Origin: a virus
Length of the DNA stretch: 64,000 bases
IMG/VR virus record: IMGVR_UViG_3300020185_000025
Coordinates: 1-64,000 of that record
Reading direction: 5' to 3' (one strand)
This document shows, one piece after another, positions 1 to 64,000 of the stretch (position 1 is its first letter; each line of letters starts with the position of its first letter). Made by a program: the position numbers and the translations under genes. The notes below the pieces were generated by a model, which was given only the letters and a program-made list of their open reading frames with translations, was not told the origin of the DNA and made no database searches.

Positions 1-1
1 A

Positions 2-88
2 TTGAAAGGTGGAAAACCAACAAGTATTCAAGATGCTGTTAATAGATTAGACAGACTCGGGAATGCAATTGATAACTTAGGTGGTTAG
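2..88 (+). CDS. C-terminal end of an unidentified tail-region protein (partial)
   Basis: An open frame enters from the left edge and stops at TAG 86-88, giving the last 28 residues of a protein ending in LDRLGNAIDNLGG. The tail looks helical. It lies 22 bp upstream of the gp26-like gene on the same strand, so it is probably a baseplate or tail gene. Too little is visible to name it. Confidence 0.6.
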   Translation: MKGGKPTSIQDAVNRLDRLGNAIDNLGG

Positions 89-110
89 ATTTAAATTATA
101 GGAGTATAGT

Positions 111-812
111 ATGGCACTACCAAAAATTGATTTACCGATTGGAGAATTAACTCTTCCAAGTAACGGTGATAAAATAAAATATAGACCGTTTACGGTTAAA
201 GAAGAAAAGATATTATTAGTCGCACAGGAAGCTGGAGATGCAGAAGCTGAAGTGATCGCAATGAAACAGATAATTAATAACTGTTTGATTGATTATCATA
301 TTGAGGATATAGCATTATTCGATTTTGAATATGTATACTTGATATTACGATCTAAGTCTGTAGATAACATGGCAAAGTTTGTAATTAAAGACCCTGACAC
401 AAACGAGAATGTTGAATTAGAACTTGATATGTCAGAGATAGAGGTAGCAAGAGATCCTAAACATACAAACGAAATTATAATTAATGATGATTATACATTA
501 TTTTTAAAATATCCAAACGTGGATAGTTTTATTAGAATCGTTGCTATGAATGAGGAAGATCCGTTAACGAATTATTTTGTAATGGTTGCTTGCTTGGATA
601 CATTGGCTTCAGAAGATGAAGTACATGATTTTTCAGAATATAGTTCTGAAGATGTAGAAACATTTATGGATGGTCTCTCAGGAGATGTTATTAGACAAAT
701 AACTACTTTCTTTGAAACTATGCCAAAGATACGAAAAGAATTACCGTATACAAATAGTGAAGGTAAAGAGCAAACATTTGTAGTAGAAGGAACACGAAGT
801 TTTTTTACGTAA
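111..812 (+). CDS. gp26: gp26/gp51-type baseplate hub assembly protein (tail chaperone G-like)
   Basis: A 233-residue acidic protein matching the T4_baseplate family (gp26/gp51), which helps assemble the baseplate hub and tape measure. The N-terminus MALPKIDLPIGELTLPS and the following YRPFTVKEEKILL segment are typical of marine T4-like gp26. A GGAG ribosome site lies at 101-104. The gene ends in a run of seven T (800-806) read as Phe-Phe, then ACG TAA. That run is a perfect -1 slippery site followed by a hairpin, so a fraction of ribosomes should continue into the downstream frame, as in lambda G/GT. The next large gene is a probable tape measure protein, which fits a chaperone role. Confidence 0.8.
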   Translation: MALPKIDLPIGELTLPSNGDKIKYRPFTVKEEKILLVAQEAGDAEAEVIAMKQIINNCLIDYHIEDIALFDFEYVYLILRSKSVDNMAKFVIKDPDTNENVELELDMSEIEVARDPKHTNEIIINDDYTLFLKYPNVDSFIRIVAMNEEDPLTNYFVMVACLDTLASEDEVHDFSEYSSEDVETFMDGLSGDVIRQITTFFETMPKIRKELPYTNSEGKEQTFVVEGTRSFFT

Positions 813-836
813 GCCTTAGCCACATAACGCTAGGGC
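800..836 (+). promoter_or_regulatory. Programmed -1 ribosomal frameshift signal
   Basis: Slippery heptamer T_TTT_TTT at 800-806 is in the zero frame of the gp26-like gene. After a 6-nt spacer (807-812) comes an 8-bp stem, GCCTTAGC 813-820 with GCTAGGGC 829-836 (one U-G pair), closing an 8-nt loop. Slippery site, spacer and stem all match canonical -1 frameshift elements. Confidence 0.75.
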
Positions 837-982
837 ATTACTACCAAATGATTTTCTCCATGGCACAACACCATAAATGGTCTGTGGCTGAAATTGAGGC
901 AATGATGCCTTATGAAAGAGATCTTTATTTTAGTATGCTAGTAACATGGATCGAAGAACAAAACGAAAAACGACAGGGTTAA
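807..982 (+). CDS. Frameshift extension (GT-like T domain) of the gp26-like chaperone
   Basis: In the -1 frame relative to the gp26-like gene, the sequence is open from the slippery run to TAA 980-982, adding about 58 residues. An internal ATG at 848 would give a 44-residue stand-alone product. The segment contains HHKWSVAEIEAMMPYERDLY, resembling the W...I..m.y.eR..y pattern of tail-chaperone T domains. No strong ribosome site precedes ATG 848, which favours expression by frameshifting. It ends 5 bp before the tape-measure candidate. That this is a fused product is inference from the sequence signal. Confidence 0.65.
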
Positions 983-987
983 ATTAA

Positions 988-2889
988 ATGGCAGATAACA
1001 ACGCACCAAAAGCAAAAAAGTTAAGTCCTGAGACTGAAGCTATTATAGATCGGCTGAAACGAGAAGGTCAGCTGACGCGTAATAGTGAAGGTAATTCTAT
1101 CAAGTCAATTAAAATAAATCTTGACAAGTTTGCTGATGCTTTTACAGCCATACAAAAAAGTACAGAAGAAACTGCCAAAATTATGACAGAAAACTTTGTT
1201 GATGGTAATACTGAAATACTTAAAAAGGTTGATGAATCATTAGAAGGTTTAACCGACGAACAAAAGAAAGCCGAACTTCAAAGAAGAAAGGAAGCCAAAC
1301 AAGAAACAATTGAAAATAAAGAAAATAAAAGAGAGCAATCAATGGCTGAAAAGTCGTTAAGGGCTACTCTTATGAATGGCTTTGGTGATTTAAAGAAAGG
1401 ATTCTTAGCGGTTAAAAAAGATCCGTGGGGTTCATTACTTCAGATCGGAAAGTGGGCAGTTATAATACCAATATTAGCAGGAGCAATAAAAGGTGTTCTT
1501 GATTTGATATTTGGTGATTCTGAAATGGCCAAGTTTTATAGTGATATCAATAATAGTGCGTTTATGAAATTTGTTAAAAATCATCCATGGTCGTCTCTTG
1601 GTATTGCTCTTACAGCTTTTGCCGGTGTTAAATGGGCAAAAATGTATTTAGCAATGATGGCTGCTGCAAAAACACTTGGAGTAAGCGGTGGTGGTACAGA
1701 TGTTGTAGCAGGCGGGCCAAATAAAGGAAAAGGAAAGGGACTCAAAGATAGACTTGGAAGATTATTAAAAACAACAAAGGGTAAAGGTGGAGTTGCTGGT
1801 ATTGTACTTCTTACTGTTGGCGGTATAACATATGCAGTAATGGATGATGATGACGAACCTGTAAATGTTGACGAAGAAATTAAAAGAATTAGAAGAGAAA
1901 ACGAAGTAAAAGAACAAGAAGTTATAAAGGGAAAAATAGACAGTTATAAAACCGCCTTAGAAAGAGATAGAACAACTTTTGGTGATGTATTAACAGGAAC
2001 TTTAGTTAGTGCAGGCATTGGTGCTGCAGGTGGTTCTTTTGCTGGTGGTGTTGGAGCTATACCTGGCGCTATTGGTGGAGCAATCTTTGGGGCTGTTACT
2101 GGTCTTGGTACGGTTGCGTGGGAAGCGGTTGATGATTATAGAAATGATATTGATAACATTCCTAATGAATTAGAAGCATTATTAAAGAAAGAAAAATTTA
2201 ACATGGCTGATAAAGCTGGTCGTAACAGACAGTTTCAATTATCAGATAAACAAAAAGAAGATTTAGTAAAAGCTAACGATGATCTTATTCAAAAAATGAT
2301 AGATGGTTTAGTTGGCACAATAGCAGGACAAGATGTAGATCTTAAAAATTTAGAAGCTGCTCTTGGCGGTGAAGTTACACGACAACGAAGTTCAAGCTCT
2401 AGGAGATCAGGATTTTCCGATTATGTAACTATGCCTGATGGTACATTAATTAAAAAATCAGAAGCTGAAAAGCAACTTGCAGATTTAAAAGAAGAAAGAT
2501 TGTTAAGAGAACAACAATTAATTACTTCAAGAAACATATTGAAAGCAAGGAAAGGAGAAGAGCAGGCAATACAAGAAAATGTACAGGCCGTTGAAGATAA
2601 CACAACAACAGTTAATGAAAAGACTGTAGAAATAAAAGATACTCCAATAGATGAGGTCGATATAAAACCCAGTACAGAGGAAAGAGAAAGAAAACAGAAT
2701 GTTGCTGCTGGTGGGTTTGCATTGAATATAGTAAATAACTATTATAATAAAGGTGGGGATACTGTTGTTCAGAATCAAGCTGACAATAGAGTTAACTCTA
2801 CAAAGAATACAGCGATTGCTGCAAGTGGAGTTGGTGGATCTAGTAGGTTTAGTGGTGGAGTTGGTTTACCGACTGGTCAGATGGCATAA
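988..2889 (+). CDS. Probable tail tape measure protein (gp29-like position)
   Basis: A 633-residue protein directly after the G/GT-like chaperone pair, the classical position of the tape measure. The N-terminal 120 residues are charged and helical. Hydrophobic segments follow at about 150-170, 198-215 and 265-285, with a long Gly/Ala-rich stretch near 335-380. The C-terminus is helical, then low-complexity. T4 gp29 is 590 residues, close in size. Direct similarity to gp29 is not obvious by eye; the call rests on position, length and composition. Membrane-active segments are common in tape measures. Alternatively it is another hub or virion protein. Confidence 0.5.
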   Translation: MADNNAPKAKKLSPETEAIIDRLKREGQLTRNSEGNSIKSIKINLDKFADAFTAIQKSTEETAKIMTENFVDGNTEILKKVDESLEGLTDEQKKAELQRRKEAKQETIENKENKREQSMAEKSLRATLMNGFGDLKKGFLAVKKDPWGSLLQIGKWAVIIPILAGAIKGVLDLIFGDSEMAKFYSDINNSAFMKFVKNHPWSSLGIALTAFAGVKWAKMYLAMMAAAKTLGVSGGGTDVVAGGPNKGKGKGLKDRLGRLLKTTKGKGGVAGIVLLTVGGITYAVMDDDDEPVNVDEEIKRIRRENEVKEQEVIKGKIDSYKTALERDRTTFGDVLTGTLVSAGIGAAGGSFAGGVGAIPGAIGGAIFGAVTGLGTVAWEAVDDYRNDIDNIPNELEALLKKEKFNMADKAGRNRQFQLSDKQKEDLVKANDDLIQKMIDGLVGTIAGQDVDLKNLEAALGGEVTRQRSSSSRRSGFSDYVTMPDGTLIKKSEAEKQLADLKEERLLREQQLITSRNILKARKGEEQAIQENVQAVEDNTTTVNEKTVEIKDTPIDEVDIKPSTEERERKQNVAAGGFALNIVNNYYNKGGDTVVQNQADNRVNSTKNTAIAASGVGGSSRFSGGVGLPTGQMA

Positions 2890-2976
2890 AGGAGGGGAGA
2901 CGACCGAGAACCTCAATCCTTATCCCTCATTATCAACCTGAGATGTCACCCAGGAATTACAATCTCATAAGCTTTT

Positions 2977-3489
2977 TTATTCGCCTTTCAAATATGCAAG
3001 TACAACTTCAGGTTGTGTTTCACCATAAGGATCTGTTCCACAATCATCTTCCATCCCAGGTTCACTAAACATTCTTTCGACAGTACCATCGTCTACGACC
3101 ATAGCGTATCTCCAAGATCTTTTACCGAAACCGAGATTGTCCTTTGCGACTAACATATCCATTCCTGCTGTAAATTCGCAAGATCCGTCGGGAATCAATT
3201 TGATGTTTCTCACTCTCAAATCTTCAGCCCAAGCATTCATTACAAAAGTATCGTTACATGAAATACAATATACTTCATCGACACCAGCTTCTAGAATTTG
3301 ATCGTATAATACATCAAACCCAGGAACTTGGTTGTTAGAACATGTTGGAGTAAATGCACCAGGCAGTGAAAATACAACAACTCTTTTTCCTTTAAAGTAA
3401 TCGTCAGTAGTTGGGTGAACCCATTCAAACTCACCGGTTTCTACGTTTCTACGTCTTTCTTTAAATGTTACATTAGGGACTTGTCTCAT
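2977..3489 (-). CDS. Peroxiredoxin (Prx5/AhpC-TSA type)
   Basis: Thiol peroxidase that would reduce peroxides in the infected cell. The active-site motif PGAFTPTCS is clear, with the peroxidatic Cys in TPTC. The fold continues with VYCISCNDTFVMNAW and the conserved Arg region. The longer frame begins at a TTG (3507), but AGGAAA lies just upstream of ATG 3489, so I place the start there (170 residues). It follows hsp20 on the same strand, separated by a TTCG-loop hairpin. Together with glutaredoxin and Hsp20 it suggests management of stress during infection. Confidence 0.9.
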   Translation of the reverse strand: MRQVPNVTFKERRRNVETGEFEWVHPTTDDYFKGKRVVVFSLPGAFTPTCSNNQVPGFDVLYDQILEAGVDEVYCISCNDTFVMNAWAEDLRVRNIKLIPDGSCEFTAGMDMLVAKDNLGFGKRSWRYAMVVDDGTVERMFSEPGMEDDCGTDPYGETQPEVVLAYLKGE

Positions 3490-3511
3490 AATAAATTTTC
3501 CTATCAATAGT

Positions 3512-3531
3512 TGGGTAGCCGAAGCTACCCA
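3512..3531 (-). other. Stable TTCG-loop hairpin between hsp20 and peroxiredoxin
   Basis: A perfect 8-bp stem, TGGGTAGC with GCTACCCA, closes a TTCG loop in the minus-strand RNA. No U-run follows on the minus strand, so it is more likely an intercistronic stability or processing element than a terminator. On the plus strand a short T-run follows, so it could stop rightward read-through. Confidence 0.55.
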
Positions 3532-3544
3532 GATTTTAAATTGA

Positions 3545-3997
3545 TTAACCTTTTAAGAATTCTTTCTTAGTGTCAATCTTAATTTTTCTAGCCTTTTTAG
3601 CTTCAGGAATAATTCTTTCCAAAGCAACTGTTAAAAGACCGTTTTTAAAGTTGGCGCCGATTACTTCAATATCGTCTGCAAGAGTAAAACTTCTTGTAAA
3701 CTTCTTGAAAGAAATACCGCGGTGAATGTAATCACCTCCGCCATTGAAGTAATCACCAGCTTCATCCCAAGTGGAACGAATGGTTAATACATCTTCTTTT
3801 ACTTCAATTTCTACATCATTAATATCAAGACCTGCGAGGGCAAGATCAATAAAGAACTCTTCACCTTTTGTGGTTCTGATATTATAAGGCGGGAAGCCTT
3901 GAGATTGATGTACTTGTGGGAACTCCGCTAATCTGTCAAAGACTCTATCGAATCCGACAGCAAAAGGGTGTAGTTGGTTTATGTTTAATCCAGTCAT
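3545..3997 (-). CDS. hsp20: Small heat shock protein (Hsp20/IbpA family)
   Basis: A 150-residue alpha-crystallin-domain chaperone that holds unfolding proteins. The N-terminal HPFAVGFDRVFDRL resembles IbpA. The domain carries LALAGLDINDVEIEVKEDVL and ends with the typical NGLLTVALERIIPE segment, followed by a short Lys-rich tail. Such genes are frequent in marine T4-like phages. The gene has an early-type promoter and a late TATAAATA site upstream, and an 80-100 nt leader whose ribosome site lies in a ROSE-like pairing (see findings). AGGAG 4004-4008 precedes the ATG. Confidence 0.92.
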   Translation of the reverse strand: MTGLNINQLHPFAVGFDRVFDRLAEFPQVHQSQGFPPYNIRTTKGEEFFIDLALAGLDINDVEIEVKEDVLTIRSTWDEAGDYFNGGGDYIHRGISFKKFTRSFTLADDIEVIGANFKNGLLTVALERIIPEAKKARKIKIDTKKEFLKG

Positions 3998-4060
3998 GTT
4001 ATTCTCCTATTAAGCAAGATTAATTTATATCTGATGGTTTATACCCATCGGTTTCGCAAG
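3998..4060 (-). promoter_or_regulatory. hsp20 5' leader: ROSE-like RNA thermometer candidate
   Basis: In the minus-strand RNA, UUGCU (4017-4013) lies 4 nt before AGGAG (4008-4004), the ribosome site of hsp20. The two can pair as U-A, C-G, G-G, U-A, the hallmark of ROSE thermometers. A further hairpin, GATGG...CCATC, lies upstream at about 4031-4050. No folding was run. Confidence 0.4.
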
Positions 4061-4083
4061 ACCCTTACGGCATCTTACAAATC

Positions 4084-4091
4084 TATTTATA
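4084..4091 (-). promoter_or_regulatory. Late promoter (TATAAATA) for hsp20
   Basis: Exact T4-type late promoter TATAAATA on the minus strand, 5 bp downstream of the early -10 box of the same gene. gp55 and gp33 are encoded in this window. Confidence 0.6.
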
Positions 4092-4095
4092 TTCT

Positions 4096-4124
4096 ATTAT
4101 ACAACAGTTTTAGAAAAATGTCAA
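4096..4124 (-). promoter_or_regulatory. Early sigma70-type promoter for hsp20
   Basis: TTGACA, 17 bp, TATAAT on the minus strand, just after the regA stop codon. Confidence 0.8.
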
Positions 4125-4526
4125 TTATTTTTTTCCAATATTGTATTTGACTGTTAGTTCCCAATCATTCTTTTCTTTAAATGAAATGATTTTAATTTGA
4201 TTTAGAGAAGCAATTGGATCTTTCGTTTTTGAAGGATCTACAATTTTAACAAGTTCCCATTCTTCTAAAAGATTCACTATCGTATTGCGACGTGATATAT
4301 CTTCTTCTGTTAACGTGTTATGCTTTCCGTCTAAAATAAACAATTCTTTAAAATGTAAAATGGCATACCTACCTTTCTTATGTAGTATATGACATGATTG
4401 ATATAACTTTTTTTCTTTGCGGCTTGAAATGCCTATTCGAGTCAATGTTTCTTTTACTTTGAGGAAAGAATCCTGCGTGGGTAATTCAACTTCGACACCT
4501 ACTCCTTTGAAAATATCTGTGTCCAT
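4125..4526 (-). CDS. regA: RegA translational repressor
   Basis: RNA-binding protein that blocks translation of early phage mRNAs at their start sites. The segment DSFLKVKETLTRIGI followed by LYQSCHILHKKGRYAILHFKE is a near copy of T4 RegA, as is ISFKEKNDWELTVKYNIG at the end. Length is 133 residues against 122 in T4; the extra residues are at the N-terminus. It sits just after gp62, as in T4. An AAGGTG site precedes the ATG. Confidence 0.95.
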   Translation of the reverse strand: MDTDIFKGVGVEVELPTQDSFLKVKETLTRIGISSRKEKKLYQSCHILHKKGRYAILHFKELFILDGKHNTLTEEDISRRNTIVNLLEEWELVKIVDPSKTKDPIASLNQIKIISFKEKNDWELTVKYNIGKK

Positions 4527-4587
4527 GATTTATATTCACCTTGTTAATTATTATGTTAGTGGCAATCGTAATGATACGATATAAGAT

Positions 4588-4595
4588 TATTTATA
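4588..4595 (-). promoter_or_regulatory. Possible late promoter upstream of regA
   Basis: TATAAATA on the minus strand in the gp62-regA spacer, inside the short palindrome GATTATT...AATAATC. A second hairpin, ATCGTA-TCAT-TACGAT, follows at 4566-4581. Use as a promoter is uncertain because regA is normally early. Confidence 0.35.
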
Positions 4596-4606
4596 ATAAT
4601 CATATT

Positions 4607-4999
4607 TTAGCCACCTTCATTGATTTTATCAAGGATAGTTTGGAGCTGTTCTTTATTTAATACTTTAAGATATTGTTTGGCAACTGTTCGGTTACATTGG
4701 TATACTTCTTGGATAGCATCAAGATCTGTGTTCTTTTCAGCCTTAGGCCATTTAGAGAATCTCTTACGCTTACGAAGAACAGCACGATAGTAATCGAACT
4801 GAGCAGCAGGAAATAATCCATGACGCATATTCATTTCGTTTGCGTGTAATATTGTATCCTCAAAATTTGTGAAGCCACGGTTCACTACATAAGGCGTATA
4901 CAACTTTTCAGTATGTTCAGGTATATCGCTATTGCGAATAAGATCTTCCTTTGAGAAGGACGCAGCGTTCATAAAATCAAACGGACTAAGTTCTTTCAT
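4607..4999 (-). CDS. gp62: Clamp loader small subunit gp62
   Basis: A 130-residue subunit that works with gp44 to load the gp45 clamp. The N-terminal PFDFMNAASFSKEDLIR and central LFPAAQFDYYRAVLRKRKRF match marine gp62 proteins; T4 gp62 is 187 residues, so this is the short marine form. The ATG overlaps the end of a 57-residue Zn-ribbon gene by 14 bp, suggesting coupled translation. Confidence 0.88.
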   Translation of the reverse strand: MKELSPFDFMNAASFSKEDLIRNSDIPEHTEKLYTPYVVNRGFTNFEDTILHANEMNMRHGLFPAAQFDYYRAVLRKRKRFSKWPKAEKNTDLDAIQEVYQCNRTVAKQYLKVLNKEQLQTILDKINEGG

Positions 5000-5159
5000 C
5001 GAAAAGCTCCTCGTATTCCTTTACCATAACATCAAAATTTTTGCCACATTCTTCGCAGAGAATAAGTTCAGTCTTACCTTCATCGGTATTCGTTACTACC
5101 TTAAATGATTTCTTTTTCGTTGTTGTGGTATTACAATTAAAACATCGAGTCTTCAGCAT
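4986..5159 (-). CDS. Small zinc-ribbon protein between gp44 and gp62
   Basis: A 57-residue basic-then-acidic protein with two Cys pairs, CFNC near residue 6 and CEEC near residue 35, the pattern of a zinc ribbon. Its ATG overlaps the gp44 stop codon (TAATG) and it runs 14 bp into gp62, so it is translated as part of the clamp-loader operon. No T4 gene occupies this slot. Function is unknown; a clamp-loader or transcription accessory role is inference from position. Confidence 0.75.
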   Translation of the reverse strand: MLKTRCFNCNTTTTKKKSFKVVTNTDEGKTELILCEECGKNFDVMVKEYEELFDERT

Positions 5160-6112
5160 TAGGAATACTCACATTCAATCATAACCTCAGTTAGAAATGC
5201 AACCATGTTAATTTCTTGGTCAGCAACCAACGACGACTTGTACATATAATCGGCTAATGTAACTATGAATCCTGCTTGTGATTGTAAAATGACCTTTTGT
5301 GAACATGATTCGTAGATACGTCGAAACATTTCGTTCATATCTTGATCTGAGTTATTGGCAACCCATTTACGCATTTCAGTAAATTGCTTAGCTTTCAATA
5401 AACGAAATAGATCATCAATAGATTCTTGTTTCAAATTAACAAAGATGCCTTCATCAATTTTACCTGAAGCAGCATATGATTGTAATTCAGTTAATACACG
5501 TCTGAAATCAGGAAAGTGTTTCTCAATTACTTTAGCAACTACCTTAGGATCGTATTCAACTTCTTCTTGTTCAAGAATTGCCTTAACACGTTTAAAGAAT
5601 TCCATTGCCATCATTGGGCGATCAGCAGTATCAATTGAGAAGTCAACTTCGGAAAGTCGAGATCTTAATGGACTGATAATACGATTCTTGAAATTACAAG
5701 TAAAGATGAAACCACAGTTTGAACTATATTCTTCAATAAAGTTACGCAAAGCAGGCTGAACGTTTGCTGCATTCAAATAATCTGCTTCGTCAAAAATTAC
5801 ATACTTACGTCCTGTACCTGTTAGAGATACTGCGGAAGCAAATGTTGAGATATCGTATCGGAGGGTATCAATATTAACATTAAGAGAACCGTTCTTTACG
5901 ATATAATCGCAACCGAGTTCTTCAAGCATTGCCTTGGCAATTGTAGTTTTACCTACACCAGGACCGCCTGTTAATAATAGATTAGGAACACTTCCGTCTG
6001 ATACGAACTTCTGGAATGTTTCTTTTGTCTTGGTTGGTAAAATAGTATCAGCAACTACTTGCGGACGGTATTTCTCAACCCATAAGACTTCGTTTGATTT
6101 TGCATCAATCAT
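5159..6112 (-). CDS. gp44: Clamp loader ATPase subunit gp44
   Basis: A 317-residue AAA+ ATPase that opens and closes the gp45 ring. Walker A is GGPGVGKT (49-56), Walker B is DEAD (108-111), and the sensor and arginine-finger region is near SPLRSRLSE (about 150; the usual SRC reads SRL). T4 gp44 is 319 residues. The opening WVEKYRPQVV is the standard clamp-loader start. It follows a short conserved gene after gp45. Confidence 0.96.
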   Translation of the reverse strand: MIDAKSNEVLWVEKYRPQVVADTILPTKTKETFQKFVSDGSVPNLLLTGGPGVGKTTIAKAMLEELGCDYIVKNGSLNVNIDTLRYDISTFASAVSLTGTGRKYVIFDEADYLNAANVQPALRNFIEEYSSNCGFIFTCNFKNRIISPLRSRLSEVDFSIDTADRPMMAMEFFKRVKAILEQEEVEYDPKVVAKVIEKHFPDFRRVLTELQSYAASGKIDEGIFVNLKQESIDDLFRLLKAKQFTEMRKWVANNSDQDMNEMFRRIYESCSQKVILQSQAGFIVTLADYMYKSSLVADQEINMVAFLTEVMIECEYS

Positions 6113-6149
6113 AATTCACCATAAACATAATATAAAAAATTTGAGAAAA

Positions 6150-6180
6150 CGTAGGGGTGTTTGACCACCCCCACTTCTCG
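6150..6180 (-). other. Strong hairpin between orf6197 and gp44
   Basis: In the minus-strand RNA, GGGGTG and CACCCC form a G/C-rich stem around a 6-nt loop, 40-60 nt before the gp44 start. No clean U-run follows at once. It may be an attenuator or mRNA-end element that sets clamp expression above that of the loader. Confidence 0.5.
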
Positions 6181-6196
6181 AGAAATGGGTTATCGT

Positions 6197-6475
6197 TTAA
6201 CCAATAACCTTTTCAGCCAAAGGAGCATCAGGATTTGTTGTGTCAACAGAAACTTCTTCCTCACCAACCCCTTCAGGTTGCTTTGGACCTTTCTGTCTTA
6301 GGAATGCTTCGATTTTATTTCTCAGCATACCTACACCGGCCATCTCTTGTCCTTGGAATCCACCACGCTGTGATACTACATCAATAATTTGTAGCAGCGT
6401 TGACAGATCACTAAGATTGATAACCACTTCTTGTTCCTGGCCTTGGCCATTTTGTGATACGTCATTCATATTCAT
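6197..6475 (-). CDS. Conserved small acidic protein between gp45 and gp44
   Basis: A 92-residue protein, Gln-rich at the N-terminus (QNGQGQEQE), with a helical middle (NLSDLSTLLQIIDVVSQRGG) and an acidic Pro-rich tail. Its ATG touches the gp45 stop codon, so it is translated with the clamp. T4 has RpbA near this place, but no similarity is visible. Function unknown. Confidence 0.7.
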   Translation of the reverse strand: MNMNDVSQNGQGQEQEVVINLSDLSTLLQIIDVVSQRGGFQGQEMAGVGMLRNKIEAFLRQKGPKQPEGVGEEEVSVDTTNPDAPLAEKVIG

Positions 6476-7137
6476 TACCTTTTCTTATAAGTCGACTTTG
6501 AATCTATAGCCACGTAATACGTGACACCTTCGCCTTTAAACTCTGAGATACCTTTTGAACAAAGAGTAACATCATAGTCTATTGGCATTAGTTTCAAGTT
6601 ATCAGTTTTAATGATAATCTTGAACTCATCGGCAGTTTCCCCAATTTCAACGCCAAAGTCATCTGCGTTGTCGTTGGCACTGTCGATTGCTTTCAGATAA
6701 CATTTGCCGCCTTCGCCTACAAATGCAATCTCTGAAAATTGTAATACCCCTGCTGCCTTCAATACAGAAGACAATGTATCCGCCGTCACCGATACTTCAA
6801 CATCTGCTGAAGGAATAGTAATATCCTTTTCAGGTGGAGTATGGATCATGGATAAGTCGGCAAAAACATACTTGGTACGTCTTTTACCTTCTGATATAAT
6901 AAAGTATTTATCAAAAAACTCTACATCAGGATCATTATACAGAGATAAAATTGACAAAAATCTTGATAGATCATAAACACATGCATCAGAAGGGATTTCC
7001 TGTGATATGTTTGCGATCGCAATTAGAGTCTTCTCTGGAGTTATAGTCTTAATTACATTACCTTTTGCCAACAAGATTGACTTGTTGATGGAGGTAAAGC
7101 TTTTTAGGACCGTCAAGGTTTCGTTAGAAAATTTCAT
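6475..7137 (-). CDS. gp45: Sliding clamp gp45
   Basis: Trimeric DNA clamp giving processivity to gp43 and, with gp33/gp55, activating late transcription. The 220-residue length equals that of T4 gp45 (228). The N-terminus MKFSNETLTVLKSFTSINKS, the VYDLSRFLSILSL segment and the C-terminal FKGEGVTYYVAIDSKST correspond to T4 gp45. It has its own early promoter at 7174-7202 and a GGAG ribosome site. Confidence 0.95.
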   Translation of the reverse strand: MKFSNETLTVLKSFTSINKSILLAKGNVIKTITPEKTLIAIANISQEIPSDACVYDLSRFLSILSLYNDPDVEFFDKYFIISEGKRRTKYVFADLSMIHTPPEKDITIPSADVEVSVTADTLSSVLKAAGVLQFSEIAFVGEGGKCYLKAIDSANDNADDFGVEIGETADEFKIIIKTDNLKLMPIDYDVTLCSKGISEFKGEGVTYYVAIDSKSTYKKR

Positions 7138-7173
7138 TATATAAATTTCTCCATTTTAGTTATATTGTTGTAT

Positions 7174-7202
7174 ATTATAACAGGTTTATTTAGATTTGTC
7201 AA
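7174..7202 (-). promoter_or_regulatory. Early promoter for gp45 operon
   Basis: TTGACA, 17 bp, TATAAT on the minus strand, overlapping the 3' end of the upstream glycosyltransferase gene. Confidence 0.8.
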
Positions 7203-8055
7203 TAGGATCATAAGCTTTTTTGTTAGATTTCTTATCCGCGGTAGCAGTTACACCTAATTGACCGAGAGCTCCCATGTCACCCTTAAAGATATAAGAACCA
7301 ACATGGTTGAGTTTCATCCAAGGACACATCCATACTGAAATGTCGGCTTTACGAGCCATCTTACAGAAGAAGTAATCTTCGGACAAGTACCTTCTTGACT
7401 CTGGGTCAATGACACAATCAAAGAAAGCATGTATATCTCGAGTACCGTCAAATTGTTCCGTTCTAACGTGGTCAGGTTTATATGCAAGTTCAGGATAAGC
7501 ATCTCGATATCTTTCGAGAGCATCTCTTGTGATTAACATAAACCCAGTACCACCTTCGGCAACTTCAACAGGTTCTGCGAGTTTAAATTGTTTTATATCT
7601 CCAACAGGATTAAAAACAAAATCTGATGTAAATTTTTCTAGGTCAAACGGATTCTCTTTGCCTACTCCACTTTGAGCAGCAGCAGATACCTTTTCCCATG
7701 CAATTGTCTTTTTAGGATATGGTCCACAAACGACATCGTATTTTTCAGGATCTGAAATCTGTAATGCAAGTAATGCCAAAGCATCTCTTGGATCAAATCC
7801 AATGTCTGCATCAATAAACAATAAGTGAGTACAGTCAGACCGTAAGAATTCATCTACGATATAGTTTCTTGCTCTTTGTATTAAACTCTCATTGAATAGA
7901 AAGTAATACTTCATTGGTATTTTGTGAGATGAACATAACATACTTAAATCATTAGTTGACTTAGTATATACTCCAGTACACTGACCACCATACATAGGTG
8001 TACCAATAAAGAGTCTTTGTTTTTGTAGTTCTTCTGTTTTTACTTCAAGCTTCAT
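7186..8055 (-). CDS. Glycosyltransferase, GT-A fold (marine T4-like family)
   Basis: A 289-residue protein of a family common in marine T4-like phages. The N-terminal GTPMYGGQCTGVYTKS precedes FNESLIQRARNYIVDEFL, and LLFIDADIGFD carries the metal-binding DxD (82-84). A further acidic motif, LSEDYFFCKMA, lies near 230. It would transfer a sugar to an unknown acceptor, perhaps modified DNA or a virion or cell-surface glycan. It overlaps dexA by 4 bp (ATGA) and shares its promoter. Confidence 0.8.
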   Translation of the reverse strand: MKLEVKTEELQKQRLFIGTPMYGGQCTGVYTKSTNDLSMLCSSHKIPMKYYFLFNESLIQRARNYIVDEFLRSDCTHLLFIDADIGFDPRDALALLALQISDPEKYDVVCGPYPKKTIAWEKVSAAAQSGVGKENPFDLEKFTSDFVFNPVGDIKQFKLAEPVEVAEGGTGFMLITRDALERYRDAYPELAYKPDHVRTEQFDGTRDIHAFFDCVIDPESRRYLSEDYFFCKMARKADISVWMCPWMKLNHVGSYIFKGDMGALGQLGVTATADKKSNKKAYDPIDKSK

Positions 8056-8690
8056 ACTGTAATTTGCTCCATATCATTTTCGGCTCTTGTGATTGATTGT
8101 AGTCTTAAGACATCAGCTAATATATCCCATGCCGAATCATGAGCTTTAAATACTGATTCCCATTTATCTTCGTTTGCACATGGAGGGAATCCATTCTTTT
8201 TAAGACCAAAGTCAAACTTTGCATCAATAAAAGTTCTTGTATCTCTAACTGTCCAATGTTTTAAATGGGATTGTAGATGGCCTACTTTACCTTGAGACTT
8301 AAATAGTCTTTCAAGTATAACAGGATCAAATGAATTAGATCTTGACCACCAAAAGTCAATCTTAGGTCCGTCAATTAAAAAATCTGTAAATTGTTTTACG
8401 AATTCTTCAACAGAAAGATCTGAACTCTTTGGAGCAATATTCTTTCTTACTTCTGAATCTTGTTTTGACCAAAAGTCGAGAGTACCTTTATCAACTACCC
8501 AATCGTAGTTCTTTACTTGCTCTGCTACATTCAATTTAAATTTCTTTGTCTTGAATACATCGCCTAAATTGTAGGGATCATCTGATGTAAACTTATCCCA
8601 CTGAAAAACCATGACTGACATATCAATCACGGCGCAGTTGTGGACATCTTGTCCCATTGTTTCGAAGTCGATGATTAAGTCGTTTCTCAT
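8052..8690 (-). CDS. dexA: DexA 3'-5' exonuclease
   Basis: DEDD-family exonuclease. The motifs are DFET (8-11), FDP (121-123) and HDSAWD (184-189), in the same order and spacing as T4 exonuclease A (227 residues). The length here is 212. It probably degrades host DNA or trims recombination intermediates. It has its own early promoter at 8716-8744. Confidence 0.92.
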   Translation of the reverse strand: MRNDLIIDFETMGQDVHNCAVIDMSVMVFQWDKFTSDDPYNLGDVFKTKKFKLNVAEQVKNYDWVVDKGTLDFWSKQDSEVRKNIAPKSSDLSVEEFVKQFTDFLIDGPKIDFWWSRSNSFDPVILERLFKSQGKVGHLQSHLKHWTVRDTRTFIDAKFDFGLKKNGFPPCANEDKWESVFKAHDSAWDILADVLRLQSITRAENDMEQITV

Positions 8691-8715
8691 AGTTTTACCT
8701 TTAATTTAATATACT

Positions 8716-8744
8716 ATTATAACAAACATTGCACCGCTTGTCAA
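8716..8744 (-). promoter_or_regulatory. Early promoter for dexA
   Basis: TTGACA, 17 bp, TATAAT on the minus strand, in the spacer after the methyltransferase gene. Confidence 0.8.
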
Positions 8745-8749
8745 TAGTT

Positions 8750-9976
8750 TTATCCAAAGAATTCTTCCAAGTTTGGAGTTGTATCAGTTCCATTAGGATC
8801 GTATTCCATAAGTTGTTTCAAATTGTTCTGTCTTAAGTATGTTGTATTTGATAGTTCAAGATCGCCTGTTAGAAACTTACTAATTTCCAAATGCATATCT
8901 CTTGATGTTGGTACAGGACAATTCTGAGCAATATGATTCATCTTCTTTAATCCATCAAGCAACTCAAAATTTTCTGGGAATCCCATCATATGTAATGCTT
9001 CACGAATTGTTAATGAACGTTCTTCAGTAGGATGCATTGTGTCAACCATATTACGACCAATCACAGCATTCATATATTCACCAAAGACATGTACTGAACC
9101 ATCCCATACACCTTTGCCATCAGCAAACTTCATAATTGCATGGTCAGAATATTTAATACCTTTTTCGTTTCCTGTTTTGTGGAACCATTCGTTTGCTTCT
9201 TTCATCCAACCTTTCTTACAAACATAATTCAGAGTTGTCTTAACATTCTCTTCAATCATAAGTTCACGAACTTCACGATTTGTTTTTGTCTTAATAAAAT
9301 TGTAATAAGGTTCATCAGGAACATTCTTATTAATAATCAGATCTTGATGTAAAGCGTTTTCAGGAATCTCTTGAAGATATTCAGCAAAATCTTTTCTATC
9401 ACGATTATAATAATTCATAACTGGTGCAGATTCTGATTTCCAACCAATCGCAAATGATCTGTCTCTACCTTGTGGTACTCCATGAAATCTTGTAGAAGTT
9501 TTAAACAATGTTAATGAGTATCCTCTTTCTTTACAAATTTCGTAAAGTTTGTTTGCTACAGGACGTCCTTTGTTTGTAAACAGTGCAGGAGCATTCTCAA
9601 CAATGACTACCTTTGCTCCAAGAACATCAATACCATTTTCAAATACCATATACATAAAGTCGTTCTTTGCACAACCTGCTCCTTTTGATTCAGCGGTCGT
9701 TCCTGTATTCAGTTGAGATAACGCAGCACAAGGTGGAGTACCTGTGACTACATCAACTTGTTTAATATTAGGATTCTCTGAATCTAATAATACATAAGGA
9801 ATATCTTTTCTGCCTAAAGTATTTTGTTGATAGTTTACGTAATGACTATCATTAGCTTCAAATCCGCCAAAAGAGTAAATAGCTTCTGGTGGTTTACCAA
9901 ACGCCTTCTCTGCTCCTAAAGCTTGCCCACCAATAAGTGGAATAAGTGGTGCCCATGTTATTTCTTTTTTGTTCAT
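8750..9976 (-). CDS. DNA (cytosine-5) methyltransferase
   Basis: A 408-residue Dcm-type enzyme. Visible motifs: IV with the catalytic Cys in TGTPPCAALSQL (C83), VI as VIVENAPAL (ENA instead of ENV), VIII as GVPQGRDRSFAIG, and a C-terminal motif LTIREALHMMGFPENF. Motif I (PLIGGQALGAEKAFG) is somewhat unusual. It overlaps the upstream glycosyltransferase by 4 bp. The phage also encodes a dCMP hydroxymethylase, so the natural substrate is not obvious: host DNA, residual cytosines, or a specialised modification step are all possible. Confidence 0.9.
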   Translation of the reverse strand: MNKKEITWAPLIPLIGGQALGAEKAFGKPPEAIYSFGGFEANDSHYVNYQQNTLGRKDIPYVLLDSENPNIKQVDVVTGTPPCAALSQLNTGTTAESKGAGCAKNDFMYMVFENGIDVLGAKVVIVENAPALFTNKGRPVANKLYEICKERGYSLTLFKTSTRFHGVPQGRDRSFAIGWKSESAPVMNYYNRDRKDFAEYLQEIPENALHQDLIINKNVPDEPYYNFIKTKTNREVRELMIEENVKTTLNYVCKKGWMKEANEWFHKTGNEKGIKYSDHAIMKFADGKGVWDGSVHVFGEYMNAVIGRNMVDTMHPTEERSLTIREALHMMGFPENFELLDGLKKMNHIAQNCPVPTSRDMHLEISKFLTGDLELSNTTYLRQNNLKQLMEYDPNGTDTTPNLEEFFG

Positions 9977-11232
9977 CCGAAAAAGTCCTCAAGTGTTGCA
10001 GCTACTTTCTTTTCAAATTGCGTTACATCAGGTGCAACATAATCAGTATCCATCGCTGTCATTATTTTATTGTTTAAGAAAGTACCATCATAATATTCTG
10101 GTTTACATATTAATTTACGTAAACCTTTAATTACAGATTCATACTCATCCTCATTATTTAATAACCTAATCATCCTTTCTTTAAATTCAGCAGGAGTCTT
10201 CGGTCTTAAAAAATCTGGTATTGGCAAATGCCCTTGTTCATCATAAGATGGATGTAAGAACGGTATCACACCAGCATGTACCATTTCAATATACTTTGAA
10301 GTTACCCAACCTTTTGCGATTGGAATAATAAAAGTAAACTTAACATTATTCATTTTAGCCATTACATCGTCAAGATGAATGGATCCTTTAAACCTTGCGT
10401 CGGTTTCAGTATTAGGATGTTCCCATTTACCGTAAATCTCAACGTTGTCAATATCATCAAGTACCCATTCTTTTAATAAGTTATATCTTGAAGGCTTTGC
10501 TTCATTCAATATAACCATAAATGGTAACCTGCGATTTAAATTAAATTGTTCTGAATGTTGATAGTTAATACAGAAGCAAGTTTCCATACCTGCATATGTT
10601 GAAGGTACCTTTCTTTCGTATCTGTTTTGATCTTCATAATCTTTAATACTACTTACTGTATATTCATAATCATATTGACCTAACGATACAGTTGGTAAAT
10701 GGAATATGTCTCTTGATTGATTCATAACATATCTTGGATCATTTACGATTTCAACATAAGGTGGTTGTTCTTCATTTAACCAAATAGAAATTGGTGAAGT
10801 ATAATTCTTTGTCATATCAATAACAGATGCAGGTTTACCATCAGTGACACCATCTTTTAAATGTTTCACCTGAGTAATTTTATCTGGGATCGTAACCGTA
10901 CCAACTTGACCAACCATCATAACAGTATAATCTAACTTGAATCCTTTCTGACCAAAGTAATTAAAGATATGACGATAGAAATTATCAGTACCATCATTCT
11001 TAATACCTTTCCAAATATCAATGACATTATTATATGGAAACAGCTCTAATTCTTCAGCCTCAGTTAGAGTACTGAAATCAGATCTTCCGATAATGTAAAA
11101 TGTTTTGTCTGGGTTATTATTTGCGAGTGCAATTAAAACTGTAGATGGTTCGTTGTCTCCACCAATAGGAGAGAAACGATTCCGTTTGAACTTGACCGAT
11201 TTACCGATCTTTCCGAAGCCAATGTTTTTCAT
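9973..11232 (-). CDS. GT-B glycosyltransferase, candidate DNA glycosyltransferase
   Basis: A 419-residue protein whose C-terminal half looks like a GT-B sugar-nucleotide domain: VEIYGKWEHP, then FTFIIPIAKGWVTSKYIEM, then HAGVIPFLHPSY, followed by a helical segment. This recalls the layout of T4 DNA glucosyltransferases (FFG.., ..LRVWE.., ..VMLID..). The N-terminal IGGDNEPSTVLIALANNNP fits the acceptor-domain Rossmann start. It is translationally coupled to the C5-methyltransferase, and the operon upstream includes dCMP hydroxymethylase. A role in glycosylating hydroxymethylcytosine is inference. Confidence 0.65.
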   Translation of the reverse strand: MKNIGFGKIGKSVKFKRNRFSPIGGDNEPSTVLIALANNNPDKTFYIIGRSDFSTLTEAEELELFPYNNVIDIWKGIKNDGTDNFYRHIFNYFGQKGFKLDYTVMMVGQVGTVTIPDKITQVKHLKDGVTDGKPASVIDMTKNYTSPISIWLNEEQPPYVEIVNDPRYVMNQSRDIFHLPTVSLGQYDYEYTVSSIKDYEDQNRYERKVPSTYAGMETCFCINYQHSEQFNLNRRLPFMVILNEAKPSRYNLLKEWVLDDIDNVEIYGKWEHPNTETDARFKGSIHLDDVMAKMNNVKFTFIIPIAKGWVTSKYIEMVHAGVIPFLHPSYDEQGHLPIPDFLRPKTPAEFKERMIRLLNNEDEYESVIKGLRKLICKPEYYDGTFLNNKIMTAMDTDYVAPDVTQFEKKVAATLEDFFG

Positions 11233-11259
11233 AATATAAAATAATTCCGTTCTGTAAAT

Positions 11260-11694
11260 TTATTTATTAGAATCGACCACACGCTTGCGAAGCTCTGTGG
11301 AACTGAAGGAATGCCTTCTTCGATTATAATGTACAGGACACAAACCTTTTCCTGTATGTTCTTGATCTTTGTATTCTTCACCAACAATACGAATGTCAGG
11401 ATTGATTGTAAGAATCATATCAACGATTTCTTGTTCTGTAGAAAACGGTATTACCTCGTCTACATATTTACAAGATGATACTTGTATGTATCTTTCAAAA
11501 GGAGTCTGAATCGGCTTGTTCTTTGCGTCAGGACGATCTACGGTTGGGTCTGTTAATAATCCAACAATTAAATAATCACACATCGACTTTGCTTCTTGTA
11601 GCATAACGATATGACCTGCATGAAATAAATCAAAAGTTGAACATGTAAAGCCAACCTTTGCGCCTTCCGGCAATAGTGTTCTATCAAGAAACAT
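11260..11694 (-). CDS. Cytidylyltransferase-like nucleotidyltransferase (TagD type)
   Basis: A 144-residue HIGH-family enzyme. FDLFHAGHIVML carries the HxGH (25-28), and HSFSSTELRKR near the end supplies the second signature (RxSST..R type). Size and motifs match glycerol-3-phosphate cytidylyltransferase and related enzymes that make CDP-activated polyols or sugars. It overlaps the upstream glycosyltransferase gene by 11 bp. A HAD-kinase fusion two genes upstream could make the phosphorylated substrate. Confidence 0.85.
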   Translation of the reverse strand: MFLDRTLLPEGAKVGFTCSTFDLFHAGHIVMLQEAKSMCDYLIVGLLTDPTVDRPDAKNKPIQTPFERYIQVSSCKYVDEVIPFSTEQEIVDMILTINPDIRIVGEEYKDQEHTGKGLCPVHYNRRRHSFSSTELRKRVVDSNK

Positions 11695-12601
11695 ATCTAT
11701 TCTCCTCTTTTAATAATTCTTCAACAGCTTTTGCATACTGTGTATATAATGGTTCTTTATCAATTGGTAAGTAATGTATATATGCAGGAATCTTTTTAAG
11801 CTTCTTTACATCTTTCATTATTGTTGTCCATATACGAACATCACTACCAAATCTATCAGGTGCATAACCATTTTCATCAAGCCATTTATAATAGATGGCA
11901 TATATGTTTTGTTCTATGCACCAATACTTGCCACCCATACTTCTGTTGTTCTTTGCCGTACCATAAGCTGGTATGACTGAACCACCATAACCTTTTTTAT
12001 TCTTATACTTATATACACCATCCATGATAAGTATATATGTATCTTTACAAACTGCTCTTTGTAAGAACTCAAGATAATGTTCATTCTTACTATGTATTAC
12101 CTGTCCTGAGTTCATACTGAAATAAGGTTCTTTTCTCATGACTGATATATCAACTAAATCTTTATATAATGGAGATAAAGCTGACTCAACAAATTTACCC
12201 ATAACACCTAATGCAGATTCATTATAGAATACATACTCACTAAAGAAATAATGATCGAGCGGTTTAAGTAATAATACATCGTCGTCCATCATCATTGCTC
12301 TTTGGATATTAAGTACTTCATGTACATACGGAAAGACCAACCATTTAATTGCGACTCCGTATGAATCGAGAATCTTTAACAAATACTCTTCATCAAAGAA
12401 ATGCTTTGTTTTCTCAATCACATCAGTAGCATAATGTATATCAACTGAGTTTTCTATTGAATCTATATTATAAGTCGTTTTCCTATTATCTAGGATAACA
12501 TGTAAGCGTTGACATGTATCTTCTCCGTACACATTATAATACTTAAGAAGATTTTCAATTCTTTCAACTTTATTGCTTACTATGAATATGTCATTGTGCA
12601 T
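11684..12601 (-). CDS. Putative glycosyltransferase with DDD motif
   Basis: A 305-residue protein with a GT-A-like metal site in RAMMMDDDVLLLKPLD (DDD 106-108), then FSMNSGQVIHSKNEHYLEF and a C-terminal aromatic-rich region. No close family is recognised, but the motif and the neighbours (cytidylyltransferase and HAD-kinase) suggest transfer of a sugar or polyol-phosphate group. It overlaps both flanking genes by 11 bp. Confidence 0.6.
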   Translation of the reverse strand: MHNDIFIVSNKVERIENLLKYYNVYGEDTCQRLHVILDNRKTTYNIDSIENSVDIHYATDVIEKTKHFFDEEYLLKILDSYGVAIKWLVFPYVHEVLNIQRAMMMDDDVLLLKPLDHYFFSEYVFYNESALGVMGKFVESALSPLYKDLVDISVMRKEPYFSMNSGQVIHSKNEHYLEFLQRAVCKDTYILIMDGVYKYKNKKGYGGSVIPAYGTAKNNRSMGGKYWCIEQNIYAIYYKWLDENGYAPDRFGSDVRIWTTIMKDVKKLKKIPAYIHYLPIDKEPLYTQYAKAVEELLKEENRYVS

Positions 12602-13631
12602 AATTAATCATGTCCAGTAAATCGTTTACGCATTGAAGAATAAAGTCTTTATCAGGATGATACTTGTAAACTCTAATTACTTCAGCTGCGACTAAGGTAA
12701 GTAAATCGTATTTGTCTATCCAATGATTATATGCCAACAGTGTATTAATAGCCAGATCTTGTTCGGCCGTACTGTAATGATTAATCATCAGACTTGCTAT
12801 GAATTTTGCTATGTCAAGTTCACGACAGCCAAATACATTAGGAATAGGATCAATTAAGAACAATTTGTCTTCATTAAACAACATGTTCTTAACACCAAAA
12901 TCTCCATGACAATAACCGTATTCCAATTCGATTGTTGCCATCTTTTCAATTACTTCTTTAAATGGTTCAAGTTCTGCTAATTGAGCATGACTTGCTATTC
13001 TTGCGATATAATCATCAAAGGTTAGAAACTTATTTTGTTTAATAGTATCCAATCCATCAAGAGATTCTTGAATCATTGCCAAAGCTTTATAAGGATGATC
13101 TGAAAAATAGTTTGGATCGTTTTTAATATAATCCATTGTAAGTGTATCACCTACAACTCTGTGAATCGTTGGAGTATTAACAACAGAACCGGTTTCTTCA
13201 AACCACTTTGCGGCTTCATGAGCGTTTCTTGCCGTCTTATGTACTACATTGCCATCAGTATAGATATCAGAACCTGAGAGACCACCTTCTAGTTCTCTTA
13301 TATCAGTTTCTATAAAATCTTCAGGAGTAATACCTTTATCATCAACATAATATGCTGCAAGTGGTTTATCAAAAGACAGAGCATGATATTTTACATGATG
13401 TCTTTCTAACCAAGCTTCAATTTGTGGACCATACTTATTTGCTGCTTCGACTCTACTCCTACAAGAAATAGAACCACGAGCAGTAAAGATATCAACGATC
13501 CAACCAGAATCGTATAACTTATTACACTTTTCTATAAGGGCAAGATTTGGCTTTGCATTTTCCCAATCTCTGTTGGAGGTATATGCAAGCGTATCGTCAA
13601 AGTCGAGTACAATTCTTTTATGCATCGACAT
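12591..13631 (-). CDS. HAD phosphatase-kinase (APH/choline-kinase-like) fusion
   Basis: A 346-residue two-domain protein. Residues 1-110 are a HAD-type domain with DFDDT (10-14), a TARGS segment and YYVDDKG. Residues 115-346 resemble a small-molecule kinase of the aminoglycoside/choline kinase type: HGDFGVKN (242-249) is the catalytic loop and LIDP (259-262) carries the metal-binding Asp. Such proteins accompany cytidylyltransferases in capsule pathways. Here it would phosphorylate and dephosphorylate a small alcohol or sugar before CDP activation. It starts the tightly overlapped modification operon. Confidence 0.75.
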   Translation of the reverse strand: MSMHKRIVLDFDDTLAYTSNRDWENAKPNLALIEKCNKLYDSGWIVDIFTARGSISCRSRVEAANKYGPQIEAWLERHHVKYHALSFDKPLAAYYVDDKGITPEDFIETDIRELEGGLSGSDIYTDGNVVHKTARNAHEAAKWFEETGSVVNTPTIHRVVGDTLTMDYIKNDPNYFSDHPYKALAMIQESLDGLDTIKQNKFLTFDDYIARIASHAQLAELEPFKEVIEKMATIELEYGYCHGDFGVKNMLFNEDKLFLIDPIPNVFGCRELDIAKFIASLMINHYSTAEQDLAINTLLAYNHWIDKYDLLTLVAAEVIRVYKYHPDKDFILQCVNDLLDMINYAQ

Positions 13632-13632
13632 C

Positions 13633-13833
13633 TTAATCTCTCTTTAGAATAGATCTTGTTAATCCACCAAAGAGGTACATGAAGTAAACAAAGAAAGGCA
13701 CTGCGATAGCAAGTCTAATTGTATCGTTGGCCAAGCCAATTAATTCCATACCTGAAATAAGGACAAACATAATACCGATGATTCCACCAGTAACGCCAAT
13801 TCCATAACCTAGATCTTTTAATTTTTCGTTCAT
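13633..13833 (-). CDS. Small membrane protein, two transmembrane segments
   Basis: A 66-residue protein with hydrophobic stretches at about 9-34 and 40-60 and a charged C-terminus (LKRD). It has its own early promoter and is followed 1 bp later by the HAD-kinase. Function unknown. Confidence 0.65.
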   Translation of the reverse strand: MNEKLKDLGYGIGVTGGIIGIMFVLISGMELIGLANDTIRLAIAVPFFVYFMYLFGGLTRSILKRD

Positions 13834-13857
13834 AATATATCCTTTTAAATAATAGCT

Positions 13858-13886
13858 ATTATATCAAACTTTTGGGTCATTGTCAA
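13858..13886 (-). promoter_or_regulatory. Early promoter for the 13.8-8.75 kb operon
   Basis: TTGACA, 17 bp, TATAAT on the minus strand, overlapping the end of the dCMP deaminase gene. Confidence 0.8.
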
Positions 13887-14332
13887 TGGTTTGTTCCATT
13901 TAAAAAGTGAACATCAACATTTGCTTCATCAAACATCCTTCTTGATTTTTCAAATGAATCTAACCACTTCTGTGGTATATCATCCATTGACATTACGATT
14001 TTATTTATGCCAACTTGAATAATTCCTTTTGCACAATCATGGCAAACTGGTAATCCAAAGACATATAGAGTTGCATCTTTTAACGAAATACCATTGAAGG
14101 TAGCATTATATATGCAATTCATTTCAGCATGAACAACCAAATCATATTTGATTGATCTGTCTTCATAACGTTCAGGTATATCTTCAATTCCTTTCGGAAA
14201 TCCATTATACCCAGTTGCTAGGATACGACGGTCAGAGTTAACTGCCACCGCACCTATTTGTTTTGAAGGATCCTTACTCCAAGTAGAGATCTCTCGGGCA
14301 ACACGCATAAAGCGGTAATCCCATTTATCCAT
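13883..14332 (-). CDS. cd: dCMP deaminase
   Basis: A 149-residue zinc enzyme converting dCMP to dUMP. HAEMNC (68-73) and PVCHDC (95-100) supply the zinc ligands and catalytic Glu. In T4 the same enzyme balances thymidylate and hydroxymethyl-dCMP supply. It overlaps the hydroxymethylase gene by 8 bp, so the two are coupled. Confidence 0.94.
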   Translation of the reverse strand: MDKWDYRFMRVAREISTWSKDPSKQIGAVAVNSDRRILATGYNGFPKGIEDIPERYEDRSIKYDLVVHAEMNCIYNATFNGISLKDATLYVFGLPVCHDCAKGIIQVGINKIVMSMDDIPQKWLDSFEKSRRMFDEANVDVHFLNGTNH

Positions 14333-14990
14333 TCTGCATTAACTCCTCAATAAACTCAAAATGTCTTTCGTATACATGGAAGTTAGATGCTGTCCAAATT
14401 AACTGACCAACCTCAACTCCAAGCTCAGTTGCTAATTGTTGCTGAACAAACCTTGCCCAGGCATAATCATTGTTATAACCAAAGACCGCATCGTTAGAAC
14501 GCATAAGATAATGTGATTCTAATTGACCATCTCGAATATAAAATGTATTAGCATAAGTACACATAAAGTCACTCATACCATCACGGTTATAATCAAGGTG
14601 CATACCAGGACGATTATAAATCATCGTAGCACGACGGCTGTTTGGATTATTTCTCAACTCTCGAAGTACATGGCTATATTGATTTCCATTCTCTTCTGAG
14701 TAAATACACCAACCATAATTAGAATTAATCTTACCTTCGTTAGAAGAGATTGATTTCCATATCTGTGGTGTTTCTCCAGGAATATCATCAACATATAATG
14801 ATTGAGACTTATACCATTCCAATTCACGTTCAATGTACTTATATGCTGGTTTACGAATTACATAATCTTCATCAGCATTAAAAGTTGCACCAATAATCTC
14901 GATGGTCTTTACACCAGTTTTATCAATAACAAAATCTTCTGCAAGATACTTGTCCATGATATAAGCTCGAATATCAGTTACGTTGTTCAT
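14325..14990 (-). CDS. gp42: dCMP hydroxymethylase (T4 gp42-like)
   Basis: Thymidylate-synthase fold enzyme making 5-hydroxymethyl-dCMP. The N-terminus DKTGVKTIEIIGA and the IPGETPQIW and NSNYGWCIYSE segments match T4 gp42 closely. The catalytic Cys lies in DFMC (C144). The specificity position reads YNNDYAW, with Asp175 where thymidylate synthases have Asn, so it should prefer dCMP. Length is 221 against 246 in T4. It implies that the phage DNA contains hydroxymethylcytosine. Confidence 0.92.
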   Translation of the reverse strand: MNNVTDIRAYIMDKYLAEDFVIDKTGVKTIEIIGATFNADEDYVIRKPAYKYIERELEWYKSQSLYVDDIPGETPQIWKSISSNEGKINSNYGWCIYSEENGNQYSHVLRELRNNPNSRRATMIYNRPGMHLDYNRDGMSDFMCTYANTFYIRDGQLESHYLMRSNDAVFGYNNDYAWARFVQQQLATELGVEVGQLIWTASNFHVYERHFEFIEELMQNG

Positions 14991-15244
14991 TAGATGGTTT
15001 CCATTAATGCTTCAATATCAGATACTTCAGCAACGAGATCTGAAACGTTTTGATTGTGGAAGGCTCTTGCGGTTTTGCGGAGAATTGATTTTGGGATCTG
15101 AACTTCTTCAGCCAAAGCATTGATTGCTTCTTTTTGAAAATCACGTTCTGATTCCATTCTTGTAAAAGAATTACTCATTTCTTCCATGCAACCACGGATG
15201 CGTTTTTTGTCTTCGTCGCTCGAAGGTAGTATCACATTACTCAT
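14990..15244 (-). CDS. Small helical protein, possibly DsbA-like DNA-binding
   Basis: An 84-residue charged protein, helical throughout, with EEVQIPKSILRKTARAFH resembling a helix-turn-helix. Its size and layout recall the small T4 double-stranded DNA-binding protein DsbA, but the similarity is not firm. It lies between the Nmad1-like gene and dCMP hydroxymethylase with a 1-bp overlap on each side. Confidence 0.5.
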   Translation of the reverse strand: MSNVILPSSDEDKKRIRGCMEEMSNSFTRMESERDFQKEAINALAEEVQIPKSILRKTARAFHNQNVSDLVAEVSDIEALMETI

Positions 15245-15588
15245 TATTTAGTACTCCTGTTAAATACATCTTTAGTTGAATCCTGACCTTTAATACCTTT
15301 ACGACAGTAAGAGACAAAGAAACTTGAATAGTTAATTAAATCTTTTGCTGAATCTTCAAGGGATTCAAAGTTAGGATCATAATCATCCGACTGCATTGCT
15401 TCCATTACAGATTTCATACGTAGCATTTTTGCATGCATGATATCATGAATGGTCGTAATTCCGTTAGGATAGTAGTCGGCTTGTTGAACTGTCGAGTTTG
15501 GATTTTGATAATCTCTCGACTTTTTCAATTGAAGGTCAACGCACTCTTGCAGTACATCAACCGAAACTGGGTTAACCTGTTTGGTCAT
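15244..15588 (-). CDS. DUF1599/Nmad1-like nucleotide-modification-associated protein
   Basis: A 114-residue helical protein with the pattern KKSRDYQNPNSTVQQADYYP followed by GITTIHDIMHAKMLRM, then LEDSAKDLINYSSFFV. This is the layout of the DUF1599 family, later called nucleotide modification associated domain 1. It lies directly upstream of the hydroxymethylase operon under an early promoter. A link to nucleotide metabolism or DNA modification follows from family and context. Confidence 0.65.
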   Translation of the reverse strand: MTKQVNPVSVDVLQECVDLQLKKSRDYQNPNSTVQQADYYPNGITTIHDIMHAKMLRMKSVMEAMQSDDYDPNFESLEDSAKDLINYSSFFVSYCRKGIKGQDSTKDVFNRSTK

Positions 15589-15612
15589 AGTTTACTCCAT
15601 AATAAAAAATAT

Positions 15613-15641
15613 ATTATATCAAAGATCTCTGATAATGTCAA
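15613..15641 (-). promoter_or_regulatory. Early promoter for the hydroxymethylase operon
   Basis: TTGACA, 17 bp, TATAAT on the minus strand, inside the 3' end of the nuclease gene. Confidence 0.8.
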
Positions 15642-16107
15642 TAGGAACTTCGTATTTTAAGAAAAGATTTGTCATCTCTGGTGAAAGCTTGTCTGATTCG
15701 TTGTAGGTAAATGACCACGTAACATAATCAGATTTAGCACTCCTGTTATCAAAGTAATCAAAGAATACATCGTGTGGTATAACTGAAACTCTATAATCGG
15801 AATCTTGTACACCTGACGCATCTACCAAAGCAACCCAGTCACAGTGTCCTTTTTTCTCTCTAAGACTCCATGCACCTAATTTGCCATTGGTTGGTTTGTT
15901 TGCTGTTTTGACTTCAATTCGACCAGGATATCTTGTTTTACCAAGAACATCGAATTTACCGTTAACTGATTCGCCTTCGGTAAGGTTGACGACCTTAGAT
16001 TCACCCATCGTTCCAATCAGTGATTTGTAGAGGTCGTCAACTCCACTTAATTGTCCTTTTTGATGTTTATATAAAGCCCTTTCAAGTAATACCGTCAAGT
16101 GGTCCAT
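15619..16107 (-). CDS. Putative PD-(D/E)XK nuclease
   Basis: A 162-residue protein with a restriction-endonuclease-like core: Glu in MGESKVVNL, then FDVLGKTRYPGRIEVKTAN, which supplies the D...ExK triad, then WVALVDASG. It may cut unmodified host DNA while the phage DNA is protected by hydroxymethylcytosine; that role is inference from the neighbouring genes. It has its own early promoter. Confidence 0.6.
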   Translation of the reverse strand: MDHLTVLLERALYKHQKGQLSGVDDLYKSLIGTMGESKVVNLTEGESVNGKFDVLGKTRYPGRIEVKTANKPTNGKLGAWSLREKKGHCDWVALVDASGVQDSDYRVSVIPHDVFFDYFDNRSAKSDYVTWSFTYNESDKLSPEMTNLFLKYEVPIDIIRDL

Positions 16108-16136
16108 AATGTATCCATTAATTTAATTTATAAACA

Positions 16137-16165
16137 ATTATAATCTATATCATAAAGAATGTCAA
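16137..16165 (-). promoter_or_regulatory. Early promoter for the nuclease gene
   Basis: TTGACA, 17 bp, TATAAT on the minus strand. Confidence 0.8.
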
Positions 16166-16182
16166 TGGTTTATTTCATTTAT

Positions 16183-16269
16183 TTAGAGAACTTTTCTCCA
16201 AACGTTCTGAATTCTACCTCTTTTCATGAATTTGTGAAAAGTTTTGTATTGTTGTTTAATGTATTGCAT
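16183..16269 (-). CDS. Micro-ORF, basic 28-residue peptide
   Basis: An ATG at 16269 preceded by AGAAGGG opens a 28-residue Lys/Arg-rich peptide (QYKTFHKFMKRGRIQNVWRK). It fills most of the 245-bp spacer between the nuclease and orf16352. A good ribosome site and amphipathic composition support it. Function unknown. Confidence 0.45.
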   Translation of the reverse strand: MQYIKQQYKTFHKFMKRGRIQNVWRKVL

Positions 16270-16351
16270 AGTTTTCCCTTCTGTTTCCTAAATGTTGCAC
16301 GAATGTAACATATAAAATTATATATAAGGAAAACCTAACAGTATCAATAAT

Positions 16352-16579
16352 TTATACGACTTTTGGTGGAACAGGTACTACAAACGTTCTTACTGTTGCT
16401 AATTTGTCTTCAGCTTCAGCAAGTTTTGATACTTCAGCATCAAGAGTCTCAACAGTACCAGGATGTTCTGCTACTCCAACTCCACTTTCTAAAAATACCG
16501 CGATGTTTGCTGTATGCTCCGCAATTTGCGCTTCATACTTTGAAATCAAGGCATTTACTAATATTTCTCTAAGTGCCAT
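16352..16579 (-). CDS. Small coiled-coil protein
   Basis: A 75-residue protein, helical with heptad-like spacing (ISKYEAQIAEHTANIAVFLE, then LDAEVSKLAEAEDKLATV) and a Pro/Val tail. An AGGAG site precedes the ATG. It follows the MazG-like gene by 1 bp. Function unknown. Confidence 0.6.
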   Translation of the reverse strand: MALREILVNALISKYEAQIAEHTANIAVFLESGVGVAEHPGTVETLDAEVSKLAEAEDKLATVRTFVVPVPPKVV

Positions 16580-16580
16580 T

Positions 16581-16994
16581 TTATTCTCCTTTTAAGTTTG
16601 GTAGGATACCGTGATTGCCTTCATGAGATGGAGCCGTCCATCCTTCAGGTTTCATCAGATCAGGTAATCCTAGTGGGTTTGGCCTTCCTTCCTTTACTCC
16701 AGGTTCCTTGGCCATGTTTGCTTCGAGAACTGCGTCCCAAGCTTTATAAGGATCGACTCCGAAGGCATCAAGAGTACCGATTGCCACTACACAAAGGTCA
16801 ACTAAACCATCTACGATTTCTTCGGAGTCGATAACTTTTTGGGCTGTTCTTGTTTCGGTTAACTCTTCTTCTAAAAAGTCAACTCGAAAACGCAAGAACG
16901 CCTTCAACTGATTTATATCTGCGTTTTCAATCCAGTCATGTGTTTTATACTTTGACTGCATTTCATTAATGTCTTTAACCCAATCTTTACTCAT
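16581..16994 (-). CDS. MazG-like nucleotide pyrophosphohydrolase
   Basis: A 137-residue all-alpha NTP pyrophosphatase. EEELTE (42-47) and EEIVDGLVD (58-66) form the Mg-binding helices, followed by KAWDAVLEANMAK. I start it at ATG 16994, which has AAGGA 8 nt upstream, rather than ten codons earlier. MazG proteins hydrolyse nucleotides including ppGpp in some reports; in this phage it could also remove dCTP, a job done by gp56 in T4, since no gp56-like gene is seen here. Confidence 0.82.
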   Translation of the reverse strand: MSKDWVKDINEMQSKYKTHDWIENADINQLKAFLRFRVDFLEEELTETRTAQKVIDSEEIVDGLVDLCVVAIGTLDAFGVDPYKAWDAVLEANMAKEPGVKEGRPNPLGLPDLMKPEGWTAPSHEGNHGILPNLKGE

Positions 16995-17298
16995 TTGGAT
17001 ATCCTTGTGAAATATAAACGCCAATCATACCAATTTGGCCTTCTGTTAATTTTTGGGCAGTTGGATACATCATTACTGATTGTGGTCCAACCGGTTCACC
17101 TGCTTTGTATTTTAATAACTTACCAATAATATCATCAGCAGATTGTCCTTGAAGTTTAGGACCGATTCCACCTTGACCTTGTGAACCATGACAGGCAGCA
17201 CAAGTAACCATTGTTGGTCTGATATCAGCGAAACGATCTTCAGCCAATGCGACTGATGTCATTCCTAATAGAGCAGTTGTTAATAAAACGTTCTTCAT
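16987..17298 (-). CDS. Periplasmic c-type cytochrome
   Basis: A 103-residue secreted electron carrier. Residues 1-19 are a signal peptide ending VALA, then a single heme site CAACH (33-37) and likely axial Met in QSVMMYPTAQ (76-77). The rest (QKLTEGQIGMIGVYISQGYP) matches class I cytochromes of the c4/c5/c553 kind found in proteobacteria. Heme attachment would need the host Ccm system. It overlaps glutaredoxin by 4 bp and MazG by 8 bp, so it is an integral operon member. Confidence 0.92.
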   Translation of the reverse strand: MKNVLLTTALLGMTSVALAEDRFADIRPTMVTCAACHGSQGQGGIGPKLQGQSADDIIGKLLKYKAGEPVGPQSVMMYPTAQKLTEGQIGMIGVYISQGYPNE

Positions 17299-17522
17299 AA
17301 TAATTCCCTTAATTGGTCAAAACCACCGATCTTTTCTTCGTCTTTAATAATCTGAGGAAAGGTTCTTGCGGTTGGAAAGATTTCAAAAAATTCGTCTTGA
17401 GAATAATCAAGACCTAAATGTAGGTACATATAATCAGTACCTTCTGCGAATCCTTTAGATTCACAAAGCTGTTTTGCCATTTTACAATAAGCGCAATTAT
17501 CTTTACCGTAGATCTTAATCAT
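17295..17522 (-). CDS. Glutaredoxin
   Basis: A 75-residue dithiol glutaredoxin with active site CAYC (10-13), the cis-Pro motif TFPQI (about 54-58) and the C-terminal GGFDQL. T4 NrdC is the analogue and serves ribonucleotide reductase. It shares an early promoter with the upstream Sm-like gene (1-bp overlap). Confidence 0.93.
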   Translation of the reverse strand: MIKIYGKDNCAYCKMAKQLCESKGFAEGTDYMYLHLGLDYSQDEFFEIFPTARTFPQIIKDEEKIGGFDQLRELL

Positions 17523-17809
17523 TATACTAACTTAAGTCCTGAATTACCAGGCATTGCGATTCCTGTTGTTGCTTCAATTACCTGCTTCTTTAGTTCATCA
17601 GCCGGTTCTACAACAAACATAACATGTTGTTCACCTACAACAACTGGTGTTCTTTTAGCGTAAGGAACAAATGGAACCATTCCAATTTTGCCTTCGCCTG
17701 CTGGTACTAATAAGATGCCATCCGTTAAGGTATAGAATCCTTTTTCATAACTTACTTTTGCTACAACCTCTTCACCGGTTGATAGTCTTACAATTTGTAC
17801 ATCGCTCAT
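17522..17809 (-). CDS. Sm-like beta-barrel protein of marine T4-like phages
   Basis: A 95-residue protein beginning VQIVRLSTGEEVVAKVSYEK, the Sm1-like strand pattern seen in small Sm-like proteins of cyanophage type. The middle LVPAGEGKIGMVPFVPYAK and a helical C-terminus fit that family. RNA binding is possible but unproven. It leads the operon with glutaredoxin and cytochrome c. Confidence 0.65.
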   Translation of the reverse strand: MSDVQIVRLSTGEEVVAKVSYEKGFYTLTDGILLVPAGEGKIGMVPFVPYAKRTPVVVGEQHVMFVVEPADELKKQVIEATTGIAMPGNSGLKLV

Positions 17810-17833
17810 AGCGTTTCTCCTGTAATAGTGTAT

Positions 17834-17862
17834 ATTATAACACAGTTTAATTTAAATGTCAA
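17834..17862 (-). promoter_or_regulatory. Early promoter for Sm-like/glutaredoxin/cytochrome operon
   Basis: TTGACA, 17 bp, TATAAT on the minus strand. Confidence 0.8.
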
Positions 17863-17866
17863 TAGT

Positions 17867-20425
17867 TTAACTGAAAAAATCTTCAATCGTATTTACCTTT
17901 TCAGCCGACCATCCAACTGCGTCAAGTATTGATTGAATAGGACTTAAGAATACTTTATCAAATTGAAGTTCAGTATCTATATATTGATGCAGTCCTAATT
18001 GTTTTGGTAAAAGACCAGGAACCGATATTGCGTTTTCACGAATCGGATTAGGTACTTTCAAATATAATAGTTTGACCTTATCTCCAGCTTGGATAGTTTC
18101 AAACTTCTTATCAAGTCCTTTCTCTTTAAGGAACTGATTATACATCAAGGATCCACGAACATGCATTGGTGTACCTTTTCGATATACTGAGCTTTTGTCT
18201 TGATACTTTTTAAGTTCAGATACACCTGAAGTCTTTGCGATTTGAATAGGATCCAATTTACGAAAGTCTTCTTTGAATTCTTTAATGAATTCTTGAGTTG
18301 TTTCTTCGTCGGTATTCATAATCACTTCAAAACATTTCTTGAGTTTCTCTCGACAGATTTCTGGTGTTGAAGATCTGACTGATTCCAAACCGGTAACTGA
18401 GATCTTAGGAGTATCATAATGTACACCTTCAGAGTTCAATGTATTTAGAATATATCGTTTCTTGGCAACAAAAATACCACGGTGAGCAATCTTTTCACGT
18501 TTCATTACCATTGCATTACGATATGTACCAAGATCAGCAGCAAGCTTTTCATAACCGTCTTCGATGATTTGTTCTATCTTTGTAGAGCAAACTCTATCAA
18601 GGAACTCTTCACCTTTGTCTTTATCAATATCAGTCGTACCAAATACTTCTGTAATCAGAGGACCGAAGTCAACATAGATAGAGTCAGTATCAATATAAAT
18701 GATATAGTCAATGTCAGTTGTACCTAGAATTTTGTTTAGGTAATCATTCACTGATTTCTGAGCATAACGAATACTAAGCTGGCCGCTTGTTGTAATTGCC
18801 TCTGCCATTTCATTAATATAGTATAAGAAATATACGTTAGCAGTTGCACCATACAAACTATTCATGGCAATCTTAATTGACATTTGCGAGTTATGTAATT
18901 GGTTGATCTCTTTCTTGAGCCTTTTGAGTTCAAGTGGATCTTTTTCAATCTCAAACTGTTGTTCAGCTGCGATCATCTGCTTTTTAATGACAGAACGGTT
19001 ATTATAATATTCTTCAATGATTTCAGGAATGATTCCTAACTTCTTATTAGAAAAGCAAACACCATTAGCAGCAACGGAAACTCCGTTACGATCATTCTGA
19101 TATTCACCTTTGAGTACCATGTCCTGAGTTACGTATTCACGATCATCAGGCATATAGGTTTCTGGTGACATATTATATTGTAGCATCAAGTGAGGATATA
19201 GAGAGTTAAGGTCAAAAGATACAACCCAAGGATGCATACCGACCTTTGGATCTTTTACATAACCACCTACAAGATCTCCTGCTCTTTGACCAGGACCACC
19301 TTTTAATGGAGGAACAATTTTATCTGCCATAAGTTTACGATATATGGTTGCTTCCCATATACCAACCGTACCAAATGCATCACCGTAGTTTACACCACCA
19401 TCATAAGCAACTGTACATACCAACGCAAGTAATCCTGTCTCTTCTTCAAGACGAGCAATCAGTTGAGTATCTTTAAGGTTATAGTCCAAATATAATTGTG
19501 GATTCTCATCCCATAAACCAGTTAGAGAACCATATTCAGAGTAATCAATTTTCTTTTCACCAAGAACAACATAAGCAATATGATCTAACTTGTATGATTC
19601 TTGAGGACCATACTTATAACCAAACTTCTTGAAGCAATCCATATAGTCAATAACAGCAACACCCATAATAGAATATGTTGAATTGACTTTACCGAAAATT
19701 TCTCGAGATCTTTGTTTGATTGATTTATGTGGAGATAACCGTCTTGCAGTATCTTCTCCAAGTAATGCTATGATACGAGTTACGATGTATTGAATGTCAA
19801 AGTACTCAACGTTCCAACCTGTAACGATATCAGGATAATCAGTTGTCCAAAGTTTCATAAAGTATTGAAGCAAAGCACGTTCACCGTCTACTCCATCAAA
19901 TAAAACAAACTTAATCTTATCTTGAGGAATATCAGTAACTGTCTTTGTCTTGTCATAATCTTTACGACCGAGTACATAATAGATATCTTCTCGAGAACTA
20001 TGATAAGCAAGTGACGTAATAGGTTTATCAGCAGTTTCCATATTAGGATAACCATCACTGATGTCAACCTCAATATCAAACGATACGATATTGACTTGAC
20101 TTACATCATAGGTAATCTTGCCTGGGTATTCTTCTTGAATAAACTGAGTCACATAATTTGTTGAACCAAACGTCTTCATACCGTGAACACCTTTGTATTC
20201 TTCGATGAAGTTCTTTGCTTCTCGCATATCACCAAACTTATGTGGAGATACAGGTAAGTTACCTTCTAAAGAGCGATAACCTTCTTCTCCTGCTTTTGGA
20301 GTATGAACATATAGAGTAGGCTGAAATGGAACGCGATACGAAAAACGTTTACCATTTTCGTAACCTCGATGTAAAATATTGTTTCCGTATCTTTCAACGG
20401 ATGTATAGAATTTAGTCAATGCCAT
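17867..20425 (-). CDS. gp43: DNA polymerase gp43 (family B)
   Basis: An 852-residue replicative polymerase with proofreading. Exonuclease motif I is SFDIEVD (115-121); polymerase motifs are SFDLNSLYPHL (A), KIAMNSLYGA (B) and YIDTDSIYV (C). The C-terminus LNTIEDFFS resembles the clamp-binding peptide of T4 gp43. Its own early promoter lies at 20451-20479. No intein or intron break is seen. Confidence 0.98.
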   Translation of the reverse strand: MALTKFYTSVERYGNNILHRGYENGKRFSYRVPFQPTLYVHTPKAGEEGYRSLEGNLPVSPHKFGDMREAKNFIEEYKGVHGMKTFGSTNYVTQFIQEEYPGKITYDVSQVNIVSFDIEVDISDGYPNMETADKPITSLAYHSSREDIYYVLGRKDYDKTKTVTDIPQDKIKFVLFDGVDGERALLQYFMKLWTTDYPDIVTGWNVEYFDIQYIVTRIIALLGEDTARRLSPHKSIKQRSREIFGKVNSTYSIMGVAVIDYMDCFKKFGYKYGPQESYKLDHIAYVVLGEKKIDYSEYGSLTGLWDENPQLYLDYNLKDTQLIARLEEETGLLALVCTVAYDGGVNYGDAFGTVGIWEATIYRKLMADKIVPPLKGGPGQRAGDLVGGYVKDPKVGMHPWVVSFDLNSLYPHLMLQYNMSPETYMPDDREYVTQDMVLKGEYQNDRNGVSVAANGVCFSNKKLGIIPEIIEEYYNNRSVIKKQMIAAEQQFEIEKDPLELKRLKKEINQLHNSQMSIKIAMNSLYGATANVYFLYYINEMAEAITTSGQLSIRYAQKSVNDYLNKILGTTDIDYIIYIDTDSIYVDFGPLITEVFGTTDIDKDKGEEFLDRVCSTKIEQIIEDGYEKLAADLGTYRNAMVMKREKIAHRGIFVAKKRYILNTLNSEGVHYDTPKISVTGLESVRSSTPEICREKLKKCFEVIMNTDEETTQEFIKEFKEDFRKLDPIQIAKTSGVSELKKYQDKSSVYRKGTPMHVRGSLMYNQFLKEKGLDKKFETIQAGDKVKLLYLKVPNPIRENAISVPGLLPKQLGLHQYIDTELQFDKVFLSPIQSILDAVGWSAEKVNTIEDFFS

Positions 20426-20450
20426 AATGCCTTTTTATATTTGAACAACC

Positions 20451-20479
20451 ATTATATACTAGTTTGAGACGAATGTCAA
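20451..20479 (-). promoter_or_regulatory. Early promoter for gp43
   Basis: TTGACA, 17 bp, TATAAT on the minus strand. Confidence 0.8.
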
Positions 20480-20482
20480 TGG

Positions 20483-22195
20483 TTATTGTACTAACTCCGA
20501 GAAGTTCTTGATTTTCTCAAACTTGAGATTGTTCTCAAACTTTTCTGCGAACTGATCGCCACGATGTGATATCACAAAGATGTTGTCATCGTTATTCAGT
20601 CCATGTAGAGTTTCAATCAAACTTTCAATACCGACACCATCCAAGGCACCGTCGAGAGTTTCATCAAGTATCAATAGGTTAGTAGATACCGAAGATCTTA
20701 GTTTAGCAACTGATCTCCAGGCCAACATAATTGATAGAGTGATACGTAGCTTCTCACCTTCTGAAAAACTAGCATAGGTGAACTTATCTCTGAACCTTGA
20801 ACGAATTACTTCATTGAACTCTTCGTCAAGTTGAAAGTCAACGAACAGATCAAACGCAGCAAGATACTTGTTGATAAGTTTATTAATAACAGGAATGTAC
20901 TGAGAAATAATTTTTGCCTTAATACCACCATCTCTCAGAATTGTTTGAACAATATTTAGTACTTCATGTTCATCAAGTAGTTTAGTTCGGATCTCAATTT
21001 GTTTATCAAGTTTCTTTTGTAGATTCTCAAGTTTAGAAGTATCAATTTCAGCAACTTCCTTTTGAGCATTATCAAGTTCTTTCTTATAACTCATTAGAGC
21101 ATTCTTAGACATTTTGATTTCAGCACGGATTTCAGAGATCTTAAAGTTAACTGCTTGTATCTGTTCTTCGATTTTTGAAATAGAACCAAGACGATCTTGA
21201 TGCTTCTTAATTGTCGTTGCTATATCAACGAGACCTTTTTCAATACCAGCTTTCTGTTGATTCTTATCTATAATTTGTTCTTGTTTGAATTCATGGGCAA
21301 TACCTTGCTTACATGTTGGACAATCATCATTATGTTCGTAGAACGATAGTTCCTTTTCAAACGCAACACGACTTCTTTCAAGTTCAGCTCTCTTTTCGGT
21401 TGCATCAGCAAACTTTTGTTTCTCATCAGGTTTATCAGAGATATCATCGTAGAGAACTTTCATAATCTCATCTTGAGTATCAATAGTACTATTCTTTTCT
21501 TCGATATCATCAATATGACCAGACATCTTTTCTTTGATCTTATCAACCTCAACTGTTTTAAGTTTACGAATCTCTTCGTTGTTTTCTTCAGCTGATTGTA
21601 TATTGTTTTCTATAATTTCAATGTCATACTTATTGTCTGTGATTTCTGTTTTGATACCTGACATACGATCTTTTGCCAATGTACCCATAACAGAGAATAC
21701 TTGTATATCCAATAGGTCTTCGATAATCTCACGACGTTGATATGCTCTCAATTCCATAAAAGGAATATAAGTAGCAGAACCAAGTACTACGATTTGATTG
21801 AATGCTTTAAAGTTGATACCTAGAATAGATTCTTCAAGGAATGCTTGATAGTCTCGAACAGACGCATCTTTATTAATCATTGAACCGTTCTTCCATATCT
21901 CAAACACATTAGGTTTGATTCCACGAACGATTTTATATTTGTCTCCACCTGCATTAAAGTATAATTCAACAACAAGTTCTTTATTATTAATAGAGTTAAC
22001 TAACTGAGCCTTATTAATATTTCTAAAAGGTCTACCGTAAAGACCAAATACAATTGCATCAAGCAATGTACTTTTACCTGAACCATTGGAACCTGCGATA
22101 AGAGTACTAGGTACCTGATTTAATTCAACTGTTGTGAATACGTTTCCTGTTGATAGAATATTTTTATATAATACTTTCTCAAAATTAATTCTCAT
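20483..22195 (-). CDS. gp46: Recombination endonuclease subunit gp46 (Rad50/SbcC-like)
   Basis: A 570-residue SMC-type ATPase. Walker A GSNGSGKST (35-43), long coiled coil, zinc hook CPTC in NDDCPTCKQG, ABC signature FSEGEKLR and Walker B LLILDETLDGALD are all present. With gp47 it resects DNA ends for recombination-dependent replication. It overlaps gp47 by 4 bp. Confidence 0.97.
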   Translation of the reverse strand: MRINFEKVLYKNILSTGNVFTTVELNQVPSTLIAGSNGSGKSTLLDAIVFGLYGRPFRNINKAQLVNSINNKELVVELYFNAGGDKYKIVRGIKPNVFEIWKNGSMINKDASVRDYQAFLEESILGINFKAFNQIVVLGSATYIPFMELRAYQRREIIEDLLDIQVFSVMGTLAKDRMSGIKTEITDNKYDIEIIENNIQSAEENNEEIRKLKTVEVDKIKEKMSGHIDDIEEKNSTIDTQDEIMKVLYDDISDKPDEKQKFADATEKRAELERSRVAFEKELSFYEHNDDCPTCKQGIAHEFKQEQIIDKNQQKAGIEKGLVDIATTIKKHQDRLGSISKIEEQIQAVNFKISEIRAEIKMSKNALMSYKKELDNAQKEVAEIDTSKLENLQKKLDKQIEIRTKLLDEHEVLNIVQTILRDGGIKAKIISQYIPVINKLINKYLAAFDLFVDFQLDEEFNEVIRSRFRDKFTYASFSEGEKLRITLSIMLAWRSVAKLRSSVSTNLLILDETLDGALDGVGIESLIETLHGLNNDDNIFVISHRGDQFAEKFENNLKFEKIKNFSELVQ

Positions 22196-23253
22196 AAACT
22201 AAGGGCCTCGTGGTATAATTCGTCAACTAAAGATTTTACCTTACCTTTATCAACATTGGTTTCAAGACCATCAATATATTGCGATAAGATTTCAGTTGTG
22301 TCTTTTGTTTCATCAAGTATTTCATCAACACCTTCTGCATCCAAATTCATATGATCGTCAACAGCTCGAACATCAACAGCACCACACTCTGACATACGAC
22401 CCATAAACATATCATAAAGATATGCGTTAGTTCTATTCTGTACTATGACTTTAACAAACTTATCACGGTATTGTTCTACATCGTAATTCGCAACATCGTC
22501 AACTGTCCAGTCTTGGTCATCATAAAATACTTTATAGAATACACGATTTGGATTTTCAATTTTAATCATCTCTCGAGTTTCAGTATCAAATACATGGAAA
22601 CCTCTACTACCTTTGTAATCAGACCAAGTCATTTCGTATGGAGATCCAAGGTACTCAACATTGCCATATCTTGAAGGATGGTGAAAATGACCAGAGAACG
22701 CAGATTCAAAATTCTTAAACACGTTCATATCAATACCATGCGTACATAACGCACCTTTCATCATCTCGAAACCTTTTACTTCAAGGTGTCCCATTAATAT
22801 ATTAGCAGTTGAGTTCTTTACAATTTCTAAATTCTTTTCACCGTTCTCTTTGTTGAGCCACGGTAACATAAGGAATTTTGTAGATCCTAATTCAATTTCT
22901 TTAGCAGTATCTTGGTATAGAGTAAACTGAGGATACTCTTTGGTCAATAGATTCATACTATTGATTTCATTAGTACTTGCATAATATGTATCGTGATTAC
23001 CAATAAGACAATGAAAATCAATATTACGTTTTGCTAAATTATCAAAGAGGAATGATTTACCTGCTGAGAGTGAAGCATAATTAATATACTTACGACGGTC
23101 AAATGTATCACCAAGGTCAAACACCGTTGTGATCTCATGTTCGTCAATATATGGAAAGAATACTTCTTCAAAGAATTTTCTTTGAACTTCGTGGAATACT
23201 TTGCTATCTCCACGGACACCGATGTGAATATCGGTAACGATCGCGATTTTCAT
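22192..23253 (-). CDS. gp47: Recombination endonuclease subunit gp47 (Mre11/SbcD-like)
   Basis: A 353-residue calcineurin-type nuclease. The metal-binding motifs are DIHIGV, DLGDTFDRR, GNHDTYY, GHLEVKG and GHFHHPS. It pairs with gp46. It lies 1 bp after the deformylase gene. Confidence 0.97.
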   Translation of the reverse strand: MKIAIVTDIHIGVRGDSKVFHEVQRKFFEEVFFPYIDEHEITTVFDLGDTFDRRKYINYASLSAGKSFLFDNLAKRNIDFHCLIGNHDTYYASTNEINSMNLLTKEYPQFTLYQDTAKEIELGSTKFLMLPWLNKENGEKNLEIVKNSTANILMGHLEVKGFEMMKGALCTHGIDMNVFKNFESAFSGHFHHPSRYGNVEYLGSPYEMTWSDYKGSRGFHVFDTETREMIKIENPNRVFYKVFYDDQDWTVDDVANYDVEQYRDKFVKVIVQNRTNAYLYDMFMGRMSECGAVDVRAVDDHMNLDAEGVDEILDETKDTTEILSQYIDGLETNVDKGKVKSLVDELYHEALSL

Positions 23254-23254
23254 A

Positions 23255-23821
23255 TTACTCCGTATGCGTTGCGACTTTTGCGTTGTCTATAGCAGCTTGC
23301 GCTGATTGCATATAAGCCTTTAACTGATTTCGTTGTTTTGAAATTTTAGATTTCTTTTTTAATGCTCTATCCCATTTGAGTCGAGATACTTTGTCTTTAA
23401 ATACAACACCATATAAGTGGTCATATTCATGTAAGAAACATCTTGCGGTATAACCATCAAACGAACCTTCCTGTGGATTACCTTCTTCGTCAAACCATCT
23501 TGCATCTACAGTGTTTGGACGTTTGAATGATACAAAAACATCAGGATAGGTCAGGCAACCTTCAACATCAAACTCTTCTTCTTCTGATACTGAAATGACT
23601 TCGGGATTAACAAACATCATTGTATTCTCTTTGTTCTCACCAATGATAAACAGTTTATAGTTGATACCCACTTGTGGTGCAGACAACCCCAGGCCTCTTT
23701 TAGAGACCATCAGCTCCACCATTTCTTCCTTGGTTTGCTTTAAATCTACTTGAGGATTTTCAATATCAATATCTTCCAACTCTCTTTTTAGTATTGGATC
23801 ATTGTGTGGTACTAATTTCAT
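23255..23821 (-). CDS. def: Peptide deformylase
   Basis: A 188-residue metalloenzyme removing formyl groups from nascent proteins. Motifs: GLSAPQVG (45-52), EGCLTYP (87-93, Thr in place of the usual Ser) and HEYDHL (131-136). Deformylase genes are frequent auxiliary genes in marine T4-like phages. It is coupled to the upstream nucleotidyltransferase (4-bp overlap). Confidence 0.95.
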   Translation of the reverse strand: MKLVPHNDPILKRELEDIDIENPQVDLKQTKEEMVELMVSKRGLGLSAPQVGINYKLFIIGENKENTMMFVNPEVISVSEEEEFDVEGCLTYPDVFVSFKRPNTVDARWFDEEGNPQEGSFDGYTARCFLHEYDHLYGVVFKDKVSRLKWDRALKKKSKISKQRNQLKAYMQSAQAAIDNAKVATHTE

Positions 23822-24219
23822 AATTTACCTTCTTCCCTTAATTGCTCACGAATCTTTGTTCCTGAGATTTCGTTTATTTCTTGTCCAAGATCATGTTCAG
23901 TGAAAGTAAAACCAGGAGTCCTTCCATAACTAATATCAATAATGTTAGGAACCATCTGAATCATATACTCTCGACCTTCTTCAAAGCCAGCATCTCCTAA
24001 ACCTTTCTTAATACTATCAATGACAGCAATTTCTCCAAAGGGATTATCAGACGCAGTCTCTTCATAACCATACACTTCTCTAACCATTATAACACATTGT
24101 CCTGTCAATGTCAAGGCCTTTTTGAATAATTCTGTATGACCATCATGCCAGGGTTGCCACCTACCTAATAATTGAACAGTAGGCTTTGTGTAATCAAACG
24201 CATTCTCGAAATCAAACAT
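23818..24219 (-). CDS. Nucleotidyltransferase (HIGH superfamily)
   Basis: A 133-residue adenylyl- or cytidylyltransferase-like enzyme with GRWQPWHDGH (19-28) and the C-terminal ISGTKIREQLR signature. It resembles NMN adenylyltransferase-like proteins. Substrate not identifiable. It lies between gp55 and deformylase, 3 bp after gp55. Confidence 0.8.
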   Translation of the reverse strand: MFDFENAFDYTKPTVQLLGRWQPWHDGHTELFKKALTLTGQCVIMVREVYGYEETASDNPFGEIAVIDSIKKGLGDAGFEEGREYMIQMVPNIIDISYGRTPGFTFTEHDLGQEINEISGTKIREQLREEGKL

Positions 24220-24222
24220 GAC

Positions 24223-24705
24223 CTACTTCTTCTTAAGTTTAGTCTCAAAGTCGTCAATAAAGTCATTAATATAATCAGGTAGTTGATTTCCAGTAACTGG
24301 TTCGCCTGACGAATCATGTACTTCGTTGTCCATCATTTGTCTTTGAGAAGCTTTGAATTTAATATACATCTGCTTTTTCTCTTTAGAGATTCGCCTTAAG
24401 AATGCATACCAAATGATTTGCGTAAAATAAGCAAAAGGGTTTTGGGATTTCTCGGGATTGAAGTTATGTATATATTGTAGACAGTTTTCAATGCCATCAG
24501 ATACCATTTCTTCCTTGTACATGTACCCACTGAAATTTGGTCTTGTTGCTAATCGTTGTGCAATTAACATAATACACTTTCCAATGTAATCTGGTACTTG
24601 TGGATTCTTTTCACCACACTCTTCTGCCTCTGCGCATTTTTCTCGATATTCGATTAACGCTGCGAGGAGGTCTTTATTGTTTACGTAGTTTCGTTTCTTA
24701 GCCAT
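24223..24705 (-). CDS. gp55: Late sigma factor gp55
   Basis: A 160-residue sigma-like factor that directs host RNA polymerase to TATAAATA late promoters. The signature NPFAYFTQIIWYAFLRRISK and preceding FSGYMYKEEMVSDGIENCL match gp55 of T4-like phages. Its own early promoter lies at 24741-24769. Confidence 0.95.
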   Translation of the reverse strand: MAKKRNYVNNKDLLAALIEYREKCAEAEECGEKNPQVPDYIGKCIMLIAQRLATRPNFSGYMYKEEMVSDGIENCLQYIHNFNPEKSQNPFAYFTQIIWYAFLRRISKEKKQMYIKFKASQRQMMDNEVHDSSGEPVTGNQLPDYINDFIDDFETKLKKK

Positions 24706-24740
24706 TTCAAACTAACACTCCTTTTTGTTTTATAATGTAT

Positions 24741-24769
24741 ATTATATACCATTTAGTTCGTTTTGTCAA
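24741..24769 (-). promoter_or_regulatory. Early promoter for gp55 operon
   Basis: TTGACA, 17 bp, TATAAT on the minus strand, back to back with the plus-strand promoter at 24819-24847. Confidence 0.8.
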
Positions 24770-24818
24770 TAGAAAGTTGACAAATATGAAATTAATTAAA
24801 CTTTTTTCAAAAAAACTA

Positions 24819-24847
24819 TTGACAAGTCTCTAACTTCCTTGTATAAT
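24819..24847 (+). promoter_or_regulatory. Consensus sigma70 promoter antisense to uvsW
   Basis: TTGACA, exactly 17 bp, TATAAT on the plus strand. The predicted start is near 24854 and transcription would run into the 3' end of uvsW, which is on the minus strand. No plus-strand gene lies nearby, so the product would be an antisense RNA. Confidence 0.7.
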
Positions 24848-24877
24848 AAGACTATCGGCTTTAAGGTATATCTCAAT

Positions 24878-26371
24878 TTAGATATCGACAGTAAAGATTT
24901 TAAACGGAAACTCCTCTGACGAGTAGATTTCAATTCTTGATTTAAAATGTTTTAATGTATAGTTTTCGTAACTACCCACCGACAAATCATCAGCGATATC
25001 ATAGAGGACCGCTTTCTGCGAGTCCTCTGCTTTACGTAAACTTCTACCTATTGATTGTAATACTTTAATCTCAGATTTACTTGAGGAAGCAAAGATTACA
25101 TTATCAAGTCTTTTAATATTAACACCAGTACTAAACACTCCATAGGATGCGAGTATATTGTGTTTCTTATCGGGGTCGTTTTCAACCAAATGTCGAATTC
25201 GTTCACGTTCTTCTCCTTTTGTAGCTCCGTAAATAAAATGTAACTCTCTACCTTTTTGATGTAACATAGGTTCGAGTATCTTACCGTGCTTCTCTACTAA
25301 ATCAAATAGTATTAAATTATTCTGATCTTTAAGAGAATGAACAAGGTTCTTAATAAAGTTGTTTCTCTTTTCGTGGTTAACAATGAATTCGCGTTCAGCC
25401 GGCCATTTCTTAACTGATTCTTTGACCTGACCCATTGCCTTTTTAAATGCAGCCTTTTGTTCGTTACTATGGTTCAGTATAATTGCTTTTACTTCAAAGT
25501 CAGCAACCGTGCCATCGTCCATAAGTTTCTTTGTGGATACAATTCTTTTGACTTCTCCAAAACAACCTTCAAGTACTAACCTATGAGTCTTACTCTCTGC
25601 TGATTTAAGTGTACCTGTAAACCCATGACGGAATTCGCAATCTTCGAGTTTATGCATAATGGTTGTTAATGACTTTGCTTGGAAGGTATGAGCTTCATCA
25701 CCCATCACACAACCAAATTGACCAAACCAATTCTTATCTTGTTTAACTAAAGATTGCCATGTAGATATTACTATAGGTGCTTTGGTATTCTTATCAACTC
25801 CACCCTGTATTTTATAGATATCATTTTCATCACAACCGTAATCAACAAAGTCACCAGCCATCTGATGTACCAACGAAATAGTAGGAACAATAATTAATGT
25901 TCTTAATCCAAAGGTTTGATAGTAATGTTGTTGTATTAGGTAAATAATTAAAGACTTACCAGATGATGTCGGTGATAGAGATAAAGATCTGCGGTTACGC
26001 AAAGCGTTAGTGATATATTCGATCTGATAGTCTCTTGGTTTAAATTTACAGTTAATCGTTTCAGCCAATTCTTCAACGTATCCATCCTCTATGATTTCTG
26101 GTTCTCCGATCTCGGCCGGTGCTTCTAATATATAATCTCTTTGTTCACAAAACTTCTTTAGGTGTGGATATAGACCAACATACAATACAGGACGCATTGG
26201 TTGAAAGAGTCTAATTGTTCCATCCCATACTCTTGCTTTATATTTAGGACTGAACTGATAGCCTTCTGGTTTAAACGCAAAGAACTCTGATAGTTCAACC
26301 TTTAAACCTGAGTCAGCCTTAATTCGCATATAGACCGAATTAATATATTCTACTTCTATTCTTTCGCTCAT
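24878..26371 (-). CDS. uvsW: UvsW helicase
   Basis: A 497-residue superfamily 2 helicase that unwinds R-loops and recombination junctions. Motif I region SPTSSGKSLI, motif II DEAH in MGDEAHTFQ, motif III GFTGTL and motif VI QSIGRSLRKAE are visible. The longer frame starts at TTG 26389, but AGGA precedes ATG 26371, which also overlaps the upstream stop codon as ATGA. A consensus promoter points antisense into its 3' end. Confidence 0.95.
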   Translation of the reverse strand: MSERIEVEYINSVYMRIKADSGLKVELSEFFAFKPEGYQFSPKYKARVWDGTIRLFQPMRPVLYVGLYPHLKKFCEQRDYILEAPAEIGEPEIIEDGYVEELAETINCKFKPRDYQIEYITNALRNRRSLSLSPTSSGKSLIIYLIQQHYYQTFGLRTLIIVPTISLVHQMAGDFVDYGCDENDIYKIQGGVDKNTKAPIVISTWQSLVKQDKNWFGQFGCVMGDEAHTFQAKSLTTIMHKLEDCEFRHGFTGTLKSAESKTHRLVLEGCFGEVKRIVSTKKLMDDGTVADFEVKAIILNHSNEQKAAFKKAMGQVKESVKKWPAEREFIVNHEKRNNFIKNLVHSLKDQNNLILFDLVEKHGKILEPMLHQKGRELHFIYGATKGEERERIRHLVENDPDKKHNILASYGVFSTGVNIKRLDNVIFASSSKSEIKVLQSIGRSLRKAEDSQKAVLYDIADDLSVGSYENYTLKHFKSRIEIYSSEEFPFKIFTVDI

Positions 26372-26835
26372 AATTGTTCCTGAAGCCAACTTGCTTCTTC
26401 TTTACCAACTTTAAAGGCAAACCCTACGGATTGAAACATACCTTTTGGTACCTTTCTCCACAAGTCTTCAGGCTCCTTTGAATAATTTTCTTTTGATGTT
26501 GCTAATATACAACAATCTCGTTTTAAAAAGAAATCCCAAAATTCATTAAAGGTCCATTCTTTTGAAAACAAAATATCTGAAGTTTCTTTTCTTGAATAGA
26601 TATGTGAACGGTTGATTTTCTTTGGTCTTTTATATTCGTTCTCTTGAATACGTAGTGCAGCTGCTTCAGTAATACCAATGACCGCCCAACCATATTCTTT
26701 TAACATACTTGTTAACGCAAGCAACATACCCTGTCTTACTCGAGGAGTAATTCCTTCTATTTCCTGTATAGAACAAAAGCCATTATAAATGGTTTCTTTT
26801 AATTCAGTAGGTATATCGTTTACGTATGGATTCAT
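26368..26835 (-). CDS. Conserved hypothetical protein upstream of uvsW
   Basis: A 155-residue protein of unknown function, with an aromatic-rich middle (FSKEWTFNEFWDFFLKRD) and a helical first half. It overlaps uvsW and the upstream membrane protein by 4 bp each, in an operon starting at uvsY. Confidence 0.6.
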   Translation of the reverse strand: MNPYVNDIPTELKETIYNGFCSIQEIEGITPRVRQGMLLALTSMLKEYGWAVIGITEAAALRIQENEYKRPKKINRSHIYSRKETSDILFSKEWTFNEFWDFFLKRDCCILATSKENYSKEPEDLWRKVPKGMFQSVGFAFKVGKEEASWLQEQL

Positions 26836-27047
26836 AATTTAATTGCTAATAGTAAAAGTATTGCTATTAACAATACATTTGTGAAAAAGATACCAATTGC
26901 CAATATCGTATGATACCAAATCCATCTTGTTTTATATGCGTTTTCAATTGTTAATGCCTCAGGGTCAACATCGTCTTTCATCATGTCTATGACAAGAGTT
27001 TCCTGTTTGACTTCAGGCTTTCTCCAAAACTTTGTTAACCAATCCAT
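26832..27047 (-). CDS. Small membrane protein downstream of uvsY
   Basis: A 71-residue protein: a charged N-terminal half and one long hydrophobic segment (about 43-70). It overlaps uvsY by 1 bp. Function unknown. Confidence 0.6.
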   Translation of the reverse strand: MDWLTKFWRKPEVKQETLVIDMMKDDVDPEALTIENAYKTRWIWYHTILAIGIFFTNVLLIAILLLLAIKL

Positions 27048-27484
27048 TAATAATCCCCTGACTGAAACTTTAGAATATCAATCATATTCTTTACTACAAA
27101 ATTTCTACTGTGTATTGTTTTAATAATATCTTCAAGATAGTTTGCGTTAGCAGTATGAAAATCAATCGTCAAACTAAGTTTGATAATATCTTTATCTGCT
27201 TGAATATGTTTATCCAAATCGTTTCTTATTACCTTTCTTTGAAATGGTTTCCATCCATGTTCCTTTAGCGTTAGTTCATCCATTGAACCATCGTAATAGT
27301 TACGCTTCTCCATTTCTAATTCTTTATATTCTGCTTTTAATTTTTTGACACGAAGGACTTCCCTATAATACAAGTTATAGTACTTGCTGTGTAGTTCGGG
27401 AATTCGTTTGCTTTCACCAACGAGGTTTGTTTCATCTATTGGAGAATCAGCTGCCCATATTGCTGCTATATCATTTGTGTCCAT
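27047..27484 (-). CDS. uvsY: UvsY recombination mediator
   Basis: A 145-residue protein (T4: 137) that loads UvsX on gp32-coated single strands. ESKRIPELHSKYYNLYYRE, the GW motif in HGWKPFQ and the C-terminal IHSRNFVVKNMIDILKF match the family. Early promoter at 27516-27544. Confidence 0.9.
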   Translation of the reverse strand: MDTNDIAAIWAADSPIDETNLVGESKRIPELHSKYYNLYYREVLRVKKLKAEYKELEMEKRNYYDGSMDELTLKEHGWKPFQRKVIRNDLDKHIQADKDIIKLSLTIDFHTANANYLEDIIKTIHSRNFVVKNMIDILKFQSGDY

Positions 27485-27515
27485 AATCTATCTCAAGTTT
27501 TTTAAATACATTACT

Positions 27516-27544
27516 ATTATATCAAACTTTAAGTTAGATGTCAA
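27516..27544 (-). promoter_or_regulatory. Early promoter for uvsY operon
   Basis: TTGACA, 17 bp, TATAAT on the minus strand, overlapping the end of orf27534. Confidence 0.8.
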
Positions 27545-28139
27545 TAGTTAATATAGTATTTTGTTCTCCAACTCCACGTCTTGCTACTTTATAACCAAGG
27601 TCAATGTATAAGTCTATTGTCTCATCAACTATTTCTTTAGGTGTTAATATGTTTGTCTCAAACTCAATCCAAACAGGCCAACGATCTTTATCTCTTAATA
27701 AAAGAAAAGGAATAAACGATTGAAGTATTTTACAATCACCGCCTTCAGTATCTATCTTTAATACAGTTACTTTATCAACATCATTCTCTTCAAAGATTTC
27801 ACTAAGTGGAATACAGTCAATATCTATTGTCTTAACAAGCTTTTCAAGATTGTGCTTTTTGTGTTGATAGTGATAATCACCTACTGCATTACAACCACGA
27901 ATCCAAAGTGGAAATTGATGTTCATAAATGGTATGAAGTGGTATATAGTATACTTTATCTTTACCGCGCTCACCATCAAAAGAAACCGCACAATTGAGTT
28001 TCTTAACGTTATTTTTATTTGGTAAACGGTCTAAGTAAAATTGTATAGGATCAATAGATAACCCAACGGTGTCGTGAGTTGCTGTTTGAATAAGAGTGTC
28101 AAAGTCCGAAGTGCCTATCTCAATAAAATCATAATTCAT
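27534..28139 (-). CDS. FkbM-like methyltransferase (divergent)
   Basis: A 201-residue protein beginning FIEIGTSDFDTLI and containing TVLKIDTEGGDCKILQSF, the FkbM-type motif seen in a clearer form in orf28710. It probably O-methylates a sugar or lipid-linked glycan. It is separated from the other FkbM gene by a tail-tube-like gene. The SAM-binding loop is less obvious than usual, so activity is uncertain. Confidence 0.65.
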   Translation of the reverse strand: MNYDFIEIGTSDFDTLIQTATHDTVGLSIDPIQFYLDRLPNKNNVKKLNCAVSFDGERGKDKVYYIPLHTIYEHQFPLWIRGCNAVGDYHYQHKKHNLEKLVKTIDIDCIPLSEIFEENDVDKVTVLKIDTEGGDCKILQSFIPFLLLRDKDRWPVWIEFETNILTPKEIVDETIDLYIDLGYKVARRGVGEQNTILTIDI

Positions 28140-28154
28140 AATAAAGGTTTCTTG

Positions 28155-28643
28155 TTATATTTGTTCCATAATAAAAGTATCGTATCTCCATGACACATTT
28201 GTAGTTGCATATGCTACATCAGTATTGTTTACATCAAGACTAACACCACCCAAACCAATAGGAAAGCAATTCTTGAATGTAAATCTTACATGAGGATTCT
28301 TGTGAGAGTTTGTGATAGTACAAATTAAGTCTGATTCAAAACCAATCTTTTCTCTTAACTTGTTTTGTGTGGTAGTTTCTGGAGCAGAATAACCTTGGAT
28401 CCAATCTAAGATCTCTTTATAGTTATTCATGTCTTCGTCAACAATCATCGTAGTTTGCAGTTCACCATAATCCAATCTATCGCCATATTCATATATGTTG
28501 GACAGAGGATTGCTAATGGTTTGTGCAGTAGCGGTTATGTCTGGAATCGTAAGCTTTTGAGTAAAGAATTCTACATTTGGGAGTCTCTCTATACTAATCG
28601 TAAAATTAGTAGGAGATAAGTAGTTATTAATAATTTCAGCCAT
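28155..28643 (-). CDS. gp19-like tail tube family protein
   Basis: A 162-residue protein with FTISIERLPNVEFFTQKLTI, NPLSNIYEYGDRLDYGEL and IVDEDMNNYKEILDWI, the pattern of the T4 gp19 tube family (gp19, gp54 and relatives). The main tail tube gene is elsewhere, so this may be a tube-initiator or a minor tail protein. An AATAAATA sequence, one mismatch from the late promoter, lies upstream near 28687. It sits alone among early genes. Confidence 0.7.
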   Translation of the reverse strand: MAEIINNYLSPTNFTISIERLPNVEFFTQKLTIPDITATAQTISNPLSNIYEYGDRLDYGELQTTMIVDEDMNNYKEILDWIQGYSAPETTTQNKLREKIGFESDLICTITNSHKNPHVRFTFKNCFPIGLGGVSLDVNNTDVAYATTNVSWRYDTFIMEQI

Positions 28644-28709
28644 TTGTTAATCCTAGTAAAATAATACCTTTCTTGTATAGTATTATTTATTAGAATTGAG
28701 TCGGTGTAA

Positions 28710-29441
28710 TTATTCTTCGTTGGTAAGATAGACCATGAATGCACAACACTTGGACCAATCACCAGCAGCTAACCATTTATCATCAGCAGCCAATGCCATG
28801 TGTTTCTTGTCCATCCATCGTACTTTTTTGAACTGAGGTAATAGATTGTCTCTTACTTTTTGCCATTGCTTTGCAGCACCAGGATAACAGCTTAAGTGAA
28901 ACTCAACTGCTATGTGTTTAACGTTTGTAGTTAAATAAGGCATATTCAATTCGGTAAAGACTCCATACTCTCCACCTTCACAATCTATTTTGAGGTAATC
29001 AATCTTTGGTATATTATAATCTACAACAAGATCGAGGAATGACATCTTTTTAAATTCATCGTATTCAGAGAATACATTATTAAAATGATTTGCAGTAGAA
29101 CCTATTCCTGCTTCGATTGGAATAACCGGAATCTTACCGTGATCAATAAAGTAATCCGAAACATTGCGGATAAGAGTTTTGAGATGAGGTCTTGAAGGCT
29201 CGATAGCATATATTTTAGAAGCTTTACGATCAAGAGCGTGAGCGACAAAGAACCCAACACAAGCACCAATATCAACAACAACATCACCTGGCTCAACATC
29301 ACGCCACCATTTGTAATCCATCCTATGAAAGAATTCAATGAATTGTGCATTAACATCTGGTAAGGGTAATCCGTCTGTTGATAAATGTAGGTTTAAGTAT
29401 TTGTTAGTATCTTGATTTTCGTAATCTTCTTTTCTGCTCAT
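28710..29441 (-). CDS. FkbM family SAM methyltransferase
   Basis: A 243-residue methyltransferase with the SAM loop VVVDIGACVGFF, the IYAIEPSRPHLKTLIRN helix and YLKIDCEGGEYGVF, all classic FkbM features. It likely methylates a sugar hydroxyl. It starts 1 bp after a small membrane protein gene. Possibly it works with the glycosyltransferases of this phage. Confidence 0.85.
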   Translation of the reverse strand: MSRKEDYENQDTNKYLNLHLSTDGLPLPDVNAQFIEFFHRMDYKWWRDVEPGDVVVDIGACVGFFVAHALDRKASKIYAIEPSRPHLKTLIRNVSDYFIDHGKIPVIPIEAGIGSTANHFNNVFSEYDEFKKMSFLDLVVDYNIPKIDYLKIDCEGGEYGVFTELNMPYLTTNVKHIAVEFHLSCYPGAAKQWQKVRDNLLPQFKKVRWMDKKHMALAADDKWLAAGDWSKCCAFMVYLTNEE

Positions 29442-29442
29442 G

Positions 29443-29604
29443 TCACCAATGCCTTATAGTATTTGCCATAATAAAGAAACACGTTAAAAAGTTTACTCCA
29501 ACAATAATCGTTCTTAATAACATAACATAATCGTCATAAGGTTCTGTCTTATCGTCAGAGAAACCACCTAATGAGTATTTCCATATCAATTTAAGTTTAT
29601 TCAT
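29443..29604 (-). CDS. Small conserved membrane protein of marine T4-like phages
   Basis: A 53-residue protein: KLIWKYSLGGFSDDKTEPYD followed by a hydrophobic segment (about 27-48) and the end TIRHW. This pattern is familiar from small cyanophage proteins. An ATG at 29604 and a stop 1 bp before orf28710 fit the operon. An AATAAATA sequence lies just upstream. Function unknown. Confidence 0.7.
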   Translation of the reverse strand: MNKLKLIWKYSLGGFSDDKTEPYDDYVMLLRTIIVGVNFLTCFFIMANTIRHW

Positions 29605-29610
29605 TATTAT

Positions 29611-29895
29611 TTATTCTTCCTCGGCTAATGTATAATCCTCGAGCATATTACGAGCATACTTCGCCATTTGTTCTAATTTGTTAACTAATAGTTCTGCATC
29701 AGGAATATCAATAGGTCTAATTTTGTCACCAATCAAATAACCTTCAAAATGATTCTCAATTAAAGCCTCAAAGTCAAATGTTATTTCTGCGACAGGATCA
29801 CAAGAACCTTCTCCCACATAAACGCAGACACCAAATCCTTCTTCGGATACAAATCCTGCGGTGTCTATTTCAATTTGAGTAATTACACTATCCAT
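29611..29895 (-). CDS. Conserved acidic hypothetical protein after gp52
   Basis: A 94-residue acidic protein, first half beta-rich (ITQIEIDTAGFVSEEGFGVC), second half helical (AELLVNKLEQMAKYARNMLE). Its ATG overlaps the gp52 stop codon by 1 bp. Function unknown. Confidence 0.6.
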   Translation of the reverse strand: MDSVITQIEIDTAGFVSEEGFGVCVYVGEGSCDPVAEITFDFEALIENHFEGYLIGDKIRPIDIPDAELLVNKLEQMAKYARNMLEDYTLAEEE

Positions 29896-31238
29896 TATAC
29901 ATTCTCCAAGTCAGTTGTAAATTGTTCGTTAGGGGTTGTCTTTTGCCAAAAGCTTAATGTTGTTTTAGATTCTTCAATCTGTTTCTTTAACTTTACAATC
30001 TCTTCATTGGTTGCATTTAAGAAACTTAATGCGAGCAATCTGTTTGTGTCACCTCCTAGTGCAGACGTCTCTTGCATTATTTGATTGACGACCTGTTCTT
30101 TAGTATTATTTTTATATACTATACGATCATCAATATTTGCTTGAATGAATTCCATTTTAACATTAAGCCAACGGACCTCTTCATTAAACTCTTTTATACG
30201 AGCATCAATTCTCTGCTGCAATATACCTAAACGGTAATCACAAAAGTCCTTTATAAGGTCTCGAGCATCTGTGTATTCTCGAAGTTTGCCATCAAAATCA
30301 ATCACTGTGAGGTTTTGAGCGAATGGCTTACTGAGTTTAAACTTGCTAATAAGTTTGGTATCATTCCATTTAACAGAAGAAAGTTTAAGCTTTACTTCAA
30401 AACGGAAACCGTCCTTATTACATTTATCTTCGTAGGATACGATATCTCCTTCTTCTTCCAACTTATCGAGTACCTTAACATAACCTTCTCGGTCAAAGCC
30501 GTATGGTACCTCTGTGATGGAGACGCCTGTTTTACCAGTGCGTTTGAAGATACCATACGAAACATATTTTGTTGGGTCTTCTTTTGATTGTTCGACTGTT
30601 CCTTTAAACTCAGGAAACATAACTTTAGGCTTTGTGGTAATTTTACCTTTATCCAAATATTGAATACAAGCCTTCTTTAAATCTTTTGGATTGTGCGGTA
30701 GTATATTCGTTGCGAATCCAGTTGCGATTCCTTTTGTTCCATTTACAAGTACCAAAGGAATGATAGGCAAATAGAACTGAGGTGGTTCGTGTTCAGGATC
30801 TTCGTGAATAGGAGCAAGATCAACATCTTTTATGTATTTGTTGAAATTGTCATGTACTCTTGAATAGACATAACGAGCAGCACCAGCTTCTTGAACCAAT
30901 CGAGTACCAAATGATCCTCGACCTTCAATTAAGCAAATGTTGTTATTCCATTCTGCGGCCATGAGTTGTCCTGCACCAGCGGCAGATGATTCACCATGAT
31001 TATAACCGTAGTCAGAAATAATACCAGAGACTGCAGATACCTTTTTGAAATCCTTCTTGCTATTTAATAAAGAAGAATAAAGGTAGAACCTTTGAACAGG
31101 TTTCAGTCCATCAATCATATTAGGTATTGCTCTGCTCTCAACAGTATACATCGCGAATGATTTCCATTCGTTGGAAGCAACCTTTGAGATAGGATAGTTT
31201 TTACCCAATAGCGTTTCAGTAAACATTTCTAAATTCAT
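29895..31238 (-). CDS. gp52: Type II topoisomerase, medium (DNA-cleaving) subunit gp52
   Basis: A 447-residue GyrA/ParC-like subunit (T4: 442). The active-site Tyr lies in GAARYVYSRV, and the N-terminal MIDGLKPVQRFYLYSSL and GRGSFGTRLVQEAG are standard. It overlaps the large subunit by 4 bp. The complex relieves supercoiling at phage forks. Confidence 0.95.
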   Translation of the reverse strand: MNLEMFTETLLGKNYPISKVASNEWKSFAMYTVESRAIPNMIDGLKPVQRFYLYSSLLNSKKDFKKVSAVSGIISDYGYNHGESSAAGAGQLMAAEWNNNICLIEGRGSFGTRLVQEAGAARYVYSRVHDNFNKYIKDVDLAPIHEDPEHEPPQFYLPIIPLVLVNGTKGIATGFATNILPHNPKDLKKACIQYLDKGKITTKPKVMFPEFKGTVEQSKEDPTKYVSYGIFKRTGKTGVSITEVPYGFDREGYVKVLDKLEEEGDIVSYEDKCNKDGFRFEVKLKLSSVKWNDTKLISKFKLSKPFAQNLTVIDFDGKLREYTDARDLIKDFCDYRLGILQQRIDARIKEFNEEVRWLNVKMEFIQANIDDRIVYKNNTKEQVVNQIMQETSALGGDTNRLLALSFLNATNEEIVKLKKQIEESKTTLSFWQKTTPNEQFTTDLENV

Positions 31239-33076
31239 GCGAACATATACTCCTTTCTTAAACTTGAATCTTTTCCAAACATCATTTGAAATACCGAAGC
31301 ATCATCAACAGTAACAGTGTCATACTGAGGTTTGTTAATAATGTCGTGGTATTCATCTTCAGTTAAGGAACCAAGACCTTTAATATATCTATGCTTATAG
31401 CCGTCGTTCTTTTTGAACTCCTGAGCATCTTCATAAGTATAGAACCATTTAACCGTAGATCCTTTTGTTGAGATCATAATTGGTGTTCTTGTAATTTGAA
31501 CACGATTCTCTAAAAGTAATCGAGGCCAAAATTTGTAAAAGAATGCAATTAACAGTGGACTGATATGTCCTATACCGTCATGGTCAGCATCAGTTAATGT
31601 AGCAATATATTTGTATGTCATATTGTCCACACTGTCTGGATCGTTAATATCGAGACCCAGAACTGCTACCAATTCCGATAGTTCTTTATTCTTTAATACT
31701 TCAGCAGGTTTCATATCCCAGGTATTCATAATCACACCACGTAATGGAAAAGCTCCAATCGTATCAGGATCACGTACCTTTAATAAGAATCCCATTGCCG
31801 AATCACCTTCCACAATTTTCAGAGTAGCATCATCTTTGTTAGCAGAGATATGTTTCGCAACTTTTACCTTACGTAACTTTTTCTGAGCCAATGTTGCAGC
31901 TCTTCTATCCGCGGCTAGCTTCTTTGCCAGTTGAGCTTCAATAATAGGATCAATTATATCAGGAGTATTTAATATCTTCTGCGCAAGCCACTCAGCATCA
32001 CGTACCTGACAGATATCTAGGTGTTCCTTGATATTACCAATTGGATTAGTTAGACGTTCTTTTGTTTGAGAATCAAATTTAGGATTCACAAAGTTACGAG
32101 CAAACATAACGAATGTAATACCACTCTTGATCGTTGTCTTTAATACTTCGACCTTATGACGTCTTTTAATTTTGACTGTTAACGAATCAATAATAGTATT
32201 CATAAAGTGGTCAACATAAGTACCACCCTGTCTTGTATTCACACCATTGATAAAACTGTTAGTTCTGAATCCATCTTCCGAAGGAGCAATGAAGTAAGAC
32301 AGATTGTTTGTCTTCTCCATGATAGTCGTATCAGAAAACATATCAGCATACTTCTTGAAATTATTAATAGCAACCTTCTTTTTATTAAAGGAAAACTGAA
32401 TCTCAGGAAATGCCATCTGTAAACTTATCAGACGATCTTCAATTAATATGATCGTATCAAGTTGGTCCAATGATTCAACCTCAAACAAATCAAAGTCAGG
32501 AACAAAAGATACCTCAGTACCAGTTCCTGCTTTTGAACCTTTCTTGATCTTCATGGTATCAGCGCCGTCTTTACAGTCAAGTTGAATTGACTTTCCGTTA
32601 GACCATGTTTTACCAGTGAATGATTTAGATAGGAAGTTGGTTGCAGCTGAACCGACACCGTTAGTACCGATCGTTACTCGTTCGTCATCAAACGAAGTAC
32701 CTGCATTAACTTTTGTCCAAGCCGCTACAGGTCGTAAGATGTTTGCTTGCATCGCCTCGTCAAAGATCTGGTCTTGAGGAATACCTCGACCGTTATCAGT
32801 GACGGTTACTTCGTTGTTATTAATAGATACATTAATCTTGTTAGCAAATTTGAAGTTGGTACGGATTGCTTCATCAATTGAGTTGTCAAGTATTTCGTCA
32901 ACCATTTTTGATAGTGCAGGTACATACGTAGCTTTCTTCCATTCTCCAAGGATGAATCTTTCGATCTCCTCTTTTGAACTTGAACCCATGTACATACCGA
33001 TCCTCTCTCGAACGTGCTGTCGAGCTGTGAGGATTCTGAACTGTTCGTTTTGTTTAGTCAAATCATTATTCTCCAT
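31235..33076 (-). CDS. gp39: Type II topoisomerase, large (ATPase) subunit gp39/gp60 fused
   Basis: A 613-residue GyrB-like subunit: GHKL ATPase motifs DEILDNSIDE, DNGRGIP and GTNGVGSAATNF, then toprim motifs EGDSAMG and TDADHDGIGH. In T4 this protein is split into gp39 and gp60; here it is one chain. The frame is open from 33115, but a consensus promoter covers 33087-33115, so the start must be ATG 33076, leaving almost no leader. Confidence 0.95.
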   Translation of the reverse strand: MENNDLTKQNEQFRILTARQHVRERIGMYMGSSSKEEIERFILGEWKKATYVPALSKMVDEILDNSIDEAIRTNFKFANKINVSINNNEVTVTDNGRGIPQDQIFDEAMQANILRPVAAWTKVNAGTSFDDERVTIGTNGVGSAATNFLSKSFTGKTWSNGKSIQLDCKDGADTMKIKKGSKAGTGTEVSFVPDFDLFEVESLDQLDTIILIEDRLISLQMAFPEIQFSFNKKKVAINNFKKYADMFSDTTIMEKTNNLSYFIAPSEDGFRTNSFINGVNTRQGGTYVDHFMNTIIDSLTVKIKRRHKVEVLKTTIKSGITFVMFARNFVNPKFDSQTKERLTNPIGNIKEHLDICQVRDAEWLAQKILNTPDIIDPIIEAQLAKKLAADRRAATLAQKKLRKVKVAKHISANKDDATLKIVEGDSAMGFLLKVRDPDTIGAFPLRGVIMNTWDMKPAEVLKNKELSELVAVLGLDINDPDSVDNMTYKYIATLTDADHDGIGHISPLLIAFFYKFWPRLLLENRVQITRTPIMISTKGSTVKWFYTYEDAQEFKKNDGYKHRYIKGLGSLTEDEYHDIINKPQYDTVTVDDASVFQMMFGKDSSLRKEYMFA

Positions 33077-33086
33077 ATCAACCATC

Positions 33087-33115
33087 ATTATAACACAGTT
33101 TGCTGTCGATGTCAA
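33087..33115 (-). promoter_or_regulatory. Early promoter for topoisomerase operon
   Basis: TTGACA, 17 bp, TATAAT on the minus strand. The -10 box ends 10 bp before the gp39 ATG, implying a leader of about 5 nt. Confidence 0.8.
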
Positions 33116-33180
33116 TAGTTATTTAAATTAACTTCAAGGCTACATCCTTCCGAATCATGCTTTACAACCTTCTCAATCAA
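33112..33180 (-). CDS. Possible 22-residue micro-ORF with TTG start
   Basis: A TTG at 33180 opens a short frame ending at TGA 33112 with protein-like composition (KVVKHDSEGCSLEVNLNNY). It follows a consensus promoter directly, but no ribosome site is visible. It fills the spacer between the divergent promoters; weak evidence only. Confidence 0.25.
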   Translation of the reverse strand: MIEKVVKHDSEGCSLEVNLNNY

Positions 33181-33194
33181 TTCGTTATGATACC

Positions 33195-33223
33195 ATTATA
33201 CAATAGTTCTTTGTGAATGTCAA
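33195..33223 (-). promoter_or_regulatory. Second upstream promoter of the topoisomerase region
   Basis: TTGACA, 17 bp, TATAAT on the minus strand, 108 bp upstream of the gp39 promoter. Confidence 0.75.
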
Positions 33224-33299
33224 CCATTATTTTCGTGGTACCTCAACTATCTATATATTGTATAAGGAGTCGTTTCCTGAAAATAATTTCAGAAAACCA

Positions 33300-33328
33300 T
33301 TGACATCTGCAGTTGAACCAGTTATAAT
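33300..33328 (+). promoter_or_regulatory. Early promoter for orf33372
   Basis: TTGACA, 17 bp, TATAAT on the plus strand. It starts the rightward early gene block and is divergent from the promoters at 33195 and 33087. Confidence 0.8.
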
Positions 33329-33371
33329 AGATTTATCAAATCGAAACCACAAATAGAAAAAGGAGAAAATT

Positions 33372-33563
33372 ATGGGATTAACAAATGAACAAATAACACT
33401 GCTTGCGCAGCAATCCACCGTAGGTGGCAAACAAAGGTATACTGAATCACAAATTAGGGATATGGTTGGAGCACCATCAATTGAAGAGGATCAACTCTGC
33501 GGTTGTGGAGACAATATCAATATCTGTCCTGATGCCTACGAACACATGACTCACGGAGTCTAA
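33372..33563 (+). CDS. Small Cys-containing hypothetical protein
   Basis: A 63-residue protein with a helical N-terminus and LCGCGDNINICPDAYEH near the end; the CxC and a third Cys may bind metal. AAGGAG precedes the ATG. Function unknown. Confidence 0.65.
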   Translation: MGLTNEQITLLAQQSTVGGKQRYTESQIRDMVGAPSIEEDQLCGCGDNINICPDAYEHMTHGV

Positions 33564-33610
33564 TATTCAGTTTGGTTATAACCATATAACTAAATGATCT
33601 AAATAAACTA

Positions 33611-33639
33611 TTGACATTTGTTATGAAACCGTTTATAAT
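33611..33639 (+). promoter_or_regulatory. Early promoter for orf33673
   Basis: TTGACA, 17 bp, TATAAT on the plus strand. Confidence 0.8.
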
Positions 33640-33672
33640 ATCTATATTAAATAATTGAAAAGGAATAGGAAC

Positions 33673-33771
33673 ATGGTTGAAGTATTGGTTAGAATTACAG
33701 TCGCAATCGCATCCTTTATTATTATTGCTGCAATTGCAGTGACAGTTTCAACATTTATCATAACTTTGTGA
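33673..33771 (+). CDS. Single-span membrane peptide, 32 residues
   Basis: ATG with AGGAATAGGA upstream opens a 32-residue peptide that is almost entirely hydrophobic (ITVAIASFIIIAAIAVTV). It has its own consensus promoter, so it is probably real and expressed early. Function unknown. Confidence 0.6.
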   Translation: MVEVLVRITVAIASFIIIAAIAVTVSTFIITL

Positions 33772-33790
33772 AAATAAATGAAAATAACTA

Positions 33791-33819
33791 TTGACATCGT
33801 AAGGAAACTGTGTTATAAT
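33791..33819 (+). promoter_or_regulatory. Early promoter for orf33851 operon
   Basis: TTGACA, 17 bp, TATAAT on the plus strand. Confidence 0.8.
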
Positions 33820-33850
33820 TGTTGTATAAATTAAATCAATGGGAGTTGTT

Positions 33851-34201
33851 ATGAATTTAGAAAACTATAAAATCAAACCACGGTCGGAGTTCGTTTCGAC
33901 TAGTCTTCAAGGCTATATCACATGTTCTTACGCAGAACTGGTTAAAGTCTTCGGCGAACCAACATGTACAGAAACCTCAGGTGACGGCAAAGTCGACATT
34001 GAGTGGGAAATGCAAGTTGAGGATTTCGATCACAATGCAATCCGTCCTTTTACCATTTATAATTGGAAAGACTATGACGGAGGATTTGATGCAAGATCCA
34101 ATCCTATTTACAGATGGCATATTGGTGGTACCTCTGGTATCGTCTCTGCTTATGTAACTGAATACTTTAATAATACATTAAATTACTCGGAGGCAGTGTA
34201 A
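33851..34201 (+). CDS. Conserved hypothetical early protein
   Basis: A 116-residue protein with GYITCSYAELVKVFGEPT and DGKVDIEWEMQ, then WHIGGTSGIVSAYVTEYF. Similar proteins are common in marine T4-like phages; function unknown. I start at ATG 33851, 5 nt after GGGAG, not at the ATG four codons upstream that overlaps this site. Confidence 0.7.
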   Translation: MNLENYKIKPRSEFVSTSLQGYITCSYAELVKVFGEPTCTETSGDGKVDIEWEMQVEDFDHNAIRPFTIYNWKDYDGGFDARSNPIYRWHIGGTSGIVSAYVTEYFNNTLNYSEAV

Positions 34202-34440
34202 TGAAAAAATTAAGTTCTTACGAAGTGATCATGCGTGAATTGACCAAAATGAAAAAGAAGTACGAAAAGGAAGAAGCTAACAAAGAACGTAAAGAAGCAG
34301 CAAAGAATGAACGTGCTGTCAACAAGTTAGCAAAGATGAAAGACTTTGCCTTGTATTCTGATGACAAGTTTGATGCTACTTCAGAATTGAATTTAACTCC
34401 TTCTTATGATGAAGGTGGAATCAATCCTGAATGGAACTAG
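34201..34440 (+). CDS. Small basic coiled-coil protein
   Basis: A 79-residue protein with a highly charged helix (MKKKYEKEEANKERKEAAKN) and an acidic Pro-containing tail. It overlaps the previous stop by 1 bp. Function unknown. Confidence 0.65.
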   Translation: MKKLSSYEVIMRELTKMKKKYEKEEANKERKEAAKNERAVNKLAKMKDFALYSDDKFDATSELNLTPSYDEGGINPEWN

Positions 34441-34586
34441 TACTTGTTTTAGGGTCATACCTATTGATCTTGATTCTTGTGATTGCATTTATCAAGATCA
34501 TTCTAGGTGGATTGGAATTCATTTGGAATAATGTTTTTACAATCATTGCGATTATATTATTAATTAGTTTACTTATGGGTATTTAA
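34431..34586 (+). CDS. Small membrane protein, two spans
   Basis: A 51-residue hydrophobic protein, with spans around 3-22 and 35-51, starting at ATG 34431 inside the last codons of the preceding gene. Function unknown. Confidence 0.5.
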   Translation: MELVLVLGSYLLILILVIAFIKIILGGLEFIWNNVFTIIAIILLISLLMGI

Positions 34587-34588
34587 GT

Positions 34589-35011
34589 ATGAAAGTTTTT
34601 TTCTCGGGTCCACGTGACGGACAGCTCGATACGTATCTACAGGCTTCGGCACTGATGTTTGTTAAGTTCATTTCTAAAGAACTCAACATTAATCGACTCC
34701 GTACCAATATACATGTCAAGTTCCATCACAAGCTCTTTGTAGACAACTCCCACAGTGAGGGACTTTGCGAGTCCGTGGATTCGAGAAATTTTATTATTGA
34801 TGTTGCATTGTATGGGAATTGGATGTCAACATTGGCTCATGAATTAGTTCATGTGAAACAGTTTGCTCGAGGAGAGTTGACAGAGAATCTACAATATTGG
34901 AAAGGTAAGGACCATTCCGAAACAGAGTATTGGGATCAACCTTGGGAGAAGGAAGCTCGACGTTTACAAATTCAGCTCATGACCAAGTATATGAAATCTT
35001 TTGAGGTTTAA
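34589..35011 (+). CDS. SprT-like zinc metalloprotease
   Basis: A 140-residue protein with HELVHVKQ (84-91), the HExxH zinc site, and a C-terminal WDQPWEKEARR segment typical of phage SprT-like proteins. It may process a phage or host protein, or act on DNA-protein crosslinks as SprT/Spartan relatives do; the latter is inference. It lies 2 bp after the membrane peptide gene and 8 bp before tRNA-Arg. Confidence 0.75.
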   Translation: MKVFFSGPRDGQLDTYLQASALMFVKFISKELNINRLRTNIHVKFHHKLFVDNSHSEGLCESVDSRNFIIDVALYGNWMSTLAHELVHVKQFARGELTENLQYWKGKDHSETEYWDQPWEKEARRLQIQLMTKYMKSFEV

Positions 35012-35019
35012 TTGGAAAT

Positions 35020-35096
35020 GCGCTCATAGCTCAACTGGATAGAGCAACAGCCTTCTAAGCTGTAGGTTCCAGGTTCAAGTCCTGGTGGGCGTGCCA
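35020..35096 (+). tRNA. tRNA-Arg (anticodon TCT)
   Basis: A full cloverleaf: acceptor GCGCTCA with TGGGCGT (two G-T pairs), D-arm GCTC/GAGC, anticodon stem ACAGC/GCTGT with loop CTTCTAA, T-stem CCAGG/CCTGG, and encoded CCA. It reads AGA, a codon common in this AT-rich genome. Confidence 0.93.
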
Positions 35097-35120
35097 ATTA
35101 AAATAGGAATAAATATTGCT

Positions 35121-35306
35121 ATGAAAAAGAAAGAAAGAATAAAATTAAAAGGTGGAGCAGAATGGGATGCTCTAACACCTGCACGCAAATGGTATAAGTA
35201 TTTAACAAGTCCTGGTGTTACCGCAAGTATTAAGAAAGGCTATAATAAAAGGTTTAGGAAAAATGGAAAAATTGACACTGAGAAATCCAGTCGCGAAGAA
35301 CTGTAA
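35121..35306 (+). CDS. Small basic hypothetical protein
   Basis: A 61-residue Lys/Arg-rich protein (AEWDALTPARKWYKYLTSPG). The open frame extends back into the tRNA; AGGA precedes ATG 35121, which I use as start. It overlaps the next gene by 44 bp. Function unknown. Confidence 0.55.
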   Translation: MKKKERIKLKGGAEWDALTPARKWYKYLTSPGVTASIKKGYNKRFRKNGKIDTEKSSREEL

Positions 35307-35397
35307 TAAGTTCAATAAACCTGCGACACACAAAGATCGTAAGAAAGCGGCAAGCCGTGGTTACACTAAACACAAACTCCAAAAGATTAAGGAATGA
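35263..35397 (+). CDS. Small basic protein (RNPVAK family)
   Basis: A 44-residue Lys-rich protein with LRNPVAKNCNKFNKPATHKD and KAASRGYTKHK, resembling a short conserved protein seen in marine T4-like phages. Start ATG 35263 has AGGAAAA upstream. Possibly nucleic-acid binding by charge. Function unknown. Confidence 0.6.
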   Translation: MEKLTLRNPVAKNCNKFNKPATHKDRKKAASRGYTKHKLQKIKE

Positions 35398-35633
35398 CAA
35401 TGGATGCTACAGAATTTTTTAAGTTGTTAGAAAGCCATGATTGGTACTATCAATATTCCGACGACCATCGAGCATGGGAAAAAGGTAATAAAGAATCGAA
35501 GCGACTTCAGTCAATTATACAAGAAGATTCATTATATACTAATATGTATTTGGCAATGTCAGATTACATGTTTAAGCCGTTAGAAGAAAGAGAAGGTTTG
35601 GAAAGACCACAACTGAAGGATTTTATTAATTAA
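35394..35633 (+). CDS. Hypothetical protein
   Basis: A 79-residue acidic, Tyr/Trp-rich protein (ESHDWYYQYSDDHRAWEKGN). The start overlaps the previous stop (ATGA); a second ATG lies two codons in. Function unknown. Confidence 0.6.
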   Translation: MTMDATEFFKLLESHDWYYQYSDDHRAWEKGNKESKRLQSIIQEDSLYTNMYLAMSDYMFKPLEEREGLERPQLKDFIN

Positions 35634-35640
35634 GAATAAC

Positions 35641-36030
35641 ATGGTTTCAACAAAAGAAATAAAGCAAGACGTTAAAGAAAAGTTCGAAGATAGCACAATG
35701 ACTCGAACTGGTCGACTTGCTATGGAATTAGCTGCTGAACGTTCACGTCTTAGACAAGAGATGGAAGAACTTCAAGTACAAGTAGAAGATCTATCTCCTG
35801 TCACACCAGAAGGTACTGTTGATAGTTATGTTAAATGGGCAGCAACCATTCTTGCAGTTTTTGGAGTATTTACTCAGAGTGCAGGATTTATTATTGTAGG
35901 TAAGATTGCTTATGCTTGTAGTTCTATTGCTTGGACTTATGTTGGACATTGTTGGAATGATAAAGCAATTATGATCGGTAGTGCAATTACAGGTACTGCT
36001 GTTCTATTAAATTTAACGGAATATTTATGA
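35641..36030 (+). CDS. Membrane protein, paralogue of orf36920
   Basis: A 129-residue protein: charged coiled-coil N-terminus, then DSYVKWAATILAVFGVFTQS and two or three hydrophobic spans to the end, with SIAWTYVGHCWNDKAIMIGS. orf36920 repeats the YVKW and W..DRA/KA pattern at equal spacing, so the two are paralogues. Function unknown. Confidence 0.65.
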   Translation: MVSTKEIKQDVKEKFEDSTMTRTGRLAMELAAERSRLRQEMEELQVQVEDLSPVTPEGTVDSYVKWAATILAVFGVFTQSAGFIIVGKIAYACSSIAWTYVGHCWNDKAIMIGSAITGTAVLLNLTEYL

Positions 36031-36740
36031 GTGAAGTATTTGTATTTGATGTAGACGGAACATTGACCGAACCAAGATTGAGGATAGATGAACAGTTTTT
36101 CAACTATATGTTGAACTTCTGTAAAGATAACGATGTATACCTCATTACTGGATCCGATCGTCAAAAGACCTTTGAACAATTAGGCTTTGAGTTATACGAT
36201 GCTTGTAAAGGAGTATGGCAATGCAACGGTAACGAATTCTGGGAAGGATCTCGAAGAGGTGAAAAGAAAGACTTTACAATGGATTACGAATTCAAAAAGT
36301 TCCTAACAAATTACGTTAACTCTAGTAGGTACCCAATTAAAACTGGTAGCCATCTCGAAGAAAGAACTGGTATGATTAACTTTTCTACTGTAGGCCGCGG
36401 TGCTACATTACAACAAAGAAAAGATTATTATGCATGGGATAAAGTTAACCACGAACGTATATTACTTTGTGAAGAAATCAATAAAGAATATCCAAAGCTT
36501 ATGGCTTCCGTTGGTGGAGAAATTAGTATTGATATTGCGATAAGAGGAAATAACAAATCGCAGGTCGCAGATATCCTAAATAAAAAATACGATCACATTC
36601 ACTTCTTTGGAGATAGAATGGATTATGGAGGCAACGATTATCCGTTAGCCACAACAATAGAACTAGGACAGATGGGAACAAATTATCCTGTTAGTTCATG
36701 GAAAGAAACCTGGGAGAAACTAAATGAAATTAAGAATTAG
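36027..36740 (+). CDS. Phosphomannomutase (eukaryotic-type PMM, HAD fold)
   Basis: A 237-residue enzyme interconverting mannose-6-P and mannose-1-P. FDVDGTLTEPR (7-17) is the HAD nucleophile motif; YLITGSDRQKTFEQLG, GMINFSTVGRGA and GGEISIDIAI.G.NKSQ follow, then FFGDRMDYGGNDYPLA. All match the PMM family, not the bacterial ManB type. It would feed GDP-mannose or another sugar donor to the phage glycosyltransferases. It overlaps the upstream membrane gene by 4 bp. Confidence 0.88.
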   Translation: MSEVFVFDVDGTLTEPRLRIDEQFFNYMLNFCKDNDVYLITGSDRQKTFEQLGFELYDACKGVWQCNGNEFWEGSRRGEKKDFTMDYEFKKFLTNYVNSSRYPIKTGSHLEERTGMINFSTVGRGATLQQRKDYYAWDKVNHERILLCEEINKEYPKLMASVGGEISIDIAIRGNNKSQVADILNKKYDHIHFFGDRMDYGGNDYPLATTIELGQMGTNYPVSSWKETWEKLNEIKN

Positions 36741-36918
36741 ATATACGCATGAAACAGATGCATCAAGAGAATTAGAAGTTGTAGGTTGGCAATACGCAAG
36801 ACCTAGTGGTGAACTTAGTGAAGAACACGACGAAACGCGAACTTACATTCGTAGGATAGACGATTATATTATCGACTTTCCAACAGCAAACATTATTGAG
36901 ACAATTGAAATAGGATAG
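36724..36918 (+). CDS. Hypothetical protein
   Basis: A 64-residue acidic protein (RELEVVGWQYARPSGELSEE). It begins inside the PMM gene (17-bp overlap) and ends 1 bp before orf36920. Function unknown. Confidence 0.5.
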   Translation: MKLRIRYTHETDASRELEVVGWQYARPSGELSEEHDETRTYIRRIDDYIIDFPTANIIETIEIG

Positions 36919-36919
36919 T

Positions 36920-37213
36920 ATGATACGTAGTGATAGAGGTGAAAGGAAACTAGATTGGTATGTCAAATGGTTGGCATCAATGTTGGTTATGACAGCAATA
37001 TGCGCAAGAGCGGCAGGTCCTGAGTGGAGAGATATAGATTTAATCGCAGGAACTTGTGGTATTGCTTTATGGTTATGGGTATCATTACTTTGGGAAGATA
37101 GAGCACTTATATTATTAAATGGTGTTTCTTTCTTTGTACTTTGTGTTGGAATATTAAAAGAATTTGGACCACTCATGCAAAAGTTTCAATTAATTGCATG
37201 GTTGGTAGGATAA
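36920..37213 (+). CDS. Membrane protein, paralogue of orf35641
   Basis: A 97-residue protein with DWYVKWLASMLVMTAICARA, then GIALWLWVSLLWEDRALILL and a third hydrophobic span. It aligns by eye with the second half of orf35641, so it is a tandem-duplication relative. Function unknown. Confidence 0.6.
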   Translation: MIRSDRGERKLDWYVKWLASMLVMTAICARAAGPEWRDIDLIAGTCGIALWLWVSLLWEDRALILLNGVSFFVLCVGILKEFGPLMQKFQLIAWLVG

Positions 37214-37223
37214 GTTTACGCGC

Positions 37224-37300
37224 GCGTTTGTAGCTCAGATGGATAGAGCATTGGTCTACGAAACCAAGGGTCAGGAGTTCGAATCTCTTCAAGCGCGCCA
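37224..37300 (+). tRNA. tRNA-Arg (anticodon ACG)
   Basis: Acceptor GCGTTTG with CAAGCGC, D-arm GCTC/GAGC, anticodon stem TTGGT/ACCAA with loop CTACGAA, T-stem AGGAG/CTCTT and encoded CCA. It reads CGN codons if A34 becomes inosine, which depends on the host TadA enzyme. Confidence 0.92.
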
Positions 37301-37302
37301 AT

Positions 37303-37378
37303 GCTCCCTTAGCTCAGCAGGCAGAGCAGCTGATTTGTAATCAGCAGGTCGTTGGTTCGATTCCGACAGGGAGCTCCA
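37303..37378 (+). tRNA. tRNA-Thr (anticodon TGT)
   Basis: Acceptor GCTCCCT/AGGGAGC, D-arm GCTC/GAGC, anticodon stem GCTGA/TCAGC with loop TTTGTAA, T-stem GTTGG/CCGAC and encoded CCA. It reads ACA, and lies 2 bp after the Arg tRNA. Confidence 0.93.
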
Positions 37379-37381
37379 CTA

Positions 37382-37410
37382 TTGACAAGTGAATGAAAGT
37401 TTGTTATAAT
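37382..37410 (+). promoter_or_regulatory. Early promoter after the tRNA pair
   Basis: TTGACA, 17 bp, TATAAT on the plus strand, 3 bp after tRNA-Thr. Confidence 0.8.
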
Positions 37411-37443
37411 AGACAAAATTTATTTAAACAGGAATATATAACA

Positions 37444-37728
37444 ATGGAAACCCAAGAAAAGAGTAATTTGTTAAACGCACTAAAAGCTGGTGTAGTAACA
37501 GTTGTATTTAAAAAAATTAATACCGATGAGATTCGTATTATGCCTTGTACTTTGAATCAAGAAGTCTTGACCGAAAACAAAGTGAAAATGAATGTTAAGG
37601 ATATTGATTTAGAAACAGAACATTTTGCCGCTTGGGCAATTGATAAAGAAGCTTGGAGATCATTCCGTTTGGATACTGTTGTATCTTGGGAAGTAGGATT
37701 TCCATCAGCGGAGGCAGTGAATGGCTAA
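37444..37728 (+). CDS. SH3-like barrel protein (DUF2693/WYL_2 type)
   Basis: A 94-residue protein with GVVTVVFKKINTDEIRIMPC TL and EAWRSFRLDTVVSWE, the pattern of small phage SH3-like barrel proteins (DUF2693). I start at ATG 37444 (AGGA upstream); the frame extends back across the promoter. It probably binds nucleic acid or protein; function unknown. Confidence 0.65.
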   Translation: METQEKSNLLNALKAGVVTVVFKKINTDEIRIMPCTLNQEVLTENKVKMNVKDIDLETEHFAAWAIDKEAWRSFRLDTVVSWEVGFPSAEAVNG

Positions 37729-38014
37729 ATGGCCGAAAAGACAACCATGGCATGATGGTGTTAGGATGCAATTCGATTATGAAGATTATATCATGTCGGT
37801 TGTAAAATTTACAGGTTCCTATGGATATAAAAAAGGTCTATGGGAAGTTGCTTTTATGGATGTAGATACTCGGGACTTTGTAGATCCACCTTTAGACTTC
37901 TTATCAGAATACTATAACCCAGACCCAGGTATATATGGATCACTGAATGATCCTGATGTTGACCGCTGCCATAAATCGCTGTCACTGATATCTAATTACA
38001 TAGGAGAGCACTAA
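37721..38014 (+). CDS. Conserved hypothetical protein
   Basis: A 97-residue protein with an N-terminal KWPKRQPWHDGV and a DPPLDFLSEYYNPDPGIYGS segment. It overlaps both neighbours. Function unknown. Confidence 0.6.
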   Translation: MAKWPKRQPWHDGVRMQFDYEDYIMSVVKFTGSYGYKKGLWEVAFMDVDTRDFVDPPLDFLSEYYNPDPGIYGSLNDPDVDRCHKSLSLISNYIGEH

Positions 38015-38217
38015 TGCCAATCAAATTAAGACCGAGTTCGACACTTAGAGATAAAGCGTCGGGCAAAAAAGTAACACAACATTCGTATATGAAATCAACT
38101 CCTTTAAAGGAACTGTTGGACGTATATACAAAATCAAATACACAACCAAAGATTCGTCAAAAGGTTCGTAACGAGCTTGTAAGACGTAAGGCAGAAATAC
38201 CTGCATTGGAGATCTAA
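38014..38217 (+). CDS. Small basic protein of T4-like phages
   Basis: A 67-residue protein: MPIKLRPSSTLRDKASGK, YMKSTPLKELLDVY and QKVRNELVRRK. Short proteins with this pattern are widespread in marine T4-like phages. It overlaps the flanking genes by 1 bp. Function unknown. Confidence 0.65.
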   Translation: MPIKLRPSSTLRDKASGKKVTQHSYMKSTPLKELLDVYTKSNTQPKIRQKVRNELVRRKAEIPALEI

Positions 38218-38420
38218 TGTTAAATTGGCTTGACGAATTTTTAGACAAAACATCATATTGGTCAATACAGGCGCTTATATGGATTGGTGTATCTTTTTGG
38301 ATACTATTTTTTGTTATATTAATTGGGTCTCAATTTTTTGAAGACGATCCTATTGTTGGTGAAACATATCACGGAGTAATAATTCGCGAAAGCGATTTGG
38401 AGAAAGAAGAAAATGAGTAG
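38217..38420 (+). CDS. Single-span membrane protein
   Basis: A 67-residue protein with one strongly hydrophobic span (about 18-41, ending VILIGSQF) and an acidic C-terminus. Overlaps the next gene by 8 bp. Function unknown. Confidence 0.6.
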   Translation: MLNWLDEFLDKTSYWSIQALIWIGVSFWILFFVILIGSQFFEDDPIVGETYHGVIIRESDLEKEENE

Positions 38421-38619
38421 AACAGCAAACATTCGTAGAGAACAAGTAGCAGGCACTAATGAATCAGGTTCAAGCGGACCAGATTTAATGTTTGTAGTTG
38501 ATCTTATGGAAAATGGGCAAGTTATTGAAACAAGACGCCTTCCAGGTAAAAGCAGATCTTATGCAGTAGATGTAGTTGAGAATTGGGAGAATGGATTAAT
38601 TCAGCTTCTGATTGATTAG
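38413..38619 (+). CDS. Hypothetical protein
   Basis: A 68-residue protein, disordered then beta-like (MFVVDLMENGQVIETRRLPG). Last gene of the early block; the late promoter at 38620 follows its stop. Function unknown. Confidence 0.6.
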   Translation: MSRTANIRREQVAGTNESGSSGPDLMFVVDLMENGQVIETRRLPGKSRSYAVDVVENWENGLIQLLID

Positions 38620-38627
38620 TATAAATA
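38620..38627 (+). promoter_or_regulatory. Late promoter for the fibre cluster
   Basis: Exact TATAAATA on the plus strand, 28 bp before the fibre-like gene. Confidence 0.75.
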
Positions 38628-38654
38628 ATTAATCAAACTATAGGCATATATTAA

Positions 38655-39332
38655 ATGGCATTACAAACCAGCGGCTCGATTTCAATGGCTCAAATCTCTG
38701 GAGAGTTTGGTCTTGGCTATGCGATATCATCCTACTATAGAGATAGTTCAGATCCATACATTGGGACGATTCCTACGAGTGGTACTATTAGTTATTCTAA
38801 TTTCTATGGCTCAAGTAAAAGAACCGCAAGACTAAGATCTGGCCGCGGATCAACTTCGTTCTCAGGAACATACACTTACAGAAGAATAGGTTGGAGTGTT
38901 GCGAATGGAGCAAGAGAATGGCATCCTGAGTCAGGGTCATCGACTGGTGCAATTGGTTCAGCAACTCGAAGAAACAATTTATCTACGACAGCTGTACTTG
39001 GCGGTATTCATTACTTTGCATACGGCAGTCATAGACATATAACGATCTCTCACCAATCAAGTTCAAATAGTGGTTGGACATATGCCGATTTCAAAATACC
39101 AACTTACAATAGTTCATACACCGTTAGAACAATTCGTAGAGCATCCTCAAGCGGAAGTGGCGGAACATACAGAGGATTTAGAAGACAGTATGGTAATTCA
39201 ACTCAACGAACTTATTACCATTGGTCATGGTCTTATGAAGCATCTCAGTCAACCGGTGCGCTTGGCGTGATTGGCAATGGATTAGTATTTGCGTACCAAC
39301 GCGGACAAGATTGGTTCGTGAATTTTAGATAA
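38655..39332 (+). CDS. Tail fibre or adhesin-like structural protein
   Basis: A 225-residue Ser/Thr/Gly/Tyr-rich protein. The N-terminus (LQTSGSISMAQISGEFG, then GTIPTSGTISYSNFYGSS) is a repeat-like anchoring sequence common in marine phage fibres; the rest is beta-rich (TARLRSGRGSTSFSGTYTYR). It is under a late promoter and next to a fibre-assembly chaperone, so it is probably a receptor-binding or decoration protein. Confidence 0.65.
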   Translation: MALQTSGSISMAQISGEFGLGYAISSYYRDSSDPYIGTIPTSGTISYSNFYGSSKRTARLRSGRGSTSFSGTYTYRRIGWSVANGAREWHPESGSSTGAIGSATRRNNLSTTAVLGGIHYFAYGSHRHITISHQSSSNSGWTYADFKIPTYNSSYTVRTIRRASSSGSGGTYRGFRRQYGNSTQRTYYHWSWSYEASQSTGALGVIGNGLVFAYQRGQDWFVNFR

Positions 39333-39346
39333 TTAAAGGAAACAAT

Positions 39347-39883
39347 ATGATAACATATAAAATTTTACAATATAACTTAGTCGAAAAATGGGCTCAGATT
39401 AGATACAGCAAACCAAACGAACCAGATTTCTTTCTTCAAACAATTCTTGAAGATGGAGATTTTAGTGAAGATGCTTTACATGCAGATTGTGCCGAAAGAG
39501 CAACTGAAGCTCAAGAATATTGGGCTGCTCGACGTGCAACCGCAGAAGTAACATTAGAATCCGATGAAGGCAACGTTGGTAATATTGTAGTAGAGGATAT
39601 GCCAGAATTTGATATTCTTACTCAGGACTGTCAACGAGTTAAAACGGTTGATGGAGATACAACAACATATTCATGGAATATAGTTGCTTTAACCGATGAG
39701 GCAATTGGTATGAATATCAGAATGCAAAGAGACGATCTATTACATCATACTGATCACCACGCCTTACAAGATAGAGGTACTATGACTGCAGCAATGATTG
39801 CTTATCGTCAAGCATTACGTGATATTACAGATCAAGAAGGTTATCCTTTATCAGTAACTTGGCCAACGGAACCTATAGACTAA
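39347..39883 (+). CDS. Tail fibre assembly chaperone-like protein
   Basis: A 178-residue protein ending in the pattern MIAYRQALRDITDQEGYPLS followed by VTWPTEP, typical of the phage tail assembly chaperone domain (Phage_tail_APC). The N-terminal half is acidic. It follows the fibre-like gene by 14 bp, as expected of a dedicated chaperone. Confidence 0.7.
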   Translation: MITYKILQYNLVEKWAQIRYSKPNEPDFFLQTILEDGDFSEDALHADCAERATEAQEYWAARRATAEVTLESDEGNVGNIVVEDMPEFDILTQDCQRVKTVDGDTTTYSWNIVALTDEAIGMNIRMQRDDLLHHTDHHALQDRGTMTAAMIAYRQALRDITDQEGYPLSVTWPTEPID

Positions 39884-39884
39884 T

Positions 39885-40961
39885 ATGTCAGGAACAGTTA
39901 AATTCTACGCTCTATGCTGTCGTAACACGTTAGCATTACAGAGACAAATCGAAACAATTCCAAAAGAAGATCTTATTGTTATTATTAATACATTAGATTC
40001 TGATTTTGAAACTGCTGCAGCTGCATGGTGTTCTTCTGAAAGTATTGAACATTATATTACTGTAAGTGATGGTACTGCAGCAACAGGAAAGAATTCTGTC
40101 TTCGATAATTTTGCTGCTTCCGACCACGATTATATGGTTCTTATTGATGGTGATGATTATTTAACAAACCATGGAGTTTGGACATACAAACAAATAGCAG
40201 GAATGGATACTCCACCTGATGTTGTTGCTTTAGAATATCAAATAGGAATTAAGAATTCATACGGTAACGATCCAATCAGTTGTTCTTTAGGTCCTGAACC
40301 TACTATCGGTGATAATCTTGACTCAAGAAGAATTTCAGGAATGGTTGTAAGACCGTTTCATTTCCCAAAGGAATGGTGGACAACTGCAAGAGCAGGTACA
40401 CAAGTAGAAGTTACTGAATGGGATGTTGACGATTTCGCAGAAAGATTATCAGGTGTACATCAACGGTGGTCAAACCATTGTTACGACTACATTAATAATT
40501 GGGAAGTACATTGTCGTTTAGTGTTCTTTTCAAAAGCAGCAATTAATACAGGAATAAGATTTGATCCTACCTTTATTGTTGGAGAAGACACCGTACTTTA
40601 TTTTGAATATAAACATTTACATAATCAAGGTAGTCTTGTAATGAAAAGTTTATTTGATAGATACCCAACTTACGTATATGATACAAGAATAGGCGGAGTG
40701 GTTGAAACAGAAAAAGATAAAGAAGGACATGATGTCGGTTGGTTAAATTGGTTGTCTATATTAACAGACAAGTATGACGAGCTCGAATCAGCAGGTAAAA
40801 TGCATTCAGCAAAAATACCTGAGTTAAAAGTATTTACAGTTCCAGAATCGGAAGATTCGGTTTTCACAGCAAGTGATTGGGATATAGTATGGCCTGATGG
40901 TTATATTCCAGATGTGGATAACTTAGTTAATTACCCAGGCAAATTGAAAATTAAATTTTAA
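39885..40961 (+). CDS. Glycosyltransferase (GT2-like) in the fibre cluster
   Basis: A 358-residue protein with an N-terminal nucleotide-binding half, DLIVIINTLDSDFETAAAAW, and the metal motif YMVLIDGDDYLT; GEDTVLYFEYKHL further on could be the catalytic acidic motif. It sits 1 bp after the fibre chaperone under a late promoter. It may glycosylate the Ser/Thr-rich fibre protein; that target is inference. Confidence 0.7.
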   Translation: MSGTVKFYALCCRNTLALQRQIETIPKEDLIVIINTLDSDFETAAAAWCSSESIEHYITVSDGTAATGKNSVFDNFAASDHDYMVLIDGDDYLTNHGVWTYKQIAGMDTPPDVVALEYQIGIKNSYGNDPISCSLGPEPTIGDNLDSRRISGMVVRPFHFPKEWWTTARAGTQVEVTEWDVDDFAERLSGVHQRWSNHCYDYINNWEVHCRLVFFSKAAINTGIRFDPTFIVGEDTVLYFEYKHLHNQGSLVMKSLFDRYPTYVYDTRIGGVVETEKDKEGHDVGWLNWLSILTDKYDELESAGKMHSAKIPELKVFTVPESEDSVFTASDWDIVWPDGYIPDVDNLVNYPGKLKIKF

Positions 40962-40970
40962 GGATATATT

Positions 40971-41231
40971 ATGGATTATAAAGGAAACAACGTTGAGACT
41001 ATTACTCATTCAAAAAAGATAATGCTAGATAGAGCAGCAAGACCTTACGACGGATTATCTGAAGGACCTTTCAAAGAATCTTTATCAAAGATGAACGGTG
41101 TATTTCGTAAAGAAGTAGTTTCGTATAGAATCAAAGATGGATATCTATATAGAGAAACAGCAATTAGGAATTTTACCGACGGTGACTATCATGATACCGT
41201 CAAAATTGAAACTCTACACTCCGTAGAGTAA
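40971..41231 (+). CDS. Hypothetical protein
   Basis: An 86-residue protein with a basic N-terminal half and a beta-like C-terminus (VVSYRIKDGYLYRETAIRNF). Function unknown. Confidence 0.6.
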   Translation: MDYKGNNVETITHSKKIMLDRAARPYDGLSEGPFKESLSKMNGVFRKEVVSYRIKDGYLYRETAIRNFTDGDYHDTVKIETLHSVE

Positions 41232-41240
41232 TAAAGAATT

Positions 41241-41256
41241 TGGTCGGAAACGACTA
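41241..41256 (+). other. GNRA-tetraloop hairpin in the porin leader
   Basis: TGGTCG-GAAA-CGACTA forms a 6-bp stem with a GNRA loop, 62 nt before the porin start. No T-run follows. It may stabilise or regulate the leader. Confidence 0.4.
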
Positions 41257-41317
41257 ATATGAGATTGTCAGCAATGGCGATCTATTTTACTATGTTAATA
41301 ATAAGGAGAATTATATT

Positions 41318-41941
41318 ATGAAAAACATATTCGCAGCATTTCTATTAATGCTATCAACAACTGCATTCGCAGACCTCAGTGGTTCAGCCACTATCACAAA
41401 CGATTACGTATGGAGAGGAATGACTCAAGGCGCAGAGAATGCCCTTCAAGTCGGAATCGACTACAACAACGACAAAGGATTTTATATTGGTGCATGGACA
41501 TCAGATGTAGATTTCGGTGGAGAAGTTGACCGTGAAGTGGATCTATATGCAGGGTGGAGTGGAGCTCTTGTAGACGGAGTACTTGATGTAACTGTTGGTT
41601 ATATTAAATACGACTATCAAGGCGATGCTTTTGATTTCGAAGAGTATTTGGTTGGATTCAGTAGTAATGGTTTTACAGTAAACTATTATGATACTGTTGA
41701 TTCAGATACATATACAGTCGAAGCAATCTATGCAGTACCATTTATTACAGTGGTAGATGTTGAACTAATTGGCTATGAGATTGGTGGAGAAGGTACGGAA
41801 GTATTCGGACAATTCCAAGACTCGGTTGGTCTTAGATTAACAAAAGAACTTAATGATAGGTTCTCTGTAGGTTTTAATGTTGGTCAAGATTTAGTGGCTG
41901 ACAGTAATTACTATGCCTTTAGCGTAAGCGCAAGTCTGTAA
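41318..41941 (+). CDS. Outer-membrane porin-like protein (TorF/TIGR02001 type)
   Basis: A 207-residue secreted protein. Residues 1-18 form a signal peptide ending TAFA. The mature part starts DLSGSATITNDYVWRGMTQG and continues GIDYNNDKGFYIGAWTSDVD, the signature of a proteobacterial outer-membrane family (TorF, TIGR02001), with alternating beta strands to the end (YAFSVSASL). An AAGGAG site and a strong terminator frame the gene. It would insert a phage barrel in the host outer membrane: uptake of nutrients or blocking of superinfection are possible roles. Confidence 0.85.
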   Translation: MKNIFAAFLLMLSTTAFADLSGSATITNDYVWRGMTQGAENALQVGIDYNNDKGFYIGAWTSDVDFGGEVDREVDLYAGWSGALVDGVLDVTVGYIKYDYQGDAFDFEEYLVGFSSNGFTVNYYDTVDSDTYTVEAIYAVPFITVVDVELIGYEIGGEGTEVFGQFQDSVGLRLTKELNDRFSVGFNVGQDLVADSNYYAFSVSASL

Positions 41942-41958
41942 TTAGAACCAAATAAATT

Positions 41959-41982
41959 GGGGGACTATATGTCCCCTTTTTT
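41959..41982 (+). terminator. Rho-independent terminator after the porin gene
   Basis: GGGGAC-TATAT-GTCCCC followed by six T. It closes the fibre-porin transcription unit and lies just before the convergent gene at 41981. Confidence 0.9.
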
Positions 41983-42304
41983 ATTTCTTAGAGTAAGCTT
42001 GTGCACCAAAGAAGGCAGCAACAATACCAGCAACTGCTACAAAGTATGTAGGAGCCATTGAACCTAAAGTCTTTTGAGCTTCGTCAAGTCCTACTAACGA
42101 CGCAAGTACTACAGCAAATGGATATAGCAATAATCCACCTAATGCAAACCAAGTCATTTTACGTTGCGCATCTCGCATTGCATCTTGATCGTCGAGTTCT
42201 TTTCTTTTGAACTCTAAATACATTTTCTCTTCTTCCGAAGATACCTTACCGTCACCGTTAGTATCTGCTGGGTGATGTCCTGCTGCTTTTAATTCTTCTT
42301 CCAT
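41981..42304 (-). CDS. EF-hand two-span membrane protein, holin candidate
   Basis: A 107-residue protein: an EF-hand loop DTNGDGKVSSEEE (14-26), a charged linker, then hydrophobic spans at about 50-70 and 85-103. The same architecture recurs in marine T4-like phages and is often suspected of being a holin. It lies in a late-type cluster with a lipase. The calcium loop is unusual for a holin. Holin function is inference. Confidence 0.6.
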   Translation of the reverse strand: MEEELKAAGHHPADTNGDGKVSSEEEKMYLEFKRKELDDQDAMRDAQRKMTWFALGGLLLYPFAVVLASLVGLDEAQKTLGSMAPTYFVAVAGIVAAFFGAQAYSKK

Positions 42305-42477
42305 TGTTCTTCCTTATAATTATTCCACGTATATTGTGGTTCGTGTGTTAGTCCTGCGTAAACCCCACCACCAATTAATACCAAAGATAATATCAAACCG
42401 TACCAAGTCATAGGATCGCTCCAGTCTTGGCCGGCTTGAATAGGCTTACGAGAATTTCCTCGCAAATCCTTTGACAT
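42289..42477 (-). CDS. Single-span membrane protein
   Basis: A 62-residue protein, with charged N-terminus and one span (about 25-43). It overlaps the EF-hand gene by 16 bp. Function unknown. Confidence 0.6.
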   Translation of the reverse strand: MSKDLRGNSRKPIQAGQDWSDPMTWYGLILSLVLIGGGVYAGLTHEPQYTWNNYKEEQWKKN

Positions 42478-42480
42478 ACA

Positions 42481-42636
42481 TTAGTCTTCCTTCTTCCATA
42501 TAGTCCATGCACCATACGCAATAAGACCCCAACCTATTAAGCTTGTTGGAATTAGTATCATTACAATACCGCCGCCGATAGCAACAGCTCCATCTAGTGA
42601 AGTTCTTTCTTTAAGTCTAGCTTTTAACCAATCCAT
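42481..42636 (-). CDS. Small membrane protein
   Basis: A 51-residue protein with an amphipathic N-terminus (DWLKARLKERTSLDGAVAIG) and one or two hydrophobic spans. GGAGAAAG precedes ATG 42636, so I do not use the longer frame. Function unknown; part of the membrane gene cluster. Confidence 0.6.
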   Translation of the reverse strand: MDWLKARLKERTSLDGAVAIGGGIVMILIPTSLIGWGLIAYGAWTIWKKED

Positions 42637-42647
42637 ATCTTTCTCCT

Positions 42648-42968
42648 CTATGTTTTGAATTGAACAGAAACACCACACCCACAAGAAGATTCCTCCTGTG
42701 GATTAATAATCTTAAAACTTTCGTTCAGTCCTATTTTAGCCCAATCTAATATTGAGCCATTTAAAAACGGTAATGATTTTTCATCAATTACTATTTTAAA
42801 CTTTCCGTAATCTGTTATAGTATCATCGCTATTAATTTCGTCAGCATAATCAATAACGTACTCCCAGCCAGCGCAGCCGCTAGGAATAATGCCAATCCTA
42901 ATATCGCTAGACGACGATCCTGCCGTTCTTTCAATCGCTTTAGATAGTGCTGCATCTGTGAGCTCCAT
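42648..42968 (-). CDS. A-type iron-sulfur carrier (IscA/ErpA/HesB family)
   Basis: A 106-residue protein with the three conserved Cys of A-type carriers: C32 in SGCAGWEY and C96/C98 in SSCGCGVSVQF. It would deliver Fe-S clusters to client proteins. Homologues occur in some marine phages. It overlaps the upstream gene by 1 bp and sits 64 codons from the lipase. Together with heme oxygenase and cytochrome c it points to iron handling during infection. Confidence 0.88.
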   Translation of the reverse strand: MELTDAALSKAIERTAGSSSSDIRIGIIPSGCAGWEYVIDYADEINSDDTITDYGKFKIVIDEKSLPFLNGSILDWAKIGLNESFKIINPQEESSCGCGVSVQFKT

Positions 42969-43342
42969 TACTTTTTGCGCTTCTTCTCAATTTTATCCAA
43001 TCTTATATTGATATCGTCAATTAAATTTTTCAACTCTGATGCTCCACCTGGTTCAATAGGTTTATGAGCAATTGATTCCATGAATTTAATTCTGGTTTCT
43101 AGCTCGTCAATCTTTCCTGTGATACGTGGATACTTTTTTCTCCATGCGTCAGGATCAGTTTGTAACCAAGTCCATCCCCATCTTACCGCTAAGTATTCCA
43201 AGAAAGAATCAAATTTACCAACAGCCCATAGAGCCATCCTTGTATCTTTAAACCAAAACAAGAATCCTGCACCGGCGATTGAACCTAAAATTGCTGTGTA
43301 GATCCATAGAGTATCGTCCGTTAGTCTCTCTAAAAGTTCCAT
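42968..43342 (-). CDS. Membrane-anchored coiled-coil protein
   Basis: A 124-residue protein with one N-terminal span (about 13-31), a Trp-rich middle (VRWGWTWLQTDPDAWRKK) and a C-terminal coiled coil. It overlaps the lipase stop by 1 bp. A spanin-like or lysis role is possible but unproven. Confidence 0.55.
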   Translation of the reverse strand: MELLERLTDDTLWIYTAILGSIAGAGFLFWFKDTRMALWAVGKFDSFLEYLAVRWGWTWLQTDPDAWRKKYPRITGKIDELETRIKFMESIAHKPIEPGGASELKNLIDDINIRLDKIEKKRKK

Positions 43343-44088
43343 TAGTTATCCTTTGTATATTTTGTATAGTTATCCATTGAGTGGTCAGAAAGGCCGTCAA
43401 AAGGCTTTAATTGAATCCACGAAGTAGCAATTCCTCGTAGTTTATCTTTTAACTTTCTCCACCAAGCAAGGTTTTTGATAATCCCATTATAGTTAAAATA
43501 CATAACTTGGCCGTGATGTCGATAACCCATAAACCAAGGTGGTATAACAGTTACGAGGTCATTGTTATTTACAAAACGATAATGTTCAAGATCAGCACAC
43601 TCCTTTACGAATGCAGCATTACCAACTCTTGGTGATCCAAATGTATATAGAACGGGTTTGCGTTTAAGTAATCTCGAAGCAGCAATTGTTGCCATTGCTC
43701 CACCTAATGAATGACCGCATATAGAAATATGTTTTGTGGCATGCTTTGAAAGTACTTTCAGAACATCGTCCCAGATATCATCTATTTCGTTTTGGAATCC
43801 ATTATGTACCCAACCACCAACCTGAGCTTTATCAGGCCAAATGTTGAGATCTGCTTTAAGATCATTGAGTTCGGTAGGTTCTGTACCACGGCAGCATAGA
43901 ACAAACTCTTCTTTGTTCCATACACAATGAGCTTGTGCACCGTCATGGTCAATAAACTTATGACCGGTATAACCTAATTTTTTGAAGATAGGCTTTGCTG
44001 TTTTACCATCTTCGTAGGCAATCTTTGCCATTTCAGCGAATTTAATCGCCTCACTTTTTACATCACAAAATTGTACTTTCTGTTTCAT
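43342..44088 (-). CDS. Class 3 lipase
   Basis: A 248-residue alpha/beta hydrolase of the Lipase_3 family. The nucleophile Ser lies in CGHSLGGAMAT, a conserved FGSPRVGN follows, then NNDLVTVIPP with the acid residue and DHSMDNYTKY with the His. I start at ATG 44088 (AGGAG upstream). No signal peptide is seen. Late control (44129-44136) and the membrane-protein neighbours suggest a role in lysis or envelope damage; lipid scavenging is an alternative. Confidence 0.88.
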   Translation of the reverse strand: MKQKVQFCDVKSEAIKFAEMAKIAYEDGKTAKPIFKKLGYTGHKFIDHDGAQAHCVWNKEEFVLCCRGTEPTELNDLKADLNIWPDKAQVGGWVHNGFQNEIDDIWDDVLKVLSKHATKHISICGHSLGGAMATIAASRLLKRKPVLYTFGSPRVGNAAFVKECADLEHYRFVNNNDLVTVIPPWFMGYRHHGQVMYFNYNGIIKNLAWWRKLKDKLRGIATSWIQLKPFDGLSDHSMDNYTKYTKDN

Positions 44089-44128
44089 GTGGTCTCCTAT
44101 TGAGATATATACAATTAAGTTCAACAAT

Positions 44129-44136
44129 TATTTATA
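44129..44136 (-). promoter_or_regulatory. Late promoter for the lipase/membrane cluster
   Basis: TATAAATA on the minus strand. It overlaps the plus-strand late promoter by 4 bp within the palindrome TATTTATAAATA. Confidence 0.65.
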
Positions 44137-44140
44137 AATA
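44133..44140 (+). promoter_or_regulatory. Late promoter for heme oxygenase-PcyX
   Basis: TATAAATA on the plus strand, 38 bp before the heme oxygenase ATG, sharing bases with the divergent site. Confidence 0.65.
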
Positions 44141-44178
44141 GTTTCATATACAATATGAATTAAACTGAGAGGTATACT

Positions 44179-44802
44179 ATGTCAAACAATCTAAAAGAAT
44201 TAACTCGCCAACACCACGATAACGCAGAAAGAACAGAATTCGCAGAAATGCTACTATCGGGCAATATCAGCCCAAAACTATACCAAGAATATTTACACGC
44301 GCAATTACAAAACTATATGGTTTTAGAATCAGCCGTTGAAGTGCCTATGGAATTAGAACCTATATTTAGGTCAACATCAATTGAAGAAGACTTACAAGAA
44401 TTAGAAAACACGTTTGATCTTGAAGAAATTGAAGATAACTTCGAGTCAACATTAGAATATAATAAACATATACTAACTTTACTCGAGGAGGGTAATAATG
44501 AAGGTCTTCTTGCTCATCTATATGTGCGTCATTTTGGAGATGCTCATGGCGGACAAATCATCAAAAGAAACGTACCTGGGTCGGGTCTTATGTATGAATT
44601 CGAGAATAGAGCCGAACTTATTAAAAGCGTAAGAGAACTATTACACGACGGAATGGCTGACGAAGCAATGATTTGCTTTGAGTACGCAGAAAGATTATTT
44701 CATGAACTCATGGAAAATTATAGAAACAACGCTGAGAACTACGAACCTGAAGATTATGCAAGAGCAAGAACAATGGATGCGTGGGACGAAGATGATAGTT
44801 GA
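44179..44802 (+). CDS. ho1: Heme oxygenase
   Basis: A 207-residue enzyme cleaving heme to biliverdin, CO and iron. The proximal His is H13 in LTRQHHDNAERTEF, and the distal helix reads FGDAHGGQIIKRNVPG, as in HO-1. The C-terminal part is acidic. Overlap of 11 bp with the bilin reductase gene argues for coupled translation and channelling of biliverdin. Confidence 0.94.
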   Translation: MSNNLKELTRQHHDNAERTEFAEMLLSGNISPKLYQEYLHAQLQNYMVLESAVEVPMELEPIFRSTSIEEDLQELENTFDLEEIEDNFESTLEYNKHILTLLEEGNNEGLLAHLYVRHFGDAHGGQIIKRNVPGSGLMYEFENRAELIKSVRELLHDGMADEAMICFEYAERLFHELMENYRNNAENYEPEDYARARTMDAWDEDDS

Positions 44803-45493
44803 TTCGCCACTCTTTGACCAATTAAGAAAACTTGCTTCAACGTTAATTAACGATTTCGATTCAACGATGGAACGCGTTGAGAATAAGAAACACGTTGCTG
44901 ATCTAAATGGATGGAAGGATTACTTCTGGCATAGTAAGGAAATTCGTAAAGCCCATCTTAAGACAATTGAACCTGTAGGTAAGAACAAGTTATGGTTAAT
45001 GCATATCAATATCTTTCCGCGTGAAGGAGTTGATATACCTATCTTTGGTTTAGATATTGTTGCGAATCCAAAAAAGATTAGTGGTTGCTTTTGTGACTAC
45101 TCTCCAATTGATGAACTACAAAAACCCGACACTCATCCTTATATGATTAAGTTCAGAACAGCAACTGAAAATCTAGAATGGAAGAAAGAAAGAGTAATGC
45201 CTGACTGGGCGTTAGAGATCTTTTCGGAAAACATTGTAGGTGCTGGTGCAATTCGCGATGGAGAAGAAACCGAACAGTTAATTAACATGGCTTTAGAACT
45301 CTCAAGGTTCTACACAATGGAGATGGGCAATCCTCAATACAAAACTAGATGGATTAATACTCTCGAACGACAGAACAAGTATTGTGCAAAACAAAAGCTC
45401 AACCGAATGCTTCATAGTTCAATTTTGGCAATGGGAATTTCAGAGGAACGTAAGAATCAGTATGTAGAGAATGTCTTATTTGAAGAGATCTAG
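44792..45493 (+). CDS. pcyX: Ferredoxin-dependent bilin reductase (PcyX-like)
   Basis: A 233-residue member of the PcyA/PebS family reducing biliverdin with electrons from ferredoxin. IFPREGVDIPIFGLDIVANP and CFCDYSP align with the PcyA core; the Asp of CDYSP (D102) corresponds to the catalytic Asp105. PDWALEIFSEN and the end YCAKQKLNRML...VLFEE match the PcyA C-terminus. I start at ATG 44792. PcyX, described from uncultured oceanic viruses, makes phycoerythrobilin; whether this protein makes the same product cannot be read from sequence. Confidence 0.9.
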   Translation: MIVDSPLFDQLRKLASTLINDFDSTMERVENKKHVADLNGWKDYFWHSKEIRKAHLKTIEPVGKNKLWLMHINIFPREGVDIPIFGLDIVANPKKISGCFCDYSPIDELQKPDTHPYMIKFRTATENLEWKKERVMPDWALEIFSENIVGAGAIRDGEETEQLINMALELSRFYTMEMGNPQYKTRWINTLERQNKYCAKQKLNRMLHSSILAMGISEERKNQYVENVLFEEI

Positions 45494-45578
45494 CATATAA
45501 CGAAATGTAATATATTAGATAACTAAATATAATGGATATTTATTCTTATTTTCCCTTCAAGTTTGTATATATAATCGC

Positions 45579-45593
45579 GTTACCATTGGTAAC
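45579..45593 (+). other. Small hairpin in the spacer after pcyX
   Basis: GTTACC-ATT-GGTAAC, a 6-bp stem, 40 bp before the micro-gene at 45634. No T-run follows. Confidence 0.35.
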
Positions 45594-45633
45594 ATGACTA
45601 TTAACCTTACGAATAATTCCTAGAAGGAGAGAA

Positions 45634-45780
45634 ATGACCACTTTGGCACTGAGAGCTGAAATCGAAAAATTGAAAAATAATGAGAAAGTCTGTAAGTTCT
45701 GCGAAATTACACAAGCCCTGTCTCTAATAACATTCCCTATCGTCCTACCGTTCTTTATCATCATGGCGTCATCTAATTAA
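45634..45780 (+). CDS. Small membrane-anchored CxxC protein
   Basis: A 48-residue protein with a charged helix, VCKFC (19-23) and one hydrophobic span (ITFPIVLPFFIIM). AGAAGGAG lies at optimal distance. It occupies the spacer between pcyX and the gp33 promoters. A redox or metal role of the CxxC is possible. Function unknown. Confidence 0.55.
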   Translation: MTTLALRAEIEKLKNNEKVCKFCEITQALSLITFPIVLPFFIIMASSN

Positions 45781-45793
45781 TTCAATAAATAGA

Positions 45794-45822
45794 TTGACAT
45801 CTGACTGAAAAATTGTTATAAT
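45794..45822 (+). promoter_or_regulatory. Early promoter upstream of gp33 (distal)
   Basis: TTGACA, 17 bp, TATAAT on the plus strand. Its transcript begins with the stem CTGTTCAA/TTGAACGG (45827-45856). Confidence 0.8.
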
Positions 45823-45826
45823 AGAT

Positions 45827-45856
45827 CTGTTCAATTCAATAATAAGAGTTGAACGG
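45827..45856 (+). other. Hairpin at the start of the distal gp33 transcript
   Basis: 8-bp stem CTGTTCAA with TTGAACGG (one T-G pair), loop 14 nt, at the very 5' end of the RNA made from 45794-45822. A weak ATTTATTT tract follows. It may protect the 5' end or attenuate. Confidence 0.4.
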
Positions 45857-45885
45857 ATTTATTTACACTAAACAAAAAATAACTA

Positions 45886-45914
45886 TTGACATATCACGTT
45901 AACTAGTATATAAT
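45886..45914 (+). promoter_or_regulatory. Early promoter for gp33 (proximal)
   Basis: TTGACA, 17 bp, TATAAT on the plus strand, in tandem with the site at 45794. Confidence 0.8.
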
Positions 45915-45958
45915 ACAAGGTATACATGACAAAAAAAGATTCTAAGGAAAACACTGAT

Positions 45959-46201
45959 ATGTCCGTTGTCGCTCTAACACCAGATAAAATACACCACGAA
46001 ATATCTCATCATATTTCAAAAGGAGTACCGTACATCGATGCTCTATGCCACTTCGCTGATAAGAATGGTATTGAAATTGAAACGATTGCACAAATCGTAA
46101 AGAAGAGTTCTGTACTGAAAGAAAAGATACGGACTGAAGCAGTTGACTTGAGAATGGTGAAAAAAGAAGATGAACAAGATATCACAGACTTTAGTAAGTG
46201 A
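45959..46201 (+). CDS. gp33: Late transcription co-activator gp33
   Basis: An 80-residue protein linking the clamp to RNA polymerase at late promoters. KIHHEISHHISKGVPYIDAL and KNGIEIETIAQIVKKSSVL fit marine gp33 proteins, and the order 33-59-32 is as in T4. The frame begins at ATG 45926, but the predicted transcript starts at about 45921 and AAGGA lies before ATG 45959, which I prefer. The C-terminus DITDFSK is a plausible clamp-binding tail. Confidence 0.75.
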   Translation: MSVVALTPDKIHHEISHHISKGVPYIDALCHFADKNGIEIETIAQIVKKSSVLKEKIRTEAVDLRMVKKEDEQDITDFSK

Positions 46202-46775
46202 TGATTCGTTTAATACATACGTAAAATTTCTGGCATTAAAGAAACATTTTACAACGGACAATTACGATTACTTCAAATATAATGGAAAGGTACGAGCAAA
46301 CTTTGATACCTTTATGTCGCGAAACGATGCATATTCGTTCGCAAAATTATCGAAAAAAGAGGACCCACAAGGTCTAATTTTGAGTAATCTTTTAATAAAT
46401 AAAAACATCTGGGTTCGAGATTTACTCGACAGTGAAGGAGAAGCCAGATACACGAATTGGAGGAAGAGGGTAGAATCATTAGGTTATATCTTCAAATCCG
46501 AGCTTGCTCATCTTAATGATGAATACAAGCGAAACTTTATATCAATAGATGGACAACATCCTTTGGTAATGACTCTGTTATTACAGAAGAAGATTAGTTT
46601 GGAAACATTTACTATTCTTTCTCATCAAGCGAATATATTTTCGTATTGGCAAGAAAAAGTAGTTGACAAACACGTATCTTTTGATATAATAAACAAATCG
46701 CGAAAGTATAAACCCTTTCTCGATTTTGAGCCGAAGCGATTCCAAAAGTTAATTAAGGATCACTTTGGTATTTAA
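46170..46775 (+). CDS. gp59: gp59 helicase loader
   Basis: A 201-residue protein that loads gp41 helicase on forks. LALKKHFTTDNYDYFKYNGK, then MSRNDAYSFAKLSKK, match gp59 (T4: 217). It starts inside gp33 (32-bp overlap). A promoter within its 3' part (46663) serves gp32. Confidence 0.88.
   Translation: MNKISQTLVSDDSFNTYVKFLALKKHFTTDNYDYFKYNGKVRANFDTFMSRNDAYSFAKLSKKEDPQGLILSNLLINKNIWVRDLLDSEGEARYTNWRKRVESLGYIFKSELAHLNDEYKRNFISIDGQHPLVMTLLLQKKISLETFTILSHQANIFSYWQEKVVDKHVSFDIINKSRKYKPFLDFEPKRFQKLIKDHFGI
46663..46690 (+). promoter_or_regulatory. Internal promoter for gp32
   Basis: TTGACA, 16 bp, TATAAT inside the gp59 gene; the only consensus site in the window with a 16-bp spacer. Confidence 0.6.
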
Positions 46776-46820
46776 TAAAATACTACGCAATATAACGCTA
46801 TATATAAAGGAGAACTAATT

Positions 46821-47747
46821 ATGGCACTAACAGACTTTTCTTCACTCAAGAAGAACCGTTCGAAGACTCTCGACAAGTTGAATTCACAACTCGAAAAGAT
46901 TTCTTCAAAATCATATCAAGACCCTAACGCAGGGAAATTCTGGAAACCTACAAGAGATAAGGCAGGAAATGGCTTCGCAGTCATTCGATTCCTACCAGCC
47001 TCTAAAGGTGAAGAGATGCCTTTCGTAAGGATTTGGGATCATGGATTCCAAGGTCCTACAGGTCTTTGGTATATCGAAAACTCTTTAACAACATTGAACC
47101 AGGATGATCCTGTATCAGAGTTTAATTCTAAACTTTGGAACAGTGGTGTTGAGTCAGACAAGGAACAAGCACGTAAACAGAAGCGTAGGCTGAAGTATAC
47201 TGCTAATATTATTGTCGTTAAAGACCCAGCAAATCCTGAGAATGAAGGTAAAGTATTCATGTATCAGTTTGGTAAAAAGATCTTTGATAAGTTGAATGAT
47301 TTAATGAATCCAACTTTTGAAGATGAAGAACCAACCAATCCGTTTGATCTATGGGAAGGTGCAAACTTTCGTTTAAAGATCAGACAGTTTGAAGGTTATC
47401 CAAACTACGATAAATCTGAATTTGATCCTGCGTCTCCATTGTCTGATGACGATGCTGAGTTGGAAAGAATTTGGGGAGAACAACATTCTCTACAGGAATT
47501 GGTATCTGAAAGTAACTTCAAAACTTACACAGAACTGAAAACTAAATTGTATCGTGTACTTGATCTACAAAATGATGAACCGACTGCTTCTGCACCGGTA
47601 ACTGAAACGGCTGACGAATTGGATTTATCCGATATGTCTAATGATACTTCTGAACCGGTTATGGCAACTGCCGAACCATCAGTAGGATCAACCGCAAGTG
47701 ATGATGATGATGACCTTAGTATATTTAAGGAATTGGCACGTAGTTAA
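46821..47747 (+). CDS. gp32: Single-stranded DNA-binding protein gp32
   Basis: A 308-residue protein (T4: 301) coating single-stranded DNA. The N-terminal LKKNRSKTLDKLNSQLEK is the cooperative-binding part, the core includes FAVIRFLPASKGEEMPFVRI, and the C-terminus is acidic (DDDDDLSIFKELARS), as needed for partner binding. The zinc ligands of T4 gp32 are absent: WYIENSLTTLNQDDPV has no Cys. AAGGAG precedes the ATG. Confidence 0.95.
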   Translation: MALTDFSSLKKNRSKTLDKLNSQLEKISSKSYQDPNAGKFWKPTRDKAGNGFAVIRFLPASKGEEMPFVRIWDHGFQGPTGLWYIENSLTTLNQDDPVSEFNSKLWNSGVESDKEQARKQKRRLKYTANIIVVKDPANPENEGKVFMYQFGKKIFDKLNDLMNPTFEDEEPTNPFDLWEGANFRLKIRQFEGYPNYDKSEFDPASPLSDDDAELERIWGEQHSLQELVSESNFKTYTELKTKLYRVLDLQNDEPTASAPVTETADELDLSDMSNDTSEPVMATAEPSVGSTASDDDDDLSIFKELARS

Positions 47748-47755
47748 ACAACTGT

Positions 47756-47780
47756 GGGGGACCTTCGGGTCCCTTATCTT
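47756..47780 (+). terminator. Hairpin terminator after gp32 (TTCG loop)
   Basis: GGGACC-TTCG-GGTCCC, extended by two G-T pairs, then TTATCTTTCT. The T-run is imperfect, so termination may be partial, allowing some read-through to uvsX. Confidence 0.7.
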
Positions 47781-47794
47781 TCTAGGAGGACATT

Positions 47795-48079
47795 ATGTCT
47801 ATTGAAAAAGAAACAACCATTCTCGATTTTGATTTTGGTTTTACAGCTGTGGACGCTGACGAACTAGAAGTAGTTCAACAAGCCAAAGAAGTTGCTACAA
47901 CTTCAAATGCTACCGCAGAATCTAATGCAGCCAAAGCGCAGTTATTATATGACGCAGTAGTTCCTTTAATAAACAACTTAAAAGCTAACCCTGAAAAGGA
48001 TTACATCTATTGGCCAAACCGATATGAAAAACTCGATGCGTTCGCTGATAAGTTACATCAAATTCTAAGTGGAGAATAA
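47795..48079 (+). CDS. Conserved protein upstream of uvsX
   Basis: A 94-residue protein with DFDFGFTAVDADELEVVQQA, an Ala-rich helix and EKDYIYWPNRYEKLDAFADK. The same pattern is common before uvsX in marine T4-like phages. An AGGAGG site precedes it. Function unknown; it may assist recombination. Confidence 0.7.
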   Translation: MSIEKETTILDFDFGFTAVDADELEVVQQAKEVATTSNATAESNAAKAQLLYDAVVPLINNLKANPEKDYIYWPNRYEKLDAFADKLHQILSGE

Positions 48080-48082
48080 AAT

Positions 48083-49147
48083 ATGAGTTTACTCGATAAA
48101 ATGTTGAAGGCAGGATCAGTAAAGCAGGCAGCTGCTCTAAATGATTCCGCTTTCTTTAAAGATAAGGATCCTATTCAAACAGAACTACCTATTGTAAATA
48201 TTGCATTTAGTGGTTCGTTGAAAGGTGGTCTTATCCCAGGTCTTACAGTTGTAGCAGGAGAATCAAAAAGTTTCAAAACTTTGCTCGGCTTATACTGTAT
48301 GAAGGCTTATTTGAAAAAGTACCCGAAAGGTGTTGCTTTGTTATACGATTCTGAATATGGTATTACACCAGAGTATTTAGAATCTTTTGATATTGATACT
48401 AGTAGAGTACTTCATATTCCGATTGAAGATGTTGAACAATTAAAGTTTGATATTGTTGGTCGTTTAGACGAAGTATCTAAAGGTGACAACATAATGGTAA
48501 TGATTGATTCAATTGGTAACCTTGCTTCAAAGAAAGAAGTTGAGGATGCATTGAATGAAAAATCAGTTGCTGATATGTCGAGAGCAAAAGCTCTTAAGTC
48601 ATTGTTTAGAATTATTACGCCTAGACTAACTACAAAGGACATTCCTTGTATTGCGGTCAACCATACATATAAAGAAATTGGATTATTCCCAAAGAATATT
48701 ATTTCAGGTGGTACAGGTATTTACTATTCTGCTAATCAGATCTTTATTATATCTAAGGCTCAAGAGAAAGATGGTACTGACCTCGCAGGTTGGAAGTTTA
48801 CTATCAATATCGAAAAGTCAAGATATGTAAAAGAGAAAGCAAAATTACCGTTTAAGGTATTGTATGATTCAGGTATTCAAAAGAACAGTTCCTTAATGGA
48901 TCTTGCGATTGAATCCGGTCATATCCAAAAAGCTACACAAGGTTGGTATAATCTAACTGATCTTAGTACTGGTGAAATTATTGAACCGAAACGTAGAGGC
49001 AAGGATATTGAAGATGATAATGATTTCTTCAAAGAATTATGTCAAAACGATTCATTCAATACATTCGTAGAACGTAAATATAAACTTCAAAATGTGGAGG
49101 GAAACAATGCTCGAGAAGACAATCTTATCGAATCTGATTCTGAATGA
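48083..49147 (+). CDS. uvsX: UvsX recombinase (RecA-like)
   Basis: A 354-residue recombinase (T4: 391) driving strand invasion. Walker A is the phage form GESKSFKT (59-66); VMIDSIGNLASKKEVEDAL is the Walker B region and KSRYVKEKAKLPFKV follows. The gp41 gene begins inside its last codons. Confidence 0.96.
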   Translation: MSLLDKMLKAGSVKQAAALNDSAFFKDKDPIQTELPIVNIAFSGSLKGGLIPGLTVVAGESKSFKTLLGLYCMKAYLKKYPKGVALLYDSEYGITPEYLESFDIDTSRVLHIPIEDVEQLKFDIVGRLDEVSKGDNIMVMIDSIGNLASKKEVEDALNEKSVADMSRAKALKSLFRIITPRLTTKDIPCIAVNHTYKEIGLFPKNIISGGTGIYYSANQIFIISKAQEKDGTDLAGWKFTINIEKSRYVKEKAKLPFKVLYDSGIQKNSSLMDLAIESGHIQKATQGWYNLTDLSTGEIIEPKRRGKDIEDDNDFFKELCQNDSFNTFVERKYKLQNVEGNNAREDNLIESDSE

Positions 49148-50558
49148 GGACTTTTGCCGTAAGGTATTTCCATATTTAAAAGAAGATTACTTCGATGATA
49201 CTGTTCTTCGTAAAGTATTTGAAACGGCTTCTGAGTACCTTGAAAAGTACAAGGAGCCGCCTTCTCTTGAAGCTTTAAAGATTGCTGTTGATAAACGAAA
49301 GGATCTGAACGAAGATACGTATCAAGGTGTACATCAGTTAGTCGACAGTATGTCGGTTGATAAAGATACACAAATAGAATTTTTGATTGATGAAACTGAA
49401 AAGTTCTGTCAAGACAAAGATCTATATAATAGTATACGTAAATCAATTCTTATCCTTGATGGCCAGGAGTCAGAAACTGGTAAAGGAGAAATTCCAAAGC
49501 TGTTATCCGATTCGTTGGGTATCAGTTTTGATTCTTCTGTTGGTCATGACTTTCTTGAAGACGTTGATGATCGTTATGAACATTATCATCGCAAAGAAGA
49601 ACGTATCCCTTTTGACATTGACATCTTAAACAAAATTACAAAAGGTGGCATACCTCGTAAATCTATGACTGTTCTGTTGGCAACGACAGGTGGTGGTAAG
49701 TCTTTACTTAAATGTCACATGGCAGCAAATCATTTGATGTATGGAAAGAATGTTCTGTATATTACAATGGAAATGGCTGCTGAAGAAATCGGTCGTCGTA
49801 TTGACGCAAACATTATGGATATTACTCTCGACGAAGTTGCCGAAGTTCCTCGTGATGTATTTGAGAAACGCATAGCCCGATATAAAACAAAGACAACTGG
49901 TAAACTTATTGTGAAGGAGTTCCCAACTGGTTCTGCTCATAGTGGTCACTTCCGACATTTATTGAATGAGTTGAAACTTAAAAAGAATTTTACTCCTGAT
50001 GTTATCTTTCTCGATTACTTGAACATATGTTCATCAGCTCGAGTAAAAGGTGCGGCAGCTGCAAACAGTTATACCTTAGTCAAATCAATTGCAGAAGAAG
50101 TTCGTGGATTGGCAATGGAATATAATTGCGCAGTCGTTACGTCTTCTCAATACAACAGAGATGCGTATGGTAACTCTGACGTTGATCTAACAAATACATC
50201 TGAGTCAATGGGTATTACTCATACGGCTGACTGTATATTAGGTTTGGTCAGTTCTGAATATCTTGACGAAATGAATCAGTTGATGATTAAACAGTTGAAG
50301 AATCGTTGGGGAGACATCAGTTACTATCGTCGATTCCTTGTAGGTATTGAAAGAGCAAAGATGAAGATCTATGAACTCGAAGAATCTGCTCAAGATAATA
50401 TCAATCTCGAAGGTCCATCCGGAGGTGGTGGCCAACCAGGAAAAAAGAACTCATATGATGATGGCGGTCCTGTCTTTGATAAGACCGATATTGGTATGAG
50501 ACTAAATAAAAGAAAGCCTGGTGGTAAAAACATATTTGGAGATGTTGCTTTAACTTGA
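49107..50558 (+). CDS. gp41: Replicative helicase gp41 (DnaB-like)
   Basis: A 483-residue hexameric helicase. Walker A LLATTGGGKSLLKCHMA, Walker B VIFLDYLNICSS and motif SQYNRDAYGN are clear. I start at ATG 49107, preceded by GGAGG, not five codons earlier; it overlaps uvsX by 41 bp. The C-terminus is Gly/Pro-rich and basic. Confidence 0.96.
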   Translation: MLEKTILSNLILNEDFCRKVFPYLKEDYFDDTVLRKVFETASEYLEKYKEPPSLEALKIAVDKRKDLNEDTYQGVHQLVDSMSVDKDTQIEFLIDETEKFCQDKDLYNSIRKSILILDGQESETGKGEIPKLLSDSLGISFDSSVGHDFLEDVDDRYEHYHRKEERIPFDIDILNKITKGGIPRKSMTVLLATTGGGKSLLKCHMAANHLMYGKNVLYITMEMAAEEIGRRIDANIMDITLDEVAEVPRDVFEKRIARYKTKTTGKLIVKEFPTGSAHSGHFRHLLNELKLKKNFTPDVIFLDYLNICSSARVKGAAAANSYTLVKSIAEEVRGLAMEYNCAVVTSSQYNRDAYGNSDVDLTNTSESMGITHTADCILGLVSSEYLDEMNQLMIKQLKNRWGDISYYRRFLVGIERAKMKIYELEESAQDNINLEGPSGGGGQPGKKNSYDDGGPVFDKTDIGMRLNKRKPGGKNIFGDVALT

Positions 50559-50565
50559 GGTTCTG

Positions 50566-50573
50566 TATAAATA
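50566..50573 (+). promoter_or_regulatory. Late promoter for the 50.6-kb virion gene block
   Basis: Exact TATAAATA on the plus strand, 35 bp before orf50609. Confidence 0.75.
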
Positions 50574-50608
50574 AACTCTAGATATATACTAATTTTTATA
50601 GGGTTAAT

Positions 50609-52036
50609 ATGAAAGGCTTTAATACATTCATTACAGAAGCTAGTTTCTTAAAACCTGACTACGTTATAGGACATAAGATTGCTTATAACGGAAAAGGTTT
50701 TAAAGAACTCTCTGCGTTAGGCTACAATGCCGGCGATCATTTTGAAATCATATCTCCGACAAAGGCTGACTATACGTACGGAGATGGATCTGAAGAAAAA
50801 TATTTAAAAGCTCCTAATGGTAAGGTTATTCATATCAAAGGATCTACTTCTTTTAAATCAAGTTCCTTCACTCATGTGAAAGCTTCAGGATCTCCACCAA
50901 CTGGTGCTGAATGGGAAGATGTAATTGTTTATGCCTACAATAAACTCAATAATAAAACAACAGATCCAGAAACAATTGCCGTAGCAGAAAAGTTTAGTAA
51001 CTATATGGATGTTGCTGATAAAATCGCAAGTAACTTCAATAGTCAATTAAAAGCAAAACAATTAGTACAAACTGGTCGTGGTATGGGATCTATTAGTTTA
51101 GGACCTATATGGAAAGAAGTTGGTGCTAAGAATAAAACACCGAAGACCGATATTGCTTCCTCCGATTTCAAAGAAAAGATATCTTTAAAGAAAGCAGGCG
51201 GATCTCAACTTGCCTCACCAACCAAAGCAGAAGCTATCGCAATCGTTAAAGCCGCAATGGCAGAAATGGGCGAAGATAGAGGAATGGCAACTAAACTGGT
51301 TGAAACAATGGAAACAAATATGTCTTCTTTAGTTTCAAGGGTTGCTGCTGGTGAATTGCGAAAACAATCAAAGGCTGGTGTAAAAACTGATGCAGTGATT
51401 GACTTCCAAGCAAAGGATAAAGGGAATAGAGAATTAACTAAAATGCTCGAAGGCCTTATTAATCAAGATACAGCAGTTAACGCTTTATTTAGTAAACATA
51501 TTGTACTTGAAGCAGCAACTGGTAATCATAAATTTGGAAGCGCAGGTTCTCCTGCAGCGGCAAACCTTTTAGGTAAGTTTGATTTAAACGGCGGTATTGA
51601 AGTTCAATCCATTAGTAATATTAAAGATCCAATTATTATTAAATATGCACAAACTGTTAAGCCTGTCGTTTCGTTTAAATCAGGTGGCGGTGGTGCTCCT
51701 GCGTATTCAGCATTACGTTTAGGTATTAAAGAATCAGAAACATTAAGAGGTATTGTATTATCTGAAATGGAACAACTTGATGGCTTAATGTTAACAGAAG
51801 ACTTCCTATCAGAAGGTCCACTTGATATGCTAAAGAAAGCTGGTGATTGGGCAAGAGATAAAGGTACTGCTTTTGTAAATAAAGTTAAATCTGCCGTTTC
51901 TAAAGTTATTGCTAAAATAGGTGCAGTATTTAAAAAGATCGCAAAGATGGGTAAGAAAATGTTTGCTTCTTTAATGCAGTTTATGGGAGTCGAGATTAGA
52001 TCAGCATCAGGTATACCAGGAAGTATTTCTTTATGA
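50609..52036 (+). CDS. Probable virion protein with capsid-targeting-like leader
   Basis: A 475-residue protein whose first residues, MKGFNTFITEA, resemble the T4 capsid-targeting sequence MKTYQEFIAEA, with a gp21-type site (ITE/A). The body is Lys/Ala-rich with no recognised enzyme motif; the C-terminal 70 residues (ARDKGTAFVNKVKSAVSKVI) form a basic amphipathic helix region. A late promoter precedes it. It is probably packaged in the head and may bind DNA or membranes. Confidence 0.6.
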   Translation: MKGFNTFITEASFLKPDYVIGHKIAYNGKGFKELSALGYNAGDHFEIISPTKADYTYGDGSEEKYLKAPNGKVIHIKGSTSFKSSSFTHVKASGSPPTGAEWEDVIVYAYNKLNNKTTDPETIAVAEKFSNYMDVADKIASNFNSQLKAKQLVQTGRGMGSISLGPIWKEVGAKNKTPKTDIASSDFKEKISLKKAGGSQLASPTKAEAIAIVKAAMAEMGEDRGMATKLVETMETNMSSLVSRVAAGELRKQSKAGVKTDAVIDFQAKDKGNRELTKMLEGLINQDTAVNALFSKHIVLEAATGNHKFGSAGSPAAANLLGKFDLNGGIEVQSISNIKDPIIIKYAQTVKPVVSFKSGGGGAPAYSALRLGIKESETLRGIVLSEMEQLDGLMLTEDFLSEGPLDMLKKAGDWARDKGTAFVNKVKSAVSKVIAKIGAVFKKIAKMGKKMFASLMQFMGVEIRSASGIPGSISL

Positions 52037-52890
52037 AAAGTTTTAATGAGTTTAATGAAGGACCAAATGATCCTGCGATATTTAAAGCAATCTTTTTAGC
52101 AGGCGGTCCTGGTTCAGGTAAATCTTTTATTGTTGGTAAGACAGCATTACCTGCTCACGGATTTAAAGTTGTTAACTCAGATGATGCATTTGAAGTAGCA
52201 ATGAATAAAGCTGGTTTAACAATGGATGCTGATACTATCTTTTCAACTCAAGGACAAGAGATTCGCGATAAAGCAAAGAAAATAACAAGCGCAAGAATGA
52301 CTGGTTATTTACGTGGTCGTCTCGGTTTAGTTATTGATGGAACAGGTAAGAATGTAGCAAAGATACAAGGTCAAATAAAACAATTAAGATCTCTTGGTTA
52401 TGATGTTGGAATGATATACGTTAATACAGATTTAGATACTGCGATTAAGCGTAATGATATGAGACCAAGATCACTACCAGTTCAACAAGTTACTGCATTA
52501 TGGAAAGAAGTACAAAAGAACATCGGATCATTTAATAGTATGTTTGGTTCTAACTTTGTAGTAATTGATAATTCTGAAGGTGAAAACATTGATAAAGGAA
52601 TTATGGATGGATATAAGTGGGCAGGTAAATTTGCCAAATCTAATATCAACAATCCTAAAGCAAAGAAATGGATTAAACAATATTCAGAAGAACATTTAAA
52701 TATTAATGAAGCTGATTTATCAATGGATCGTGGTTCTATTATTGATATAATTCTTAAAGATGTAAAAGACAAGTTAATGAAGGATGTTATGAAGAACGAT
52801 CTTAGACTTCTTAAAGACATTGCATCAGAAGTAAAAAGAAAAGTAGAAATAGATTTTAAACATAAAGGTAGATTAAGGATTAAAACATAA
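52033..52890 (+). CDS. P-loop kinase (zeta-toxin/PNK-like) with capsid-targeting-like leader
   Basis: A 285-residue protein, leader MKSFNEFNEG, then Walker A FLAGGPGSGKSF (24-31 core) and VVNSDDAFEVAM, the typical opening of zeta-toxin-like and polynucleotide-kinase-like P-loop kinases. RMTGYLRGRLGLVIDGTGKN is the second nucleotide-binding segment, and RNDMRPRSLP a likely lid. The C-terminal 60 residues are basic and helical. Coupled to both neighbours. Substrate unknown. Confidence 0.8.
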   Translation: MKSFNEFNEGPNDPAIFKAIFLAGGPGSGKSFIVGKTALPAHGFKVVNSDDAFEVAMNKAGLTMDADTIFSTQGQEIRDKAKKITSARMTGYLRGRLGLVIDGTGKNVAKIQGQIKQLRSLGYDVGMIYVNTDLDTAIKRNDMRPRSLPVQQVTALWKEVQKNIGSFNSMFGSNFVVIDNSEGENIDKGIMDGYKWAGKFAKSNINNPKAKKWIKQYSEEHLNINEADLSMDRGSIIDIILKDVKDKLMKDVMKNDLRLLKDIASEVKRKVEIDFKHKGRLRIKT

Positions 52891-54122
52891 TGAAGAGTTA
52901 TAATCAATATCTTGCTGAGGCAGATGCCAATCTACATATGACGCATTTAGAAGATGCTGTTATTGACGGCGGTGTAAAAGGTACAAGAAACGTAATTAAC
53001 TATATTCGTAATATCCGAGATATGTTATCGGGTAATACACAAGCTCCTGTTAGTTTAACAACAAAATGGGATGGCGCGCCTGCGATCTTTGCTGGAGTTG
53101 ATCCTGCTGACGGCAAGTTCTTTGTGGCAAAGAAAGGAGTATTTAATAAGACTCCAAAATTATATAAAACAAATGCAGAAATAGATAATGATCTAAGCGG
53201 TGATCTTAATAGCAAATTTAAAGTTGCTTTAAAAGAATTTGCCAAGCTTGGAATTGAAGGAGTGGTACAAGGTGATTTCTTATATACGAACGACGATCTT
53301 AAAACGGAAAATATTGATGGAGAACCGTGTGTTACTTTCCATCCTAATACCATTGTTTACGCGGTACCTAAATCATCAGACCTCGGTAAGACAATTTCAG
53401 GATCCAAGATCGGTGTGGTCTGGCACACAACATACGGAGGATCAACTCTTCAAACAATGTCTGCAAGCTTTGGTCAGGCGATCTCAACAAAACTTAATAA
53501 AGTTAAAACGGTCTGGCACGTAGACGCAACATTCGAAGATAAGTCAGGTACAGCAACAATGACAAAGGCAGAGACTGATAATCTTACAGCCATGTTATCA
53601 AAGGCAGGATCATTGTTTAGAACAATAGATGCTAAGGTTCTAGGCGAACTCGGAACAAACGAAGATTTAAATGTAAAGGTAAATACTTTTATCAATACAA
53701 AGGTTCGTGCAGGAGAGCGTATTGGATCAGTCAAGCCATTCGTTGCGGATCTCCAACGATACATACAACAATATTACCAAAAGGAAGCAGATAAGCGTAA
53801 GACTCCTGCTGGTAAGAAAACGCAAATGGATAAAGCAGCTGCAGTATTACAAATTTTTGATAAAAGAAATACTAAAAAGCTTGAGGCCATATTTACGTTA
53901 TATGATTTGTTCGTTGATATGAAATATGTTATCATTGCGAAACTAAATACTGTTGACGGTATACGAACATTATTAAAAACAAAGAAAGGATTTGAAGTTA
54001 CAGGGCAAGAAGGATTTGTTGCTATTGATCATTATAGTTCGAACGCATTAAAAATTGTTGACCGCATGGGATTCAGTCTTGCTAACTTCTCAGACAAATA
54101 CATTAAAGGGTGGCAAAAATAA
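52890..54122 (+). CDS. Ligase-like nucleotidyltransferase with capsid-targeting-like leader
   Basis: A 410-residue protein, leader MKSYNQYLAEA (LAE/A site). TTKWDGAPAIFAG (57-69) has the KxDG motif of covalent nucleotidyltransferases (DNA/RNA ligases, capping enzymes), with Lys59 as candidate nucleophile. IEGVVQGDFLY and KIGVVWHTTYGG follow and may be further motifs. Similar proteins in cyanophages are named only as a DUF. Ligase activity is inference. It overlaps its neighbours as TAATG. Confidence 0.7.
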   Translation: MKSYNQYLAEADANLHMTHLEDAVIDGGVKGTRNVINYIRNIRDMLSGNTQAPVSLTTKWDGAPAIFAGVDPADGKFFVAKKGVFNKTPKLYKTNAEIDNDLSGDLNSKFKVALKEFAKLGIEGVVQGDFLYTNDDLKTENIDGEPCVTFHPNTIVYAVPKSSDLGKTISGSKIGVVWHTTYGGSTLQTMSASFGQAISTKLNKVKTVWHVDATFEDKSGTATMTKAETDNLTAMLSKAGSLFRTIDAKVLGELGTNEDLNVKVNTFINTKVRAGERIGSVKPFVADLQRYIQQYYQKEADKRKTPAGKKTQMDKAAAVLQIFDKRNTKKLEAIFTLYDLFVDMKYVIIAKLNTVDGIRTLLKTKKGFEVTGQEGFVAIDHYSSNALKIVDRMGFSLANFSDKYIKGWQK

Positions 54123-54367
54123 TGGCATTCGTAACAGTACCAGGAAGTAATGGAACATGGGAATATGAAAATACAGCAACCGCTACTGATACCTATGTTG
54201 ACTCTCCAGGAACGGTCTCCGCGGGTGTTAGAACATTTACAGTACCTAATTCAGGCGGTTACACAACTCAAACTTATATTAAATGCAGGAAGCCAGGAAA
54301 AACTCTGGTAAATGGTGAAATTAATAAGGACTTTTACGACTATAGATTTAGTCAAGGAACACCGTAG
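54122..54367 (+). CDS. Small conserved virion-type protein
   Basis: An 81-residue protein beginning MAFVTVPGSNGTWEYENTAT and containing TYIKCRKPGKTLVNGE. The pattern recurs in marine T4-like phages next to structural genes. ATG 54122 overlaps the upstream stop. Function unknown. Confidence 0.65.
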   Translation: MAFVTVPGSNGTWEYENTATATDTYVDSPGTVSAGVRTFTVPNSGGYTTQTYIKCRKPGKTLVNGEINKDFYDYRFSQGTP

Positions 54368-54389
54368 ATTTAGTTAAGGAATACGAAGA

Positions 54390-55196
54390 ATGGCAATTTG
54401 GAACAAAAATAATCAAGCATACTTACAAGATAATAAAACTTTATTTGAAGCATTTATGTTATCAGATAAAGATGGTAATATTATCAATACGTTTGGCGAG
54501 GCATCTAATATTCCTTTAGCAGCCGGAGAACTAGACGGTTACTCTGCGGTACATAAGTTTGGCATCATTGATGGAACTATTGGAACAGGCTGGTCAACTA
54601 TTTGGGCGCAAGGCGAAAATATTGGAGATCAATTAGCACCTTGGAGAGAAATTGGTGATGCCGGCGTTGTTACTGTTACTTCATCCCTTGCTGGTGATAC
54701 AACTGATGTTACGCTTGAAGGATTAGATGCCGATTATAACTTTCAATCAGAAACATTGACTTTGGCTGGTACTGCTGATGTTGTAGGAACTAAAACTTGG
54801 CATCGTATTAATCGTATGTTTATGGTAACAGAGACAAACGTTGGTAATGTTACTGCAACGATCGGTGCTGATATTGTAAGTTCTATTAAAGCAGGTCGTG
54901 GCCAAACGTTACAAGCTTTTTATACAGTCCCTGCTGGTAAAACTGCTTACCTAACTCATATGCAAGTATCTTCTAGTAAGAACCAAGCTGTTGAAGCATC
55001 ACTCTTTGTAAGACCGTTTGGCGGAGCATTTAGAGTTACTGGTGGTACTATGCTATACCAAATGGAACACACAATCCATTACTCTTCTCCTATTCGAATT
55101 ACTGAAAAGAGTGATATGGACTTTAGAGCTATTGGTGCAGCAAACGGTGTTTTATCAGCATCGTTTGATTTAATATTAGTTGACAACCCTGCCTAA
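54390..55196 (+). CDS. Conserved virion structural protein
   Basis: A 268-residue beta-rich protein with AGVVTVTSSLAGDTTDVTLE, GQTLQAFYTVPAGKTAYLTH and SLFVRPFGGAFRV. Related structural proteins are widespread in marine myoviruses, likely decorating the head or tail. Its last codons carry the promoter for the next operon. Confidence 0.65.
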   Translation: MAIWNKNNQAYLQDNKTLFEAFMLSDKDGNIINTFGEASNIPLAAGELDGYSAVHKFGIIDGTIGTGWSTIWAQGENIGDQLAPWREIGDAGVVTVTSSLAGDTTDVTLEGLDADYNFQSETLTLAGTADVVGTKTWHRINRMFMVTETNVGNVTATIGADIVSSIKAGRGQTLQAFYTVPAGKTAYLTHMQVSSSKNQAVEASLFVRPFGGAFRVTGGTMLYQMEHTIHYSSPIRITEKSDMDFRAIGAANGVLSASFDLILVDNPA

Positions 55197-55208
55197 ATAT
55201 GATATAAT
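55180..55208 (+). promoter_or_regulatory. Early promoter for the kinase/glycan cassette
   Basis: TTGACA, 17 bp, TATAAT on the plus strand, overlapping the stop of the structural gene upstream. Confidence 0.75.
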
Positions 55209-55241
55209 ATAAATTCTATAATATGAATAAGGTGATCCTCA

Positions 55242-55775
55242 ATGAAAGATGTAACAGTCATAAACTTCTACGGCGGGCCGGGGTCAGGTAAATCTACCGC
55301 TGCTGCCGGTTTGTTCTATCAAATGAAAATCGCAGGCTATAACGTCGAACTGACGGATGAGTTTGCTAAAGAGTGCGTATGGGAAGGTAACATACCAATG
55401 TTGGCAGATCAACTTTGGGTACTCGGTCATCAACACAGAAAGATATTACGATTGTCCGATAAGGTAGATTATATTATTACCGATAGTCCTGTACTCTTAA
55501 GTCCAATATATCGTGAGAGATATGGTGAAGCAATCTATTCAGATCTAATTGACAAAATGGCTTTTGAGTGTTACTGTTTATATAATCATAATATTAACTT
55601 TATGCTAACAAGACCTGATGATTTTGAACAAAACGGTAGAGCACAAGATCTAAAAGAATGTAAAGAAATTGATGATGCAATTATAGAACAGTTTGACCGA
55701 CTTAACATCGGATATATAAATTTAGACTCTAATGATAACGCAGCTGCAGCAATGAGATATATTAAAAGATTATGA
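55242..55775 (+). CDS. P-loop kinase/ATPase (NadR/Ttd14-like AAA)
   Basis: A 177-residue protein with Walker A GGPGSGKST (11-19), VELTDEFAKECVWEG and DYIITDSPVLLSPIYRERYG. These fit the AAA_28 group with NadR-like kinases. A LTRPDDFEQNGRAQDLKE segment may be the lid. It overlaps the next gene by 4 bp and begins an operon of sugar genes. Substrate unknown. Confidence 0.75.
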   Translation: MKDVTVINFYGGPGSGKSTAAAGLFYQMKIAGYNVELTDEFAKECVWEGNIPMLADQLWVLGHQHRKILRLSDKVDYIITDSPVLLSPIYRERYGEAIYSDLIDKMAFECYCLYNHNINFMLTRPDDFEQNGRAQDLKECKEIDDAIIEQFDRLNIGYINLDSNDNAAAAMRYIKRL

Positions 55776-56446
55776 ATATTGAAAAGAAGATGACACATAT
55801 ATGGATAGGACCAAATCCTGCTCCATTGAAGTGGATGAATACTTGGCAAGAAAAGATGCCTGACTGGGAATACAGCGTGTTCACAGATGACATGTTACAT
55901 AAGCGTAAATGGTACAATCAACATTTAATTGAAGAGTACTACAGAAGAGGTACATGGGCAGGAGTTGCTGATTTAATTCGTTATGAGTTAATATATGAAA
56001 AAGGTGGCTTTTGGCCTGAAGCAGATTCAGAATGTTATCATAGAGTAGACGAACTATTTGTTGAAGATCCAAATCTTGCATATACTGTATTTGAAAAAGA
56101 AGATGTAATACCAAGATCTATATCTCCAATCATGGCAGCAAACCCAGGCAATAAATTTCTCGATGTTATATTAAGAAAGCTCCATACACTCAGACCAAAT
56201 CAATTAGATCTAAAGCCTCATGAATCAACAGGAAACTTTTTCCTAGCAAGATTGTTAGATGATACACGACATATGTTACATATCTTTCCATCTTATATGT
56301 TTATACCACAATGGTTTCGCCCAGGTTATCCAAGGTATAATGGACCAGGTAAAATATACGCAGAACAACATTGGGGTTCAACTGCTCTCGACCAAGCTCC
56401 TTCAATGTCAGGAACAACAAAACAATATTCACAAGGTATAGAATGA
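55772..56446 (+). CDS. Glycosyltransferase with sugar-binding DXD region (GT32-like)
   Basis: A 224-residue protein with MTHIWIGPNPAPLKWMNTWQ, then GVADLIRYELIYEKGGFWPE followed by ADSE in the place of DxD, as in OCH1/capsular GT32 enzymes. It would transfer a sugar in a glycan pathway. Coupled by ATGA overlaps to both neighbours. Confidence 0.75.
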   Translation: MNIEKKMTHIWIGPNPAPLKWMNTWQEKMPDWEYSVFTDDMLHKRKWYNQHLIEEYYRRGTWAGVADLIRYELIYEKGGFWPEADSECYHRVDELFVEDPNLAYTVFEKEDVIPRSISPIMAANPGNKFLDVILRKLHTLRPNQLDLKPHESTGNFFLARLLDDTRHMLHIFPSYMFIPQWFRPGYPRYNGPGKIYAEQHWGSTALDQAPSMSGTTKQYSQGIE

Positions 56447-57117
56447 GACACGTAGAAATATTAGGTCTAGGACATCCAAGAACAGGCACAGGATATACAA
56501 GTAAAGTATTATCTGATTGGGGTTTAGATGTTGGCCACGAAACATCAGGCAAGATGGGAATTGTATCTTGGTTATTAGTTAAACCTAAAGGTCCATATAT
56601 GTGGCAGAGTGGATTTGATAGAAGACCAACATACAATCATTTAGTTTATAACGTAAGAGATCCAAAAACTGCTCTTGCTTCTATTACTTATACTGAATCA
56701 CCACCATGTGATAGAGATGGTTATAGTTGGGATGGGACTCAATTTTATACTGAATACGAAAGAGTAGTAAAAAACTTTAATTACGATTCTACTTATTTTA
56801 GAAAACAATTCATCGGATTAAATAATAATAACCCAGTAGAAAACGCAATTGATAGTATATGCCAGTTTCATGATATGATAATGAATTGTAGACCAAATAT
56901 TAAATATAGAATTGAGGATGAAGAAGAAAAGTTATTTGAGTATATGAAAATACAGTATCCTCATATTGAATTTACACCACATCCAAAGGCAGAGAATACT
57001 CGAGTTCATAAATCGTTTGAAGATATGTGCAGAGAGTTTCCAACACCTTCGTTAAAACATCAACAAAGAATTAACGAATACGCAGAAATAAACAAGTACG
57101 AAAAGGTAGTATTTTGA
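56443..57117 (+). CDS. Sulfotransferase-like P-loop protein
   Basis: A 224-residue protein with ILGLGHPRTGTGYTSKVL, the 5'-phosphosulfate-binding loop of sulfotransferases, and YNVRDPKTALASI as the 3'-phosphate-binding motif. I start at ATG 56443, which overlaps the previous stop as ATGA; the frame extends 24 codons further up. It may sulfate a sugar made by the flanking glycosyltransferases. Confidence 0.75.
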   Translation: MRHVEILGLGHPRTGTGYTSKVLSDWGLDVGHETSGKMGIVSWLLVKPKGPYMWQSGFDRRPTYNHLVYNVRDPKTALASITYTESPPCDRDGYSWDGTQFYTEYERVVKNFNYDSTYFRKQFIGLNNNNPVENAIDSICQFHDMIMNCRPNIKYRIEDEEEKLFEYMKIQYPHIEFTPHPKAENTRVHKSFEDMCREFPTPSLKHQQRINEYAEINKYEKVVF

Positions 57118-57803
57118 AAGCTTATATATTAACACACGATCATCCAATATCACGCAAGTATGCAAAGATGTGTTCTCAAACTTGTGATGCAATAGATTTG
57201 GATTGGGAATACTTTGAAGGTTGGTCTAATTGTACTGGTCGTATGGCTTGGTGCCAAACTGGTATTAAGATGAAGTTTTACGAACCAATGCTACACGTTG
57301 ATTTTCCAACACCTGAACATAAAGCAAATACTTGTTCCGCAGGTCATGCCGCTATTTGGAAAAAGATTGCTGAAGGAGACGATGAAGTTGGTATTGTATT
57401 AGAACATGATGCATTAATGTATTATAAACCAGATATAAAAGTACCTGATAATTATTTAATTACATTAGGATATAAAGTTACTGACCCAGAAAACTATCGA
57501 GCGTTTGATGCAAGAGATAATGAACCAAGACAATTAATTAATATAAATGGACATGAAGGTGCCCATGCTTATATGATGACAAAAAGAACAGCCCAGAATC
57601 TTATTTACGAAATAGAACAAAGAGGTGTAATGGGATGTGTTGATAATGCATACTTTATTTTAAATCAAAGATGTACACAAATTCCATTAGCAATTATGTC
57701 GCCTACACCAGCAATAGGATATTTAAGAGATTCTACGATTTGGGATAAGTCTGCACATGTTAACTATGAATTTATTGAGACCTTTGCTAAATATTATAAA
57801 TAA
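57114..57803 (+). CDS. Glycosyltransferase family 25-like
   Basis: A 229-residue protein with MKAYILTHDHPISRKYAKMC at the start and AGHAAIWKKIAEGDDEVGIV then LEHDA, the GT25 LPS-glycosyltransferase pattern; GHEGAHAYMMTKRTAQNLI follows. It starts with TTG overlapping the previous stop (TTGA), AAGG upstream. Last gene of the cassette; its stop codon lies inside a late promoter. Confidence 0.75.
   Translation: MKAYILTHDHPISRKYAKMCSQTCDAIDLDWEYFEGWSNCTGRMAWCQTGIKMKFYEPMLHVDFPTPEHKANTCSAGHAAIWKKIAEGDDEVGIVLEHDALMYYKPDIKVPDNYLITLGYKVTDPENYRAFDARDNEPRQLININGHEGAHAYMMTKRTAQNLIYEIEQRGVMGCVDNAYFILNQRCTQIPLAIMSPTPAIGYLRDSTIWDKSAHVNYEFIETFAKYYK
57795..57802 (+). promoter_or_regulatory. Late promoter for orf57837
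   Basis: Exact TATAAATA on the plus strand, overlapping the stop codon of the GT25-like gene, 34 bp before the next start. Confidence 0.7.
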
Positions 57804-57836
57804 AAACATTAGCAAATTAAAAATAGGAATATTTAG

Positions 57837-59618
57837 ATGGATCGCTTAAACGAAAAAGATAAAGAGACTTCCGTAGCGCAAGATTCTGTCGATGATAACG
57901 CAAATCACGACAAAATAAATGACGCGGACAATAAAGATATTAAGAAGCGTAAAGATAAAAAGAAGGACCAGGATACTGGTAAAGGCATTATTAAAAAGAA
58001 TAGCAAGACAAGCTTTGACGCTAATAAATTTATTGATACGGAACCTACAATAGCGGAAGCTGTTCAGAACAAAGCGGTTATTACTTTTGGTAGAATGAAT
58101 CCTCCAACAGTCGGTCATGAAAAATTAGTTAATAAAATAATCTCAACAGCAATCTCTGAAAAAGGTACTCCTTTAGTATACCTATCAAAAACTCAAGATG
58201 CAAAAAAGAATCCTTTAACATACGAACAAAAACTCAAATATGCTCAAACATTCTTTGGAAAAAGATTAGTTGTTAAATCAAATGCTAAAACAATTATTCA
58301 AGTTGCTCAAGAATTACAAAAGGCAGGATTTAAGGATCTTGTTCTCGTTGTTGGTTCAGATAGAATAAGAGAATTTGAAACACTATTGAACAGATACAAC
58401 GGAAAGGATTATACGTTTAATTCTATTAAGGTTGTTTCCGCAGGAGAACGTGATCCTGACTCTGATGATGTTTCAGGAATGTCAGCAAGTAAAATAAGAG
58501 CTGCTGCTGCAGAAGGTAATCTTGATTTATTTAAAAAAGGTATACCAACAAGAAACGACAGATTAATATTAGACTTATTTAATGACGTTCGTAAAGGTTT
58601 AGGTATTTCTGAATCATTAAATTTTGCGGTACTACAATTCCTCGGCGAAAGAGTTAAGGATGGTAAAGTAGATCCTTTATCACCAATGGGGAAGCAAAAA
58701 CTAACTGGCGCTGAAGTTGCTCAATATTATAAGAACAATCCTAAAGCAAAGTCTGCGGCAAATCGAGATAAGAATGTTAAGCTTGGTATTGAACTTGCTT
58801 TAGATTTAGCAGGTAATATGAATTACGCAGTTAAAGAAATTGATAAACTCAAAAGAAACCTTTCCAAACATCCTGAAATTCAAAAAGCTTTAAAAACCGC
58901 AAACGAATCACATAACGTTGATTTATATCGCGCTGCTTCTATTCAAGAAAGACTACAACAAGAAGCTGATAAAGAATCAAAACAACAAAAGCAACAGCCC
59001 GGTTATTATAAAGATCTAGGTAATTCAACAAAAGATAAAAGACAAGCTCACTTTAATAAAAAGACAAAGATGGATGATGACAATCCAAAAGCCTATGAGC
59101 CTGCGCCTGGTGATGCTGAAGCTAAAACAAAACCATCTAAACATTCAAACAAGTTTAAGAAAATGTTTGGTGAAGCCGTTAACCGTAATATGGAACGTGC
59201 AGGTTTAAAAAGACCACATCAATTATTAAGACAAGATAATACTGTTAATTTTGATTATAGATTTAAAATGTATGGCAAAGCAAAAGAACTTGAAGCTGTA
59301 GCAAAACAAAGAGCAGATGTTGAATCTGAAATAACAGAACAAAGAATTGAAGAATTATACGATCTGATAGAACAAGTAGAATTCGTAAGCGAGAAATCAA
59401 ACCCTGAAAAATCATTAAAGGATAAAGCAGAAAAATCTGGAATGCCTTATGGAATATTGAAGAAAGTGTTTGATCGTGGAGTTGCTGCTTGGAGAACAGG
59501 GCATAGACCTGGTACAACTCCAGTACAATGGGGATTAGCAAGAGTAAACAGTTTTGCTACAAAATCACCAGGTACTTGGGGTAAGGCTGATAAAGATTTG
59601 GCTGATAAAGTTAAATAA
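57837..59618 (+). CDS. Nucleotidyltransferase (NMNAT-like) fused to long virion-type C-terminus
   Basis: A 593-residue protein. Residues 1-60 are a charged, disordered head. After EPTIAEAVQNKA (an IAE/A processing-like site, 72-75), VITFGRMNPPTVGHEK has the HxGH-type motif (85-94) and SGMSASKIRAAAA the second signature, giving a nicotinamide-nucleotide adenylyltransferase-like domain to about residue 260. The remaining 330 residues are helical and Lys-rich, unlike NMNAT. An AGGAATAT site and a late promoter precede it, so a virion protein is likely. Confidence 0.75.
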   Translation: MDRLNEKDKETSVAQDSVDDNANHDKINDADNKDIKKRKDKKKDQDTGKGIIKKNSKTSFDANKFIDTEPTIAEAVQNKAVITFGRMNPPTVGHEKLVNKIISTAISEKGTPLVYLSKTQDAKKNPLTYEQKLKYAQTFFGKRLVVKSNAKTIIQVAQELQKAGFKDLVLVVGSDRIREFETLLNRYNGKDYTFNSIKVVSAGERDPDSDDVSGMSASKIRAAAAEGNLDLFKKGIPTRNDRLILDLFNDVRKGLGISESLNFAVLQFLGERVKDGKVDPLSPMGKQKLTGAEVAQYYKNNPKAKSAANRDKNVKLGIELALDLAGNMNYAVKEIDKLKRNLSKHPEIQKALKTANESHNVDLYRAASIQERLQQEADKESKQQKQQPGYYKDLGNSTKDKRQAHFNKKTKMDDDNPKAYEPAPGDAEAKTKPSKHSNKFKKMFGEAVNRNMERAGLKRPHQLLRQDNTVNFDYRFKMYGKAKELEAVAKQRADVESEITEQRIEELYDLIEQVEFVSEKSNPEKSLKDKAEKSGMPYGILKKVFDRGVAAWRTGHRPGTTPVQWGLARVNSFATKSPGTWGKADKDLADKVK

Positions 59619-59788
59619 TGGATCGTATAAATAATATAAAGGAAGAAGGCGGTGCTGGAGATTGGGGAACCGATAAAGCAAGAGCCAAACTTCAAACAGA
59701 CACCCCTTACCAAAAAGTTAAGAGGGAAAACAAATTAAAGACTTTCAAACAATTTAATAAGGACCAGGTAACCAATGAAAAAGTTTAG
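59618..59788 (+). CDS. Small conserved protein with EEGGAGDWGT motif
   Basis: A 56-residue protein, KEEGGAGDWGTDKARAKLQT then DTPYQKV, a pattern seen in short proteins of marine T4-like phages. It begins at the preceding stop codon (TAATG) and overlaps orf59775 by 14 bp. A TATAAATA site lies in its first codons. Function unknown. Confidence 0.55.
   Translation: MDRINNIKEEGGAGDWGTDKARAKLQTDTPYQKVKRENKLKTFKQFNKDQVTNEKV
59626..59633 (+). promoter_or_regulatory. Possible late promoter upstream of orf59775
   Basis: Exact TATAAATA inside the first codons of the small gene, about 140 bp before orf59775. Confidence 0.45.
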
Positions 59789-60788
59789 ACAGGTATTAGA
59801 AAGCGTTGATCCAATCAGCGAGAATATTAATAAATCAAGCAAAGAGCTTGGGAAAGAAATCAATGATGCTGCAAGAAAAGAAACTGGCGGTGATAAAAGG
59901 GATTTCATGAATGTGTCTAAACTCATTTCACAAGGCAAGCATAAAGATGCTGCTAAGTATATGTCTAAATTAGATACAGCAGTTCTTGAAGATCTTGTTA
60001 CTTTTATCATGGGTCATGAAGATGTATTTAAAGTAATGTATCCTAAAGCTCGTCCTGGTCAGCCGGTTGCTTTATTTGCTCGAGAAGAAACTGAAATTGT
60101 TGAGGCAATGTCAGAAAAAGATAAAGCAAAACGTTTAGCATTAATTAAGAAAGCAGTTGAGAGAATCAATAAAGGTAATGCAGAGAAGGCAAAGAAAGAT
60201 GCACTTGCTATGATGAAGGCCTCAGGTATGTTTGATGAAGATCTTGACGAATCAACAATTAATGAAGTATCAACGCCAAACAGTTTAGAACAAGCAATTG
60301 AGATTGAAGTTGATTTAGGTGTAACATTTGATAAAGGTACTTTAACCAGATCTGACGCTGAAGAGTTAAAAAGAGACTGGGCTGTTTACAGACAAGAAAT
60401 AGCAAAGGTTGTTAAGCCATTAGGTGGTTTAGTAACAGATACAATTGCTCCTAATCCAAGAATGACCAACACAAAAGGACAAAGACTTGGTACTGTTTCT
60501 ATAGGTACTCGTGGTGATGCAAGTAAACTTGACGCGAAAAAAATCAAAGCAGTATTAAGTAGAAGTGTTGATGTTGCAGATATGAAGATTACCAATCTAA
60601 ACGAAGAATCAGATCTTCAAGAAAAGATTACTTTCTACGGTTCTGTAATTGGTGGATTGAGAGATAAACAGTATACCTATCAAGCGGTAGCAGTTGACTA
60701 CAAAGGTAAGTTAGGATATAAGATAACAAATCAACATGGAGATTTTGAAACACTCACTCTCCAGCAATTCGCAAAGAGGTTCGGATAA
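59775..60788 (+). CDS. Putative virion protein with targeting-like leader, paralogue of orf60788
   Basis: A 337-residue protein, leader MKKFRQVLESVD (VLE/S). Residues 30-95 (KETGGDKRDFMNVSKLISQG, then HEDVFKVMYPKA) repeat in orf60788. The central part is helical and Lys-rich; the C-terminal VVKPLGGLVTDTIAPNPRMT section is beta-rich. No enzyme motif. It is in the late gene block. Confidence 0.6.
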   Translation: MKKFRQVLESVDPISENINKSSKELGKEINDAARKETGGDKRDFMNVSKLISQGKHKDAAKYMSKLDTAVLEDLVTFIMGHEDVFKVMYPKARPGQPVALFAREETEIVEAMSEKDKAKRLALIKKAVERINKGNAEKAKKDALAMMKASGMFDEDLDESTINEVSTPNSLEQAIEIEVDLGVTFDKGTLTRSDAEELKRDWAVYRQEIAKVVKPLGGLVTDTIAPNPRMTNTKGQRLGTVSIGTRGDASKLDAKKIKAVLSRSVDVADMKITNLNEESDLQEKITFYGSVIGGLRDKQYTYQAVAVDYKGKLGYKITNQHGDFETLTLQQFAKRFG

Positions 60789-61393
60789 TGACATATATTT
60801 TTGAAGAATTGCATAAAATAAGATTGAAAGAAAACTATGCTCAGGACTTAGACCTTGCACAGAAGAATATGGCCAGGTTATCTCAGAAAGAAACAGGTCA
60901 AGATAAGAAAGATTATCAATCAGTAGCTCGAGCTCTTAATCAAGGCAATCTCGGTGCAGTTAAGAAAGTAATCAAAGGTATTAGTACCGATGAGATTAGA
61001 GCAGATATTCTAAATGTACTTGTAGGTTATAATGACCTTATTGCTAAAATGTATCCTAAAGCAGTAGATTCTAAGGGTAGACTTAAAACTCCTATGAACG
61101 TAAGTAAGATGATTAAAGAAGATGAAGAAATCATTGAAGAAGAAACAGATTTTGATGAACTTGCAGAGTTGGTTGAAAACATTCAAAAGGTAATTAAGTT
61201 ATTCCCAGGTGATAACGATTGGAAGAAACTAATAACTAAACACCGTAGAGATATTGATGCTTTAAGAAGAGGCAAAGATTTACCTCAAAAGGTACAAGAC
61301 GAGTTAATGAGTTGGGCAATGGATAACGGTGAAATTAAGACTGATGATGTCGATGAGCTCGACGATTTCATAATGACAATTATTGACGCGTAG
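60788..61393 (+). CDS. Helical protein, paralogue of orf59775 N-terminal domain
   Basis: A 201-residue protein. KETGQDKKDYQSVARALNQG and YNDLIAKMYPKAVDSKG align with the upstream gene, so the two arose by duplication. The rest is acidic and helical. The start overlaps the previous stop (TAATG). Function unknown. Confidence 0.6.
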   Translation: MTYIFEELHKIRLKENYAQDLDLAQKNMARLSQKETGQDKKDYQSVARALNQGNLGAVKKVIKGISTDEIRADILNVLVGYNDLIAKMYPKAVDSKGRLKTPMNVSKMIKEDEEIIEEETDFDELAELVENIQKVIKLFPGDNDWKKLITKHRRDIDALRRGKDLPQKVQDELMSWAMDNGEIKTDDVDELDDFIMTIIDA

Positions 61394-61403
61394 GTAAGGT
61401 ATA

Positions 61404-61940
61404 ATGAAATCCTTCAAACAATTTTTAGAAGCAGACGGTTGTTGGACTGGCTACAAAAAAGTAGGCATGAAAAAGAAAGGCGACAAGATGGTTCCTAATT
61501 GCGTACCTGAAGAAAACGAGATTGAAGAACTTACAACCTCGCAGGCTATTAAAAAGATTGCCGCAGATACTATATTCAAAAAGAAATATGGTCGAGGTGT
61601 TGAACTCGTAAAACAAATTATGTATAAACACGGTCCAAAGCCAAGACACGGAAAAGAATATTATGCAGGTAAGATTGCGAATCAGTTAGGATTAGATTCA
61701 CATGTACTTGCACTTATGGTTGATGAACAATTATCAGAAGGTTCCGAATCGTGGGAAGACGGGTTTGAGCGCAGAGTTGTTAAAACAACAAAACCAGAAC
61801 ACAAGAAAGATGGCTATGAATGGCGCATTAAAGGCAAAGACAAAGCTAATCTATCAATTAAATTATATAAAACAAAACCAGACTTTGCAGAATTTAAAAA
61901 ACAAATGAAGCGAGTCGCGGGACACGAATTCGGAGGATAA
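61404..61940 (+). CDS. Virion-type protein with targeting-like leader and DGCWTGY motif
   Basis: A 178-residue protein: leader MKSFKQFLEADG (FLE/A), then CWTGYKKVGMKKKGDKMVPN followed by CVPE, a short motif often found near phage virion proteins. The remainder is basic and helical. Function unknown; capsid targeting is inferred from the leader. Confidence 0.6.
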   Translation: MKSFKQFLEADGCWTGYKKVGMKKKGDKMVPNCVPEENEIEELTTSQAIKKIAADTIFKKKYGRGVELVKQIMYKHGPKPRHGKEYYAGKIANQLGLDSHVLALMVDEQLSEGSESWEDGFERRVVKTTKPEHKKDGYEWRIKGKDKANLSIKLYKTKPDFAEFKKQMKRVAGHEFGG

Positions 61941-61941
61941 A

Positions 61942-62364
61942 GTGGATACAATAACCAAAAAAGCTATCGATGCAAGAACTCGAGAGTTTAAAGAAAAATT
62001 AGCGAAACTAACATATGAAAAAATTAAGCAAGTCTTGGTACCTTCTCCTACTCCTCTTAAAGGCTATCCTGCCAACGAAGAAGTGACAATTAGTGTGGAC
62101 GAATCTGTATTGTCTGAAGCGTTGAGACTTAAAAGTCCAAGCAAAACAACTACAGTTGATATTGACTATATTGGAAGTTCATCTGATATTAACCAATCGC
62201 AAAGAGAATACAATATTAAAATCAAAAAGACAGGTCGTCAAATGGCTGACATTACTGGTAAGAAAGGCGACATTGTTAAGTTCTTACAAGGCGATGCATA
62301 TGCAATGGACGACGAAGATATCAAAGATATCTTTCCAGAACTACTCGAATTACACTCGAAGTAG
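61942..62364 (+). CDS. Hypothetical protein (GTG start)
   Basis: A 140-residue protein starting GTG, 1 bp after the previous stop, with GAGGATAA just upstream. A helical N-terminus (KKAIDARTREFKEKLAKLTY) precedes a beta-rich part (TTTVDIDYIGSSSDINQSQR). Function unknown. Confidence 0.6.
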   Translation: MDTITKKAIDARTREFKEKLAKLTYEKIKQVLVPSPTPLKGYPANEEVTISVDESVLSEALRLKSPSKTTTVDIDYIGSSSDINQSQREYNIKIKKTGRQMADITGKKGDIVKFLQGDAYAMDDEDIKDIFPELLELHSK

Positions 62365-62393
62365 TTGACATTCAGCCACAAAGTTGATATAAT
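62365..62393 (+). promoter_or_regulatory. Early promoter directly before the RimK-like gene
   Basis: TTGACA, 17 bp, TATAAT on the plus strand. The ATG begins 5 bp after the -10 box, so the transcript would be leaderless. Confidence 0.75.
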
Positions 62394-62398
62394 AAATT

Positions 62399-63850
62399 AT
62401 GAAATCCATATCTGAATACAGAAATCACCAGTTACTAGAGGAAGAGACGGAAGTTCTTTCTTATGATGAACTGCACATTGTTGTATTAGGTACAGGAGAT
62501 GGTGACGGCACCTTTGCTGATATTGTTGAAGAAGTGTCAACTAAAAGAAATATCAAGTACGATTTTGTTGATGTATCTAAGGCATGGATTGCTGGTTCTG
62601 ATATTGAGATTGGAAGTGTAAAGCTTCGTAATGTTGATGGTAAGGATAAAGATATTGAAATTGAGACTTATAACTCAATTGTATTTGTAAGAGCAGGAGC
62701 AATTGGTACGCTTACTTCACAGGCGTTTGTTTCTTCCTTACAGGATATTGGTTTCTTACTTGTAAACGATTTAGAGTCAATGTTAGTTTGCGATAACAAA
62801 ATGTCCAACGCATTATTGTTAGGTCGTAATAATATACCGATTCCAAGAACCTCATCTATTCCAAACGAACATTCTATTGAAGACGCTCATAAACGAGTTG
62901 GTGGAAAGTTCCCAGTTATTGCTAAAACATTGAAAGGTACACAAGGTGTTGGTGTAATGAAGGTTGACAGTATGTCATCTCTAACAGGTGTATGTCAATC
63001 ATTATGGAAATATGAAGCTGATTTGCTAATTCAAGAATTCTTTGAAATGCAATCAGACATTCGTACTTTAGTTGTAGGTGGTAAAATACTTGCTGCAGCT
63101 GAAAGAATACAGGCACCAGATAATAAAGACTTTAGAAACAATGTACACCAAGGCGCAACAACCGAACCTTATAAATTAAATAAGAAAGAGATAGCAGTAA
63201 TTAAAGCTGCAGCGCGAGCAACAGGAGCTGTATATTGTGGAGTAGATCATTTTGTTGATAAGAAAGGCAATCCTTATATTATCGAAGTAAATGGTTCTCC
63301 AGGTATTCGTTCTCATTTTGAAGGATATGATCCTTGGACTGAAGAACCTAAAGGTAAAGTTTCTGATAAAAATGTAGTAGAGAGTATTATATCATTCTTT
63401 ACTAAGGATGTCAATAGAAGACCAATCTTTAGACAAGAAGCTGGATATATTGAAACAATTATATTTAAAGGTATGGAAAAGAATCCTGTCCGTGCAAAGT
63501 TTGATTCAGGTAATAGTGCAAAAGCAAGTATGTTACATGTTGATAAAATGGAAGTAAAAGGCAAGAAGGTATTTTGGGAAAAGAACGGATATAAGTTTGA
63601 AGATGAGTTATTGTATGTCTCAAAACCAATGCGTGGCCAAAAGCCATTTGATGAAAGACCTGTAATCGAACATGAAATAACTTTTAATAATAAAAAACAT
63701 ATTGCTGAGATTGCTTTATCATTAAAAGATACAGCATCAGAGATGTTAGTGAATCGTAAACTAATGACAAAGTTTAAGATTGCTGTAAATCCTAATAGAC
63801 GGTTTATATTATCAAATAAAACGGCAAAGAACGACGAATCGGATCACTAA
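62399..63850 (+). CDS. RimK-like ATP-grasp ligase fused to RimB-like aspartic protease domain
   Basis: A 483-residue two-domain protein. Leader MKSISEYRNHQLLEEE resembles the targeting leaders nearby. Residues 20-330 are a RimK-type ATP-grasp ligase: FVRAGAIGTLTSQAFV, GKFPVIAKTLKGTQGVGVMK, LLIQEFFEMQSDIRTLVVG and YIIEVNGSPGIRSHFEGYD. From about 345 a retropepsin-like RimB/Zn_protease-type domain follows: AKFDSGNSAKASML (DSG in place of DTG), then DERPVIEHEITFNN and MLVNRKLMTKFKIAVNP. In bacteria RimK adds glutamate to ribosomal protein S6 and RimB partners it. The target here is unknown. Confidence 0.85.
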   Translation: MKSISEYRNHQLLEEETEVLSYDELHIVVLGTGDGDGTFADIVEEVSTKRNIKYDFVDVSKAWIAGSDIEIGSVKLRNVDGKDKDIEIETYNSIVFVRAGAIGTLTSQAFVSSLQDIGFLLVNDLESMLVCDNKMSNALLLGRNNIPIPRTSSIPNEHSIEDAHKRVGGKFPVIAKTLKGTQGVGVMKVDSMSSLTGVCQSLWKYEADLLIQEFFEMQSDIRTLVVGGKILAAAERIQAPDNKDFRNNVHQGATTEPYKLNKKEIAVIKAAARATGAVYCGVDHFVDKKGNPYIIEVNGSPGIRSHFEGYDPWTEEPKGKVSDKNVVESIISFFTKDVNRRPIFRQEAGYIETIIFKGMEKNPVRAKFDSGNSAKASMLHVDKMEVKGKKVFWEKNGYKFEDELLYVSKPMRGQKPFDERPVIEHEITFNNKKHIAEIALSLKDTASEMLVNRKLMTKFKIAVNPNRRFILSNKTAKNDESDH

Positions 63851-64000
63851 TGAAAAAATTTACAGATTGGAAATACGAAGGTTTTGGATTATATGAAGGA
63901 GTCACAGTTCCTTTAGAAACACCAATGATTGAATTGGATGTATCAGAAGAACCAGAACTAAATTCACCAAAACGCTCAGGCGGAGATAAAAAGTATGTTG
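63850..64000 (+). CDS. Conserved virion-type protein (3' end outside window)
   Basis: The first 50 residues: MKKFTDWKYEGFGLYEGVTV, then PLETPMIELDVSEEPELNSP and KRSGGDKKYV. The leader resembles the others in this block. Proteins with the YEGVTVPLETPM pattern are conserved in marine T4-like phages. The start overlaps the RimK stop (TAATG). Confidence 0.6.
   Translation, partial: MKKFTDWKYEGFGLYEGVTVPLETPMIELDVSEEPELNSPKRSGGDKKYV

Follow-up and report, generated by a model that had tools for sequence, protein, structure and literature searches.

A cytochrome c gene in a T4-like phage

An uncultivated phage, judged T4-like by its gene neighbourhood, carries a gene for a small c-type cytochrome that belongs to a conserved, phage-specific family. 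The protein is probably a functional periplasmic electron carrier that would sustain host respiration during infection; we infer its heme attachment, its partners and its benefit to the phage from the evidence set out below.

The stretch of DNA analysed (the window) spans positions 1-64000 of an 88,997-bp IMG/VR virus record. The cytochrome gene occupies window positions 16987-17298 and encodes 103 residues, as the sequence-only reading had it; that reading gave no strand, and the gene lies on the minus strand, the plus frame across the same interval having 11 stops. The translation begins with MKNVLLTTALLGMTSVALA, continues after the predicted cleavage site with EDRFADIRPTMVTCAACHG and further on contains QSVMMYPTA. 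It has all three of the features first pointed out in it, namely a signal peptide ending in VALA, a CAACH motif and a plausible methionine ligand. Read from the sequence, the predicted Sec signal peptide comprises residues 1-19 (MKNVLLTTALLGMTSVALA; 17242-17298, minus strand), with cleavage between VALA and ED, and most relatives of the same type likewise have a charged n-region, a hydrophobic core and an AXA site. The heme-attachment motif (C33-A-A-C36-H37, residues 33-37) is encoded at 17188-17202 and the predicted distal axial heme ligand, Met77, at 17068-17070, both on the minus strand. An AAGGGA Shine-Dalgarno-like site precedes the ATG (17305-17310, minus strand). Only one of the 158 window ORFs of 60 aa or more contains CxxCH, and it is the cytochrome ORF (expectation from residue shuffling, 0.16). 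The ORF matches the Pfam family PF00034 (Cytochrom_C) with 25.7 bits (E 3e-5; gathering score 21.3).

The gene overlaps both of its neighbours, as had been noticed at the outset, and Pfam matches bear out the identities then given to them. Upstream is a glutaredoxin gene (17295-17522, minus strand; PF00462; 4-bp overlap) and downstream a gene for a MazG-like pyrophosphohydrolase of the MazG/PRA-PH fold (16581-16994, minus strand; PF01503, E 5e-9; 8-bp overlap). The wider surroundings hold gp43, gp46, gp47, a thymidylate-synthase-like enzyme, dCMP deaminase, UvsW and gp55, of which gp46, gp47, gp55 and UvsW were named from ORF reading and gene order. The T4-like DNA polymerase gp43 (17867-20425, same minus strand as the cytochrome) shares 44.6% identity over its full length with its counterpart in Phage C48C1 (Kyanoviridae). 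Membership of the cytochrome in an early operon, as first proposed, would follow from the gp43-gp46-gp47 neighbourhood. In tens of contigs gp46, gp43, the thymidylate-synthase-like gene and dCMP deaminase flank the cytochrome, which thus lies between phage genes in a phage genome, where a phage auxiliary metabolic gene is expected.

The thymidylate-synthase-like enzyme deserves a remark of its own. This ThyA-like protein (window 14325-14990) scores 67 bits against a thymidylate synthase cut-off of 327 and may be a nucleotide hydroxymethylase. The same phage also encodes ThyX (L094:7279-7977, about G000:C1:70778-71476).

Predicted structure and class

What kind of cytochrome is it? In the AlphaFold2 model (pLDDT 80, pTM 0.70) the mature helices have, for the greater part, a pLDDT of about 90 or higher, whereas it is low for residues 1-20, the signal peptide region; the predicted chain has the helical fold of cytochrome c. 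Its best matches in the PDB are 8yts (Z 9.9; Thioalkalivibrio paradoxus c546/556), 5n1t_B (9.7) and 2zzs (9.2; Vibrio c554), followed by Desulfovibrio c553 and then by 8smr_K, the cytochrome c4 of the P. aeruginosa bc1-cbb3 supercomplex (Z 8.0). The likeness is thus to small monoheme class I cytochromes such as Vibrio c554 (2zzs), P. nautica c552 (1cno), T. paradoxus c546/556 (8yts) and Desulfovibrio c553 (1c53/1dvh), with which the phage protein shares one CxxCH, a Met ligand, a mature domain of about 80 residues, the fold (Z 8-10) and a signal peptide. Unlike them, the phage copies are encoded by phages, have an aromatic residue after the axial Met, form a clade of their own and include subfamilies that are anchored and bear CxxxC.

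Cytochrome c4 (COG2863 type) has a similar core around the heme (GPKLAGQ...KLxxYKxG...M...A...L), and the phage domain superposes on c4 domains. However, c4 has two heme domains, whereas the window protein has a single CxxCH in 103 aa and one domain in the model, so that an identity as c4 was rejected. SoxX or SoxD was likewise rejected: the NCBIfam SoxX score is 18.8 bits against a cut-off of 61, and no Sox gene was recognised in the neighbourhood.

Motif, ligand, signal peptide, predicted fold, purifying selection and occurrence in 78 viral contigs strongly support the view, already taken in the sequence-only reading, that this is a phage-encoded periplasmic c-type cytochrome; it would be a small monoheme class I protein, exported by Sec and carrying attached heme.

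A phage family of cytochromes

Relatives were found in 18 IMG/VR contigs in a first scan and in 78 viral contigs in a second. No relative was found in 50,697 GenBank phage records (INPHARED) by tblastn with three subfamilies, none of the PHROGs v4 profiles was matched by the window protein, L013, the anchored type of L068 or the type C protein of L087, and a scan of genome contigs yielded distant multi-domain cytochromes only. The description of the gene as a rare phage auxiliary gene accordingly holds for phage isolates, where it is absent, but not for uncultivated T4-like phages, where it is widespread. Nor did the open-access literature, a body that leaves out most subscription journals and all preprints, yield any description of a monoheme cytochrome c in soluble form from a phage. 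Class I cytochromes c themselves are old; a conserved, phage-specific monoheme family, soluble or anchored and linked to the alternative oxidase (AOX), did not turn up in the papers searched.

The family comprises three types. Type A proteins are secreted, like that of the window. Type B proteins have a membrane helix at the N terminus, with a C-x3-C motif ahead of the heme domain, and a type B model shows the same heme-domain helices preceded by an N-terminal helix some 25 residues long. Type C proteins are divergent, some having an N-terminal membrane helix. In the anchored cytochromes of L067, L068, L070, L082 and L069-L084, the motif between helix and heme domain is conserved as C-x3-C-[YH].

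Had relatives lost the CxxCH motif, a functional cytochrome would be in doubt; all 50 distinct complete phage proteins retain it, and Cys33, Cys36, His37 and Met77 are invariant among them (the Met also in 68/68 bacterial homologues). The residue directly after the Met77 column is W, Y or F in 50/50 phage proteins vs 0/68 of the closest bacterial domains, and this provides a sequence signature by which phage cytochromes can be tracked in metagenomes. Such a change beside the axial Met could also point to an altered carrier that competes with the host cytochrome c, or to a heme sink, through which the phage would reprogram or dampen respiration, and several relatives do encode AOX, which bypasses proton pumping. 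Every residue of a normal electron carrier is nevertheless retained, and domain 1 of Acidithiobacillus cytochrome c4 (1h1o) has MW at this position, which is compatible with normal transfer; we consider diversion or poisoning of this kind distinctly improbable.

The glutaredoxin-cytochrome-MazG order is kept in 41 contigs, and what happens at this slot in four close relatives is instructive. In L068, blastn shows the segment 17015-17293 (minus strand) to be replaced by a divergent, membrane-anchored cytochrome, with near-identical limits in L067, L070 and L082: homology to the window ends at about 17290-17294 and restarts at 17014 in L067, L068 and L070, and the limits in L082 are 17350 and 17014, with flanks about 81-90% identical in all four. 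The incoming protein is of type B and about 46% identical to that of the window; in L067, L068 and L070 its gene is also preceded by AAGGGA. One whole cytochrome has therefore been swapped for another with unchanged flanks, the strongest sign that selection keeps a cytochrome c at this place.

The gene might instead be a functionless passenger in a variable slot, or an assembly artefact. The fast turnover of auxiliary slots in T4-like phages and the absence of the gene from phage isolates would fit a passenger. Against this stand the 78 contigs, 41 of them with the same order, the invariant ligands, replacement by another cytochrome only, and dN/dS ratios (NG86, 24 informative pairs) of 0.08-0.44, which indicate purifying selection since they are mostly about 0.2. 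A passenger is hence disfavoured by the present data and, in our estimate, very improbable.

Phylogeny and bacterial source

Bacterial homologues were collected from 398 genomes (the phylum of an Arenicellaceae MAG), 369 genomes (the class of its best match), 289 genomes (the class of G050) and 62 genomes (the order of the best genome). The presence of ALA synthase in the seed genome led us to treat the class of G050 as Alphaproteobacteria. The phylogeny against bacterial cytochromes proposed at the outset was run on two alignments of 77-81 columns with midpoint roots. A branch sets all phage rows apart, its support being 100/100 in the first tree (50 phage, 60 bacterial sequences) and 100/93 in the second (27 phage, 68 bacterial), which is not fully settled. 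As judged from these alignments, the phage cytochromes form one supported clade apart from the sampled bacterial cytochromes.

From which bacteria did the gene come? The best score in the class of G237 was 85 bits, as against 46 bits in the 289 genomes of the G050 class, so that an alphaproteobacterial source is the less likely. The closest bacterial order, in which 58 of 62 genomes have a match, is very likely that of Thiomicrospira, sulfur-oxidising gammaproteobacteria. There the homologue has rsgA (named from ORF reading) on one side and, on the other, a c4-like cytochrome next to a DUF3683/FAD-linked oxidase. One member, Thiomicrospira (Thioalkalimicrobium) cyclica ALM1, is reported to have bc1 and a single cbb3 oxidase (PMC4891895). 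This result bears on the source of the gene and not necessarily on the phage host, and the ALA synthase of the phage gives no host prediction, its identity to bacterial proteins being flat at 46-56%.

A respiring proteobacterial host, as suggested in the sequence-only reading, is plausible given the gammaproteobacterial nearest homologues and the outcome of a search for psbA/psbD (PF00124), which found none in 18 records, many of them fragments, while detecting the positive control. The same observations bear on the idea that the hosts are cyanobacteria and that the protein replaces cytochrome c6 or plastocyanin. The gp43 of the window is nearest to those of C48C1 (Kyanoviridae) and Synechococcus phages, and cyanophages are known to carry genes for plastoquinol oxidases of the AOX family and for heme oxygenase (for hemO, PMC11480375). 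Besides the missing psbA/psbD and the gammaproteobacterial affinity, however, cyanobacterial and algal c6 chains match the model with Z about 5, below the 9-10 of the c554/c553 types. The data disfavour a c6 substitute, to which we attach very little probability.

Respiratory and heme genes in these phages

Several genes in these phages touch on heme and respiration. A heme oxygenase gene in the window (44179-44802, plus strand; PF01126, E 5e-20) may be functionally linked to the cytochrome; it has relatives in G004 and G008. A 5-aminolevulinate (ALA) synthase is encoded outside the window at record positions G000:C1:74502-75704 (L094:11003-12205; TIGR01821, 553 bits, cut-off 338.6), where it adjoins a fused glutaredoxin-ribonucleotide reductase gene. 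The record also encodes serine hydroxymethyltransferase (SHMT), an enzyme that yields glycine, a substrate of ALA synthase. G004 and G018 have a different gene order; there, the strand of the cytochrome also carries ALA synthase, at a distance of 2.8 kb, and SHMT, at 0.15 kb. Genes for oxidative stress and iron-sulfur metabolism make up a further set, consisting of peroxiredoxin (phrog_2281; window 2977-3489), IscA (window 42648-42968) and, elsewhere in the record, IscU (G000:C1:79925-80368).

AOX accompanies the cytochrome in seven distinct phage groups (G004/L056, L041, L052, G010/L063, L065-66, L072-74 and L084), identified by PF01786 (214 bits) for the G004 copy and by tblastn to that copy for the others. 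In L041, AOX follows a type A cytochrome without a gap (cytochrome stop 4399, AOX start 4400); in L084, AOX precedes a type B cytochrome and its stop shares one base with the cytochrome ATG. Such AOX genes in T4-like phages without photosystem genes lie at L041:4400-4981, about L084:7249-7812, L148:11984-12577 and L195:18397-18978. Seven contigs have an isocitrate lyase gene (about 600 bits, cut-off 562) close to that of the cytochrome. Copies lie at L183:2685-3917 and L196:8893-10113 and in L045, L052, L062, L064 and L089, and are 71-100% identical to one another by tblastn.

We propose that the cytochrome would be exported via Sec to the host periplasm and there receive heme from the host's own cytochrome c maturation system; maturation is presumably a host function since a search of 18 phage records, including many fragments, did not turn up the assembly protein PF01578 (Ccm/Ccs). 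It could then act, on the oxidising side of the quinone pool, as a mobile carrier that accepts electrons from the bc1 complex, or from dehydrogenases in the periplasm, and passes them to a terminal cytochrome c oxidase. With host genes shut down, the added carrier would maintain electron flow, proton-motive force and ATP supply, and the anchored type would play this part while bound to the membrane. For the earlier suggestion that the protein keeps respiration going, the evidence is thus one of context: AOX adjacency in relatives, and a genome that encodes ALA synthase and heme oxygenase as well as the cytochrome. The AOX link supports respiration generally and not the exact wiring because AOX takes electrons from quinol, not from cytochrome c. 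It counts against a respiratory role that many of the contigs with a cytochrome lack AOX and ALA synthase, though most of these contigs are fragments, and that the glutaredoxin and MazG neighbours have redox and nucleotide functions.

The glutaredoxin neighbour, and the peroxiredoxin in the same genome, would suit a real c-type cytochrome that serves not the main chain but one specific periplasmic enzyme, be it a peroxidase or a dehydrogenase for sulfur compounds or alcohol, or that acts as a general redox/ROS buffer. The structural neighbours include dehydrogenase partners (5n1t, flavocytochrome c; SorU, 4pwa/4pw9), and the DUF3683/FAD-linked oxidase adjoining the nearest bacterial homologues fits too. 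Yet no peroxidase or dehydrogenase gene was recognised beside the phage cytochromes, and in two independent operons the cytochrome is paired with a terminal oxidase. We judge such a partner unlikely and retain the respiratory carrier as the probable function.

Relation to known phage systems

Cyanophages carry plastocyanin (petE) and the plastoquinol oxidase PTOX, an electron carrier and an oxidase believed to keep the host supplied with energy. The present case is alike in this, but has a heme carrier of proteobacterial type and no photosystem genes. A c-type cytochrome, SoxD, has also been reported in uncultivated phages (Kieft et al. 2021, PMC8190135). This cytochrome subunit of sulfane dehydrogenase occurs in two phage contigs, with soxC adjacent in one; both copies are without the second cytochrome motif and one also without the first (PMC8190135). 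In contrast, no soxC was recognised in the present case. Cassettes with ALA synthase (vAlaS) and heme oxygenase in T4-like aquatic phages have been proposed to support respiratory heme proteins; the available part of that report names no phage cytochrome c (PMC11480375), whereas the present phage carries a heme protein too. Other reports describe cbb3 subunit reads in the viral fraction (PMC3474794), electron-transport genes detected by reads (PMC4053976), aceBA in one phage genome (PMC5332604) and isocitrate lyase under Antarctic ice (PMC10721903).

By analogy, these findings suggest that phages may tune host respiration in infection as cyanophages do photosynthesis. More broadly, and giving it not quite an even chance, we offer the hypothesis that a large group of uncultivated T4-like phages has a modular respiratory toolkit: a c-type cytochrome lineage of its own, soluble or anchored and interchangeable in one slot, often joined by AOX, ALA synthase (heme supply) or isocitrate lyase (succinate), which would control quinone-to-oxygen electron flow in infected proteobacteria as a non-photosynthetic counterpart of the cyanophage photosynthesis genes. 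How phages steer the energy metabolism of their hosts is well documented where photosynthesis is concerned, but hardly at all for respiration. A conserved family whose members give way only to other cytochromes, and which twice shares an operon with a terminal oxidase, makes the proposition that phages run host respiration directly testable.

The window also encodes a TorF/Gcw_chp-type outer-membrane porin with a signal peptide (41318-41941; TIGR02001, 83 bits, cut-off 47) and a class 3 lipase-like protein (43342-44091; PF01764, E 1e-23). At 11260-13631, a cytidylyltransferase-like gene is followed by two neighbours, one having a kinase-like (APH/choline-kinase) C-terminal part, and these genes are possibly a sugar or lipid modification set.

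Follow-up and report, generated by a model that had tools for sequence, protein, structure and literature searches.

Heme oxygenase (HO) and a ferredoxin-dependent bilin reductase (FDBR) are encoded in tandem on the plus strand of the window, which is the whole 64,000-nucleotide stretch analyzed here and corresponds to bases 1-64000 of a virus record that is itself a fragment of 88,997 bp. The HO gene (44179..44802, ATG at 44179, 207 aa) matches the Pfam Heme_oxygenase profile (PF01126) with 72.7 bits against a cut-off of 23, and its product carries the proximal His (H13) and the distal helix motif GDAHGGQ, of the form G-D-x-x-G-G, both of which are present in 44 of 44 relatives. A His in this motif replaces the Ser of GDLSGGQ (HO-2 and Pelagibacter phage Mosig), which may tune the heme pocket. 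The FDBR gene (44792..45493, ATG at 44792, 233 aa) matches Fe_bilin_red (PF05996) with 66.2 bits, above the curated cut-off of 31, and contains the PcyA-family motifs DIPIFGLDIV, CDYSP, and YCAKQ..N. The HO stop at 44802 and the FDBR start codon at 44792 create an 11-bp overlap, and both reading frames are intact. These motifs and the overlap had been described in an earlier note on this DNA, whose interpretation of the pair as an HO-FDBR bilin operon is supported by the family assignments and intact frames. In the seven closest relatives checked, the two genes likewise share 11 bp; in nine others the overlap shrinks to 1-8 bp. Relatives L109, L184, and L186 have an insert between HO and FDBR that is a homologue of the protein encoded at 67059-67406 of the record. 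Both genes are maintained by purifying selection because dN/dS is low wherever computable: 0.04-0.08 for HO and 0.10-0.17 for FDBR against relatives, in pairs with unsaturated synonymous change. Loss of function of the pair is ruled out by the same values.

The active site of the reductase departs from that of known bilin reductases at one position. Catalysis by PcyA depends critically on Glu76, His88, and Asp105, and reduction of the 18-vinyl group requires Glu76 (PMC10151467). Asp55 is named as the PcyX-specific catalytic residue in PMC11480375; the equivalence of PcyA Glu76 and PcyX Asp55 is read from alignments. When aligned with PcyA, the window FDBR has Lys57 at this position and retains H71 (PcyA H88), D88 (D105), R134 (R149), and N204 (N219), with D88, the central catalytic Asp, being invariant in both alignments checked. 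Lys57 is found in 55 of the 55 close relative loci read first, in remoter relatives with as little as about 50% identity, and in 43 of 43 readable HO-FDBR cassettes. In an 84-sequence alignment, the residue is Lys in all 32 members of the Lys clade and Glu in all 17 cyanobacterial and cyanophage PcyA sequences, and the other phage FDBRs contain Asp (23), Glu (8), Ser (2), Asn (1), or Cys (1). Further natural variants are the phage FDBRs of L202, L203, L212, and L223, in which this position is occupied by Asn, Cys, or Ser. The Lys clade is also marked by Asn73 (PcyA Val90), Leu87 (Cys104), Cys101, and Met206 (Lys221), the PcyA numbering of these columns being taken from alignments.

The AlphaFold2 model of the FDBR has a mean pLDDT of 92.3 and a pTM of 0.90, and it resembles PcyA (Z 25.6, 220 residues) and PcyX 5OWG (Z 22.4, rmsd 1.6 Å over 176 residues). 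By profile and by its predicted fold, the protein is thus an FDBR, in which Lys57 would, judging by alignment, be placed in the active-site pocket. It scores 98.5 bits against the PcyA equivalog NF002760, for which the cut-off is 206. In the FDBR tree, which took in no alphaproteobacterial PcyA, the Lys clade sits on a long stem with 100/100 support, apart from the Asp clade (96/91) containing Mosig and 5OWG, and the two clades are nested in one viral clade (100/99). Support for the Lys clade is still 100 after column 57 is dropped.

The Lys-type reductase lineage is common. Among 2.9 million viral contigs, 73 FDBR loci with 63-100% identity were recovered, and a wider scan gave at least 580 relatives. 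No FDBR relatives were found in the plasmids scanned, and in one scan of bacterial genomes the only matches were cyanobacterial PcyA-like proteins (24-32%), with no cellular donor seen. For both proteins, the nearest named phage is Mosig (FDBR 31%, HO 37%), described in PMC11480375 as an isolated phage carrying hemO and a PcyX-like gene. The gene order HO, FDBR, gp33, gp59, gp32, UvsX, gp41 is kept across Lys-clade loci, within contig reach, and the position of gp33 downstream of the cassette is identical in all those examined. In the window, the gp59 helicase loader and the gp32 single-strand binding protein (phrog_269 and phrog_224) occupy 46170..47747 on the plus strand. The divergent group in these loci comprises IscA and small membrane proteins, joined in some of them by a lipase. 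Its members on the minus strand of the window include an IscA/SufA-type Fe-S assembly protein (42648..42968, TIGR00049 88.9 bits) and a class 3 lipase (43342..44127, probable ATG at 44088, PF01764 83.9 bits), the latter being found in only part of the relatives. A small membrane protein at 41981-42304, which contains the EF-hand-like stretch DTNGDGKVSSEE and has no family match, lies beside the cassette in most relatives. Elsewhere in the window, a peroxiredoxin (2977-3507) and an Hsp20 protein (3545-3997) are encoded; genes for peroxiredoxin and for small heat-shock proteins also appear in the annotations of Mosig and C48C1.

Between the lipase and HO genes lies the palindrome TATTTATAAATA (44129..44140), which comprises two overlapping T4-type late elements, one directed toward HO on the plus strand and the other toward the lipase on the minus strand. 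The element upstream of HO, TATAAATA, occupies 44133-44140. In the window, this octamer is about as frequent as chance predicts (8 copies against 8.7 expected), but its placement is biased: of the 14 copies in the 89-kb record, 12 precede a same-strand gene start by no more than 100 bp, the top count among 56 octamer permutations, for which the mean share is 19%. All 44 relatives compared have the palindrome in front of HO, at a distance of 38-47 bp from the start codon; since these relatives include near-identical contigs and are not independent, 19 diverged HO upstream regions serve as a better measure, and TATTTATAAATA is the sole long invariant block in their alignment. It is also invariant where the divergent gene is not a lipase. 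None of 10 loci with an Asp-, Glu-, or other-type reductase has the octamer in the 1 kb preceding FDBR, and no other late element of the record extends to the palindrome.

As in T4-type late promoters, where it lies at approximately -10, the octamer stands just 5' of genes, as indicated by the position statistics and by conservation. Relatives of the corresponding transcription proteins are encoded as well: a gp55-like late sigma factor (24223..24705, minus strand, phrog_234 E 5.6e-64), a gp33-like late-transcription coactivator directly 3' of the cassette (45926..46201, plus strand, PF16805 and phrog_254), and a gp45-like sliding clamp (6475..7137, minus strand, phrog_223 E 6.7e-69). Unlike T4-type late promoters, the HO element is a perfect 12-bp palindrome that faces both directions; a two-way promoter at this site is plausible. 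The late promoter proposed in the earlier note is therefore borne out more strongly than first claimed, by position and conservation and not by count, and the HO-FDBR pair would probably be expressed late. The accompanying description of a full T4-like genome holds as to its T4-like character but not its completeness, the record being a fragment.

5-Aminolevulinate synthase (AlaS) is encoded beyond the window, at record positions 74502-75704 (L002:11502-12704), where it matches TIGR01821 with 553.1 bits against a cut-off of 338.6. The gene lies 29 kb downstream of the cassette and directly follows ribonucleotide-reductase-like genes, whose names come from inspection of the sequence and from similarity to those of Mosig. 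AlaS occupies the same place in two relatives (84% and 79%), G024 (L225) and G020 (L228), and most others are too short; it is lacking in G022, a 37-kb relative that would be expected to reach the site. In named phages, the AlaS search gave weak matches only (29-35%), of which the annotated ones are bioF- or kbl-like. Near AlaS are genes for serine hydroxymethyltransferase (record 78568-79728) and an IscU-type Fe-S scaffold (79925-80368). Glycine is the substrate of AlaS, and the former enzyme could supply it.

With regard to the host, the earlier note had pointed to a porin and a cytochrome of proteobacterial type, and both genes are indeed present. The putative porin (41318..41941, plus strand) belongs to the TorF family (TIGR02001 83.3 bits, cut-off 47), which none of 194 cyanobacterial genomes contains and which was recovered from a Caulobacter control. 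The cytochrome is a small secreted c-type protein with a CAACH motif (16987-17298, PF00034) encoded beside a glutaredoxin-like gene. The Lys-clade relative L181 contains a permuted tmRNA (247-513) with the tag ANDDVYTEDFALAA; the tags of ten Synechococcaceae permuted tmRNAs are quite different, of the type ANNIVRFSRQ-APVAA, and that of Mosig is GEDNFALAA. A permuted tmRNA by itself was dropped as a host clue, since Synechococcaceae also have one and the tag alone differs; permuted tmRNAs also occur in Mosig and in the records G032, G039, and G043, which have other FDBR types. The polymerase forms a group (100/99) with phage C48C1, whose host is unknown, outside the cyanophages and Mosig, and UvsX has its nearest match in a Synechococcus elongatus phage, with cyanophages among the best matches of both proteins. 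No phycobilisome-family gene was found in the record or in nine relatives, all of them fragments. Given the TorF porin and the relative's tmRNA tag, a proteobacterium appears to be the better bet as host, and the suggestion that the host probably has no phycobilisomes is upheld by the distribution of TorF and by the search for phycobilisome-family genes.

Several features relate this cassette to known systems. It is similar to the Mosig hemO-pcyX cassette (PcyX_EBK42635, PDB 5OWG) in the overlapping HO/FDBR tandem and the fold of the reductase, but differs in having Lys in place of Asp55 and its own late element at HO; moreover, it is located beside gp33/gp59/gp32, whereas that of Mosig is placed before the neck genes. 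Mosig also has a Fer2 ferredoxin, and none was found above the cut-off in the window record or in the nine fragmentary relatives. With cyanobacterial and cyanophage PcyA, the window protein shares the fold and the equivalents of His88, Asp105, Arg149, and Asn219, but Glu76 is replaced by Lys. As in the valaS-hemO-pcyA/X phages, including the freshwater phage CB_2, described in PMC11480375, AlaS, HO, and FDBR occur together with AlaS set apart in a "broken cassette"; the presence of AlaS in the same record places the phage among these valaS/hemO/FDBR phages. According to that source, the FDBR of CB_2 is a true PcyA that makes phycocyanobilin, in contrast to the Lys-type enzyme. The three-gene association of AlaS, HO, and FDBR in phages was thus already described in 2024 (PMC11480375), and a Lys-type reductase lineage finds no mention in the passages of that work consulted. 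What the present analysis adds is a viral FDBR lineage, common and strictly conserved, that has Lys at a product-linked position and its own conserved late promoter.

The product of the reductase can be narrowed down to some extent. Phycocyanobilin is unlikely because 18-vinyl reduction needs Glu76, which is Lys57 here. Phycoerythrobilin would be possible but is not predicted, and it is not to be assumed because Asp55 is missing; the pink bilin expected in the earlier note is, for the same reason, not supported. For PebA, which converts biliverdin to 15,16-dihydrobiliverdin, the central Asp alone is essential (PMC6755814), pre-PcyA proteins that lack Glu76 yield phytochromobilin and, in a single instance, phycoerythrobilin (PMC10151467), and FDBR products are not reliably predictable from sequence (PMC13193486).

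The interpretation that we consider somewhat more probable than its negation is a late-expressed two-gene pigment operon in which a Lys-type FDBR makes a bilin other than phycocyanobilin, with AlaS feeding heme synthesis earlier. For enzyme activity, product, order of expression, and bilin use, we infer the following course. From a late promoter dependent on gp55, gp33, and gp45, phage HO would be produced and open heme, expected at the alpha position for this family, to biliverdin, releasing Fe2+ and CO. The translationally coupled FDBR would then reduce biliverdin; the electrons would come from host ferredoxin or flavodoxin, since no Fer2 ferredoxin was found in the record or the nine relatives. 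Lys57 would replace the second active-site acid, with protonation still proceeding through Asp88 and His71 and the 18-vinyl group left unreduced. A first guess at the product is 15,16-dihydrobiliverdin or phycoerythrobilin and a second guess is phytochromobilin. Because of its location after the ribonucleotide-reductase genes, AlaS would probably be expressed earlier and feed heme synthesis before heme is opened late. Alternatively, a Lys in the pocket could lower FDBR activity or divert the enzyme to another use. A bolder version of the proposal, put forward only tentatively, is that the Lys clade constitutes a further FDBR class unique to these phages, whose active site, tuned by Lys, would give a bilin that neither PcyA nor PcyX makes (e.g. 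by stopping at 15,16-dihydrobiliverdin, or as a different isomer) late in infection of a non-photosynthetic proteobacterium.

A rival reading is that the enzyme is an ordinary PcyX, making phycoerythrobilin by four-electron reduction of biliverdin and simply tolerating Lys. Among PDB sequences, PcyX 5owg matches the window FDBR best (E 1e-26, compared with about 1e-11 for PcyA), the FDBR has an HO gene in tandem as in Mosig, and the HO itself is closest to that of Mosig. However, the catalytic Asp55 of PcyX (so designated in PMC11480375), which is retained in Mosig and 5owg, is Lys in every clade member, and the group-specific N73, L87, C101, and M206 together with the position outside the clade of characterized PcyX proteins set the lineage apart. 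This possibility is accordingly judged unlikely, and the assignment of the reductase to PcyX in the earlier note is not supported. A role of the pair in supplying phycobilisomes, as in cyanophages, is very improbable: although cyanophages are among the best matches of the polymerase and UvsX, the polymerase pairs with C48C1 and not within cyanophages, the TorF family is missing from the cyanobacterial genomes surveyed, and the tmRNA tag of L181 is unlike those of Synechococcaceae.

Other explanations concern the purpose of heme opening and not the type of reductase. HO might free iron late for Fe-S proteins, with the FDBR only clearing biliverdin, a doubtful but not negligible explanation that is consistent with IscA beside the palindrome, IscU in the record, the failure to find any bilin-binding phycobilisome-family protein, and the discussion of iron supply for such phages in PMC11480375. 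Nevertheless, several relatives without IscA and lipase at the cassette retain HO, FDBR, and the palindrome, and iron release needs no dedicated, strongly conserved FDBR. Quite unlikely, in our estimation, is that the bilin serves as chromophore of a host photoreceptor, such as a phytochrome or a bilin-binding globin, through which the phage alters light signaling in a heterotrophic or phototrophic proteobacterium. The hemO-pcyA-alaS genes of Bradyrhizobium ORS278 adjoin a phytochrome gene (PMC11480375), and bilin-binding globins accompany pre-PcyA genes (PMC10151467), but the record itself showed no photoreceptor gene.

Phage bilin genes in phycobilisome-free hosts are called enigmatic in PMC11480375. 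A common, conserved lineage with an altered product-linked residue constitutes a natural test of product choice in FDBRs. In addition, an own late promoter combined with a separate AlaS gene implies a testable timing, in which heme synthesis would be fed first and heme opened late.

What the first reader, a model, noticed from the sequence alone, without database searches (positions are those of the whole stretch)
50609..64000. A battery of enzymes with capsid-targeting-like leaders: candidate injected effectors
At least six genes begin MKSF/MKSY/MKKF..(F/Y/V)L.E (orf50609, 52033, 52890, 59775, 61404, 62399), and orf63850 is similar. T4 internal proteins carry MKTYQEFIAEA, removed by gp21 protease after (L/I)xE. 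The bodies include a P-loop kinase, a KxDG ligase-like protein and a RimK-RimB fusion. They may be packaged in the head and injected with the DNA to reprogram the host at once.
Basis: partly seen in the sequence, partly recalled or inferred. Interest (0 to 1): 0.85.

Follow-up and report, generated by a model that had tools for sequence, protein, structure and literature searches.

The report
T4-type head-targeting leaders on phage enzymes
A marine T4-like phage puts the same short N-terminal tag that phage T4 uses to load proteins into its head onto several unrelated enzymes, and published particle analyses of related phages find tagged enzymes of this sort in their particles, so the phage probably carries ready-made enzymes into the cell with its DNA.

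Summary
Two genes have the full T4-type leader (orf50609 MKGFNTFITE|A, orf52890 MKSYNQYLAE|A). Three are near-canonical (52033, 59775, 61404) and two are weak (62399, 63850). A tight leader pattern occurs 5 times on the contig against 0.04 in shuffled N-termini. The leader matches T4 IPII/IPIII (MKTYQEFIAE|A) at the residues known to matter: aromatic 4 and 7 for targeting, aliphatic 8 and E10 for gp21 cleavage. A matrix trained only on this family ranks IPII and IPIII first among 146 T4 ORFs. Applied to three cyanophages with published virion mass spectrometry, its top hits are the cytidylyltransferases, with a kinase and a SAM hydrolase close behind, all detected in virions. Each phage's own capsid-protein site has the same core (FLAE|A, LLTE|A, ILTE|A). 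In IMG/VR the leader heads at least 25 unrelated protein families (at least 120 hits against 1 for the reversed pattern), often behind T4-type late promoters. DUF6267 homologues lacking the leader were not detected. Packaging is therefore well supported; cleavage and injection of the window's own proteins are inferred. Capsid-targeting sequences are known from T-even phages; a leader-tagged enzyme set in marine T4-like phages is a new variant.

The parts
50566..50573 (+). T4-type late promoter TATAAATA, 36 nt before orf50609
   Evidence: Eight such octamers in the window equals chance (8.66 expected), so this is suggestive only by position.
50609..50641 (+). canonical leader MKGFNTFITE|A of orf50609
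   Evidence: score 24.6; M1, F4, E10, A11 invariant in 12 homologues
50609..52036 (+). orf50609, 475 aa, no Pfam/PHROG match; invariant TPKTD..(x)..ISLK motif resembling a PD-(D/E)XK nuclease (inferred); 29% identical to HTVC008M gp126
51806..52033 (+). candidate C-terminal gp21 site L(S/N/C/A)E|GP(L/F)DM followed by a basic amphipathic tail in orf50609 (compare the C-terminal processing of T4 Alt)
   Evidence: cleavage inferred
52033..52890 (+). P-loop kinase / zeta-toxin-like protein; leader MKSFNEFNEG (E at 9), homologues MKDFKTFVDE|G and MRKYKDFVNE|G are canonical
52890..52922 (+). canonical leader MKSYNQYLAE|A
   Evidence: score 22.7; E10 invariant in 23 homologues
52890..54122 (+). DUF6267 protein with invariant KWDG (ligase/nucleotidyltransferase-like motif)
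   Evidence: fold search gave no match
54390..55196 (+). homologue of MS-detected virion proteins S-CREM2 gp176 (42%) and S-SCSM1 gp31 (35%)
57837..59618 (+). NMNAT/cytidylyltransferase-like protein; homologous to virion-detected S-CREM2 gp154, S-SCSM1 gp91 and S-SZBM1_140
58011..58061 (+). internal leader-like segment SFDANKFIDTEPTIAE|A just before the catalytic domain; (I/L)xE|A kept in 8 of 8 homologues that have this extension
   Evidence: function inferred
59775..60788 (+). orf59775, leader MKKFRQVLES; homologues MKKFRQVLEG, MKNFRQVLEG; paralogous to orf60788
60788..61393 (+). orf60788, paralogue of 59775; own N-terminus MTYIFEELHKIRLKE is not a clear leader, a homologue (L014) has MKSFRESLAEV
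61404..61940 (+). orf61404, leader MKSFKQFLEA plus CWTGYKKVGMKKKGDKMVPNC module; the module also occurs in virion-detected S-SZBM1_139, with similar motifs in S-CREM2 gp160 and S-SCSM1 gp29
62399..63850 (+). RimK ATP-grasp ligase fused to a RimB-like domain; weak leader MKSISEYR....LLEEE
63850..64000 (+). start of orf63850 (MKKFTDWKYEGFGLYEG..., 125 aa, continues beyond the window); weak leader

Best explanation
The region is a late, virion-associated gene block of a marine T4-like (Kyanoviridae/HTVC008M/DLP6-related) phage. Several unrelated enzymes in it carry a short N-terminal capsid-targeting sequence of the T4 internal-protein type. The aromatic residues at 4 and 7 should dock the protein to the prohead scaffold core. 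The prohead protease gp21 should then cut after the (L/I/V)xE at about residue 10, leaving the enzyme free inside the head. It would be ejected with the DNA at the next infection and act on nucleotides, RNA/DNA ends or proteins before phage genes are expressed. Shown: the leader, its modular use, its match to T4 residues and to relatives' capsid-protein sites, late-promoter association in relatives, and published virion detection of leader-bearing relatives. Inferred: packaging of this phage's own proteins, cleavage, injection and the effect on the host.
For: (1) Leader conservation is concentrated at M1, F4, E10 and A11 in orf50609 homologues. Insertions in the leader preserve (L/I)xE|A in front of the body. 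(2) A matrix from this family ranks T4 IPII and IPIII first and second of 146 T4 ORFs; residues 4, 7, 8 and 10 are the ones mapped by IPIII mutagenesis (PMC9026906). (3) On S-CREM2, S-SCSM1 and S-SZBM1 the top three matrix scores are the three cytidylyltransferases, and an APH kinase and a SAM hydrolase follow within the top eight, all five virion-detected (Fisher P 0.008; strict leaders 6 of 9 detected against about 17% of the rest, P 0.0016). (4) Major capsid protein prosegments show the same scissile core: FLAE|A, LLTE|A, ILTE|A. (5) IMG/VR: at least 120 hits against 1 for the reversed pattern; 81 of 81 start an ORF; at least 25 unrelated bodies and late-promoter enrichment of 35/79 against 145/666, P 4e-5. 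(6) DUF6267 homologues without a leader are undetected in all three virion proteomes. (7) Window 57837, 54390 and 61404 are related to virion-detected proteins.
Against: No proteomics exist for this phage. gp21 is absent from the 89-kb fragment and no gp23 was seen on it, so site matching uses relatives. Three leaders have E at 9, not 10, and two are weak. Virion preparations can be contaminated: RegA is listed for S-SCSM1, and the authors themselves raise this. Three strict leader proteins (S-SCSM1 gp30, S-SZBM1_191 and _192) were not detected. Over all proteins, matrix score does not separate virion from non-virion proteins, because most virion proteins are shell or tail. DUF6267, the P-loop kinase and the orf50609 family have no direct virion evidence.
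Confidence: 0.77

Rival explanations
1. The leader targets the proteins to the prohead core, but they work in head assembly or DNA packaging (scaffold, core or repair roles) and are not delivered as effectors.
For: T4 IPIII has an assembly role as well (PMC9026906). The genes lie beside virion structural homologues (54390, 65084). Small basic bodies exist among leader proteins.
Against: Many bodies are enzymes acting on small molecules or macromolecules (cytidylyltransferase, SAM hydrolase, APH kinase, zeta-like kinase, HAD, glucosaminidase) and vary between phages, as expected of host-directed cargo.
Confidence: 0.15
2. The shared N-terminus is an unrelated docking helix or a conserved start of one gene family; resemblance to T4 internal proteins is chance, and virion detection is contamination by abundant proteins.
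For: Short motif; some window members are degenerate; the proteomics authors raise contamination.
Against: Bodies are unrelated. The reversed pattern occurs once against at least 120. T4 IPII/IPIII rank first with a matrix not trained on them. Non-virion enzymes without leaders (nrdA, DNA polymerase, DUF6267) are not detected in the same preparations.
Confidence: 0.06
3. The leader is only a protease-sensitive tag, so that proteins caught in the prohead are trimmed or removed; it is not for delivery.
For: gp21 digests core proteins such as gp22 and gp67 to fragments (PMC9026906).
Against: Enzymes are identified in virions with many peptides (S-CREM2 gp14 21 unique peptides, gp6 19). The residues kept include the targeting aromatics, not only the cleavage site.
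Confidence: 0.04

Closest known systems
T4 internal proteins IPI, IPII, IPIII and their capsid-targeting sequence
   Same: 10-residue MKxF/YxxF(I/L)xE|A leader, residues 4/7/8/10, E|A scissile bond, unrelated bodies behind one leader
   Different: T4 IPs are small anti-restriction or basic proteins of T-even phages; here the leader is on large enzymes in marine T4-like lineages, in a different genomic site (between gp41 helicase and primase)
T4 Alt (injected ADP-ribosyltransferase)
   Same: a packaged enzyme processed by gp21, also at its C-terminus; orf50609 has a comparable conserved C-terminal site
   Different: Alt has a 7-residue propeptide and a different enzymatic domain
Virion-associated NMNAT/cytidylyltransferase, APH kinase and SAM hydrolase of cyanophages S-CREM2, S-SCSM1, S-SZBM1
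   Same: homologous or equivalent cargo, with leader and MS detection
   Different: the authors did not describe a leader in the passages read and left contamination open
MuF/portal-fused and polyvalent head-packaged effectors (Iyer, Burroughs, Aravind)
   Same: diverse enzymes predicted to be packaged and injected
   Different: those use fusion to structural domains or gene context; here a short, probably cleavable leader

Membership tests
T4-type capsid-targeting sequence (internal-protein class) | N-terminal 10-19 residue leader with aromatic residues at 4 and 7 | tested here: met
   50609, 52890, 52033 and 61404 fit; 59775 has F4 and V7; 62399 does not
T4-type capsid-targeting sequence (internal-protein class) | gp21 site (L/I)xE with E at 10 or preserved after an insertion | tested here: met
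   met for 50609 and 52890 and for homologues of 52033; 59775, 61404 and 52033 itself have E at 9
T4-type capsid-targeting sequence (internal-protein class) | one leader on bodies that share nothing else | tested here: met
   at least 25 body clusters after removing the first 12 residues
T4-type capsid-targeting sequence (internal-protein class) | cognate gp21-type protease and a matching capsid-protein site in the same phage | tested here: inconclusive
   absent from the 89-kb fragment; present in relative G001 (PF03420 1.2e-39) and in HTVC008M, S-CREM2, S-SCSM1, S-SZBM1 with matching gp23 sites
T4-type capsid-targeting sequence (internal-protein class) | protein present in virions | tested here: inconclusive
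   published MS positive for leader-bearing relatives; none for this phage; DUF6267, the kinase and orf50609 families with leader have no MS data
T4-type capsid-targeting sequence (internal-protein class) | leader removed after E in the mature head | not testable with these tools
   needs N-terminal peptides from virions
T4-type capsid-targeting sequence (internal-protein class) | ejected into the host with DNA | not testable with these tools
   analogy with T4 only (PMC9026906, PMC12373910)
T4-type capsid-targeting sequence (internal-protein class) | late (TATAAATA-type) expression | tested here: met
   leader genes in IMG/VR 35/79 against 145/666 other ORFs; TATAAATA before S-CREM2 gp154, gp6 and gp15 and at window 50566 (window total equals chance)
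PD-(D/E)XK nuclease (orf50609) | fold and catalytic D...(D/E)xK | tested here: inconclusive
   invariant TPKTD...ISLK, but the model is poor (pLDDT 51) and no profile match
nucleotidyl-transfer ligase (DUF6267, orf52890) | KxDG motif within a ligase fold | tested here: inconclusive
   K59-W-D-G62 invariant in 23 sequences; model pLDDT 76, no PDB fold match at E<0.3

The most novel reading that the evidence does not exclude
Marine T4-like phages use one short capsid-targeting leader as a general export tag, loading a variable set of enzymes (cytidylyltransferase/NMNAT, kinases, SAM hydrolase, a Cas9-like nuclease, ligase- and glutamate-ligase-like proteins, dozens of others) into heads for injection, so the leader itself is a search key for an unrecognised injected effector repertoire of abundant ocean phages.
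Probability: 0.62. Interest if true: 0.88.

Novelty: new variant of a known kind. Interest (0 to 1): 0.74.

Why it matters
Capsid-targeting leaders are textbook for T-even phages, where they carry small anti-restriction proteins. Here the same signal marks many large enzymes across marine T4-like phages and gives a sequence rule for why enzymes keep turning up in cyanophage virion proteomes, a point their authors left open. It turns many 'hypothetical proteins' into testable candidates for effectors that act before phage transcription starts, and offers a possible delivery tag for cyanobacteria and other marine hosts.

Tried and rejected
Megablast against phage records: no match. tblastn of 50609 and 61404 against phages: none. 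Structure of orf50609 unusable (pLDDT 51); DUF6267 model moderate but no fold match; profile searches of solved structures gave nothing meaningful. S-CBWM1, cited for a virion NMNAT, is not a classical T4-like phage by its taxonomy and gene content and was dropped. Mann-Whitney over all proteins of three phages was not significant and is reported. A general C-terminal motif shared by all leader proteins was sought and not found; it is essentially confined to the orf50609 family. Chance, one-family conservation and contamination were considered and judged unlikely (see rivals).
Full report
What the sequence is. The window is the first 64,000 bases of an 88,997-base viral contig. Gene order and homology place it with T4-like marine phages: the block follows uvsX and the gp41-type helicase, as in Stenotrophomonas phage DLP6, Pelagibacter phage HTVC008M and cyanophage S-SZBM1, and a primase homologue follows (69746). 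The contig is a fragment; no gp21 protease is on it, but a 143-kb relative that carries the same DUF6267 gene has one and has gp23 beside it.

Checking the observation. All seven ORFs exist. Two leaders are canonical by the T4 rule (MKGFNTFITE|A, MKSYNQYLAE|A). Three keep the aromatic part but have the glutamate one residue early (52033, 59775, 61404). 62399 and 63850 are weak. A tight pattern is found five times on the contig against 0.037 expected from shuffled N-termini; the pattern was written after seeing the leaders, so independent tests follow. In 12 homologues of orf50609 the invariant leader residues are M1, F4, E10 and A11. Homologues of 52033 have the canonical form (MKDFKTFVDE|G, MRKYKDFVNE|G), and several homologues of 50609 carry insertions between the aromatics and the glutamate yet keep (L/I)xE|A just before the body (FASINE|A, FANLAE|A, FKSLSE|A). 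T4 IPI has the same stretched form (MKTFKEFTSTTTPVSTITE|A).

Does it behave as a T4 capsid-targeting sequence? In T4 the first ten residues of IPIII suffice; residues 4 and 7 target, 8 and 10 are needed for processing, and gp21 cuts after (L/I)xE (PMC9026906). A position matrix built from 32 leader cores of the window and its IMG/VR relatives, with no T4 sequence in it, ranks IPII and IPIII first and second among 146 T4 ORFs.

Virion evidence from relatives. Three T4-like cyanophages have published virion mass spectrometry: S-CREM2 (PMC10665884, Table 3), S-SCSM1 (PMC9602691 and its GenBank notes) and S-SZBM1 (PMC9146016, Table 1). The same matrix gives its best scores there to S-CREM2 gp154 (MKNFSSFLTEADE), S-SZBM1_140 (MRFRQFIIEAVAA) and S-SCSM1 gp91 (MKSFLQFLKEAAE), which are all NMNAT/cytidylyltransferase-like and all in virions; S-CREM2 gp14 (APH kinase) and gp6 (SAM hydrolase), also in virions, follow within the top eight (Fisher P 0.008 counting every possible start). 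With strict leaders the count is 6 of 9 detected against about 124 of 710 others (P 0.0016; totals approximate and the definition post hoc). In S-CREM2 the virion-detected Cas9-like protein (gp12) has RFASFMAEA near its start, and gp13, gp15 and gp136 have leader-like starts. The three strict leader proteins not detected are small (165 aa or less). DUF6267 homologues in these three phages lack the leader and are not detected. The major capsid proteins of the same phages have the same core at their expected prosegment site: SFLAE|A, GLLTE|A, ILTE|A; HTVC008M has AFLGE|I.

How general it is. Of 81 hits in the 80 loci listed, all begin an ORF and 79 are at least 60 aa. With the first 12 residues removed, the bodies fall into at least 25 unrelated clusters, including P-loop kinases, a HAD-type hydrolase, a glucosaminidase and many unknowns. 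ATAAATA, the core of the T4-type late promoter, lies within 100 nt upstream of 35 of 79 leader genes against 145 of 666 other ORFs in the same loci (P 4e-5). TATAAATA precedes S-CREM2 gp154, gp6 and gp15, and lies 36 nt before orf50609, although TATAAATA in the window as a whole is not above chance.

The window genes in this light. orf57837 (cytidylyltransferase-like) starts without a leader, but just before its catalytic domain it has SFDANKFIDTEPTIAE|A; the (I/L)xE|A is kept in eight of eight homologues with this extension, and in other phages the leader abuts the catalytic domain directly. orf54390 is 42% identical to virion protein S-CREM2 gp176, and orf61404 shares a CW..GY....VPNC module with virion protein S-SZBM1_139. 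orf50609 also has a conserved LxE|GP(L/F)DM followed by a basic amphipathic tail, a possible second gp21 site like that reported for Alt.

Mechanism. Most likely: late synthesis; docking of the leader to the scaffold core; gp21 cleavage after the glutamate; release inside the head; ejection with the DNA. The first steps rest on the sequence and on relatives' virion data. Cleavage, ejection and effect on the host are inferred from T4. The bodies suggest nucleotide/NAD metabolism, nucleic-acid end joining and protein glutamylation, but functions are predictions; structure prediction did not settle the folds of 50609 or DUF6267.

Known or new. T-even phages carry many internal proteins recognised by this signal, and Ip1-3 block GmrSD restriction enzymes (PMC12373910). 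Head-packaged effectors in general have been proposed from domain fusions and gene context (PMC9503650). In the library searched, no paper holds the leader strings of this family, and none was found that ties cyanophage virion enzymes to a capsid-targeting sequence; subscription papers were not searched. This is therefore a new variant of a known kind, and specific enough to test on existing mass-spectrometry data.

Noticed in passing
L094 (S-SCSM1) gp97; L088 (S-CREM2) gp160: Two virion-detected proteins copy the N-arm of their own major capsid protein (GGFTGSSAAEGPTAGYDPLM against gp23 DGFQGGSADAGPTAGFDPVL; GFTGAAAPEGPVAGYDPLM against GFTGAAAPGGPNAGFDPVM): a possible second, capsid-mimic incorporation signal.
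   Followed up: partly
L089 (S-CREM2) 7704-13331: A likely late operon encodes a Cas9/Csn1-like protein, an APH-like kinase and two small proteins, each with a leader-like N-terminus; all four are MS-detected in virions.
   Followed up: partly
window 50609-52036, C-terminus: Conserved LxE|GP(L/F)DM followed by a basic amphipathic tail; HTVC008M gp126 has LLHE|GVLD at the same place.
   Followed up: partly
window 61404-61940; S-SZBM1_139, S-CREM2 gp160, S-SCSM1 gp29: A mobile CWxGY..G.K.K.GK.VPNC module recurs in different virion or leader proteins; role unknown.
   Followed up: no
L001 5084-5380 (contig 65084-65380): MALWGKTD... protein matches virion-detected S-SZBM1_136 (35%); S-SCSM1 gp95 and HTVC008M gp135 begin in the same way.
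   Followed up: partly
IMG/VR loci among L109-L188 (for example L117, L137, L187): Many leader-bearing cytidylyltransferases carry a small DGHGGWYD(..)GEFVAKT segment between leader and catalytic domain; S-SCSM1 gp91 has it too.
   Followed up: no
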